Assembly (NCBI GenBank): GCA_017404985.1
Contig: JAFRBK010000018.1
Coordinates: 1 to 32,772, forward strand
Length of the DNA: 32,772 bases
DNA from: Clostridia bacterium
GTDB taxonomy: Bacteria; Bacillota; Clostridia; Christensenellales; Aristaeellaceae
Direction: 5' to 3'
In this document: positions 1 to 32,772 of the stretch, piece after piece
Layout of the letters: each line of letters opens with the position of its first letter
Numbering within the stretch: position 1 is the stretch's first letter
The notes under the pieces: generated by a model
What the model saw: the letters and a program-made list of their open reading frames with translations, nothing else
Databases searched by the model: none
Told to the model about the DNA's origin: nothing
Program-made: the position numbers and the translations under genes

Positions 1-2
1 AA

Positions 3-95
3 TACCATGGCCTGCCAAATTTCAGGCTGTCCGAGGTTCCCCTGAAAGATGTTGAACTGCTCGGCCGCCTGGGTGTAAAATTGCCTACGGAATGA
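3..95 (+). CDS. C-terminal end of a gene cut by the window edge
   Basis: An open frame enters from the left edge and ends at TGA 93-95. The 30 visible residues end in LLGRLGVKLPTE. The tail reads like real coding sequence (charged and hydrophobic residues alternate, no low complexity), but no family can be named from it. A hairpin that overlaps the stop codon supports this being a true gene end. The start and most of the gene lie outside the window. Confidence 0.4.
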   Translation, partial: YHGLPNFRLSEVPLKDVELLGRLGVKLPTE

Positions 96-110
96 ATATA
101 TCCCGTAGGC
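83..110 (+). terminator. Hairpin at the end of the clipped first gene
   Basis: GCCTACGG (83-90) and CCGTAGGC (103-110) form a perfect 8-bp stem around a 12-nt AT-rich loop that contains the stop codon of the first gene. The downstream T tract is weak and interrupted, so this could also be a transcript-stabilising hairpin rather than a strong terminator. Confidence 0.4.
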
Positions 111-162
111 TAATCAATATACCCGTAATTCGTCAAGATTTTGTGTTTTATGATTATCTCTG

Positions 163-278
163 CTATTTTTCAATAGCCTGATCAGCTGCCTTACGGATTG
201 CCTTTTCACTTCCGCACTTATTTGGGAACATAGAAAAACCAGAATGGATATTGTATTCCACTTTGCTCTCGGCTACAA
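163..278 (-). pseudogene. Remnant of a minus-strand gene (C-terminal part)
   Basis: On the minus strand a frame ending in TAG (165-163) reads about 38 protein-like residues, including SGFSMFPNKCGSEK and a lysine-rich helical end, AIRKAADQAIEK. Upstream, around 278, the frame runs into the leader of the plus-strand gene at 314 and no start codon with a ribosome site is visible. I therefore read it as the truncated 3' end of a gene whose 5' part was lost when the neighbouring sequence was inserted. The family is not recognised. The stretch from 111 to 313 holds nothing else I can support. Confidence 0.35.
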
Positions 279-313
279 TGTATAGCGGTTTCAAAAAAAG
301 GAGTGATATAACC

Positions 314-451
314 GTGAACGAGGAGACGAAGGAAACACAAGTTTCATGGGAAGAATCCCATCCCTGGCTTTCCGTGCTGACGAAACAGGATGAGGACGAT
401 TCCGTTGACGAAGTGATCTGCTATACGCTGGACGAACTGCGCTTTGCATAA
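314..451 (+). CDS. Small acidic hypothetical protein, 45 aa
   Basis: The start is GTG 314, chosen because an AAGGAG ribosome site ends 10 nt upstream; the frame stays open further upstream but has no such site there. The product is very acidic (many Glu and Asp, e.g. KQDEDDSVDEV) with two Trp residues and a C-terminal LDELRFA helix. There is no signal peptide or membrane segment. It lies 37 nt ahead of a small HTH-type gene on the same strand, so the two probably share a transcript. A small acidic partner of a DNA-binding protein is possible, but that is only inference from size, charge and position. Confidence 0.5.
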   Translation: MNEETKETQVSWEESHPWLSVLTKQDEDDSVDEVICYTLDELRFA

Positions 452-488
452 AACCCCTTGACCAACCCCACGAAAGGGGAAATCCGCA

Positions 489-686
489 ATGAATATCTTC
501 AGGGAACTCCGTGAGAAGAAAGGTATGCCCGCTGCCGCTCTGGATGAGCGCTTCCAGCTGCAGCGCGGAGACTGGGATGGCTGGGAACAGGGCTTCAAGA
601 AACCGGAACCGGAACTGCTGGAGGAAATCGCTGAATACTTTGAAATCCCCGTGAAGGAGCTCCGGGAAAAAAACGAAAGACAATAG
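489..686 (+). CDS. Small XRE/Cro-CI-type HTH protein, degenerate
   Basis: This 65-residue protein starts at ATG 489 after an AAAGGGG ribosome site 9 nt away. Its ends match the XRE fold: an N-terminal LREKKGMPAAALDERF, then WEQGFKKPEPELLEEIAEYFEIPVKEL, which follows the usual 'WE.G..KP....L..IA..F.V....L' pattern of helices 3-5. The normal recognition helix is replaced by QLQRGDWDGWEQ, so DNA contact may be changed or lost. It would be a one-domain transcription factor or an antitoxin-like regulator. The preceding 45-aa acidic gene is its only close partner, and no target palindrome was found nearby. Confidence 0.6.
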   Translation: MNIFRELREKKGMPAAALDERFQLQRGDWDGWEQGFKKPEPELLEEIAEYFEIPVKELREKNERQ

Positions 687-763
687 GTTATTCTCAGAGA
701 GACGAAACTCGCCAGTTTAAGAAAGAGTAATTGCCCGCCGACGGCAGGCAGTGAGATACAGAC

Positions 764-1249
764 ATGGAAAACAGAATACCCGAGGTGTCCTTTTACAAGC
801 CCCGGCTCGAAGATCTCTGGTTTCGGGAAGCCATGATGGCTGATCCTGAAACCATGAGCTACAACAATGCATGGGGTGGAACGATCCCATTTCCACGTGA
901 AAAGTGGGAGAATTGGTACGATTTTTGGATTACGAACCCCAACAAACGCTTCTATCGGTACATTACTACAGGCAAAAGCAGATCCTTTGTGGGAGAAGCG
1001 GCCTATCACTACGATGAAGACCTGGGGCTTTATCTGGCTGACGTCATCGTATCGGCAAAGTCCCGCAGGCGGGGATTCGGGAAAGCCGGTTTGCAGATGC
1101 TCTGTGCAGCTGCCCAAAAAGCAGGAATCCCGGAACTGTATGACAATATCGCCATAGACAATCCCGGGATCGCATTGTTCCTTCGGTGCGCATTTCATGA
1201 GGAATACAGGACAGAGGAAATAATCATGCTGAAAAGAGAGCTCTTGTGA
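764..1249 (+). CDS. GNAT-family N-acetyltransferase
   Basis: The 161-residue protein has the GNAT core. A strand, YLADVIVSAKSR, leads into the acetyl-CoA pyrophosphate loop RRRGFGKAGLQML (motif A, R/Q-x-x-G-x-G/A, about residues 99-111). It is followed by IDNPGIALFLRCAFHEEYR, the motif B helix with the typical 'N..A..F....GF' spacing. Such enzymes move an acetyl group from acetyl-CoA to an amine; the substrate cannot be read from the sequence. The ribosome site ahead of ATG 764 is weak. A terminator follows directly, so it is probably a single-gene unit. It lies in an accessory region with broken genes on both sides. Confidence 0.8.
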   Translation: MENRIPEVSFYKPRLEDLWFREAMMADPETMSYNNAWGGTIPFPREKWENWYDFWITNPNKRFYRYITTGKSRSFVGEAAYHYDEDLGLYLADVIVSAKSRRRGFGKAGLQMLCAAAQKAGIPELYDNIAIDNPGIALFLRCAFHEEYRTEEIIMLKRELL

Positions 1250-1255
1250 TGCTCT

Positions 1256-1290
1256 GGTCCGGAGGGGACGGTTCTTTCCGGATCTTTTGC
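1256..1290 (+). terminator. Terminator after the GNAT gene
   Basis: GGTCCGGA (1256-1263) pairs with TCCGGATC (1277-1284, one G-T pair) around a 13-nt loop. A T-rich run follows, interrupted only by GCA. It begins 6 nt after the GNAT stop codon. Confidence 0.65.
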
Positions 1291-1314
1291 ATTTCTTGTT
1301 TTTTATGGTAAACT
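1287..1314 (+). promoter_or_regulatory. Possible promoter for the 71-aa gene
   Basis: TTGCAT (1287-1292) and TAAACT (1309-1314) are 16 bp apart. A transcript from here would start about 6 nt before the GTG at 1327, leaving almost no leader, so either the start codon lies further in or the message is nearly leaderless. Confidence 0.35.
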
Positions 1315-1326
1315 ACTGCCGGTGAT

Positions 1327-1542
1327 GTGATTGATTTGATTAATTCAGAAAGACTAGAAATATTGCTGAGTGCTGCTGATCCTTCGTTGGCTAAGAGAAA
1401 ATATGGTAAAGCGGCCATTGCAGTGATTGAACAATACGAGTGTTTTCTCTCCAAGGGATTCCCGGAAGTAAGTGTACGATATAATACAGATAACGGTGAA
1501 ATTAAATTTCAGATCGTAAAACCATCCACAGAGAATGATTGA
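1327..1542 (+). CDS. Small hypothetical protein, up to 71 aa
   Basis: The frame starts at GTG 1327 without a clear ribosome site; a TTG a few codons on is an alternative. The product begins with an amphipathic helix (INSERLEILLSAADPSLAKRKYGKAAIAVIEQYECFL) and ends in a short polar strand region with FQIVKPSTEND. No family is recognised. It lies 20 nt ahead of the RhuM fragment on the same strand, and the two may have been one operon. Base composition is AT-richer than the core genes of this window, which fits a transferred segment. Confidence 0.45.
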   Translation: MIDLINSERLEILLSAADPSLAKRKYGKAAIAVIEQYECFLSKGFPEVSVRYNTDNGEIKFQIVKPSTEND

Positions 1543-1562
1543 TTTCAGGAGAATTTGATTAT

Positions 1563-1841
1563 ATGAGTAAACAATCAGAGATGATTATCTACCAGACCCA
1601 GGATGGATTAACACAAATCGATGTTACGTTTGATAATGATACTGTCTGGCTGTCCTTGGATGAAATGGCATCTTTGTTTCAACGAGATCGAAGTGTGATT
1701 GGGAAACATATTAAAAACATTTTCACCGACGGAGAATTACAGAGAGATTCAGTATGGGCAAAATTTGCCCATACTGCCAATGATGGAAAAGAGTACCTGG
1801 TTGATTACTATAATCTTGATGTTACTATTCTTTGCCTGTAA
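1563..1841 (+). pseudogene. Truncated RhuM-family protein (N-terminal part)
   Basis: The start is ATG 1563, set by AGGAG at 1547-1551. The visible 92 residues match the start of RhuM-family proteins: IIYQTQDGLTQIDVTFDNDTVWLSLDEMASLFQRDRSVIGKHIKNIF, then GELQRDSVWAKFAHTANDGKEYLVDYYNLDVTI. RhuM proteins are normally about 300 residues or more and continue from 'YYNLDVIISVGYRV' into a longer C-terminal region. Here the frame leaves the family sequence exactly after YYNLDVTI and stops three codons later. The bases after the stop do not restore the family in any plus frame I tried, so this looks like a deletion junction rather than a single frameshift. It probably makes no working protein. RhuM-type genes are common in pathogenicity islands and defence or mobile regions. 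Confidence 0.75.
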
Positions 1842-1926
1842 TTTCAACATCCAGATTCGAACAAGGGTTTAGGAAACCAAACGCGCCATGAGCTATCAGG
1901 AACCCTGGGAGAGCAGTAAACACCAA

Positions 1927-1977
1927 GCCCTCCGGAAGCATGATCCAAGGATCTGTTTCCGGGGGGGCGTTTTTCTT
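1927..1977 (+). terminator. Intrinsic terminator
   Basis: A stem of CCCTCCGGAA (from 1928) with TTCCGGGGGG (to about 1967) surrounds a loop of about 18 nt and is followed by a T-rich run (GTTTTTCTTT). It closes the accessory gene block before the metal-transport gene. The rest of 1842-2074 contains no gene I can support. Confidence 0.7.
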
Positions 1978-2074
1978 TGCTTTCCGTGGGTATTTTTGTG
2001 ATACCCAATCACGCAGTCTGTATTATCAGGTGGGATGACAGCTATCCCCTTTTCTCACAGTCCCCTTTTCTCAC

Positions 2075-2103
2075 TTGACAAGGGAACGGCGGTTCTTTAT
2101 AAT
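2075..2103 (+). promoter_or_regulatory. Consensus sigma-A promoter of the metal-binding protein gene
   Basis: TTGACA (2075-2080) and TATAAT (2098-2103) are exact consensus hexamers separated by exactly 17 bp, so a very strong promoter is expected when it is not repressed. The operator described next begins at the last base of the -10 box. Confidence 0.85.
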
Positions 2104-2119
2104 TGAGAACGATTCTCAA
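2103..2119 (+). promoter_or_regulatory. Fur/Zur-family operator
   Basis: TTGAGAACGATTCTCAA is a perfect 7-3-7 inverted repeat placed over the transcription start. Its form (GAGAA...TTCTC with AT flanks) resembles Fur-superfamily boxes. Because the gene it controls encodes a zinc/manganese-type binding protein, Zur is the most likely regulator; Fur or PerR-like proteins remain possible. Binding here would block RNA polymerase when metal is plentiful. The regulator gene is not in the window. Confidence 0.7.
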
Positions 2120-2160
2120 ATTTGAGCAGGAATCTCCGGAAAGGAACAGGGTATCCAGAA

Positions 2161-3138
2161 ATGAAAAGAACGATGATGAAAAAATGGTTTGCCGCGTGGC
2201 TCTGCCTGGCGCTGGTTTTCAGCATGGCTGCCGCTTTCCCGGCAGCCGCGGAGGGGAAAACCCTCAGCGTGGTGGTTACCGTTTTCCCCGTCTGGGACTG
2301 GACGCGGGAGATTGTCGGGAAGGCCGAAGGGGTGAACCTGATGCTCCTGATGGAAAACGGCGTGGATATGCACAGCTTCCAGCCTGGCGTCAGCGATATG
2401 ATGGCCATTGCCTCCTGCGATGTCTTTATTTATATCGGCGGGGAGTCCGACGAATGGGTGAAGGACGCCCTGGCGGAGTCCGTGAATCCGGATCTGGTGG
2501 CGGTCAACCTGATGGAAGCCCTGGGCAGCGACGCCATGATGGAAGAGCACCCGGAGGGCATGGAGGATTCCCACGGGGAAAAGGAAGCCGAAGCCCCGGA
2601 AAAGGATGAGCATATCTGGCTCTCCCTGCGGAATGCGGCGAAGCTGGTGCAGGTCATTGCGGATGCCATGGCGAAGGCGGATCCGGCCCGGGCGGAGCAA
2701 TACCGCGTGAACGCGGAAAACTATGCCGCCAAACTGCAGGAGCTGGACAGCGAATACGCTCGGATGGTCGCGGAGGCGCCGCTGAATACAGTGCTCTTCG
2801 GGGACCGCTTCCCCTTCCTGTATCTGGTCAGGGATTATGGTCTGAACTATTATGCCGCTTTCTCCGGCTGCGAAGCCGAAACGGAAGCCAGCTTTGAAAC
2901 GGTGATCTTCCTGGCGGAAAAGGTGCAGGAGCTGGGCCTCCCCGCGGTGCTGGTGATCGAAGGGTCGGACGGCCGGATCGCGGAAACCATCGCATCAAAC
3001 ACGGCCGGCGAGGCGCCGGCCGTGCTGATGATGAATTCCATGCAGGGAGTCACCGCCGCGGATATCAAAAACGGCGCCTCCTATCTCGGCATCATGGAGC
3101 AGAATCTGGCGGTGCTCCGCCAGGCCCTGACCCCGTAA
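2161..3138 (+). CDS. Zinc/manganese ABC transporter substrate-binding protein (ZnuA/AdcA-like)
   Basis: This 325-residue cluster A-I metal-binding protein would capture Zn2+ or Mn2+ outside the membrane. ATG 2161 is preferred over the in-frame ATG at 2122 because it gives a normal signal peptide (MKRTMMKKW, hydrophobic core, AFPAAA, residues 1-30). No lipobox cysteine sits at the cleavage site, which is unusual for a Gram-positive binding protein. Family features are VVVTVFPVWDWTREIVG, the HSFQP ligand motif (H71), a His/Asp/Glu-rich loop (about 124-151 with H130, H138, H151) and GDRFPFLYLVRDYGLNYYAAFSGCEAETEAS, where D215 replaces the histidine seen in many ZnuA proteins. Neither the permease nor the ATPase gene is next to it; the next gene is convergent, 3 bp away. 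It therefore either works with a transporter encoded elsewhere or acts as a zinc scavenger. Confidence 0.9.
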   Translation: MKRTMMKKWFAAWLCLALVFSMAAAFPAAAEGKTLSVVVTVFPVWDWTREIVGKAEGVNLMLLMENGVDMHSFQPGVSDMMAIASCDVFIYIGGESDEWVKDALAESVNPDLVAVNLMEALGSDAMMEEHPEGMEDSHGEKEAEAPEKDEHIWLSLRNAAKLVQVIADAMAKADPARAEQYRVNAENYAAKLQELDSEYARMVAEAPLNTVLFGDRFPFLYLVRDYGLNYYAAFSGCEAETEASFETVIFLAEKVQELGLPAVLVIEGSDGRIAETIASNTAGEAPAVLMMNSMQGVTAADIKNGASYLGIMEQNLAVLRQALTP

Positions 3139-3141
3139 CAG

Positions 3142-4374
3142 TCAGCCTTCCTTTTTACGCTTCCGCAGCAGGTATTCGTCCAGCTTCTCCTTCACGGCTT
3201 CGGGAATCTCCCGGGAAACCGGGCATTTCGCGGCGTCGGCCATGCCCAGCGTGAAGGCCGTGATGAATTCGGTGTCCGCAATCATCTGCCCTTCCGAGAT
3301 CAGATGCTTCGTGTCGTACCGGGTGTGGATCACGGCCTGGGACGGCGTCGCAAGCCGCGCAAAGGAAAGGGCGGGAACCCCGCGGTCCGCAAAGGGCGTG
3401 GAATCGCTGGAATAGATATCCTGCCTGGCGTCCATGCCCCATCCCCGCTGCGCGCTAAAGTATTCCAGGAAGTGCACCAGCTTTTCTTCCGCGCTCACCC
3501 GGGCGATGAACCGGCCCATATAGGTCCCGATCATGTCCAGGTTGATATTCAGGGCGGTTTTCTCCAGTTCCCCGGCGTGGGCAGCGGTGTAGGCTTTGGA
3601 GCCGAGCAGCCCCAGCTCCTCGCTGCCGCAGAAGATGAAGCGCAGCCCGTAGCGAAGCGGGGCCTTCTCCTTCAGCGCTTCCAGGACGCCCAGCAGCCCG
3701 ATGCATCCGGTCATGTTATCGTATGCGCCGTGGGACAGGGAGGTCGAATCATAGTGGGCGGTCAGCGTGATCCATTCGTCCGTCCGCCCGGGAACCTCCG
3801 CAATCACGTTCTGCGATTGCGCTGTGTATTCCGTCTGGTCGATCTGGATGCAAACCATCTTCGGCGCGGCCTGCACCAGGTCAAAGGCGTCCTTCGCGTT
3901 GATTCTGGCGCAGAGCGCTTTTCTGCCATGGGATACATAGGGGCGCAGCGCGATCCGGTCGATATCCCGGTCCGCGTAGTGCACGTTCCCGGCATAGGTA
4001 ATAAATCCCACCGCCCCGGCGTCCAGCAGGTCGTGATAGAGCCAATAGGTGAGCGAGCTGTCCAGCAGCACGATTTTGCCCTTCGCCGAGGCGATCGACG
4101 CCGCGTCCGTGTTGGGCAGGTAGCACAACGGCGCTTCCACGCTCCCGCTGCCGCACAGCAGGTATCCCCGGCAGGGGATTTCCTTCCCGTCCGCCGTGAG
4201 GCACTCGGACCGGATTTCGGCCGCGGCCACATCGAAGGGTTCCAGCCATGCGGCCGCGCCCTGCGCCTCGCACAGCGATTTCAGATACTCCGCCGCTGCC
4301 TTCTCTTCCGCCGATCCGCTGAAGCGCACGCAGTCGGTCCTGTCCAGTATTTCCCTGATCCATTCCTGTGTCAT
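3142..4374 (-). CDS. M28-family metallopeptidase with PA-like insert
   Basis: This 410-residue protein is a di-zinc aminopeptidase-type enzyme. The metal ligands are visible in order: AHYDS (H207), GAYDNMTG (D219), the catalytic SEELGLLGS (E252/E253), INLDMIG (D280) and a C-terminal histidine in IHTRYDTKH. Residues about 60-190, between the N-terminal helices and the catalytic core, fit a protease-associated-type insert. There is no signal peptide, so it would act in the cytoplasm on peptides or small amide substrates. The start at 4374 has GAGGTG 8 nt upstream. It converges on the metal-binding protein gene with only 3 bp between the stops. The exact substrate cannot be told from sequence. 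Confidence 0.9.
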   Translation of the reverse strand: MTQEWIREILDRTDCVRFSGSAEEKAAAEYLKSLCEAQGAAAWLEPFDVAAAEIRSECLTADGKEIPCRGYLLCGSGSVEAPLCYLPNTDAASIASAKGKIVLLDSSLTYWLYHDLLDAGAVGFITYAGNVHYADRDIDRIALRPYVSHGRKALCARINAKDAFDLVQAAPKMVCIQIDQTEYTAQSQNVIAEVPGRTDEWITLTAHYDSTSLSHGAYDNMTGCIGLLGVLEALKEKAPLRYGLRFIFCGSEELGLLGSKAYTAAHAGELEKTALNINLDMIGTYMGRFIARVSAEEKLVHFLEYFSAQRGWGMDARQDIYSSDSTPFADRGVPALSFARLATPSQAVIHTRYDTKHLISEGQMIADTEFITAFTLGMADAAKCPVSREIPEAVKEKLDEYLLRKRKKEG

Positions 4375-4501
4375 CTGTTTTCACCTCTGTCTTTTCTCCG
4401 GGATCTGCGGACAAGTATACCGTATGGCCCGGTTTTTTTCAACGCCATTCGCGTTTTCTGAGCCTTCCCCGGCACGGCATCCGACCGGGAAAGCCGGACG
4501 C

Positions 4502-4531
4502 TTGACAAAGCGGAAGGGGCCGGGGTAAGCT
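4502..4531 (+). promoter_or_regulatory. Possible promoter of the glycosylase-HAD pair
   Basis: TTGACA (4502-4507) is an exact -35. The best -10 is TAAGCT (4526-4531), with an 18-bp spacer and only half of the consensus bases. The following 90-nt leader is GC-rich and has no obvious gene. Confidence 0.4.
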
Positions 4532-4621
4532 TGGATCAACCGCCGGAAGGCGGAAAAAGCCCGTCCGCCGGCCGCAGGGCCATGGGGGAAACGGGCAGAA
4601 AAAGCATGGGAGGAAAGCAGG

Positions 4622-5137
4622 ATGGCAGGCAGCCGGGTGGAGCATCCCTTTGGGCCGCTGTTCGGCCCGGAGAGCCGGATTCTGATTCTGGGGTCCTTTC
4701 CCTCGGTCAAATCCCGGGAGCAGCAGTTCTTCTACGGGCATCCGCAGAACCGGTTCTGGAAGGTGATCGCGGGGGTATACGGCCGGGAGGTTCCGACAAC
4801 CATCCCGCAGAAGAAGGAACTGATTATGGACTGCGGGCTGGCCCTGTGGGATTCCATTGCCAGCTGCGTGGTGACCGGTTCCTCCGACGCGAGCATCCGG
4901 GACGTGAAGGCGAACGACCTGCGGATCATTCTGGACCATTGCCCGATCGAACGGATCTACTGCAACGGCCGGAAATCCCACGAAATGTATGAAAAATATA
5001 TTCTGCCGGTTCTGGGCCGGGAAGCCGGATGCCTGCCCTCCACCAGCCCCGCGAACGCGCAATGGTCCCTGGAAAGGCTGATCGGCGCCTGGTCTGTGCT
5101 GCGGGAAACCGCAGAAGGCACGGGCAGACAGGAATAA
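4622..5137 (+). CDS. DNA-deoxyinosine (hypoxanthine) glycosylase, uracil-DNA glycosylase family 6 type
   Basis: This 171-residue protein carries the family-6 UDG signature: LILGSFPSVKSREQQFFYGHPQNRFWKVI, with the glycine-rich first motif at 23-28 and the key asparagine N43 in GHPQNRFW, then the second motif STSPANAQWS near the C-terminus. Family-6 enzymes cut the glycosidic bond of hypoxanthine made by adenine deamination and start base-excision repair. The ATG at 4622 has an AGGAAAGCAGG-type purine tract upstream. A HAD phosphatase gene follows after 13 nt, so the two are likely cotranscribed. A second, unrelated-type uracil-DNA glycosylase lies at 7716-8309, giving this contig enzymes for both main deamination products. 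Confidence 0.88.
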   Translation: MAGSRVEHPFGPLFGPESRILILGSFPSVKSREQQFFYGHPQNRFWKVIAGVYGREVPTTIPQKKELIMDCGLALWDSIASCVVTGSSDASIRDVKANDLRIILDHCPIERIYCNGRKSHEMYEKYILPVLGREAGCLPSTSPANAQWSLERLIGAWSVLRETAEGTGRQE

Positions 5138-5150
5138 AGGAGCAAACCGG

Positions 5151-5981
5151 ATGGCATTATCGGAAAAACGATTGATCGCGCTGGACGTGGACGGCACCCT
5201 GCTGGACAGCCGGAAGCAGATCCGTCCGGACACGGTGCAGGCGGTGCGGGAGGCGGCCGGTGCGGGAATCATCGTCGCCCTGGATACCGGCCGGGCCGTG
5301 ACCGAGCTGGCGGACCAGTTCGCCGCCTTTCCTGAAATCCGCTACGCGGTGTTTTCCAGCGGGGCAGGGATCTATGACCGGGAAAAGAAAAAAGCCTTCG
5401 CCCTGCGGCCGCTGAGCGCGCAGAAGGTGAAGGAAATCCTGCACATCGCCCGGGAGAAGGACGTGATGCCCCAGGCCGTGCTGGAGGACCGGGACGCCTT
5501 GCAGGCCAGCCATCTGGACATTCTGGAGCACTTCAACATGGGGATATACCGGCCGCTGTACGAAAAAGCCATGTATCCCGTGGCGGATATTTACGCGTTT
5601 ACGGAAGCCCACGCGGACCAAATCCTGAAGCTGAACCTGTACCATGCCCTGCCGGAGGAGCGGATCCGCACCCGGGAGCAGTTATCGGGCATCGAGATGG
5701 TGTTTTCGGAAATTTCCTCGCTGGAGTGCTCCGCGCCGGGAGTCAACAAGGGAACGGGGCTGGAGCGGCTATGCGGGCTGCTGGGCATCCCGCGGGAAAA
5801 CTGCGCGGCGGTCGGGGACGCGGAAAACGATATTCCGATGCTGCGGGCCGCCGGGCTGGGGATCGCCATGGGCAACGCGGCGCCCGACGTGCGCCGGGCG
5901 GCGGACAGAACCGTGGCGGACATGGACCACGGAGGATGCGCGGAAGCCATCCGCCTGTGGCTCCGGGAAAGCGTGAACTAA
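5151..5981 (+). CDS. Cof-type HAD-superfamily phosphatase
   Basis: All four HAD motifs are present in this 276-residue protein. Motif I is LIALDVDGTLLDSRKQI (nucleophile D12, acid/base D14). Motif II is ALDTGR, motif III is the lysine in GVNKGTGLERL, and motif IV is GDAENDIPML. The large insert between motifs II and III is the C2B cap of the Cof subfamily. Such enzymes dephosphorylate sugar phosphates, cofactors or flavins with Mg2+. The start at 5151 has AAAGGAG 8 nt upstream. The stop overlaps the stop of the convergent pseudouridine synthase gene (CTAA shared at 5978-5981). The substrate cannot be assigned. Confidence 0.9.
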   Translation: MALSEKRLIALDVDGTLLDSRKQIRPDTVQAVREAAGAGIIVALDTGRAVTELADQFAAFPEIRYAVFSSGAGIYDREKKKAFALRPLSAQKVKEILHIAREKDVMPQAVLEDRDALQASHLDILEHFNMGIYRPLYEKAMYPVADIYAFTEAHADQILKLNLYHALPEERIRTREQLSGIEMVFSEISSLECSAPGVNKGTGLERLCGLLGIPRENCAAVGDAENDIPMLRAAGLGIAMGNAAPDVRRAADRTVADMDHGGCAEAIRLWLRESVN

Positions 5982-6586
5982 TCTTCGGCCGGCGCCGGGC
6001 ACCAGTCCGGATAGGCTTCGAAGGCCACATCCTGCCCCCGCCAGGGGAAAGCCAGGCGGCACGAAAACAGCAGCGGGGCCTTTTCCCGGTCCCGGGCGCC
6101 GTATTTATGGTCCCCCCACAGGGGGCACTGGCGATGGCTGAACTGGACCCGGATCTGGTGGCTTCGCCCCGTCTGCAGCCGAATGCGGACAAGGGTTTTA
6201 TCCGGTTCGGGGCGGCTGAGCACGGTATAGGAAAGCACCGCCTTCCGCACACCGTTCCGGAGACGGTCCACCACGAAGACTTTATTCTTCCGCACGTCTT
6301 TCCACAAAAGGTCTTCCAGGATGCCGGAAGGCGGCAGGCTTCCGTGAACGGCCGCCACGTATTCCTTGGCCATGAGCCCTTCCCGGACCAGGCGGGAAAG
6401 CTCCGCCGCGGCCGCGGCATGGCGCGCGAAAACCATCACGCCGCCGACGTTCAGGTCCAGCCGGTGCACGGGAAAAACGCGCCTGCCGAACTGCTCCGCG
6501 AGCAGGGCGGGCATTTCTTTTTCAGAATCTGTTCCGGCCGGCTTGACGCAGACGAGCCAGTCCGGCGTGGCTGAAAGCATATCCAT
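5978..6586 (-). CDS. RluA-family RNA pseudouridine synthase, short form
   Basis: This 203-residue enzyme would turn uridine into pseudouridine in rRNA or tRNA. It has VFPVHRLDLNVGGVMVFAR, with the catalytic aspartate in the HRLD motif, followed by RLQTGRSHQIRVQFSHRQCPLWGDHKYG, the RluA-family C-terminal signature. It lacks the N-terminal S4 domain of larger RluC/RluD proteins and is close to the minimal size. The start is set at ATG 6586 because GGAGG lies 8 nt upstream; the frame is open much further, but that part is the antisense of the MutT gene. It is the last gene of a four-gene minus-strand operon. The usual HRLDxxTSG is HRLDLNVGG here, a mild change. Confidence 0.88.
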   Translation of the reverse strand: MDMLSATPDWLVCVKPAGTDSEKEMPALLAEQFGRRVFPVHRLDLNVGGVMVFARHAAAAAELSRLVREGLMAKEYVAAVHGSLPPSGILEDLLWKDVRKNKVFVVDRLRNGVRKAVLSYTVLSRPEPDKTLVRIRLQTGRSHQIRVQFSHRQCPLWGDHKYGARDREKAPLLFSCRLAFPWRGQDVAFEAYPDWCPAPAED

Positions 6587-6602
6587 GGCGCATCCCTCCG
6601 CG

Positions 6603-6992
6603 TTAATCCAGCCTGGCCTGAATCTCCGGCAGAATGATCCGGTCAGCCGGCAGCCAGTCCACAGAATCCAACTGCGCCCGGCCCAGCCACCTGGCGGCCT
6701 CGTGCTCCAGCAGCTTCGGCTGGCCGGACACGATGCTGCACCAGAAGCACTGCATCGACAGATGGAATTCGGGATAATCGTACTCAACCCGGCAGGCGGG
6801 GGCGTCCACGGCAATCCGGACGGCCAGCTCCTCCCGGATTTCCCGGACCAGCGCATCCTCCGGCGTCTCCCCCGGCTCGATTTTTCCCCCGGGGAACTCC
6901 CAGTATCCCCTGTATGCGCCGTATCCCCGCTGGGTGGCGAAGACCCGGCCTTCATGGCAGATGACGGCGGCGACGACATGAATGGTTTTCAT
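6603..6992 (-). CDS. MutT-like NUDIX hydrolase
   Basis: The 129-residue protein has a complete Nudix box from G36: GKIEPGETPEDALVREIREEL (E42, R50-E51, E54-E55), matching GX5EX7REUXEEXGU. The N-terminal VVAAVICHEGRVFATQRGYG and the WEFPGG lead-in are those of MutT/NudG-type enzymes. These remove oxidised or modified nucleoside triphosphates such as 8-oxo-dGTP or 5-methyl-CTP. The start codon overlaps the stop of the upstream flavin reductase gene (ATGA, 6989-6992), and there is no strong ribosome site of its own, so translational coupling is likely. Sharing an operon with a uracil-DNA glycosylase suggests a nucleotide-sanitising and DNA-repair role. Confidence 0.88.
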   Translation of the reverse strand: MKTIHVVAAVICHEGRVFATQRGYGAYRGYWEFPGGKIEPGETPEDALVREIREELAVRIAVDAPACRVEYDYPEFHLSMQCFWCSIVSGQPKLLEHEAARWLGRAQLDSVDWLPADRIILPEIQARLD

Positions 6993-7732
6993 GGTGACTG
7001 CTGACGCTTTCCCGGTTTCCGGACCGTTTTTTTCGGATGGGGTTTTCCGGCGGATGCTAAGCGGCTTCGGCTTCCCTCCGCCGGGCGGACGGCCACCTGC
7101 GCCAGCCGCCTTTCCAGCACATCCTGCCGGGCGACGGACCAGCCGAAAAAGCCGATCACGCTGCCCAGCTGCTGATACAGGCCGTGGCTGTAAGCAATCA
7201 GGCGGGCTTTTTCCAGGTGGACGCCGCCTTTTTCATCCAACAGGTCCTTTCGGACCTGAACCGCCGCCACCTCCGCCAGAAACAGGTCATGGCTGCCCAG
7301 CTCAAGCACCTGCTTCACGCGGCAGCACAGGTGGACCGGCGCGCCCGCCACGGCCGGGGCCGTTTCCATTCCCTCCGCGGAGAGATAACTAAGGCCGGTT
7401 TCCGCCGCCTTGTCCAGGTCCCTGCCGCTGCGGACGCCGCAGAAATCCACGGCTTTCGCCATGGCTTCATCCACCAGATTGACCACGAATTCCCCCGATT
7501 CCAGAATCAGCCCGTGGGAATACCGCTCCTTCCGCAGGCTGACGGAGACCATCGGCGGATCGGAATTGACCGTGCCGGCCCAGGCGACGGTGACCATATT
7601 CCGGTTTGCCGGGCGCCCTTTTTCCGCGCAGCTGACCAGCACCACCGGCGCCGGGTTCAGCATCGTGGAGGGGGGCAGGGAAACATAGGCGGTTTCCCGG
7701 TCCGGGCGGATCCCGTTACGGTTCTTTTCCAT
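6989..7732 (-). CDS. Flavin reductase-family flavoprotein (flavoredoxin-like)
   Basis: This protein of about 247 residues has the split-barrel FMN-binding fold of the flavin reductase family: LPPSTMLNPAPVVLVSCAEKGRPANRNMVTVAWAGTVNSDPPMVSVSL, then GEFVVNLVDEAMAKAVDFCGVRSGRDLDK. Such proteins bind FMN and pass electrons from NAD(P)H or ferredoxin. ATG 7732 is chosen over one four codons upstream because of GAGG 6 nt before it. The gene overlaps the end of the uracil-DNA glycosylase gene by 17 bp and the start of mutT by 4 bp. The last 40 residues are a basic, Pro/Ser/Arg-rich tail (…KPHPKKTVRKPGKRQQSP) not usual for the family; it may bind nucleic acid or be simple extension. Confidence 0.85.
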   Translation of the reverse strand: MEKNRNGIRPDRETAYVSLPPSTMLNPAPVVLVSCAEKGRPANRNMVTVAWAGTVNSDPPMVSVSLRKERYSHGLILESGEFVVNLVDEAMAKAVDFCGVRSGRDLDKAAETGLSYLSAEGMETAPAVAGAPVHLCCRVKQVLELGSHDLFLAEVAAVQVRKDLLDEKGGVHLEKARLIAYSHGLYQQLGSVIGFFGWSVARQDVLERRLAQVAVRPAEGSRSRLASAGKPHPKKTVRKPGKRQQSP

Positions 7733-8309
7733 AGATATCCTCATACAAGTGCAGTTCCTGCAGTTTATCGCGAAGGCTTTTCATATCCTCCCAGGCCAGC
7801 CGCTTCTTATCCGGATCCCGCAGAAGCGCGGAGGGATGGAAGGTCGGCATCATCCAGACTCCCTTCCGCTCGACCCATTTTCCCCGGTCCCGGGTGATCC
7901 GGATTTCCGGATCCAGCAGGTTCTTCGCGGCGGTGCTGCCCAGCAGCACGATGACCTTCGGCCGGACCAGCCAGGCCTGCATCCGCAGGTGGATCCGGCA
8001 GGCTTCCGCTTCCTCCGGCGCCGGCACCCGGTTGAAGGGCGGGCGGCATTTGACCACATTGCAGATATAAACCCGGTCCCGGGGCAGCTGAATGGCCTCC
8101 AGCATCCGGGTCAGCAGCTGGCCGGCCGCCCCGACGAAGGCCAGCCCCTGCTCATCCTCCGTCTGGCCCGGGCCCTCCCCGACCAGCATCAGCGGCGAAT
8201 GACGGTCCCCCTGGCCAGGAACCTTATGCTGAATTCCGGCATGCAGGGGGCACAGCCGGCATTCCGCCACCTGCTTTTCGAACAATTCCCAGGTGATTTC
8301 CTGCGCCAC
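7716..8309 (-). CDS. Family-4 uracil-DNA glycosylase with 4Fe-4S cluster
   Basis: This 197-residue enzyme removes uracil from DNA to start base-excision repair. The four cluster cysteines are visible: C17 and C20 in AECRLCPL, C88 in ICNVVKCRPPFNR, and C104 in EACRIHL. Catalytic motifs are LVGEGPGQTEDEQGLAFVGAAGQLL (about 42-66) and TFHPSALLR near 155. The start is GTG 8309, with GGAGG 9 nt upstream. It is the first gene of the minus-strand operon with flavin reductase, mutT and the pseudouridine synthase, all overlapping or within 16 bp. The flavoprotein next door might help keep the iron-sulphur cluster in the right state, but that is only a guess. Confidence 0.93.
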   Translation of the reverse strand: MAQEITWELFEKQVAECRLCPLHAGIQHKVPGQGDRHSPLMLVGEGPGQTEDEQGLAFVGAAGQLLTRMLEAIQLPRDRVYICNVVKCRPPFNRVPAPEEAEACRIHLRMQAWLVRPKVIVLLGSTAAKNLLDPEIRITRDRGKWVERKGVWMMPTFHPSALLRDPDKKRLAWEDMKSLRDKLQELHLYEDIYGKEP

Positions 8310-8413
8310 AGGCTATTCCCTCCCCCGCCCTGCATTTTCCGGCAAACCGGTACTGATTCTTCTGCCTGCATTATAGACGATCCGGGGAATTTCAGCAACC
8401 GTCCGGACGCCGG

Positions 8414-8457
8414 CTCTTTGATAACAATCCTTTGATAACAGCCCTTTAATAACACGG
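8414..8457. repeat. Three tandem imperfect repeats, about 14-15 bp
   Basis: Three units share CTTTGATAACA or CTTTAATAACA and start at about 8414, 8429 and 8443. They lie between the divergent glycosylase operon and the ABC-F promoter. Their regular phase suggests a protein-binding array or replication slippage. No known box is matched. Confidence 0.5.
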
Positions 8458-8475
8458 TCCCCTTTCAAAACGCGG

Positions 8476-8504
8476 TTGACAAAACGGACGAACGGGGGTA
8501 TGCT
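8476..8504 (+). promoter_or_regulatory. Promoter of the ABC-F gene
   Basis: TTGACA (8476-8481) and TATGCT (8499-8504) are separated by 17 bp. Transcription would start near 8511, giving a leader of almost 200 nt before the ABC-F start codon. Such a long leader fits RNA-level control. Confidence 0.7.
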
Positions 8505-8513
8505 TTTTTCCAG

Positions 8514-8560
8514 ATGGACGAAAGGACGGGTTTCGCAGACTGATGAGAATTCGCAACTGA
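8514..8560 (+). other. Two overlapping mini-ORFs in the ABC-F leader
   Basis: MDERTGFAD ends at TGA 8541-8543, and the next frame, MRIRN, starts at ATG 8543 and ends at TGA 8558-8560, so stop and start share a base (TGATG). The first would lie almost at the transcript 5' end and has no ribosome site; the second would depend on coupling. The second mini-ORF covers TTCGCAAC (8550-8557), which is complementary to the loop of the downstream terminator. Whether they are translated is unknown. Confidence 0.3.
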
Positions 8561-8613
8561 TATTCGGCGGCAAAGGATCCGGGTACGGCGTATCCGGAAG
8601 GACTTTTTATGCT

Positions 8614-8657
8614 GCCGTCTGGAGGTTGCGAACGCGGACACCGGACGTCTTTTTTTC
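8614..8657 (+). terminator. Terminator-like attenuator in the ABC-F leader
   Basis: GCCGTCTGG (8614-8622) pairs with CCGGACGTC (8641-8649) with one mismatch and one G-T pair, and an unbroken run of eight T follows. It lies upstream of the ABC-F coding start and on the coding strand, so it would stop transcription before the gene. Its loop contains GTTGCGAA (8625-8632), which can pair with TTCGCAAC at 8550-8557, giving an antiterminator. Confidence 0.6.
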
Positions 8658-8674
8658 TGCCTGTCTTGTTCATG

Positions 8675-8699
8675 CTTCCTCCAGCGGCCTGGGAGGAGG
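8675..8699 (+). promoter_or_regulatory. Hairpin hiding the ABC-F ribosome binding site
   Basis: CTTCCTCCAG (8675-8684) can pair with CTGGGAGGAGG (8689-8699), which holds the Shine-Dalgarno sequence of the gene; one G is bulged and the loop is 4 nt. It would block initiation at ATG 8708 unless opened. An in-frame ATG at 8609 with its own AAGGA site reads straight through this hairpin into the gene, so ribosomes entering there would melt it. Confidence 0.45.
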
Positions 8700-8707
8700 T
8701 TTTTTTC

Positions 8708-10372
8708 ATGTCCAAAACCATTCTGGAGGCCAAAGGCCTCCGTTATTCCCTCGGAGACCGCCTGCTGCTGGACGCGGGCCGGCTGGCGGTATGCGAAGAC
8801 GAAAGAATCGGCCTGATCGGCGAAAACGGCGCAGGAAAAACCACGCTGCTGCGGATTCTGGCCGGGGAACTCATGCCGGACGAGGGCACGGTGCGCCGGC
8901 TCTGCCCCATCGCCATGATCCACCAGCAGGGCAACGCGGACGCCGGCGGGGATGGGGAAACCCGGGCCGTGTTCCGCACGCAGGAAGACAGGGAGGGCCT
9001 GTCCGGCGGGGAAATGACCCGGAACCGGATCTCCGGCGCCCTCTCCGCCCGGCCCGGGCTGCTGCTCGCCGACGAGCCGACCACGGACCTGGACCGGGAG
9101 GGGCAGGCCCTGCTGCGCCGCCGCCTGGACGGCTTCGAAGGGGCGATCCTGCTGGTTTCCCACGACCGGGCGCTGCTGCGCCGGATCTGCACCCGGATCT
9201 GGTACCTCGAGGATGGGACGGTGGCCGACTTTCCCGGCGGATACGACGAATTCATGGCCGAGCGCCTGCGGCAGCGGGAGCGCGCCGCCTTCGAATACAG
9301 CCAGTACCGCGCGGAGCAGAAGCGGCTGCAGGAATCCGCCCAGCGGATGGCGGAGCGGGCCGCCCAGGTTCGGAAGGCGCCGTCCCGGATGGGCAACAGC
9401 GAAGCCCGGCTTCATAAGCGCGAATGGACCGACTCCGTGCTGCAGCTGAGCCACGCGAAGCGGACCATCCAGAACCGGATGGAGCACCTGGAACCCAAGG
9501 AGAAGCCCCGGGCGCTGCCCGACATCCGCATGAAGCTCGGCGTGAGCCATCCGGTGGAGGCCCGGGACGCCCTGACGGTGCAGTGCGAAGCCCTGGCGGC
9601 CGGCGGAAAAACGTTGCTGCGGGACACGTCCTTCGTGCTCCCGGCCGGCAGCCGGACGGCCCTGTGCGGCCCGAACGGATGCGGAAAAACGACCCTGCTC
9701 CGGGCGCTGACCGACCACGCCGGAGACGCCGTGGAGTTCCGGGGAAGCATCCGGTTCAACCCCGCCGTGCGGATCGGGTGGTTCGACCAGCATCACGAAA
9801 GCACCCTGGACCCGGAAAAATCCATCCTGGAAAACATCCTGCGGGATTCGGAGCATCCGGAGCATTTCGCCCGCACGGTGATGGCCTGCCTCGGCATCGC
9901 CGGAGACAGCGTGTTCAAGCCGGTGAAGCTGCTTTCCGGCGGCGAGAAAGCCAAGGCGGCGCTCGGCAGGCTGCTGCTGATGGACTGCAACCTGCTGATG
10001 CTGGACGAACCCACCAACCACCTGGACCTGTTCACCATGGAAGAGCTGGAAAAGCTGCTGGCCGGCTACGGCGGAACCCTGCTCTTCGTGAGCCATGACG
10101 AGGAATTCATCCGGAAAGTATCCACCCGGCTGATCCTTTTTGAGGGAGAAGGGCTGAAAACCTGCGAGGGGGGATGGGACGAAATGAAGAAGCCGGCCCC
10201 AAAGGACCGGACCGCCGAAGACCGCCGGCTGGCCGCCAGCAGGCTGGAAATGCAGATGGCCGCCCTGGCCGCACGCATGTCCGCCCCGCGGAAGGGAGAT
10301 CGGCCGGAAGAGCTGCAGGCGGAATACATGCGCCTGGCAGAGGAAATCCGCAGCCTGAAAAGCGGGCAGTGA
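8708..10372 (+). CDS. ABC-F ATPase, ribosome-protection type
   Basis: The 554-residue protein has two ABC ATPase domains and no membrane segment, as in ABC-F proteins that act on the ribosome. Walker A motifs are GENGAGKTT (about 38-46) and GPNGCGKTT (about 321-329). Signatures are LSGGEMTRNRISGAL (about 98) and LSGGEKAKAALGRLL (about 410), and Walker B motifs are LLLADEPTTDLD and LLMLDEPTNHLD. A charged linker of about 80-90 residues with PSRMGNSEARLHKREW joins the domains, as in the Lsa/Vga/Msr-like group, and a C-terminal helical tail ends in SLKSGQ. Such proteins may displace antibiotics (lincosamides, streptogramins, pleuromutilins, macrolides) or have a translation-factor role. The choice cannot be made here, but the regulated-looking leader favours antibiotic-induced expression. 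ATG 8708 has GGAGGAGG 8 nt upstream. An in-frame ATG at 8609 would add 33 residues. Confidence 0.9.
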   Translation: MSKTILEAKGLRYSLGDRLLLDAGRLAVCEDERIGLIGENGAGKTTLLRILAGELMPDEGTVRRLCPIAMIHQQGNADAGGDGETRAVFRTQEDREGLSGGEMTRNRISGALSARPGLLLADEPTTDLDREGQALLRRRLDGFEGAILLVSHDRALLRRICTRIWYLEDGTVADFPGGYDEFMAERLRQRERAAFEYSQYRAEQKRLQESAQRMAERAAQVRKAPSRMGNSEARLHKREWTDSVLQLSHAKRTIQNRMEHLEPKEKPRALPDIRMKLGVSHPVEARDALTVQCEALAAGGKTLLRDTSFVLPAGSRTALCGPNGCGKTTLLRALTDHAGDAVEFRGSIRFNPAVRIGWFDQHHESTLDPEKSILENILRDSEHPEHFARTVMACLGIAGDSVFKPVKLLSGGEKAKAALGRLLLMDCNLLMLDEPTNHLDLFTMEELEKLLAGYGGTLLFVSHDEEFIRKVSTRLILFEGEGLKTCEGGWDEMKKPAPKDRTAEDRRLAASRLEMQMAALAARMSAPRKGDRPEELQAEYMRLAEEIRSLKSGQ

Positions 10373-10425
10373 AAAGCGGAGGCTTTCGTATAGAAGCTTT
10401 CAGCAGAGACGATCAATGGAGCCTT

Positions 10426-11358
10426 TCAGCGAAGCCTTTCGACGGAGACCAGGGAACGAAGCCGCTCGTAATCCGCGGGATCGAAATCCCCCGTGAAAAT
10501 GCTCAGAGCGTTGGCGGCGGACACGGCCAGGGCCATCCGGAAGGTTTCCTCCACGGGCAGGCGGCGGGCAAAGCCCACGGCGAAACCGGCCACCATGCTG
10601 TCCCCGCAGCCGACGGTATTTTTCGGGGTGATTTTCGGCGGCCTTCCGCGGAAGAGGCCCTCATCGCAGGCCAGCAGCGCACCCTCCGCCCCCATGGAGA
10701 GCACGGCATAGGGAATGCCGCCCTCATGCAGGGACAAAAGCACATCCGCCGCTTCCTCCGCGCCGGAGAACGCGCGGCCGGTGAGCTGGGCGATTTCATC
10801 CTCATTCGGTTTCAGGAAGAACGGCTTTTCCCGGGCGGCCAGCACCAGCCGGCTGCCGCTGGTATCAATCATCGCGGGGATGCCGGCCTTCCGGCACCGG
10901 CGGATAATATCGCAGTAAGCATCCTCCGGAACACCCTTCGGGATGCTGCCGCTGACGGCTACCACATCGGCGGAGGGTAGCGCCGCGTCAAAATCGGCAA
11001 AAAATCGATCCACATCCGCCGGTGACACCGGCTCGCCGGGCTCCAGGTATTCCGTGGATTTGCCGGTGGACAAATCCCAGCAGTTGATGCAGGAGCGGGT
11101 TTCCTCCGCCACGTGGGTGAAGGCGCAGCGGACCAGGGGCTGAGCCACCAGGGATTCCAGATACCGGCCGTTGAAGCCGCCGGTGAAGCCCATGGCGGTG
11201 ACCGGCTCCCCCAGCAGGGCCGCCACCTTGCTGACATTCAGCCCCTTGCCGCCGGCCGTATTATGGACCTCCTTCACCCGCATCACCGTATCCGGATGGA
11301 TGGACTCCATCAGATACAGCTTGTCAATCGAGGCATTCAGCGTCACCGTCAGAATCAT
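10426..11358 (-). CDS. PfkB-family ketose-phosphate kinase (1-phosphofructokinase / tagatose-6-phosphate kinase type)
   Basis: The 310-residue protein belongs to the FruK/LacC branch of the PfkB family. It starts MILTVTLNASIDKLY, has the sugar-binding AGGKGLNVSKVAALLG (about 36-50) and GSIPKGVPEDAY, and the ATP/anion-hole motif NTVGCGDSMVAGFAVG with catalytic D about 251. These enzymes phosphorylate fructose-1-P or tagatose-6-P to the 1,6-bisphosphate. The gene is divergent from the class II ketose-bisphosphate aldolase gene that would use such a product. Its promoter contains a GAAACGTT motif shared with the other promoters of the locus, so it probably belongs to the LacI regulon. A GGGGG ribosome tract lies about 8 nt before ATG 11358. 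Confidence 0.88.
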   Translation of the reverse strand: MILTVTLNASIDKLYLMESIHPDTVMRVKEVHNTAGGKGLNVSKVAALLGEPVTAMGFTGGFNGRYLESLVAQPLVRCAFTHVAEETRSCINCWDLSTGKSTEYLEPGEPVSPADVDRFFADFDAALPSADVVAVSGSIPKGVPEDAYCDIIRRCRKAGIPAMIDTSGSRLVLAAREKPFFLKPNEDEIAQLTGRAFSGAEEAADVLLSLHEGGIPYAVLSMGAEGALLACDEGLFRGRPPKITPKNTVGCGDSMVAGFAVGFARRLPVEETFRMALAVSAANALSIFTGDFDPADYERLRSLVSVERLR

Positions 11359-11417
11359 ACAGCATTCCCCCGCGCAGCCATCTCCGCCCGGACGGAGGCG
11401 GCTTTTCTTTTGGAATG

Positions 11418-11452
11418 ATCATACACTATTTTCACGTTTTTAGCAACGTTTC
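11418..11452 (-). promoter_or_regulatory. Promoter of the pfkB gene with LacI-type operator
   Basis: On the minus strand, TTGCTA (11446-11441) and TATGAT (11423-11418) are 17 bp apart. GAAACGTTG (11452-11444) covers the -35 box, and its AACGTT core at 11445-11450 matches the other putative operators. Binding there would block RNA polymerase. Confidence 0.65.
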
Positions 11453-11563
11453 TGTTTTTCGGCGGCACGGGCGCCGGTTTTGTGGGAACGGCGGCCCGGC
11501 GGAAGGGCGGCGGCCCGCAGGCAGAAAATCATCAAAATTGCATGAAATCCGCTGCTTTTCCCA

Positions 11564-11616
11564 TTGACAAAGCGACGAACAAGGGGTATCATCAAAAAAG
11601 CGAAACGATTCGTTTT
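11564..11616 (+). promoter_or_regulatory. Promoter and LacI-type operator of the aldolase operon
   Basis: TTGACA (11564-11569) and TATCAT (11587-11592) are 17 bp apart. Immediately downstream, from about 11603, AAACGATTCGTTT is a 13-bp inverted repeat (AAACGA-T-TCGTTT) placed over the start of transcription. It shares the GAAACG half-site with the pfkB, fucI and lacI promoters. A repressor here would control the whole five-gene operon. A catabolite (CcpA) site is the main alternative reading. Confidence 0.65.
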
Positions 11617-11643
11617 TTCTGTGAAAGAAAGAGAGGGAAACAT

Positions 11644-12483
11644 ATGCCGTTTGTATCGACGAAGGACATGCTGGCCGGAGCCCAGCAGGGCGCCTACGCC
11701 ATCGGCGCCTTCAACGCCGAAAACATGGAAATGGTTCAGGCGATTATCGCCGCCGCGGAGGCGGAGCGGGCGCCTGTGATGATTCAGACCACGCCGGGGA
11801 CGCTGAAATACGCCGGGCCCGCCTGCTTCGCGGGCCTCGTGAGCCGCCTGGCGCGGGACGCGGCGGTGCCCGTGGCCCTGCACCTGGACCACGGCAGCAG
11901 CTATGAGCTGGCGGAGCAGTGCGCCCGGGAAGGCTATACCTCCCTGATGATCGACGGGTCCAAGCTGCCATACGAAGAAAACGTGGCTCTCACCCGCCGG
12001 GTGGTCGGCATGGCGTGCGGCCTGCCGGTGGAAGCGGAGCTGGGCACCGTCGGCGGAAAAGAGGACGGCATGGAAGCCAAGCCCCAGTATACCGACCCGG
12101 AGGAAGCGGCGGATTTCGTCGGCCGGACGGGCATCAGCAGCTTCGCCGTCGCCATCGGCACGGCCCACGGCGTATACAAAGGAGAGCCGAAGCTGGACCT
12201 GGAGCGGCTTTCCGCCGTGCGGGAAAAGGTGAGCATTCCCCTGGTGCTGCACGGCACCTCCGGCGTGCCGGAGGACCAGGTGCGGGAGTGCATCCGCCGC
12301 GGAATCTGCAAGGTGAACTACGCCACGGACCTGCGGATCGCCTTCACCGCGGGGGTGAAGAAAGGCATCGAGGAACAGCCCTCCGCCTTTGACCCGAAGA
12401 AATACCTGAGCTGCGGCCGCCAGGCGGTGCAGGAGCGGGTGCAGGAGCTGATCCGCCTGCTCGGCAGCAGCGGAAAAGCATGA
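11644..12483 (+). CDS. Class II ketose-1,6-bisphosphate aldolase (GatY/KbaY/FbaA-like)
   Basis: This 279-residue zinc aldolase cleaves ketose-1,6-bisphosphates (fructose or tagatose type) into dihydroxyacetone phosphate and glyceraldehyde-3-phosphate. Family residues are visible: VALHLDHGSSYE with catalytic D82 and zinc ligand H83, E132 in VEAELGTVGGKEDG, H175 in AIGTAHGVYKG, H203 in LVLHGTSGV, and NYATDLRIAF near the end. Length and motifs suit the short GatY/KbaY group. ATG 11644 is chosen because GAGAGGGA lies just upstream; the in-frame region further upstream contains the promoter. It is the first gene of an operon with FGGY kinase, GatD-like dehydrogenase, aldo/keto reductase and FucU. 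It is not related to fuculose-phosphate aldolase FucA. Confidence 0.92.
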   Translation: MPFVSTKDMLAGAQQGAYAIGAFNAENMEMVQAIIAAAEAERAPVMIQTTPGTLKYAGPACFAGLVSRLARDAAVPVALHLDHGSSYELAEQCAREGYTSLMIDGSKLPYEENVALTRRVVGMACGLPVEAELGTVGGKEDGMEAKPQYTDPEEAADFVGRTGISSFAVAIGTAHGVYKGEPKLDLERLSAVREKVSIPLVLHGTSGVPEDQVRECIRRGICKVNYATDLRIAFTAGVKKGIEEQPSAFDPKKYLSCGRQAVQERVQELIRLLGSSGKA

Positions 12484-12508
12484 CCAAAAAGGCAGAGCGG
12501 AGGCCCTC

Positions 12509-13990
12509 ATGAAAACGTATCTGATGGGAGTGGACCTGGGCACCTCTTCCTGCAAGACGGCGCTGTTTGAGCCCGACGGCCGGGTCGCCGCCCTGGGCGG
12601 GGCGGACTATTCCGTCCGGTATCCGCAGCGCGGCTGGGCGGAACAGGATCCGGAGGAATGGTGGGACGGCATCTGCCGGGCGATCCGGGGCATGATGGAA
12701 AGCAGCGGGATCTCCCCGGCCGAAATCGCCGGCATCGGCGTCGACGGCCAGAGCTGGTCCGCCATAGCCCTGGACGCCGCGGGGCAGGTGCTCTGCCCGA
12801 CGCCGATCTGGACGGATACCCGCAGCGCGGACATCTGCCGGGAAACCGCGGAACGGATCCCGGAGCGGGAGCTGTTTGACATCTGCGGCAATCCCGTGCA
12901 GCCGGGCTACACCTGGCCGAAAATCCTCTGGTACCGGAAGCACCGGCCGGAGGTGTTCGAACAGACGGAGAAAATTCTCCAGTCCAACAGCTATATCGTC
13001 TACCGCATGACCGGCGAAATCACCCAGGACCTTTCCCAGGGATACGGTCTGGCCTGCTTCGATATGCGCCGGGGATGCTGGAGCGGGGAAACCTGCGAGC
13101 GGCTCGGCATTCCGCGCAGGATGCTGCCGGAGCTGATGCCCTCCCACCAGGTGGCGGGCCGGCTGACGGCGGAGGCGGCGGAGCGCTGCGGGCTGCAGGC
13201 GGGCATCCCCGTGGTGGCCGGCGGGCTGGACGCCGCCTGCGGAACCCTGGGGGCCGGGGTCGTTTCCTCCGGGCAGACCCAGGAGCAAGGCGGCCAGGCC
13301 GGCGGCATGAGTATCTGCATCGGCGAATACGCGGCGGATCCCCGGCTGATTCTGGGCTTCCACGTGGTTCCGGGGCGCTGGCTCCTGCAGGGCGGCACCA
13401 CCGGCGGCGGAGGCGCCCTGAAATGGCTGCGGGAAACCATGTGCCCCGAACTGGACTTCGTGGCCATGAGCGCCCTGGCGGAAAGCGCGCCGGCCGGCAG
13501 CGGCGGGGTCGTTTTCCTGCCCTATATGGCGGGGGAGCGCAGCCCGATCTGGGATCCGAAAGCCTGCGGCGTTTTCTTCGGGCTGAATTTCGGAACCGGC
13601 AGGGCCCAGATGATCCGGGCCTGCATGGAAGGCGTGGCCTATGCCCTGCGGCATAACCTGGAGACGGCGGAGCAGGCCGGCGCCCGGGCGGACGTGCTGC
13701 GGGCCATGGGCGGCAGCGCCAACAGCCGGATCTGGACCCAGATCAAGGCGGACGTGACGGGCCGCGACATCGAGGTACCCTCCAGCGACACGGCCACGAC
13801 CCTCGGCGCGGCCATCCTGGCCGGGGTCGGCACCGGCGTCTACGACAGCTTCGAGGCGGCCGCGGAGCAGACCGTCCGGGTTTCGCGCAGCGTGAAGCCG
13901 AATCCGGAAAACCAGGAAACCTACGACCGGGGATATGCGGCCTACCGGGAACTGTATGAAAGCCTGAAGGGCCTGATGCACCGGCAGTGA
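12509..13990 (+). CDS. FGGY-family carbohydrate kinase (xylulokinase-like)
   Basis: The 493-residue kinase has the N-terminal actin-fold phosphate loop GVDLGTSSCKTALF (D9), the sugar-binding part GIGVDGQSWSAIALD and PIWTDTRS, the catalytic base in VVAGGLDAACGTLGAG (D241), and the C-terminal FLPYMAGERSPIWDPKACGVFFGL, GGSANSRIWTQIKADVTG and TTLGAAILAG, all typical of XylB-like enzymes. It would phosphorylate a ketose or polyol at its end hydroxyl. Xylulose, fuculose, ribulose or a hexitol are all possible, and sequence alone does not decide. GGAGG lies 5 nt before ATG 12509, 25 nt after the aldolase gene. Because no PTS is present, this kinase may be the step that supplies the phosphate for the GatD-like enzyme next door. 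Confidence 0.92.
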   Translation: MKTYLMGVDLGTSSCKTALFEPDGRVAALGGADYSVRYPQRGWAEQDPEEWWDGICRAIRGMMESSGISPAEIAGIGVDGQSWSAIALDAAGQVLCPTPIWTDTRSADICRETAERIPERELFDICGNPVQPGYTWPKILWYRKHRPEVFEQTEKILQSNSYIVYRMTGEITQDLSQGYGLACFDMRRGCWSGETCERLGIPRRMLPELMPSHQVAGRLTAEAAERCGLQAGIPVVAGGLDAACGTLGAGVVSSGQTQEQGGQAGGMSICIGEYAADPRLILGFHVVPGRWLLQGGTTGGGGALKWLRETMCPELDFVAMSALAESAPAGSGGVVFLPYMAGERSPIWDPKACGVFFGLNFGTGRAQMIRACMEGVAYALRHNLETAEQAGARADVLRAMGGSANSRIWTQIKADVTGRDIEVPSSDTATTLGAAILAGVGTGVYDSFEAAAEQTVRVSRSVKPNPENQETYDRGYAAYRELYESLKGLMHRQ

Positions 13991-14057
13991 CAGCGCCGGG
14001 CAGGCCCCAAAGCAAGGAAACATCCCCAAAGGAACGAAAGGAAGGGACCCTGATCCA

Positions 14058-15107
14058 ATGAAAGCAGCAGTACTCTACGGCAACGAGGATATCCGTTACG
14101 ACGACTGGGAAACCCCCGTGTGCCGCCCCGGCACGGTGAAAGTCCGGGTGCGGGCCACCGGCATCTGCGGCAGCGACGTTCCCCGGGTGCTGAACCACGG
14201 CGCCCATTTCTATCCGGTGGTGCTCGGGCACGAATTCAGCGGGGATATTGTGGAAATCGGCGAGGGCGTCGAAGGGCTGAATGTCGGCGACACGGTCAGC
14301 GGGGCGCCGCTGGTGCCCTGCATGAAATGCGAGGACTGCCAGCTGGGGAATTTCTCCCTCTGCAAGCATTACAGCTTCATCGGCAGCCGGGAGCAGGGAA
14401 GCTTCGCCGAATACGTCGTCATTCCCGCGGCGAACGCCATCCCCTATGACCCCGTGATCCCCTATGAGCAGGCGGCCATGTTCGAGCCCTCCACCGTGGC
14501 GGTGCACGGGCTTCTGCAGGCCCGCTACCGGGGCGGGGAAACCGTGGCCATCCTGGGCTGCGGCACCATCGGCATCTTCACGCTGCAATGGGCGAAAATT
14601 CTCGGCGCGAAGCAGATCGTGGCCTTCGATATCGACGACGGCCGGCTGGAACTGGCCCGGCGGCTGGGCGCCCACGCAACGGTCAACACCCTGAAGGACG
14701 GCTTTATGGGCGAGGCAAAGGCCCTCACCGGCGGCCGCGGATTCGAAAACGTGCTGGAGACCGCCGGAAACCCGGTGACCATGCGCATGGCCTTCGAGCT
14801 GGCAGCGAACAAGGCGAAGGTCTGCTTCATCGGCACGCCGCACACGGACCTGACTTTCACCCCGGCCCAGTGGGAAAACATGAACCGCAAGGAGTTTTAC
14901 CTCACGGGCAGCTGGATGAGCTATTCCGCCCCCTTCCCGGGAAAAGAATGGAAGCTGACGGCCCACTGCTTCGCGGACGGGCGGCTGAAATTCGATCCCT
15001 CCATGATTTTCCGGAAATTCCCGCTGAGCCGGGCGGCGGAAGCCTTCGCCCTGTATAAGAACCCGCGGGACGTGCACGGAAAAATCATGCTGATCAACGA
15101 AGAATAA
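14058..15107 (+). CDS. GatD-like zinc-dependent polyol-phosphate dehydrogenase
   Basis: This 349-residue medium-chain dehydrogenase closely follows galactitol-1-phosphate 5-dehydrogenase. It has GICGSDVPRVLNHGAHFYPVVLGHEFSG (catalytic zinc C37, H58, E59), PLVPCMKCEDCQLGNFSLCKHYSFIGSREQGSFAEY (structural zinc C88, C91, C94, C102), E143 in FEPSTVAVHG, the NAD motif ILGCGTIG (about 166-172) and GSWMSYSAPFPGKEW. GatD makes tagatose-6-phosphate from galactitol-1-phosphate. A PfkB kinase and a class II bisphosphate aldolase, the next two steps of that pathway, are in the same locus, so an oxidation step feeding them is likely. The true substrate could be another polyol phosphate or a free polyol. 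AAGGAAGGG lies about 11 nt before the start. It is third in the operon. Confidence 0.88.
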   Translation: MKAAVLYGNEDIRYDDWETPVCRPGTVKVRVRATGICGSDVPRVLNHGAHFYPVVLGHEFSGDIVEIGEGVEGLNVGDTVSGAPLVPCMKCEDCQLGNFSLCKHYSFIGSREQGSFAEYVVIPAANAIPYDPVIPYEQAAMFEPSTVAVHGLLQARYRGGETVAILGCGTIGIFTLQWAKILGAKQIVAFDIDDGRLELARRLGAHATVNTLKDGFMGEAKALTGGRGFENVLETAGNPVTMRMAFELAANKAKVCFIGTPHTDLTFTPAQWENMNRKEFYLTGSWMSYSAPFPGKEWKLTAHCFADGRLKFDPSMIFRKFPLSRAAEAFALYKNPRDVHGKIMLINEE

Positions 15108-15146
15108 TCAAGGATGGCCAAGGCCAAAATAAAGGAGGAGAAGAAC

Positions 15147-16157
15147 ATGGCATTCATTGACCCGAAACTGGTTCCGAAGCGGAAACTGTCGAACGGCCAG
15201 GAGATCCCCTGCATCGGCATGGGCACCTTCGGCAGCGACCGTTTCACCCCCGAGCAGGTGTCCACCGCGGTGGCCGGCGCCATCCGCAGCGGATACCGCC
15301 TGTTTGACTGCGCGTCCGTCTACGGCAACGAAGACCTGATCGGCAAGGTTTTCGAGGACGCGATGAAGGAAGGCGTGGTGTCGCGGGAAGAGCTGTTCAT
15401 CACATCCAAGGTGTGGAACGACATGCACGGCCAGGGCGACGTCCTGCTTTCCTGCGCCAAGACCCTGAAGGATCTGCGGCTCGATTATCTGGACTTCTAC
15501 TTTGTCCACTGGCCCTTCCCGAACTACCATGCGCCGGGATGCGACGGGGACAGCCGGAACCCGGACAGCAAGCCCTTCAGCGTGGAGGAATTCATGAGCA
15601 CCTGGCGCCAGATGGAGCGCCTGGTGGATATGGGCCTGGTCCGCAATATCGGCATGAGCAGCATGACGATTCCGAAGCTGGAGGCGGTGCTGCCGCTGTG
15701 CCGCATTCAGCCCATGGTGATCGAAATGGAGCTGCATCCCTGCTTCCAGCAGCCGAAGCTGTATGATTACGTGGTGGCCCGCGGCATCCAGCCCATCGGC
15801 TTCTGCCCCATCGGCAGCCCCACCCGCCCCGACCGGGACATGACGCCGGACGACATCGCGGATATCCAGGTGCCGGAGCTGGTGGACATCGCCCGGGCCC
15901 ACGGCGTGCATCCCGCGGTTATCTGCCTGAAATGGGCCGTGCAGCGCGGCCAGATTCCGATCCCCTTCTCCATTCATGAGAACGAGTATGTGTCCAACCT
16001 GGAATCCACCGTCAAGGATCCGCTGACCAACGCGGAGATGGCGATCCTCAAAGGCGTGGACAAAAACTGCCGCCTGATCAAGGGCCAGGTCTTCCTGTGG
16101 CCCGGCGCCTCGTCCTGGCACGACCTGTGGGACGAGGACGGCGTGATTGTGAAATAA
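15147..16157 (+). CDS. Aldo/keto reductase
   Basis: The 336-residue TIM-barrel reductase has the complete AKR tetrad: D54 and Y59 in RLFDCASVYGNEDL, K88 in FITSKVWND, and H121 in FYFVHWPFPN. NIGMSSM and IPIPFSIHENEYVSNL are cofactor-binding segments. It would reduce an aldehyde or aldose with NAD(P)H. ATG 15147 is preferred over the in-frame ATG at 15114 because AGGAGG stands just before it. It follows the GatD-like gene by 39 nt. In this context it could convert an aldose to a polyol for the GatD-like enzyme, or reduce lactaldehyde if the substrate is a 6-deoxy sugar. The long C-terminus (GQVFLWPGASSWHDLWDEDG) is not seen in short AKRs. Confidence 0.9.
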   Translation: MAFIDPKLVPKRKLSNGQEIPCIGMGTFGSDRFTPEQVSTAVAGAIRSGYRLFDCASVYGNEDLIGKVFEDAMKEGVVSREELFITSKVWNDMHGQGDVLLSCAKTLKDLRLDYLDFYFVHWPFPNYHAPGCDGDSRNPDSKPFSVEEFMSTWRQMERLVDMGLVRNIGMSSMTIPKLEAVLPLCRIQPMVIEMELHPCFQQPKLYDYVVARGIQPIGFCPIGSPTRPDRDMTPDDIADIQVPELVDIARAHGVHPAVICLKWAVQRGQIPIPFSIHENEYVSNLESTVKDPLTNAEMAILKGVDKNCRLIKGQVFLWPGASSWHDLWDEDGVIVK

Positions 16158-16173
16158 GGGGGGCGGCGGAAAC

Positions 16174-16608
16174 ATGCTGAAAGGAATCCCTTCGATCCTG
16201 ACCCCGGAGCTGCTGAAGATCCTGATGGAAATGGGCCACGGGGACGAGCTGCTGATCTGCGACGGCAACTATCCGAAGTTTGGCTGCCCGGAGCGCTGCG
16301 TGCGGCTGGACGGCCACGGCATCCCGGAAATCCTCGACGCCATCCTGCGGTTCTTCCCCCTGGATCCCTATGTGGAAAACCCGACGATCCTGATGGCCGT
16401 GCTGCCGGGCGACCCTTACAAGCCGGAAATCTGGGATACCTACCGGGAAATCGGCAAAAAATATGAGAAGGACGGCCTCCGGGAAATCGCCGTGCAGAAG
16501 CCGGAATTCTATCCCCGGGGCGCGAAGTGCTACGCCTGCATCGCCACCGGCGAAACGGCACTGTATGCCAACGTGATCCTGAAAAAGGGCGTCGTGAAGC
16601 CCGACTGA
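16174..16608 (+). CDS. RbsD/FucU-family sugar mutarotase
   Basis: The 144-residue protein has family features: LTPELLKILMEMGHGDELLICDGNYP, with the GHGDE motif (H22) and D30, and a C-terminal ATGETALYANVILKKGVVKPD, matching FucU (fucose mutarotase) better than RbsD. It would speed the interconversion of alpha and beta anomers of a pyranose before isomerisation. Together with the fucI-like isomerase on the other strand it points to an L-fucose-like aldose substrate. It is the last gene of the operon, 16 nt after the reductase, and a perfect-stem terminator follows. Confidence 0.9.
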   Translation: MLKGIPSILTPELLKILMEMGHGDELLICDGNYPKFGCPERCVRLDGHGIPEILDAILRFFPLDPYVENPTILMAVLPGDPYKPEIWDTYREIGKKYEKDGLREIAVQKPEFYPRGAKCYACIATGETALYANVILKKGVVKPD

Positions 16609-16646
16609 CAAGGCCTGTTCCCGTTCCACGGTTTCTCCTTTTAGCG

Positions 16647-16690
16647 GAAAGCCGCGCCTCCTGCCTGACCGGAAGCGCGGCTTTCTGTTG
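16647..16690 (+). terminator. Terminator of the aldolase-to-mutarotase operon
   Basis: GAAAGCCGCGC (16647-16657) and GCGCGGCTTTC (16675-16685) form a perfect 11-bp stem around a 17-nt loop. Only a short T-rich tail follows (TTTCTGTTG), so termination may need the strong stem more than the tail. Confidence 0.75.
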
Positions 16691-16694
16691 CCCT

Positions 16695-16730
16695 GAAAAA
16701 TGCAGACCCCCGGAATCCGGAGGCCTGCAG
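16695..16730 (-). terminator. Terminator of the fucI gene
   Basis: On the minus strand, about 20 nt after the fucI stop, TGCAG-CTCCGGA and TCCGGGG-CTGCA pair in a long stem with small internal bulges, and a run of five T follows (16700-16696). It faces the plus-strand terminator of the mutarotase operon, so the convergent units are separated by two back-to-back terminators. Confidence 0.75.
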
Positions 16731-16750
16731 GATGCAGCGTTCAGGAATAA

Positions 16751-18553
16751 TTATTTTTTATAGAAGGGGCCATAGTTCGCGCAGGCGCGGTAGTCGGCGC
16801 CTTCCTTGTCCATGCCGAAGGCGTTCCAGGCGGCGGGGCGGAAAATATCCCCGGCAGGAACATTATGCATGGCGACGGGAATGCGCAGCATGGAGCAGAA
16901 GGTGATCAGGTCCGCGCCGATATGGCCGTAGCTGATGGCGCCGTGGTTGGCTCCCCAGTTGTTCATCACGTCATAGGCGGATTTGAAGGGGCTGCCCTCC
17001 TTCCCGTCGCAGCGCGGGGTGAACCACGTGCAGGGCCAGGTGTAATCCGTCCGCTTCCACAGGATGTCCGTCACGTCCTCCGGCAGGCACACCGTCCAGC
17101 CTTCGGCGATCTGGAGCATCGGGCCGAGCCCGTCGACCAGATTCAGCCGGATCATGGTGGCGGGCATCGCGTAGTCCGTCACGAAGCGGCTTGAGAATCC
17201 GCCGCCGCGGAAGTATCCCAGGTCGGCATAGTTCCAGGTCGTATGTTCCATGATGGCCTTCCGGTCCGCCTCGTTCACCTCGTACCAGGGCTTCATGAGC
17301 CGGTTCCCTTCGGCATCCCGGGCCTGGCCGTTGGCGTCCAGGCAGCAGGCACCGGAGTTGATCAGGTGGATGAACCCGCCGTTTTCCTTCGCCGCGCCTT
17401 CCAGGTCATACCCGGTGCACCGCTTGACGGCTTCGGGGCTCCAGAAGGTGCGGACATCCGCAAACATCTGGGCGCGGTTGGTCAGCAGCTTCATGAAGAG
17501 CATGCCCAGGCCGTTGAGCACGTCGTTCTCGGTGGCGAGGATGTAGGGCTCCCGCGTGCCGTTGTGGTCGAAGGAGGTGTTCAGCATGGCCTCCGGGAAG
17601 TCGCAGTTCGGATAGAAATCCGTCCACTGGCGCTGGCCCTGGAAGCCGCCGGCGATGGCGTTGTGGCCGACCGCCTCCTCCTCGTTTCCGGCGGGCAGGT
17701 TGGGGTTGCCGTTCATCAGGTCCTTGATGATCAGGTACATCTTCAGGGTGAACTCCCAGTCCCGGTCCTTCTGCTCCCGGGTTTTCTGCAGTTCGGCGGG
17801 ATTCTTGTCGAAGCCCTCCTTCACATTTTCTTCGGCCCAGGCCTTCAGCTTTTCATATTCTGCGGCGTCGTAGATGCCCAGCGTCATGCGGCGGATGATT
17901 TCCACCTCGTCCACGGACTCCACGCGCATGCCCAGGTATTCCTCAATGAATTTGCTGTCGATGATGGATCCGCCGATGCCCATGGTGATGGCGCCGATCT
18001 GCAGGTAGCTCTTGCCGCGCATCGTGGCAGCGGCGACGGCAGCCCGGCCGAAGCGGAGCAGCTTTTCCCGCACGTCTTCCGGAATGGAGGTGTCGTCCGC
18101 CTCCTGCACCTCGTGGCCGTAGATGCCGAAAGCCGGCAGGCCCTTCTGGGCATGGGTGGCCAGGACGCTGGCCAGGTAGACCGCGCCGGGGCGCTCGGTG
18201 CCGTTAAAGCCCCACACGGCCTTGATGGTGTTCCGGTCCATGTCCATGGTTTCGGAACCGTAGCACCAGCAGGGGGTCACCGTCAGCGTGACGGCCACGC
18301 CCTCCCGACGGAATTTTTCCTCGCAGGCGGCGGCCTCCGCCACCCGGCCGATGGTGGTGTCCGCGATCACGACCTTCACCGGCTCGCCGTTGGAATACCG
18401 CAGGTTTTCCTCAAAAAGCTTCGCGGCGGAACGGGCCATGTTCATGGTTTGGTCTTCCAGGCTCTCCCGCACCTTCAGCACGCCGCGGCGGCCGTCGATG
18501 GTCGGGCGGATGCCGATCACGGGATAGCTGCCAAGATATCTGTTTTTCGCCAT
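16751..18553 (-). CDS. fucI: L-fucose (D-arabinose) isomerase
   Basis: The 600-residue protein matches FucI along its length. Metal and catalytic residues of E. coli FucI (E337, D361, H528) fall at E342 in [15 protein letters not shown]366 in [15 protein letters not shown] and H537 in [18 protein letters not shown]. Other hallmarks are EYFRGGG-type [21 protein letters not shown] and the C-terminal [14 protein letters not shown]. The enzyme is a Mn2+-dependent hexamer turning L-fucose into L-fuculose or D-arabinose into D-ribulose. The start at 18553 has AAGGAGG about 12 nt upstream. It is transcribed alone, next to and in the same direction as its likely regulator gene. The operator-like sequence in its leader is shared with the aldolase operon. 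Confidence 0.96.
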
Positions 18554-18601
18554 GTGGTTCTGAAGCCTCCTTATGATTTTGTCGCAATGTATTGTCGCAG
18601 C

Positions 18602-18634
18602 GGAAATAACGTTTCCTTTTTCTACCCTATGATA
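18602..18634 (-). promoter_or_regulatory. fucI promoter -10 region with LacI-type operator
   Basis: On the minus strand TATCAT (18634-18629) is a good -10, and no good -35 is visible upstream. Directly downstream, GGAAACGTTATTTCC (18616-18602) is an inverted repeat with the AACGTT core at 18608-18613. Its place just after the start of transcription suits a repressor roadblock. The promoter lies within the end of, or just after, lacI. Confidence 0.55.
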
Positions 18635-18642
18635 CCCCGGAA

Positions 18643-19659
18643 TCAGCCGTCAGCGCAAGCCCGGACGGAGCGCCCCTCCGTGAGCGCCGTGCTGAGCGTC
18701 ACGATCCGGTGGGAAACCGCGTCGCGGTTCATCAGCAAGTCCAGCATCAGGTTGGCCGCCTCCCGGCCGATGCTCAGCTGGGGCTGGCGGATCAGCGTCA
18801 GGTCCGGGAAAATCTCGCCGAACAGCTCCAGCTTGTCGAAGCCGATCACGGACAGGTCCTCCGGCACGCGGATGCCGCTGTGCTGCAGCGCCAGCATCGT
18901 GCCCAGGGTCATTTCAAAATTGGTCACGAACAGGGCGGTGGGGCGGTCCTTCAGCTTCAGCAGGTCGGAAACCGCCTGGTATCCGCCGTCCATGGTATAG
19001 TTCCCGTAGCGGATGTATTCCTCGGTCGGCGTGATGCCGGCGTCCTTCAGGGCGTTCAGGTATCCGGTCAGCCGCTGGTTGGTCGTGTACAGATTGGGGC
19101 TGCCCAGCACCAGGCCGATCTTGCGGTGGCCGAGCTCCGTCAGCTTCCGCACCGCCTGCCCGGCCGCGTGGGCATTGTCGATCACGACGGCGCTGACCTT
19201 GCCGCGCAGGCTTTCCACCAGCCGGTCGATCAGCAGCACGGGGATATTGGCGTTCAGGGCAGCCTTCAGGTGGGCGCCGGTGGCGTCGGTGGCCATGTTG
19301 ATCAGCCCGTCCACCCGCCGGTGAAGCAGAAACTCCACGGCTTCCTTTTCCCGCTTCGGGTCGCTCCGGCAGTCGCAGACGATCACGGCATAATCCTGCT
19401 TCCGCAGAATATCCTCCATCGAGGAGATGATGGAGGTAATGAAGGCGTTGCTCAGCTCCGGAATGACGACGCCAATCACACGGGTCTGCTGGGTTTTGAG
19501 GCTGCGAGCCACTTCATTGGGCACGTAGTGCAGCTTTTTCACCGCGTTTTCAATCGCCAGCCGGTTTTTTTCACGGACAACTCCGCCGTTGAAGTATTTG
19601 GAGATCGTAGCCAGGCCAAGCCCCGTTTCACGGGAAAGGTCTTTCATCGTCGCTGCCAT
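18643..19659 (-). CDS. LacI-family transcriptional repressor
   Basis: The 338-residue protein begins with a LacI HTH ([52 protein letters not shown], residues 5-55). The hinge and periplasmic-binding-like effector domain follow ([25 protein letters not shown] … [26 protein letters not shown] … [15 protein letters not shown]). A sugar or sugar phosphate made by this pathway is the probable inducer. GGAGGTGA lies 7 nt before ATG 19659. Its gene sits between fucI and a promoter that carries two AACGTT palindromes, so it probably represses itself, fucI, pfkB and the aldolase operon. The inducer cannot be told from sequence. Confidence 0.93.
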
Positions 19660-19684
19660 ATGCTCACCTCCGCTTGATGGTTCT

Positions 19685-19730
19685 ATCGTATCAGAGATTC
19701 ACCCAAAAAACAAACGTTTTTTGTTTTGGG
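19685..19730 (-). promoter_or_regulatory. lacI promoter with overlapping operator
   Basis: On the minus strand TTGTTT (19713-19708) and TACGAT (19690-19685) are 17 bp apart. An imperfect dyad at 19702-19730 (CCAAAAAACAAACG / CGTTTTTTGTTTTGG) is centred on AAACGTTT (19712-19719) and covers the -35. This suggests autorepression. Confidence 0.55.
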
Positions 19731-19779
19731 ATCCCCCCGAAACACGAAAAAGCCAGCGAAAGCAGGGCCGGATGGGATT

Positions 19780-19789
19780 GAAACGTTTC
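19780..19789. promoter_or_regulatory. Second operator-like palindrome upstream of lacI
   Basis: GAAACGTTTC is a perfect 10-bp palindrome whose centre is about 69 bp from the centre of the operator at 19715. A repressor tetramer could bridge the two. It also fits a loose CcpA cre consensus, so catabolite control is the alternative. Confidence 0.5.
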
Positions 19790-19819
19790 GCAGCCTGTGC
19801 TGTTTACCCCATCCGCCGT

Positions 19820-20476
19820 TTACTTATCCCACAGGCCGGAAACAAACCATGCCAGGGCCGTCCAGGTATACACCGAATAGAAATATCCGTGCTCATCCCG
19901 GCCGCGGCGCAGGGTTTCCTCCGCTTCCTGCCGGCCCAGCAGCCGGAACCCGTCGAAAAGCTCGCTGCCCTCCGCGCCGTCCTGGTTCAGCTTTCCCAGG
20001 TTCTCCAGGTCGTATACTGCCAGCACCAGCGCATTGCTTTCGTCCGTCATGCCGGGCGAGGAAAACAGCAGGGGATTGACGACTTCAAGCCGGGAAGGCT
20101 CCGCCGTGATCCCCGTCTCTTCCCGAATCTCCCGCCGCGCGGTTTCCAGCAGGGGGGATTCCTCCTGCCGGTCCGACGGATCGATCAGCCCGGCCGGCGG
20201 GGATAGCAGAAACCGCCCGGCCGGATACCGGTATTCCCGCGCCAGCAGCAGTCGGGGCTCCTGCCCCGGCGTCCGGATAATCACAATGCACGTCACCGCG
20301 TCCGGCAGCATCGCGCGGAACTCTTCCTCTGTTTTGACCGCCGCCATCCGGTCCGGTTTCCTCCGGCTGGCGTTGTAATAGTGTTTCCCTTCCGCATACT
20401 GCAAATCAACCACATTCAGAAACGGGGTGTCCAGCAGCGTTTTCACCTGATCCCTCGAAATCACGGGGCCCTTCAT
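19820..20476 (-). CDS. NUDIX hydrolase, ADP-ribose pyrophosphatase-like
   Basis: In this 218-residue protein the Nudix box is PPAGLIDPSDRQEESPLLETARREIREETGI: the usual GX5EX7REUXEEXGU with a few extra residues between the G and the first E. It is preceded by LLAREYRYPAGRFLLSPPAG, the typical 'Q.R......E.PAG' context of ADP-ribose/nucleoside-diphosphate-sugar pyrophosphatases. TDESNALVLAVYDLENLG follows, like the 'G.s.E....y.a' part of that group. It would hydrolyse a nucleoside diphosphate linked to another group, such as ADP-ribose. AAAGGA lies 9 nt before ATG 20476. The next upstream gene on this strand is dus, 68 bp away. Confidence 0.85.
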   Translation of the reverse strand: MKGPVISRDQVKTLLDTPFLNVVDLQYAEGKHYYNASRRKPDRMAAVKTEEEFRAMLPDAVTCIVIIRTPGQEPRLLLAREYRYPAGRFLLSPPAGLIDPSDRQEESPLLETARREIREETGITAEPSRLEVVNPLLFSSPGMTDESNALVLAVYDLENLGKLNQDGAEGSELFDGFRLLGRQEAEETLRRGRDEHGYFYSVYTWTALAWFVSGLWDK

Positions 20477-20544
20477 TCCGGTTCATCCTTTCCTGTAATT
20501 TTTTTTCATAAGCAAAGCGATATGCAGGCCTGCGCCTGCAACAC

Positions 20545-21450
20545 TCACTCTCCGACGACCGCGCTGATGCAGCTTTCAATGCCATCGGCCCTCCGCAGCA
20601 GCCTTTTTCGCCGGATGTCCCCTTCACTGGGCCATTCCATCAGCTTCTTGATCCTGCCGAGGGCAATCGTTCTGTCAAACCGGTCCTTCCAGCCCTCATA
20701 AAGGGCTGTGTACCAGTTTCTCAGTTCATCTTTGCCTGCTTCTTTCCCTCCCCGAATCCTGCGGGCCAGGGCAGGGTCAGCCAGAAGGCCGCGGCCGATC
20801 ATAACGGCTTCGGCCGTTGGAAAGCGCTCTGCAAATGCCCGCACGTCTTCCAGAGAGCGCAGGTCCCCGTTGTAAACAGGATGCGGTATTCCCTTCTGCA
20901 GCGCCAGTTCAAAGGCTTCCGGATGAACTGCTCCGGTATATTGCTCCCTTGTTGTCCGGACGTGGATGGTCACATGGGCAAAGGGATAATCAGCAAACAA
21001 ATCCGCGAGTTCAGGCCATTCCTCTGTGCTTTCATATCCGATACGGGTTTTGATGGAAAGCGCTGCGGGAAGGGTGTTTGAAAACAGGCGGTCCAGGAAA
21101 GAACGCAGGCATGCCGGATCCTGAAGCATAGCGCTTCCCCTGCCCCGCCTGGTCACCGTCGGAGACGGGCATCCGAGATTCAGGTCCGCGCAGGAATAAC
21201 CGCATTCGCTTACATAATACAGCCAGGCGGACAACTGTTCCGGGTCCCGTGTCAGTGCCTGGGGCAGCACATTCAGTCCCTCGTTTTCCTCCGGGGCAAT
21301 ATCCCTTTCCTCCCGGGTCAGCAGGGACAGGGACTGAGTCAGCCTGTGAAACGGCAGGCAGTAAACATCAATCCCCCCGAAGATCCTGTTATGCACCTGC
21401 CGCAGGATCCCGTCCGTTATTCCTTCCATCGGCGCAAAATAGATGGTCAA
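20545..21450 (-). CDS. tRNA-dihydrouridine synthase family protein
   Basis: This 301-residue FMN enzyme reduces uridine in the tRNA D-loop. It has the TIM-barrel start TIYFAPMEGITDGILRQVHNRIFGG, the catalytic cysteine C94 in ADLNLGCPSPTVTRRGRGSAML, IKTRIGYES, HVTIHVRTTREQYTG, VYNGDLRSLEDV and VMIGRGLLADPALARRI. The start is TTG 21450, because AAGGAGG lies 7 nt upstream and the barrel begins right there; the frame continues upstream but runs into tRNA-derived sequence. The subfamily (DusA, B or C type) is not clear. It is the first chromosomal gene after the tRNA-Pro island region. Confidence 0.9.
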   Translation of the reverse strand: MTIYFAPMEGITDGILRQVHNRIFGGIDVYCLPFHRLTQSLSLLTREERDIAPEENEGLNVLPQALTRDPEQLSAWLYYVSECGYSCADLNLGCPSPTVTRRGRGSAMLQDPACLRSFLDRLFSNTLPAALSIKTRIGYESTEEWPELADLFADYPFAHVTIHVRTTREQYTGAVHPEAFELALQKGIPHPVYNGDLRSLEDVRAFAERFPTAEAVMIGRGLLADPALARRIRGGKEAGKDELRNWYTALYEGWKDRFDRTIALGRIKKLMEWPSEGDIRRKRLLRRADGIESCISAVVGE

Positions 21451-21551
21451 TCCCGTTCCTCCTTCCGCCGGTTTTGTTTCATGTTCTTTCTTCTCCGGAT
21501 TACAGTACAGCAGGCAGAGGGGACTCGTCAAGCTCTTCCGTTTTTTGAATT

Positions 21552-21572
21552 TGTACATTGCGATGTACATTG
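21552..21572. repeat. Two 9-bp direct repeats upstream of dus
   Basis: TGTACATTG occurs at 21552-21560 and 21564-21572, with starts 12 bp apart. TGTACA is itself a palindrome, so this may be a protein site. A weak TTGACG (21531-21526 on the minus strand) nearby could be the -35 of dus. The function is unknown. Confidence 0.35.
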
Positions 21573-21609
21573 TAGCGAAATGGAACCACCTGTAGTGCAC
21601 CATAAAGAA

Positions 21610-21661
21610 AACCCCGGAAGTCTTGATCTCCCGAGGTTTTTCTGTCGAAGTAGCAGGATTC
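21610..21661 (-). repeat. Decayed tRNA-Pro 3' end plus terminator (oldest att-like copy)
   Basis: Plus-strand positions 21644-21661 match the first 18 bases of the 48-bp tRNA-Pro repeat with two changes. The neighbouring hairpin at 21610-21640 (ACCCCGG … CCGAGGT) has the same place and style as the terminators after the two better copies. I read it as an old displaced tRNA 3' end. The stop codon of the small protein gene at 21660 lies inside it. Confidence 0.5.
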
Positions 21662-21884
21662 ATTGAAACAGTTCTGCTTCCGTATCCCGCAAAATGTCAG
21701 CCAATACTTTATAATCCAGATACTGTATGCCTTCTGTACCCTGATGGATTTTGTCAGCCAGTTTGCTGTGATAATACACATTCATGGCCTTCTCCAGCGA
21801 AAAACCGCTCTGCTCCGCGATATATGCAATCAGACGTTCTTCAAGGTTCTCCTGATACGTCTGCTCCAGAATCGTTTCATCCAC
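21660..21884 (-). CDS. Small partner protein of the DUF3990 operon, 74 aa
   Basis: An all-helical acidic protein, MDETILEQTYQENLEERLIAYIAEQSGFSLEKAMNVYYHSKLADKIHQG, continues as IQYLDYKVLADILRDTEAELF. It starts 3 nt after the stop of the DUF3990 gene and so is clearly cotranscribed. Small helical proteins of this kind commonly accompany DUF3990/DUF3791 pairs, and it is a candidate antitoxin or accessory subunit. There is no signal peptide or membrane segment. Its C-terminus ends inside the decayed tRNA-Pro copy, so the last residues may have been set by the integration junction. Confidence 0.7.
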   Translation of the reverse strand: MDETILEQTYQENLEERLIAYIAEQSGFSLEKAMNVYYHSKLADKIHQGTEGIQYLDYKVLADILRDTEAELFQ

Positions 21885-21887
21885 AGC

Positions 21888-22364
21888 TTACACCTCCCAC
21901 CATCGTTCAAAAAACAGCAATCTGTCGATTGCATTCTGGGTGATAAAAGCAATTTGATCATAATTCGGATATGCCCTGATGTCCTGCAGGGCTCTGTCCC
22001 TGTCCCAGATGCCGGAATGATACATGTCCACCACCCGGAACACTCTGTCATTGGCAACCTTTCCGATAATCAGATCATATTGCTGGTAAATCGTCTTGTC
22101 ATCGCGGCAATCACACACGAAATCGATCCATTCCGTCAAGTCATCAGGAAATGTCTTTACCTTTAAACCTGATATCTGATCACTCATCCTGTACTGATTG
22201 ACAATTGCATTCCCGCCTGTCAGGCTAACTTTACGCCTGGCCCAGCGCTCCGCTTGTTCCCGTACGCTTGTTACATAATACCCTTTGCCGAAGTCCAAAG
22301 CACGATACGAATGCAAAACGTCCGGTTGCTTTACAATCTCCGAAGAACCATGATAGACGATCAC
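21888..22364 (-). CDS. DUF3990 protein, putative ADP-ribosyltransferase-fold toxin
   Basis: This 158-residue protein has the DUF3990 pattern: MIVYHGSSEIVKQPDVLHSYRALDFGKGYYVTSVREQAERWARRK (1-45), then FVCDCRDDKTIYQQYDLIIGKVANDRVFRVVDMYHSG and a closing YDQIAFITQNAIDRLLFFERW. The order YHG (Y4, H5), DFGKGYY (24-30) and a late QI-F-T motif resembles the H-Y-[EQ] layout of ADP-ribosyltransferase folds that bind NAD+. Its start codon overlaps the stop of a DUF3791 gene (ATGA, 22361-22364), and a small helical gene follows after 3 nt. Toxin function is inferred from fold and operon structure; it is not shown. The target is unknown. Confidence 0.8.
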   Translation of the reverse strand: MIVYHGSSEIVKQPDVLHSYRALDFGKGYYVTSVREQAERWARRKVSLTGGNAIVNQYRMSDQISGLKVKTFPDDLTEWIDFVCDCRDDKTIYQQYDLIIGKVANDRVFRVVDMYHSGIWDRDRALQDIRAYPNYDQIAFITQNAIDRLLFFERWWEV

Positions 22365-22576
22365 ACAGCAATCCCCCTTTGCTGCAAGTACTGCTGAATA
22401 TCTTCAAGCACATACTTGCTGGACTGCGTATGAAGCACTTCATAATGCGGTACAAGATATGACTGGATGCACCCGGATTCCTCGAGCATTTGATAAACCC
22501 TGGACGGGGACAATCCCCATTGATTAGCACACCGATGGATCATGTACACCACAAAAGAAAAGGAATTCTTATCCAT
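22361..22576 (-). CDS. DUF3791 protein, putative antitoxin/partner
   Basis: The 71-residue helical protein reads MDKNSFSFVVYMIHRCANQWGLSPSRVYQMLEESGCIQSYLVPHYEVLHTQSSKYVLEDIQQYLQQRGIAV, the usual DUF3791 layout (YMIH, W..SP..VY..L, Y..P.Y.VLHT.....V.DI). ATG 22576 is preferred to GTG 22591 because AGGTGG lies 11 nt upstream of it and partly overlaps the GTG. It is the first gene of a three-gene operon and overlaps the DUF3990 start by 4 bp, typical of antitoxin-before-toxin order. Just upstream lies the end of a broken acetyltransferase gene in the same direction. Confidence 0.8.
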   Translation of the reverse strand: MDKNSFSFVVYMIHRCANQWGLSPSRVYQMLEESGCIQSYLVPHYEVLHTQSSKYVLEDIQQYLQQRGIAV

Positions 22577-22614
22577 CAGCAGTTTCACCACCTATCATTA
22601 TCTGCACACAAATC

Positions 22615-22850
22615 TTACAACACTTCGTCTGTTCTCGCAACAAATTTTCCTGTTTCCGAGTCATTTGATTCATTCAATTTCTCTTGAATAGCCTTAAGCA
22701 TTTTCCTTTCCTGATCAGAATAATACTTCTCAAATCCATATTTCTCATACAGACCCTGTTCACCGCTCATAATAAAAGTTGGCGATAGCCTAATTCTTTG
22801 GCATATTCAATTGCCTGATCCCTGCCATCGATTAACAATGACCCGGAGCA
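22615..22850 (-). pseudogene. Broken GNAT acetyltransferase (3' part, frameshifted)
   Basis: On the minus strand SLLIDGRDQAIEYAKELGYRQLLL reads to a TGA. In the overlapping frame MSGEQGLYEKYGFEKYYSDQER continues to TAA (22617-22615). Joined by a one-base shift, this is the C-terminal half of a GNAT protein (helix, strand, then GLYEKYGFE). Its 5' part is missing: the sequence stops at the terminator and tRNA-Pro repeat at 22839-22925. The gene was therefore cut at the island junction and then frameshifted. Confidence 0.75.
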
Positions 22851-22873
22851 CCCATTAAGGGCACTCCGGGTCA
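22839..22873 (-). terminator. Terminator after the displaced tRNA-Pro 3' end
   Basis: TGACCCGGAG (22839-22848) and CTCCGGGTCA (22864-22873) form a perfect 10-bp stem. On the minus strand it follows the tRNA-Pro 3' copy by 5 nt, as expected for the original tRNA terminator. The T tract is short. Confidence 0.55.
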
Positions 22874-22877
22874 TCGT

Positions 22878-22925
22878 GTCGAAGTGGCGGGATTCGAACC
22901 CGCGGCCTTTTGGTCCCGAACCAAA
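22878..22925 (-). repeat. 48-bp direct repeat: displaced 3' end of tRNA-Pro (att-like site)
   Basis: All 48 bases are identical to 26196-26243. They hold the tRNA-Pro 3' end from the anticodon loop through the T arm and acceptor (22879-22925), but the 5' half is absent, so this is not a working tRNA. Duplicated tRNA 3' ends of this kind mark integration by site-specific recombination. Confidence 0.85.
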
Positions 22926-23143
22926 GATTTAGTCCGTTTTTCCGGTTCTCGCCGCTTCTTTCCCAGAGATACCGTGAAATGCCCGTTTTCTCCGGCTTTT
23001 TCCGCCTGTTTACCCGTTTTTCCGCTTCTTTCCGGTTGGCTTCAAACCGGACATTTGGGCATTTTTCTCACTTTAAAGGTTCAATCATCCGTTGCAACCC
23101 CGTGCGTCGCAGCATGCTCGCAGGCTGTGCCTTGCCATTTGGT
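22926..23143. other. Non-coding island end with repeated C/T-rich motifs
   Basis: Next to the att-like repeat, motifs built on CCGTTTTTCCG, CCGTTTTCTCCGG and CCGCTTCTTTCC recur at least five times up to about 23060. No gene is supported here. Such repeats beside an attachment site resemble integrase or excisionase arm-binding sites; this is inference. Confidence 0.4.
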
Positions 23144-23545
23144 TTATTCCGCCCAGTTTGCCGTCTTCAGGTTTTTTACCCTGCAAAACTCACGTGTATT
23201 GTTTGTCACAACAGTATAACCTAATGATCTGGCATGTCCTGCTATGAGCATGTCTAAAGGGCCGATTGGAATTCCTCTTTTTTCAAGATCTGCCCGAACC
23301 TTTCCATACTCATCCGCTGCACGTGTATCAAAATCCAGGATTTCTATATTCGCAAGCAAAAGAGATAAAGCCAGTCTGTTTTTGTCAACCGCTTCGCTTT
23401 TCTCTACGCCGCAGACAAGTTCTGCATATGTTACTGAGGAAATACAAACATCTTTGGGCTCCATTTTCCGCAACTTCTGAAATACCTTTTCGGGTTTGTG
23501 TTTAATTGCATAAATGCAGATATTGGTATCCAGCATATACCTCAT
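23144..23545 (-). CDS. vapC: PIN-domain toxin VapC
   Basis: The 133-residue PIN-domain ribonuclease has its acidic active-site residues in place: D6 in [16 protein letters not shown]42 in [15 protein letters not shown]98 in [14 protein letters not shown], and N116 in [15 protein letters not shown]. VapC toxins cut tRNA or rRNA when freed from VapB. Its start overlaps the end of the antitoxin gene by 4 bp (ATGA, 23542-23545), the usual arrangement. It lies in the outer segment of the tRNA-Pro island, where it would stabilise the element. The gene looks intact. Confidence 0.93.
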
Positions 23546-23778
23546 AACGCTTCCCGCTCCTGAACTCCCTGATTGTCTCTTCCGTCTTTCATAAAGTCAT
23601 CTGAGAACATATCGATTGCCTTCATAAAGGATTCCCATTGGCTTGTTTTAGGCATCAAAAGAACAATGTCGCCAATCCGGTTTATTATCACTTCATCAGA
23701 AGAAAACCGGTATTCCTTTGGTAATCTTACAGCCTGGCTTCTTCCATTCTCAAAAACCTTCGCTACTGTCATATTCAT
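23542..23778 (-). CDS. vapB: AbrB/MazE-type antitoxin VapB
   Basis: This 78-residue antitoxin starts at ATG 23778, set by AAAGGA 5 nt upstream. [40 protein letters not shown] is a classic SpoVT/AbrB-type swapped-hairpin DNA-binding domain (about 3-42). The C-terminal [22 protein letters not shown] would wrap the toxin. It would repress its own operon through the 22-bp palindrome in the promoter. The overlap with vapC indicates coupled translation. Confidence 0.92.
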
Positions 23779-23796
23779 CACCGTCCTTTCAATTGT

Positions 23797-23825
23797 AGTA
23801 TATATCATGATATATACTCCGTCAA
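23797..23825 (-). promoter_or_regulatory. vapBC promoter with perfect 22-bp operator palindrome
   Basis: On the minus strand TTGACG (23825-23820) and TATACT (23802-23797) are 17 bp apart. The whole spacer and -10 are covered by a perfect 22-bp palindrome at 23797-23818, with half-site AGTATATATCA. A VapBC complex bound there would shut the promoter. Confidence 0.85.
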
Positions 23826-23860
23826 CCTCCATTTTTGTTTTTTGAATTGTCGGGATCAAC

Positions 23861-24000
23861 GCGCATCACTTGAATGCAAACACGATATCATCGGAAGCGG
23901 CATCGCAGATTCTCTGTCAAAGAATAGCATTTCGCATATGCTTCAGCAAGTAAATCCGAAACATCAGCTGATGACATATCTCTTAAGGCCGGATACTGAT
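23861..24000 (-). pseudogene. Remnant of a second GNAT gene end, with 40-bp repeat
   Basis: Bases 23864-23903 are identical to 25389-25428, the end of the intact GNAT gene, and in that frame read ICDAASDDIVFAFK against ICNAASDDIVFAFK. Upstream the frame is broken by stops; a neighbouring frame reads DQYPALRDMSSADVSDLLAEAYAKCYS, probably decayed coding sequence. It suggests a second, related GNAT gene that has mostly been lost. Confidence 0.55.
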
Positions 24001-24050
24001 CCGTTTCCGTCTGACAAGATGATAGCCTCCTGCTTCACTATACCCCACTG

Positions 24051-25331
24051 TTATATGAATGCTTTACTGATCAGTTCATATCCCCATACCGTTGGTTTCT
24101 CTGTGCCTTCCGGCAGCAGATTGTGCGTATAGCTCTGCTCCTCATGCCTGCGGATAAATGTATTGGGACCGATACAGTACAGTTCAATATGGATATTCTG
24201 GTTTACACGCACAAGATACAATTTCCCATCCTTTACTTCAATATGTATTTTGCCTGGAAGATATGTGCCGGTGAACTTCCGGAGACCCTCCTCCAAAACC
24301 GGTACCTCCTCCGGCCTCGCTGCATGTTTCGGTTCTTTTCCATAAAGGATATCAGCGATGCCTTCTCCCAACCGGTACTGGTTCAGCGATTCGTTATTGG
24401 AAAGAATGATGATACAAAGATCGTCCTCAAAGAAGTACTGCGTATACGCGGCAATCCCGTTGGCATCACCGCCGTGGGCATACATCGTCACGCCGTTCCG
24501 GTCATGCCGTTCCAGCCCGTAGCAATAATGATTCATGTTCTCTGCAAAGAACCGCTTATACGCCTTTGCGGACAGCAACTTTCTCTCCTTCAGGCACTCA
24601 TACCACTTCTGCAGATCATCGCAGTTCGAAACCAACGCCCCGGCTCCCAACAGAAACAGGTTGTTCACATACGGCACCCGAACCGTCTTCCCGTAATCAT
24701 GCATATAATTGTATGCCTTGTTTTCGTGAACAGCCAGGCCGTCGTCAAACACGGTATTGACCATCCCCAGCGGAAGGAAAATGTTCTCACGCAGAAAATC
24801 CCCGTAGGTCTGTTTTGAAACATGCTCAATGATCCAGGCCAGCAGGTTGTAATTTGAATTGTTGTAATTGAACGATTCTCCCGGGGGATTCATCGGCTGT
24901 TTCAGAATCCACTTACTGAGGAAAGCTTTTCGATCATAAGGCAACCTGTCTTCCCCGATATAGAAGTTATCCTCGAAATTGTAAAAGTTATACAATCCTG
25001 ATGTATGGGCAAGCAGATGATGGACTGTAATCCCGGCAGGAATCTGCATATTCTCCGGGAGATATGTATTTGCATCCGCATCCAATGATAAAAGTCTCCT
25101 GTCATACAGAAGCATTATGGCAAAAGCGGTAAACTGCTTTGTGACCGACGCAATCGTGAACCGGGTAGCCAGGGTATTCTTCACACCAAACTCCGCGCAG
25201 GAATAGCCACGGCTGGTTTCCCAAAGTATTTTCTCATCTTTAACAATACGAATGGCTCCCCAAAAATCCCAGTATTCCGTCTCCCGCTCTATGAATGCAG
25301 CCAGCCGCTGCTGAGTATCATTCCCGGTCAT
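24051..25331 (-). CDS. Serine hydrolase, beta-lactamase class C-like
   Basis: The protein of about 426 residues belongs to the penicillin-binding/beta-lactamase-like serine hydrolases. It has the nucleophile motif SVTK (S62, K65) in TRFTIASVTKQFTAFAIM, the YxN motif in GESFNYNNSNYNLLAWIIEH (Y156, N158), HTSGLYN, and the late HGG in YAHGGDANGIAAY. There is no signal peptide or membrane anchor, so a cytoplasmic esterase or peptidase is more likely than an antibiotic-destroying lactamase. The C-terminal 100 residues form an extra strand-rich domain (GTYLPGKIHIEVKDGKLYLVRV). ATG 25331 is chosen because GGGGAGA lies 9 nt upstream; GTG 25379 has no such site. It follows the GNAT gene closely, in the same direction. 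Confidence 0.85.
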   Translation of the reverse strand: MTGNDTQQRLAAFIERETEYWDFWGAIRIVKDEKILWETSRGYSCAEFGVKNTLATRFTIASVTKQFTAFAIMLLYDRRLLSLDADANTYLPENMQIPAGITVHHLLAHTSGLYNFYNFEDNFYIGEDRLPYDRKAFLSKWILKQPMNPPGESFNYNNSNYNLLAWIIEHVSKQTYGDFLRENIFLPLGMVNTVFDDGLAVHENKAYNYMHDYGKTVRVPYVNNLFLLGAGALVSNCDDLQKWYECLKERKLLSAKAYKRFFAENMNHYCYGLERHDRNGVTMYAHGGDANGIAAYTQYFFEDDLCIIILSNNESLNQYRLGEGIADILYGKEPKHAARPEEVPVLEEGLRKFTGTYLPGKIHIEVKDGKLYLVRVNQNIHIELYCIGPNTFIRRHEEQSYTHNLLPEGTEKPTVWGYELISKAFI

Positions 25332-25388
25332 AGAAACTGATCTCCCCTTCGAATTGAAATAATACCCGAAAACCTTCACTTAAACGCA

Positions 25389-25428
25389 CATCACTTGAAT
25401 GCAAACACGATATCATCGGAAGCGGCAT
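25389..25428. repeat. 40-bp direct repeat, right copy
   Basis: This copy is identical to 23864-23903. It covers the last codons of the intact GNAT gene and flanks the serine hydrolase gene together with the left copy. Confidence 0.85.
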
Positions 25429-25807
25429 TACAGATCCCTCCTGCTTTCTCATAACACCTGCAGGCAGAAGCATTGTGTTTATAAGTAAGCAGAAACATCT
25501 TGCGGCAGCCCAGGGTTTTCGAATGCTCATGAATAAACCGGACAAGTTCCGTTCCGTAACCCTGATTTTGCCATCCTTCCATAATGTCAATTGCGTAAAG
25601 ATAGTATACTTTTTGCCCGTTTGGCTCATTCAGAACATAACCGTAAGCAAATCCGATTGCTTTTCCGTTGTCTGCAGCTATATAACCGTATGCGTTTTTT
25701 TCATTCAAAAACGCCTTCAGCACCGCTTCATCGTATTTCGTATTCTCATCATCAACAAAGTCAAGCATCAGCGCAAGATTTTGTTCTGCTAATAGTTCAC
25801 ACTTCAT
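25391..25807 (-). CDS. GNAT acetyltransferase, AAC(3)-I-like shape
   Basis: The 138-residue GNAT protein has IAADNGKAIGFAYGYVL (strands 2-3), YYLYAIDIMEGWQNQGYGTELVRFIHEHSKTLGCRKMFLLTYKHNASACRCYEKAGG. The acetyl-CoA loop is Q-N-Q-G-Y-G (about 80-85) and the motif B 'N.SA...YEKAGG' is clear. Its length and the DENTKYDEAVLKAFL start resemble gentamicin 3-N-acetyltransferases of the AAC(3)-I group, but many GNATs with other substrates look alike, so no resistance is claimed. GAGGAGG lies 8 nt before ATG 25807. The last 40 bp are repeated at 23864. Confidence 0.82.
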   Translation of the reverse strand: MKCELLAEQNLALMLDFVDDENTKYDEAVLKAFLNEKNAYGYIAADNGKAIGFAYGYVLNEPNGQKVYYLYAIDIMEGWQNQGYGTELVRFIHEHSKTLGCRKMFLLTYKHNASACRCYEKAGGICNAASDDIVFAFK

Positions 25808-26156
25808 ACGCTTGCCTCCTCGGTTTTATCTATGAAATATATTATCAAACCCACCATGCTGTGTCCATCCGGCAAAATTCCGTCGCCAATCAACCGTTCG
25901 AGATCCTCAGCCGGAACTTATAGCTCCCTGCCGACTGCAAGCCCGGTTCAACGGGAACTATGGTCAGCCCAGAAATTTTAAAGAGGCAGTCTAAAAAAGC
26001 CAACATTTTAAACCGGCAAAATTTCCAGAGGAAAAAACCGGAAATTTACGGAAATTTACGGAAGTGGTATTTTCAAGTTCACCGCAAGGTGCCTCACCGC
26101 CACGCTGCAACCCGGGAGGTTGCAGATCGGAAAAAAGCGGAAAACCCGCACGAAAA
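25808..26156. other. Non-coding right end of the island
   Basis: No gene is supported in this stretch. Around 26038-26062, CGGAAATTTACGG is repeated in tandem (GAAATTTACG twice, then again partly), and CCGG-rich motifs like those at the left end (AAAACCGG, ACCGGCAAAA) are present. The frame reading KAAGSNPATST across the repeat is the well-known chance translation of a tRNA 3' end. Integrase genes usually lie here, but none is seen. Confidence 0.5.
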
Positions 26157-26194
26157 GCAAAACCCCGGGAGCATTGATTTACAATGTCCCGGGG
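26157..26194 (-). terminator. Terminator of the tRNA-Thr/tRNA-Pro unit
   Basis: On the minus strand CCCCGGGA and TCCCGGGG (26194-26187 with 26170-26163) pair, and the inner CATTG/CAATG extends the stem; TTTT follows. It starts 2 nt after the tRNA-Pro 3' end. Confidence 0.85.
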
Positions 26195-26196
26195 AG

Positions 26197-26270
26197 TCGA
26201 AGTGGCGGGATTCGAACCCGCGGCCTTTTGGTCCCGAACCAAACGCGCTACCAAACTGCGCTACACCTCG
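26197..26270 (-). tRNA. tRNA-Pro (CGG)
   Basis: The 74-nt cloverleaf is complete: acceptor CGAGGTG with CACTTCG (one G-T pair), D stem GCGC/GCGC, anticodon stem TTTGG/CCAAA with loop TTCGGGA (anticodon CGG), T arm GCGGG-TTCGAAT-CCCGC, and discriminator A. CCA is not encoded. It is the intact target of the island; its 3' 47 bases recur at 22879-22925. Confidence 0.93.
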
Positions 26271-26274
26271 TTGC

Positions 26275-26350
26275 TGGAGCCGATGAGGGGACTCGAACCC
26301 CTGACCTGCTGATTACGAATCGGCTGCTCTACCAACTGAGCCACATCGGC
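26275..26350 (-). tRNA. tRNA-Thr (CGT)
   Basis: Acceptor GCCGATG pairs with CATCGGC. The anticodon stem GCCGA/TCGGC carries loop TTCGTAA (anticodon CGT), and the T arm is AGGGG-TTCGAGT-CCCCT. The encoded CCA end lies at 26277-26275 after discriminator T. It is transcribed together with tRNA-Pro, 4 nt downstream. Confidence 0.94.
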
Positions 26351-26366
26351 ACAACCAGCAACGGGT

Positions 26367-26395
26367 ATTATATCAAAGCCGCCCGCGTTTGTCCA
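26367..26395 (-). promoter_or_regulatory. Promoter of the tRNA-Thr/tRNA-Pro unit
   Basis: On the minus strand TGGACA (26395-26390) and a perfect TATAAT (26372-26367) are 17 bp apart, 16 bp ahead of the tRNA-Thr 5' end. Confidence 0.85.
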
Positions 26396-26471
26396 GCATA
26401 AATTTTTCCTTTTTCGCAGCTCGCTTCAGCGCTCATTTTGAAGGCCCGTTTTATGCCCAAAGGCCGGAATA

Positions 26472-27845
26472 TCAGCCCTCCAGCTTTCTCCGCGCAGACT
26501 CAATGGCCTGCTGCACCATCTCCGGGGCCGGGGCGCCGGGAATCTTACGCTTCTCCACGCAGGCGCTCATGCTCAGGTCGTCGAAAACATCCTGCTCAAA
26601 GGCGGGATGGAACTGCTTCAGCTCCTCCAGGGACAGGTCCAGCAGCGCCTTGTTCCCGTCCAGGCAGTGGGCCACCAGTTCTCCCACCACCTTGTGGGCA
26701 TCCCGGAAGGCCACCCCTTTTTTCACCAGGTAGTCGGCGCAGTCCGTCGCGTTGGTGAATCCGCCGGAGGCCCCCCGCTCCATCACGTCCTTCCGGAAGG
26801 TAACAGTCTTCAGCATGGCCGTGAACACGGTCAGCCCCTTGACCAGCGTGTCCCGGGTGTCGAAGAAGGCCTCCTTGTCCTCCTGCATATCCTTGTTGTA
26901 TGCCAGCGGCAGCCCCTTCATCACCGTCAGCAGCCCCATCAGGTGGCCGTATACCCGCCCGGTCTTCCCCCGGATCAGCTCCGCCACGTCCGGGTTCTTT
27001 TTCTGGGGCATGATGCTGGATCCGGTGGCGAAGGCGTCGTCCATCTCCACGAAGCGGAACTCGTTGGTGTTCCAGAGGATCAGCTCCTCGCAGAAGCGGC
27101 TCAGGTGCATCATGCAGATCGCCGCCGCGGAAAGGTAGTCCAGCATATAGTCCCGGTCCGATACGCCGTCCAGGCTGTTTTCGGAGATGGCACTGAAGTC
27201 CAGCAGCTCCGCCACCCGTTCCCGGTTCAGGGGATAGGTGGTTCCCGCCAGCGCGCCGGAGCCGAGCACCATCACGTCTGCCGCCTCGTATGCCCGGCGG
27301 AAGCGGTCCCGGTCCCGCAGGAACATCTGGGCATAAGCCATCATGTGGTGCGCCAGCGTAATCGGCTGGGCCTTCTGCAGGTGGGTATATCCCGGCATGA
27401 TCGTGTGCAGGTTCTCCTCCGCGATGCCGAGAATCGCCTCCAGCAGCTCCTTCAGCATGGCCTCCGTTTCCCGGCAGGCCGCCTTCGCGTACATCCGGGT
27501 GTCCAGGGCCACCTGGTCGTTCCGGCTGCGGCCGGTGTGCAGCCGCTTCCCGGCCTCCCCGATCCGCTCCGTCAGCAGGGTTTCCACGTTCATGTGGATG
27601 TCTTCCGCGTCCACCATCCACTGGATCTTTCCCGCCCGGGCATCCTCCAGGATCCCCTTCAGCCCCGCCACGATTGTTTCCGCATCCTCCGCGGGAATGA
27701 TGCCCTGCTCGCCCAGCATCGTGGCATGGGCGATGGACCCGGTAATATCCTGCTCAAACAGGCGCTGGTCAAAGGATATGCTGGAGTGGAAATCGTCCAC
27801 CAGCCCGTCTGTCGCCTTGCCGAACCGTCCGCCCCACAGTTTCAT
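26472..27845 (-). CDS. argH: Argininosuccinate lyase
   Basis: The 457-residue enzyme splits argininosuccinate into arginine and fumarate, the last step of arginine synthesis. It starts MKLWGGRFGKATDGLVDDFHSSISFDQRLFEQDI and has LHTGRSRNDQVALDTRMY, MPGYTHLQKAQPITLAHHMMAYA and the family signature TGSSIMPQKKNPDVAELIRGK with the mobile catalytic serine loop. It is full length. argG is not adjacent. AAAAGGAA lies about 11 nt before ATG 27845. It is divergent from ruvC, with both promoters between them. Confidence 0.97.
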   Translation of the reverse strand: MKLWGGRFGKATDGLVDDFHSSISFDQRLFEQDITGSIAHATMLGEQGIIPAEDAETIVAGLKGILEDARAGKIQWMVDAEDIHMNVETLLTERIGEAGKRLHTGRSRNDQVALDTRMYAKAACRETEAMLKELLEAILGIAEENLHTIMPGYTHLQKAQPITLAHHMMAYAQMFLRDRDRFRRAYEAADVMVLGSGALAGTTYPLNRERVAELLDFSAISENSLDGVSDRDYMLDYLSAAAICMMHLSRFCEELILWNTNEFRFVEMDDAFATGSSIMPQKKNPDVAELIRGKTGRVYGHLMGLLTVMKGLPLAYNKDMQEDKEAFFDTRDTLVKGLTVFTAMLKTVTFRKDVMERGASGGFTNATDCADYLVKKGVAFRDAHKVVGELVAHCLDGNKALLDLSLEELKQFHPAFEQDVFDDLSMSACVEKRKIPGAPAPEMVQQAIESARRKLEG

Positions 27846-27911
27846 GTCGATTCATTCCTTTTCTGATGATTCTTCCCGGCCCCCGCCGCGTGCCGGCGCA
27901 GGCCCTTTTCA

Positions 27912-27939
27912 ATTGTACACGTTCCCGCGGTTTTCGCAA
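27912..27939 (-). promoter_or_regulatory. argH promoter
   Basis: On the minus strand TTGCGA (27939-27934) and TACAAT (27917-27912) are 16 bp apart. No ArgR-like box is clearly visible beside it. Confidence 0.6.
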
Positions 27940-27974
27940 GGGAGAATCCGCCGGATTTCTTCTTTTTGTTCGCC

Positions 27975-28003
27975 TTGACTTTTTCCGGATGGGCGTTTAC
28001 CAT
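27975..28003 (+). promoter_or_regulatory. Promoter of the ruvC operon
   Basis: TTGACT (27975-27980) and TACCAT (27998-28003) are 17 bp apart, 35 bp before the ruvC start. No LexA box (GAAC-N4-GTTC) is visible, so SOS control is not supported here. Confidence 0.6.
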
Positions 28004-28037
28004 AACGGCATGAAACCGCAGGAAAAGGGGCGATGGC

Positions 28038-28532
28038 TTGACGGTGCTGGGGATCGATCCGGGGTATGCGCTCATGGGCTGGAGCGTGGTGGAGTGCAAA
28101 GGCTCCCGGATGAAGCTGGTGAATTACGGCTGTATTGAAACGAAGGCCGGCGTTCCCATGCCGGACCGGCTCCGCACCCTGCAGCTCGGGATCCGGGACC
28201 TGCTGGCGATTTATCATCCGGATGACGTCGCCTTCGAGGAGCTTTTTTTCGCCCGGAATGTGACCACCGCGCTGATGGTGGGCGCCGCCCGGGGCGCGGC
28301 CATCATCGCCGCCGCGGAGTACACGCGCAATTTATATGAATATACGCCGATGCAGATCAAGCAGGCGGTCACGGGGTACGGCAAAGCCGATAAGAAGCAG
28401 GTGCAGCAGATGGTCAAGCTCCTGCTGAAGCTGGATGAAATCCCGAAGCCGGATGACGCGGCGGATGCCATCGCCTGCGCCATCACCCATTGCCAGGCCG
28501 GCCATGCCCGGAACGAATTCCTGATGAAATAA
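28038..28532 (+). CDS. ruvC: Holliday junction resolvase RuvC
   Basis: The 164-residue endonuclease cuts Holliday junctions made during recombination. Catalytic acids are visible: D7 in VLGIDPGYALMGW, E68 in VAFEELFFARN, and the pair in KPDDAADAIACAI (about D140 and D143). The start is TTG 28038, with AGGGG 7 nt upstream; an ATG five bases earlier is followed at once by a stop in its own frame. It begins the ruvC-ruvA-ruvB-queA operon, 16 nt before ruvA. Confidence 0.96.
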   Translation: MTVLGIDPGYALMGWSVVECKGSRMKLVNYGCIETKAGVPMPDRLRTLQLGIRDLLAIYHPDDVAFEELFFARNVTTALMVGAARGAAIIAAAEYTRNLYEYTPMQIKQAVTGYGKADKKQVQQMVKLLLKLDEIPKPDDAADAIACAITHCQAGHARNEFLMK

Positions 28533-28548
28533 CGGAGGACGCGCGCCG

Positions 28549-29154
28549 ATGTATGCATTTATTGAAGGCGAAGTATGTGAGAAGGTCAACGGGGGGCTGG
28601 TGATCCTGGCCGCCGGCGTCGGCTGGCAGCTGAACTGTTCCAATAACACGCTCCAGGCCGCCCCGCCGGTGGGGGAAAAAATGCGCTGCTATACCTTTCT
28701 CTCCGTCCGGGAAGACGCGATGGAGCTCTTCGGCTTCGCTACCCGGGAGGAAAAGGAAATGTTTCTCCAGCTGACCTCCGTGTCCGGCATCGGGCCGAAA
28801 ACCGCCCTCGGCGTGCTGGGGTCCATGCCCCTGCGGGACCTGAGCCTCGCCATCCTGCTGGGGGATGTGAACGCCCTTTCCCGCGCCCCCGGCATCGGGA
28901 AGAAAACGGCCCAGCGCATCGCCCTGGAGCTGAAGGACAAAATCAGCCAGGCGGACGTCTCCGCCCAGGCGGATGTGCCCGCCGCGCCCCTGGCCTCCAT
29001 GGCTTCCGACTGCGTTGCCGAGGCCATCGAAGCCCTGGCCGCCCTGGGCTATTCCTCCACGGAAGCCCGGAATGCCGTCAGCCAGGTGCGGGACCAGTCC
29101 GACAAGCCGGAGGAGCTGATCCGCCTGGCGCTGCGGGCCATGGCCGGCATGTGA
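28549..29154 (+). CDS. ruvA: Holliday junction branch-migration subunit RuvA
   Basis: This 201-residue protein binds the four-way junction and loads RuvB. The N-terminal OB-fold (MYAFIEGEVCEKVNGGLVILAAGVGWQL) is followed by two helix-hairpin-helix motifs (LTSVSGIGPKTALGVLG and LSRAPGIGKKTAQRIALELKDKI). A flexible Ala-rich linker (about 137-152) leads to the RuvB-binding C-terminal domain (AIEALAALGYSSTEARNAVSQV). GGAGG lies 10 nt before ATG 28549. Confidence 0.97.
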   Translation: MYAFIEGEVCEKVNGGLVILAAGVGWQLNCSNNTLQAAPPVGEKMRCYTFLSVREDAMELFGFATREEKEMFLQLTSVSGIGPKTALGVLGSMPLRDLSLAILLGDVNALSRAPGIGKKTAQRIALELKDKISQADVSAQADVPAAPLASMASDCVAEAIEALAALGYSSTEARNAVSQVRDQSDKPEELIRLALRAMAGM

Positions 29155-29186
29155 TGCGGCCGGTATAGAATGAAGGAGAATGAACC

Positions 29187-30215
29187 ATGGACGACAGACT
29201 GATGAACGGCTCTTTCCTGGCTGAGGACGGCTCCGTGGAGCAGACGCTCCGCCCCCGGACCCTGCGGGAATATGTCGGCCAGAAAGCGGTGAAGGACAGC
29301 CTGAATATCTATATCCAGGCGGCCCTCTCCCGCCATGACGCGCTGGACCATATGCTGCTGTACGGCCCTCCCGGCCTGGGGAAGACGACCCTGGCCTGCA
29401 TCGTCGCCTCCGAAATGGGCCAGAATATCCGCGTCACCAGCGGCCCCGCCATCGAGCGCCCGGGCGACCTGGCCTCCATCCTCAGCAACCTCAGCAGCGG
29501 GGATGTGCTCTTTATTGACGAAATTCACCGCCTCTCCCGCCAGGTAGAGGAAGTGCTCTATCCCGCCATGGAGGATTACGCCATCGATATCATGATCGGC
29601 AAGGGGCCGACCGCCCGAAGCATCCGGGTGGACCTGCCCCGCTTCACCCTCGTCGGGGCCACGACCCGGGCCGGCCAGCTCTCCGCCCCCCTGCGGGACC
29701 GGTTCGGCATGCTGTTCCGGCTGGAGATGTATTCCCCGGAGGAGCTCTGCCAGATCGTGGAGCGCAGCGCCGGCATCCTGGAAATCGACGCGGACCGGGA
29801 GGGCCTGCTGGAAATCGCCCGCCGCAGCCGCGGCACGCCCCGGATTGCCAACCGTATGCTGAAGCGGGTTCGGGACTATGCCCAGGTCCGGGCCGGCGGC
29901 CATATCAGCCGGGACGTGGCCCGGGAGGCCCTCGCCATGCTGGATGTGGATGAGCTGGGCCTCGACAAGGTGGACCGGAATATGCTCTCCACCATGATGG
30001 ATAAGTTTTCCGGCGGCCCCGTGGGCCTCGATACCCTGGCCGCCACCACGGGGGAGGACGCCGTCACCATTGAGGACGTTTATGAGCCCTATCTGATGCA
30101 GCTCGGCTTCCTGATGCGGACGCCCCGCGGCCGGATCTGCACGCCCGCCGCCTGGGCCCATATGAAAAAGAGCATGCCCGCCGCCGCGCAGGAGCAGATC
30201 AGAATGGAGATCTGA
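29187..30215 (+). CDS. ruvB: Holliday junction helicase motor RuvB
   Basis: The 342-residue AAA+ ATPase drives branch migration. It has [12 protein letters not shown], Walker [19 protein letters not shown], Walker [16 protein letters not shown], sensor 1 [21 protein letters not shown] (which also carries the arginine finger region) and the winged-helix C-terminus [41 protein letters not shown] lies 8 nt before ATG 29187. It is full length. Confidence 0.98.
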
Positions 30216-30223
30216 TATTTTAT

Positions 30224-31252
30224 ATGAAGACATCGGATTTTGATTATTTTCTTCCGGAGGAGCTCATTGCCCAGACCCCGGTCGAGCCCCGGGACCACAG
30301 CCGCCTCCTGGTTTATCACCGCAGCGACCGCAGCATCGAGCATAAGCATTTCTATGACGTGGTGGATTACCTGAACCCCGGGGACGCCCTCGTGATTAAT
30401 GAAACGAAGGTGATCCCCGCCCGCCTCCTGGGGGAAAAGGAGGGCACCGGCGTGCCGGTGGAGGTGCTCCTTCTCCGCCGGGAAAACGCCACGGACTGGG
30501 AGGCCCTGGTCCGTCCCGGGCGGCGCCTGAAGCCCGGGGGTTTCTGTTCCTTCGGCGGCGGCCTCCTCCGCTGCGAAATCCTCCGCAACGTGGAGGAAAC
30601 CGGCGGCCGCCTGGTCCGCTTCCATTGCGACGGCGTCTTTGAGGAAATTCTGGACCGGCTGGGCGAAATGCCCCTCCCGCCCTATATTCATGAAAAGCTG
30701 CAGGACAGCAGCCGGTATCAGACCGTGTATGCGAAGCAGGAAGGCTCCGCCGCCGCGCCCACGGCCGGCCTGCATTTCACGCCGGAGCTCCTGCAGAAAA
30801 TCCGCGCAAAGGGCATCGTCACGGTCCCCGTCCTCCTGCATGTGGGGCTCGGCACCTTCCGCCCCGTCAAGGAGGAAAACGCCGAGGACCATGTCATGCA
30901 CAGCGAATTCTGCCAGGTCACGGAGGAAGCCGCTTCCATCCTGAACGGCGTCCGGGCTGCCGGCGGGCGCATCGTCTGCGTCGGCACAACCTCGGTCCGC
31001 ACCCTGGAAACCCGGTCTGACGCATCCGGCGTCATCCATGCCGGCGCCGGGGACACTGCCATCTTCATCCATCCCGGCGTCACCCTCAAGGCCACGGACG
31101 CGCTCATTACCAATTTCCACCTCCCCCAGAGCACGCTGCTGATGCTGGTCAGCGCCCTCATGGGCCGGGAGGAAGCCCTCCGGGTCTATGCGGAAGCCGT
31201 CCGGGAGCGCTATCGTTTCTTCTCCTTCGGGGATGCGATGATGATCCTCTGA
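30224..31252 (+). CDS. queA: tRNA epoxyqueuosine synthesis enzyme QueA
   Basis: The 342-residue S-adenosylmethionine:tRNA ribosyltransferase-isomerase adds the ribosyl part of SAM to 7-aminomethyl-7-deazaguanine in tRNA. Features are MKTSDFDYFLPEELIAQTPVEPRDHSRLLV, GDALVINETKVIPARLLG, MPLPPYIHE, AAPTAGLHFTPELL, LHVGLGTFRPV and TNFHLPQSTLLMLVSALMG. It starts 8 nt after ruvB with only a weak ribosome site, so translation is probably coupled to ruvB. The ruvAB-queA order is common in Bacillota. Confidence 0.97.
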   Translation: MKTSDFDYFLPEELIAQTPVEPRDHSRLLVYHRSDRSIEHKHFYDVVDYLNPGDALVINETKVIPARLLGEKEGTGVPVEVLLLRRENATDWEALVRPGRRLKPGGFCSFGGGLLRCEILRNVEETGGRLVRFHCDGVFEEILDRLGEMPLPPYIHEKLQDSSRYQTVYAKQEGSAAAPTAGLHFTPELLQKIRAKGIVTVPVLLHVGLGTFRPVKEENAEDHVMHSEFCQVTEEAASILNGVRAAGGRIVCVGTTSVRTLETRSDASGVIHAGAGDTAIFIHPGVTLKATDALITNFHLPQSTLLMLVSALMGREEALRVYAEAVRERYRFFSFGDAMMIL

Positions 31253-31283
31253 ATGGCACGTTTTCCGGAAGCCCTCTTTCAGA

Positions 31284-31327
31284 TTTTGTAAAAACCTATT
31301 GCTTTTTTGTAAAAATCAAAATATAAT
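31284..31327 (+). promoter_or_regulatory. AraC-family gene promoter with two 11-bp direct repeats
   Basis: TTGCTT (31299-31304) and a perfect TATAAT (31322-31327) are 17 bp apart. TTTTGTAAAAA occurs at 31284-31294 and 31305-31315, with starts exactly 21 bp apart (two helix turns). Paired direct repeats at this spacing are typical AraC-family sites. The second copy lies in the spacer, so autorepression is the simplest reading. Confidence 0.65.
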
Positions 31328-31365
31328 ACAACCACAAAATTCAACATGTGTACAGGAGGCTTCCC

Positions 31366-32295
31366 TTGGAGCAGCGTTACGAGCCCGCCAATCCTCTCAG
31401 CATGCCTTTTGAGTGCTTTGAGTTTGATTCTTCTGTTAACCCCTTTCCGGTCAAGGACCATTGCCATTATTTTGCCGAAACCATTCTCGGCATAGACGGT
31501 ACCCTGCAGGTGACCCGGGGGGCGGAGACCCACGTCATCCAGCCCGGCGAGCTGCTGGTCATCCCTCCCCTGATGCACCACAGCATCACCTCCGCGGACG
31601 GGAAGACCGTCCATTACGGCGTCATCAAGCATGACCTGAGCCAGCATGATGATACCCTCGGCTATGCTCCGCATCCGCGTTCCCTGATGCTGGAGGCGGA
31701 GCAGTCACACCTCTCCTTTCATCTGAGTGCCCAGCAGGTGCATGAGCACGGGATGGATGCCATGTTTATGCAGTGCATTCAGGAATACCGCGAGCGGGAT
31801 TTCGCCTATGACCTCAAAATCCGCTCCCTCCTTTTCCTGATTTTCACGGCCCTGGTCCGGATCTGGATTCAGGAGGGCCTCTCCCTGCAGACCCGGAATA
31901 CCCCCACTGACCCGCTGTATACCATCACGGCACATATCAACCGCAACATCCAGGAGTCCCTGAAGGTGGAGGACCTGGCCCGCCACTGCGGCCTGAGCTA
32001 TCCCTGGTTTGCCAAGCGTTTCCGCGAAATTTACGGCATCAGCTGCAAGGAATATATTGAAAAGGTCCGCATCAGCAAAGTCGAGCATTATCTGCTCTTC
32101 ACCGATTATGACCTGAACTATATCAGCCAGGCGACCGGGTATGCGGATTGCAGCCATATGATCAAGGATTTCCGCCGTCTGAAGCATACCACGCCGGGCC
32201 AGTTCCGCCAAAGCCGAAAAAAAGAACCCCTTCATGAGCAAGAAAGCGATGAAGAAAAACGCAAAAGGGTTGACACGCCTGAGAAAAACGGATAA
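31366..32295 (+). CDS. AraC-family transcriptional regulator with cupin sensor domain
   Basis: This 309-residue regulator has an N-terminal cupin-type ligand domain (HYFAETILGIDGTLQVTRGAETHVIQPGELLVIPPLMHHSITSADG, about 33-80). The C-terminal two-HTH AraC domain follows (HINRNIQESLKVEDLARHCGLSYPWFAKRFREIYGISCKEYIEKVRISKVEHYLLFTDYDLNYISQATGYADCSHMIKDFRRLKHTTPGQFR). The effector is probably a sugar or related small molecule. The start is TTG 31366, because AGGAGG (31354-31359) lies 6 nt before it; the frame is open a little further upstream, but that part contains this ribosome site. No sugar gene lies next to it, so its targets are unknown. Confidence 0.92.
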   Translation: MEQRYEPANPLSMPFECFEFDSSVNPFPVKDHCHYFAETILGIDGTLQVTRGAETHVIQPGELLVIPPLMHHSITSADGKTVHYGVIKHDLSQHDDTLGYAPHPRSLMLEAEQSHLSFHLSAQQVHEHGMDAMFMQCIQEYRERDFAYDLKIRSLLFLIFTALVRIWIQEGLSLQTRNTPTDPLYTITAHINRNIQESLKVEDLARHCGLSYPWFAKRFREIYGISCKEYIEKVRISKVEHYLLFTDYDLNYISQATGYADCSHMIKDFRRLKHTTPGQFRQSRKKEPLHEQESDEEKRKRVDTPEKNG

Positions 32296-32298
32296 AAT
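32270..32298 (+). promoter_or_regulatory. Promoter of tRNA-Gly and tuf
   Basis: TTGACA (32270-32275) and TAAAAT (32293-32298) are 17 bp apart. The -35 box and most of the spacer are inside the end of the AraC-family gene. Confidence 0.8.
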
Positions 32299-32339
32299 AC
32301 AGTTTGTTCGCAAGTCTTCAAGGGCTTGATGCGGAGCAT

Positions 32340-32413
32340 GCAGGTGTAGCTCAATGGCAGAGCTCCAGCTTCCCAAGCTGGTCACGTGGGTTCGATTCCC
32401 ATCACCTGCTCCA
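32340..32413 (+). tRNA. tRNA-Gly (CCC)
   Basis: Acceptor GCAGGTG pairs with CACCTGC, discriminator T and the encoded CCA (32411-32413) follow. The anticodon stem CCAGC/GCTGG holds loop TTCCCAA (anticodon CCC), and the T arm is GTGGG-TTCGATT-CCCAT. It lies 72 bp ahead of tuf and probably shares its promoter. Confidence 0.94.
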
Positions 32414-32485
32414 ATCCCGCATCAATGACTCGGAAGCAATTACGCATTCGCTTTTGAGCGAGGATAATTAAGGAGGAAACCCCAA

Positions 32486-32772
32486 ATGGCAAAAGGTCGT
32501 TATGAACGGACAAAGCCCCACGTTAACATCGGCACGATCGGACACGTTGACCACGGCAAGACCACGCTGACCGCCGCGATCACCATGACGCTGGCCCAGA
32601 AGGGCGAAGCCCAGGCCATGCGGTACGACGAAATTGACAAGGCGCCCGAAGAAAAGGCCCGTGGAATCACCATCAACACCGCTCACGTGGAATATGAAAC
32701 CGCGAAGCGCCACTACGCGCATGTGGACTGCCCCGGCCACGCGGACTATGTTAATAACAGGATCACCGGTGC
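32486..32772 (+). CDS. tuf: Elongation factor Tu, N-terminal part (cut by the window end)
   Basis: [33 protein letters not shown] contains the G1 GTP loop (GHVDHGKT), [13 protein letters not shown] the G2 switch, and [11 protein letters not shown] the G3 motif. AAGGAGG lies just before ATG 32486. About 95 residues are visible. The last ones read [10 protein letters not shown] where EF-Tu proteins almost always have ADYVKNMITG; both changes lie within 25 bases of the end and may be sequence errors. Confidence 0.96.

What the first reader, a model, noticed from the sequence alone, without database searches (positions are those of the whole stretch)
10426..19789. Hybrid fucose/tagatose-type sugar pathway under one LacI regulator
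The locus joins an L-fucose-style front end (FucU mutarotase, FucI isomerase) to a tagatose-6-phosphate-style back end (GatD-like dehydrogenase, PfkB kinase, class II bisphosphate aldolase), plus an FGGY kinase and an aldo/keto reductase. The aldolase that normally follows FucI (FucA) is absent, and there is no PTS or other transporter. One model is aldose to polyol or ketose, phosphorylation by the FGGY kinase, oxidation by the GatD-like enzyme, second phosphorylation by PfkB, and cleavage to two triose phosphates. I know of no named pathway with exactly this set.
Basis: partly seen in the sequence, partly recalled or inferred. Interest (0 to 1): 0.72.

Follow-up and report, generated by a model that had tools for sequence, protein, structure and literature searches.

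The report
Likely L-galactose breakdown gene cluster
A conserved set of sugar genes, found in many gut and rumen bacteria, looks like an undescribed way to break down a rare plant sugar (most likely L-galactose) by first reducing it to an alcohol and then turning that into an ordinary sugar phosphate; no enzyme of it has been tested.

Summary
The genes are real and in the stated places. Eight genes (PfkB kinase, class II aldolase, FGGY kinase, GatD-like dehydrogenase, aldo/keto reductase, FucU, FucI, LacI) lie at 10426-19659. The only three AACGTTTC sites of the window lie upstream of PfkB/aldolase, FucI and LacI, which supports one LacI regulon. No FucA was found in the held genome (85% complete); its one Aldolase_II match sits in a rhamnose operon. 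No galactitol PTS was found. In 80 loci found with the reductase, the conserved unit is aldolase-FGGY-GatD-(PfkB)-reductase-(FucU); FucI is seen in only 9. In some relatives a GatZ/KbaZ-family gene (tagatose-6-phosphate 4-epimerase family) stands where PfkB and aldolase stand in others, and was never seen together with PfkB. That points to D-tagatose-6-phosphate as the meeting point. Best model: an aldose, most likely L-galactose, is reduced to galactitol, phosphorylated by FGGY, oxidised by GatD to D-tagatose-6-phosphate, then PfkB and aldolase. FucI is a co-regulated side arm, probably for L-fucose. My paper searches found no description of this route. Substrate identity is inferred, not shown.

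The parts
10426..11358 (-). PfkB-family kinase, proposed D-tagatose-6-phosphate 1-kinase
   Evidence: NCBIfam hexose kinase subfamily TIGR03168 over cut-off (304.8 vs 216.4); 1-phosphofructokinase 278.4 vs 292 and lacC 217.1 vs 409.55, both below. Best PDB match is a tagatose-6-phosphate kinase, 2awd.
11644..12483 (+). class II ketose-bisphosphate aldolase, proposed D-tagatose-1,6-bisphosphate aldolase
   Evidence: TIGR00167 over cut-off (301.2 vs 215.6); GatY PRK12737 357.5 vs 383 and fructose-bisphosphate aldolase TIGR01859 340.2 vs 343.05, both just below, so tagatose versus fructose is not resolved.
12509..13990 (+). FGGY carbohydrate kinase, proposed galactitol 1-kinase
   Evidence: TIGR01312 XylB 412.5 vs cut-off 380.25; L-fuculokinase TIGR02628 133.7 vs 470.9. 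Substrate not determined.
14058..15107 (+). GatD-like zinc dehydrogenase, proposed galactitol-1-phosphate 5-dehydrogenase
   Evidence: Best PDB match E. coli GatD 4a2c, 258 bits, next 147; zinc-ligand motifs aligned (roles of the residues recalled). PRK10309 307.6, below its cut-off 550.
15114..16157 (+). aldo/keto reductase, proposed aldose (L-galactose) reductase
   Evidence: Pfam Aldo_ket_red 156.6 bits; nearest solved structures are aldehyde/aldose reductases; D-Y-K-H tetrad motifs aligned (tetrad recalled).
16174..16608 (+). RbsD/FucU-family sugar mutarotase
   Evidence: Pfam RbsD_FucU 127.9 bits; fucose mutarotase PRK15420 107.3, below its cut-off 141.
16751..18553 (-). L-fucose isomerase FucI, co-regulated side arm
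   Evidence: Over both NCBIfam FucI cut-offs; all three Fucose_iso Pfam domains.
18643..19659 (-). LacI-family repressor
   Evidence: Pfam LacI (27.6 vs 27) and Peripla_BP_3 (127.4 vs 26.5) over cut-off.
11443..11452 (.). operator-like site GCAACGTTTC; core 87 bp upstream of PfkB, over a -35-like hexamer
11602..11616 (.). imperfect palindrome just downstream of the promoter-like TTGACA-17-TATCAT (11564-11592) of the aldolase operon
18603..18615 (.). operator-like site GAAATAACGTTTC upstream of FucI
19780..19789 (.). perfect palindrome GAAACGTTTC, 121 bp upstream of LacI; the only copy in the held genome

Best explanation
The + strand operon with PfkB encodes a reductive, phosphorylating route for a galacto-configured aldose, most likely L-galactose freed from plant cell-wall side chains. 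FucU interconverts the anomers. The aldo/keto reductase reduces L-galactose to galactitol. The FGGY kinase phosphorylates galactitol to galactitol-1-phosphate, the job a PTS does in E. coli. The GatD-like enzyme oxidises C5 to give D-tagatose-6-phosphate, and PfkB and the class II aldolase give two triose phosphates. Galactitol has no handedness, so reduction plus re-oxidation at the other end turns an L-sugar into a D-sugar with no net redox cost if the cofactors match. FucI shares the LacI regulator but is a parallel arm, probably L-fucose to L-fuculose, finished by rhamnose-type kinase and aldolase. Shown: genes, order, conservation, operator-like sites, the GatZ/PfkB alternation. Inferred: every enzyme activity, the substrate and the order of the FGGY and GatD steps.
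For: (1) Conserved unit: of 80 loci chosen by the reductase (so the reductase is there by construction), GatD is in 68, FGGY in 63, aldolase in 54, FucU in 42, PfkB in 39. In a search made with GatD over 150 genomes, 19 had a strong match; FGGY is next to it in 15 and within 7 kb in 1 more of the 19, the reductase next to it in 13 of 19. (2) Node: in L072, L076 and L081 a GatZ/KbaZ-family gene directly follows FucU-FGGY-GatD-AKR, where L073 and L080 have PfkB-aldolase; no PfkB was seen in the 5 GatZ loci of 80, nor in L213 (for the 4 among 62 full loci chance is 0.027, a comparison chosen after seeing the pattern). GatZ interconverts tagatose-6-phosphate and fructose-6-phosphate (PMC11907403, passages). 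(3) GatD is by far the closest solved relative of the dehydrogenase. (4) No galactitol PTS in 37 of 37 genus genomes, so a kinase is needed. (5) L-sugar context: FucU; GH29 fucosidase-family genes in 8 of 80 loci (0.6-0.7 expected); GH31 in 7 of 80 and GH95 in 2 of 80. L-galactose side chains occur in cereal xylans and are released by GH95 (PMC7176698, PMC4491172, passages). (6) Signs of one regulon.
Against: No enzyme was assayed. NCBIfam calls the FGGY protein a xylulokinase. GatD, GatY and LacC curated cut-offs are not reached. The own genome has no GH95, and its two GH29 matches lie on other contigs. The GH95 Thr/His position was uninformative: all 8 GH95 proteins in which the motif could be read carry Thr, 2 near a cluster and 6 not. 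19 of 62 full loci have the aldolase but no PfkB in reach, and L076 has both GatZ and aldolase. L103, one of the GatZ loci, lacks FGGY and lies on a short contig. GatD with FGGY but no reductase is seen in G052 (19 kb) and G090. FucI is enriched near the cluster (9 of 80 loci, about 0.14 expected), which the side-arm reading explains only loosely. D-galactose would give the same galactitol.
Confidence: 0.48

Rival explanations
1. Same enzymes, other entry sugar: galactitol itself or D-galactose is the substrate; D-galactose is reduced to galactitol and the rest runs as above.
For: Galactitol is the same compound from D- or L-galactose; the back end does not distinguish them (chemistry). The reductase is of the broad aldose-reductase type.
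Against: FucU rather than a galactose mutarotase, and FucI and GH29/GH95 genes near the cluster, point to L-galacto sugars; for galactitol alone the reductase would be useless.
Confidence: 0.17
2. The GatD-like enzyme oxidises the free polyol first and the FGGY kinase phosphorylates D-tagatose at C6; the product is still D-tagatose-6-phosphate.
For: FGGY kinases usually act on ketoses (recalled) and this one scores as a xylulokinase; a PF00107 dehydrogenase that acts on a free polyol is known from the Agrobacterium altritol pathway (recalled). In five other loci the reductase stands beside a different zinc dehydrogenase without this kinase.
Against: Closest solved relative is GatD, which acts on the phosphate (recalled).
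Confidence: 0.15
3. A pentose route: the reductase makes a pentitol from D-arabinose or xylose, the dehydrogenase makes D-xylulose, FGGY is a true xylulokinase; FucI and FucU handle D-arabinose.
For: XylB model over its cut-off; a D-arabinose isomerase is among the PDB relatives of FucI; an arabinofuranosidase-type or xylan esterase gene lies near some reductase-only loci.
Against: Leaves PfkB, the aldolase and the GatZ replacement unexplained; dehydrogenase much closer to GatD (258 bits) than to xylitol dehydrogenase 7y9p (127 bits).
Confidence: 0.1
4. A plain L-fucose pathway: FucI, FGGY as fuculokinase, the class II aldolase in place of FucA, the reductase acting on lactaldehyde.
For: FucI and FucU; same operator-like sites; FucI and the cluster co-occur in the genus, 6 both, 2 cluster only, 3 FucI only, 26 neither, Fisher P 8e-4; L102 has FucU, a kinase, FucI, aldolase, FGGY, GatD, PfkB and reductase in one run.
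Against: GatD and PfkB would have no job; fuculokinase model far below cut-off; FucI not seen in 71 of 80 loci (many are cut by contig ends); L066 carries its own Aldolase_II-FucI-kinase set beside the full core.
Confidence: 0.06
5. D-altrose or D-allulose route: FucI links D-allulose and D-altrose, the reductase makes D-altritol, and GatD-like oxidation gives D-tagatose-6-phosphate.
For: Stereochemistry fits (recalled), and a FucI that isomerises D-altrose is named in the title of a reference seen in PMC3557285 and PMC3637100.
Against: FucI is seen in 9 of 80 loci only; D-altrose is very rare in nature (recalled).
Confidence: 0.04

Closest known systems
E. coli galactitol (gat) pathway: GatABC PTS, GatD, PfkB/LacC-type kinase, GatY/GatZ (set recalled)
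   Same: GatD-like dehydrogenase, proposed tagatose-6-phosphate node, PfkB kinase, GatY-like aldolase
   Different: No PTS in 37 of 37 genus genomes; an FGGY kinase and an aldose reductase stand in front; FucU mutarotase; LacI regulator
Agrobacterium D-altritol/galactitol pathways with the PF08013 tagatose-6-phosphate 4-epimerase (recalled; GatZ function seen in passages of PMC11907403)
   Same: Polyol to D-tagatose-6-phosphate; the PF08013 variant occurs in relatives L072, L076, L081, L085, L103, L213
   Different: Here aldose reduction is proposed to come first and the window uses PfkB plus aldolase
L-fucose pathway FucU-FucI-FucK-FucA, e.g. Clostridium phytofermentans, for which one aldolase for fuculose and rhamnulose phosphate is proposed (PMC3557285, passages)
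   Same: FucI and FucU; the held genome has rhamnose genes that could finish the route
   Different: No FucA found in the held genome; no fuculokinase by curated cut-off
Oxidative L-galactose pathway of Luteolibacter LG18 (PMC12632266, passages)
   Same: Proposed substrate; a gene written 'rbsD' is listed with the lgu genes
   Different: Oxidises L-galactose to L-galactonate and on to tagaturonate; here reduction to galactitol is proposed
Fungal oxidoreductive galactose/pentose pathways (recalled)
   Same: Aldose reductase plus polyol dehydrogenase
   Different: Here the polyol is proposed to be phosphorylated before oxidation, and a bisphosphate aldolase ends the route

Membership tests
L-fucose (Fuc) pathway | L-fucose isomerase FucI | tested here: met
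   1013.6 vs 775 and 951.6 vs 850 bits
L-fucose (Fuc) pathway | L-fuculokinase FucK | tested here: not met
   TIGR02628 133.7 vs cut-off 470.9 for the FGGY protein of the window
L-fucose (Fuc) pathway | L-fuculose-1-phosphate aldolase FucA | tested here: not met
   Own genome: 1 Aldolase_II match, in a rhamnose operon; no match to the FucA-like protein of L066; genome 85% complete. Relative G033 has a 40% match near its cluster.
L-fucose (Fuc) pathway | fucose mutarotase FucU | tested here: inconclusive
   Pfam family met; PRK15420 107.3 vs cut-off 141
Galactitol / tagatose-6-phosphate (Gat) pathway | galactitol PTS (EIIC-GAT) | tested here: not met
   0 of 37 genus genomes incl. own; one match below the cut-off in 61 genomes
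Galactitol / tagatose-6-phosphate (Gat) pathway | galactitol-1-phosphate 5-dehydrogenase GatD | tested here: inconclusive
   Best family hit and best PDB hit, but 307.6 vs curated cut-off 550
Galactitol / tagatose-6-phosphate (Gat) pathway | tagatose-6-phosphate kinase | tested here: inconclusive
   Hexose kinase subfamily met; lacC 217.1 vs 409.55; best PDB hit is a tagatose-6-phosphate kinase
Galactitol / tagatose-6-phosphate (Gat) pathway | tagatose-bisphosphate aldolase | tested here: inconclusive
   GatY subfamily 357.5 vs 383; fructose-bisphosphate aldolase 340.2 vs 343.05; ketose-bisphosphate aldolase met
Xylulokinase (XylB) pentose route | XylB-type kinase | tested here: met
   412.5 vs 380.25; substrate not tested
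Oxidative L-galactose pathway (Luteolibacter type) | L-galactose dehydrogenase and L-galactonate dehydrogenase | not tested
   the own genome was not searched for them
Any of these | measured enzyme substrate | not testable with these tools
   needs assays

The most novel reading that the evidence does not exclude
A widespread, undescribed reductive route for L-galactose in gut and rumen Clostridia: reduction to the symmetrical polyol galactitol, phosphorylation by an ATP-dependent FGGY galactitol kinase, and re-oxidation from the other end to D-tagatose-6-phosphate, so that an L-sugar is turned into a D-sugar by way of an achiral intermediate. Two interchangeable endings exist: PfkB plus aldolase, or a GatZ-type epimerase.
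Probability: 0.42. Interest if true: 0.66.

Novelty: new variant of a known kind. Interest (0 to 1): 0.52.

Why it matters
If the model holds, it gives a fate in anaerobic gut and rumen bacteria for L-galactose, a sugar present in cereal xylan side chains, by a route that differs from the oxidative one described in Luteolibacter. It would add an FGGY galactitol kinase (the phrase 'galactitol kinase' is in none of the 5.39 million held papers). It would also correct a likely misannotation: the kinase is named xylulokinase by its curated model, and the cluster looks like a broken fucose operon. Five genes and a few sugars are enough to test it.

Tried and rejected
A plain fucose pathway with a replaced aldolase: rejected as main reading, because GatD and PfkB would be idle and FucI is seen in 9 of 80 loci.

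A deoxy-hexitol route from L-fucose through L-fucitol and 1-deoxy-tagatose-6-phosphate: rejected on paper, as there is no C1 hydroxyl for PfkB and no C1 phosphate for the aldolase.

GH95 Thr/His test of L-galactose versus L-fucose (idea from PMC4491172, passages): the motif could be read in 2 GH95 proteins near clusters and in 6 of the 22 GH95 matches; all 8 carry Thr, so it says nothing.

GH95 as a partner gene in the genus: not correlated. The own genome has none; GH95 is in G008, G010, G020 and G024 but not in G007, G011, G022, G029, G033 or G035, which hold the cluster.

Second Fucose_iso_C protein of the own genome (C33): only the C-terminal domain matches; no link to this cluster was seen.

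ORF calling by longest frame gave antisense frames and was replaced by a codon-usage score.

Operators in relatives: of 14 same-genus loci (several are the same genome twice) only 3 have the core upstream of the aldolase, against 7 of 11 for LacI. None was found in L140, L142 or L143, which hold FucI of three relatives, and some copies lie inside genes (L138 8541, L139 10350). Shared control of the aldolase operon is therefore supported in the window but only partly in relatives.

Neighbour survey: only 25 of 101 matched families are shown, and the 13 large ORFs listed for reductase-only loci were not scanned as a set; two were seen in other calls. tRNA and Rfam scans found three tRNAs. No structure prediction was run.

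Number mended on checking: I first used 68 GH29 matches as background; the table has 79 rows, of which 70 score 46 bits or more.

Full report
WHAT IS THERE. The window is a whole 32,772-base contig (C50) of a 2.98 Mb draft genome, 85% complete. The stated genes are all present as open reading frames. On the + strand: class II bisphosphate aldolase, FGGY kinase, GatD-like zinc dehydrogenase, aldo/keto reductase and FucU, with gaps of 25, 67, 6 and 16 bp. On the - strand: PfkB, divergent from the aldolase; FucI, convergent with FucU; and LacI, 89 bp upstream of FucI. No sugar transporter was recognised among the 20 window proteins scanned; some smaller ORFs and the ABC-type ORF at 8609-10372 were not scanned.

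ONE REGULON. AACGTTTC occurs 4 times (3 places) in the window: 11445, 18608 and the palindrome at 19780-19789. Chance gives 0.75, and 1 of 100 shuffles reaches 4. All three places fall in the PfkB/aldolase, FucI and LacI promoter regions, 534 bp of 32,772; the P of about 4e-6 given there is after the fact, since the motif was noticed while reading these regions. The perfect palindrome GAAACGTTTC occurs at no other place in the held genome; the backwards control occurs at 4. A promoter-like TTGACA-17-TATCAT (11 of 12) lies at 11564-11592 before a further imperfect palindrome at 11602, and a weaker one on the - strand overlaps the 11445 site; two such promoters were found against 1.7 by chance, so the counts alone prove nothing. 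In relatives the core GAAACGTT lies about 100 bp upstream of the ABC-FucI run (L138, L139), and AACGTTTC upstream of a rhamnulokinase paralogue and a GH31 gene (L139); the full palindrome lies upstream of LacI (L038, L039). Other copies lie inside genes, and L140, L142 and L143, which also hold FucI, have none. Upstream of LacI the core is in 7 of 11 loci, upstream of the aldolase in 3 of 14, background 0.05 per 350 bp (some loci are the same genome twice).

WHAT IS CONSERVED. Most are titled as Clostridia or groups within them; Flexilinea (Chloroflexota, recalled) and two spirochaete records are among them, the spirochaete loci with a different dehydrogenase. By construction all 80 hold the reductase. 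GatD is in 68, FGGY 63, aldolase 54, LacI 43, FucU 42, PfkB 39 and FucI 9 of 80. Many loci are cut by contig ends, so these are lower bounds. A less biased search with GatD over 150 genomes gave 19 strong matches. FGGY is next to GatD in 15 and within 7 kb in one more of the 19; the reductase is next to it in 13 of 19. Of the 6 without the reductase, 2 end at the edge of the contig (G039, G095), 2 also lack FGGY (G104, G110), and 2 have FGGY (G090, G052). All 9 same-genus matches have the FGGY-GatD-AKR-FucU order.

THE MEETING POINT. In L073 and L080 (Flexilinea) the run is ABC-FucU-FGGY-GatD-AKR-PfkB-aldolase. In L072, L076 and L081 the run is the same up to AKR, but a PF08013 (GatZ/KbaZ) protein follows. 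PF08013 genes are in 5 of 80 loci (L072, L076, L081, L085, L103) plus L213, and PfkB was seen in none of these. L103 is a short contig without FGGY, and L076 also has an aldolase. Among the 62 loci with GatD and FGGY the 4 with GatZ and 36 with PfkB do not overlap, chance 0.027, again after the fact. In 19 of the 62 there is an aldolase but neither PfkB nor GatZ in reach. E. coli GatZ and KbaZ interconvert tagatose-6-phosphate and fructose-6-phosphate (PMC11907403, passages seen). Both endings therefore fit one intermediate, D-tagatose-6-phosphate, which is also what GatD makes from galactitol-1-phosphate (recalled). GatD is the closest solved relative of the dehydrogenase, 258 bits against 147 for the next.

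HOW IT PROBABLY WORKS. Galactitol-1-phosphate normally comes from a PTS (recalled), but no EIIC-GAT passes the cut-off in any of 61 genomes, 37 of them of this genus. The FGGY protein can fill that place and the aldose reductase can make galactitol. Because galactitol is achiral, L-galactose reduced at C1 and re-oxidised at C5 gives a D-tagatose skeleton. L-galactose rather than D-galactose is suggested by FucU and by fucosidase-family genes near the operon: GH29 in 8 of 80 loci against 0.6-0.7 expected from the density in 61 genomes, GH31 in 7 and GH95 in 2 of 80. L-galactose is found in cereal xylan side chains, along with alpha-xylose, and GH95 and GH31 enzymes remove them (PMC7176698 and PMC4491172, passages seen). 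The density comparison uses other taxa and treats related loci as independent, so it is rough. An RbsA-type ABC ATPase is in 21 of 80 loci.

THE FUCI ARM. FucI and the cluster co-occur in 37 same-genus genomes: 6 both, 2 cluster only, 3 FucI only, 26 neither, Fisher P 8e-4. Near the reductase FucI is in 9 of 80 loci, about 0.14 expected. In two relatives (L138, L139) an ABC transporter runs into FucI; a rhamnulokinase paralogue distinct from the genus-wide one stands near FucI in G035, G022, G033 and G005. The two single-contig genomes G022 and G035 have FucI but no FucA-like match above 30% identity. G033 has a FucA-like gene (40%) about 4.5 kb from the cluster; so do five same-genus genomes without FucI at 40-42% (G015, G017, G018, G031, G034), away from any cluster. 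In the own genome the only Aldolase_II match follows RhaA and a rhamnulokinase-like gene on C48. For Clostridium phytofermentans one aldolase for fuculose and rhamnulose phosphates is proposed (PMC3557285, passages seen). So FucI most likely opens an L-fucose arm that borrows rhamnose enzymes. L066 has its own Aldolase_II-FucI-kinase set beside the full core, and L102 has FucU, a rhamnulokinase-like kinase, FucI and the full core in one run. This co-localisation is the strongest reason to keep the rival that FucI belongs to one joint route.

WHAT IS WEAK. No activity is shown. The kinase is named xylulokinase by a curated model. Curated GatD, GatY and LacC cut-offs are not met. GH95 residues did not discriminate. 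The own genome has no GH95, no close copy of the relatives' FucI-linked binding protein (best 28% over part), and is 15% incomplete. It was not searched for the oxidative L-galactose enzymes.

IN PRINT. Searches for L-galactose with galactitol, tagatose-6-phosphate and catabolism, L-galactose with L-galactosidase and gut, fucose with tagatose-6-phosphate kinase and Blautia, L-galactose with galactitol, aldose reductase and tagatose (one paper on engineered yeast, listing only), 'galactitol kinase', altritol with galactitol, L-galactose utilisation phrases (30 of 372 listed, mostly plant vitamin C), galactitol-1-phosphate with L-galactose and L-galactose with L-fucose isomerase showed no description of this route in the listings. 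The library lacks most subscription papers. The oxidative L-galactose pathway of Luteolibacter (PMC12632266, passages seen) is different.

VERDICT. It is a conserved combination of known enzyme families for which I found no name, best read as a reductive galactitol/tagatose-6-phosphate route for L-galactose with a co-regulated FucI arm.

Noticed in passing
L072:3-1847 (-), and five other loci of cluster c19: In L072 one ORF joins a LacI DNA-binding domain to an SBP_bac_1 solute-binding domain, an unusual regulator architecture upstream of the ABC-FucU-FGGY-GatD-AKR run; the other members were not scanned.
   Followed up: no
L041, L042:9057-11633, L113, L121, L123: A second kind of module pairs the same reductase family (60-71% identical) with a different zinc dehydrogenase, in L042 with FucU, and without FGGY: perhaps aldose to polyol to free ketose.
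   Followed up: partly
window 23144-23859 (-): Two small overlapping ORFs look like a VapB/VapC-type toxin-antitoxin pair (by eye from the translation; not scanned).
   Followed up: no
own genome C33:2789-4270 (L044): A 494-aa protein with only the C-terminal L-fucose isomerase domain; substrate unknown.
   Followed up: no
G001, G022 and G035 GH29 genes: GH29 matches in three genomes have one in-frame TGA; decay, error or recoding not examined.
   Followed up: no
window 24051-25379 (-): A beta-lactamase-fold serine hydrolase-like ORF (by eye from the translation; not scanned).
   Followed up: no
L113, L114, L115, L118: Reductase loci without GatD lie beside an arabinofuranosidase-type gene (L114, L115, L118) or an acetyl xylan esterase gene (L113), which fits a link to xylan side chains.
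   Followed up: no
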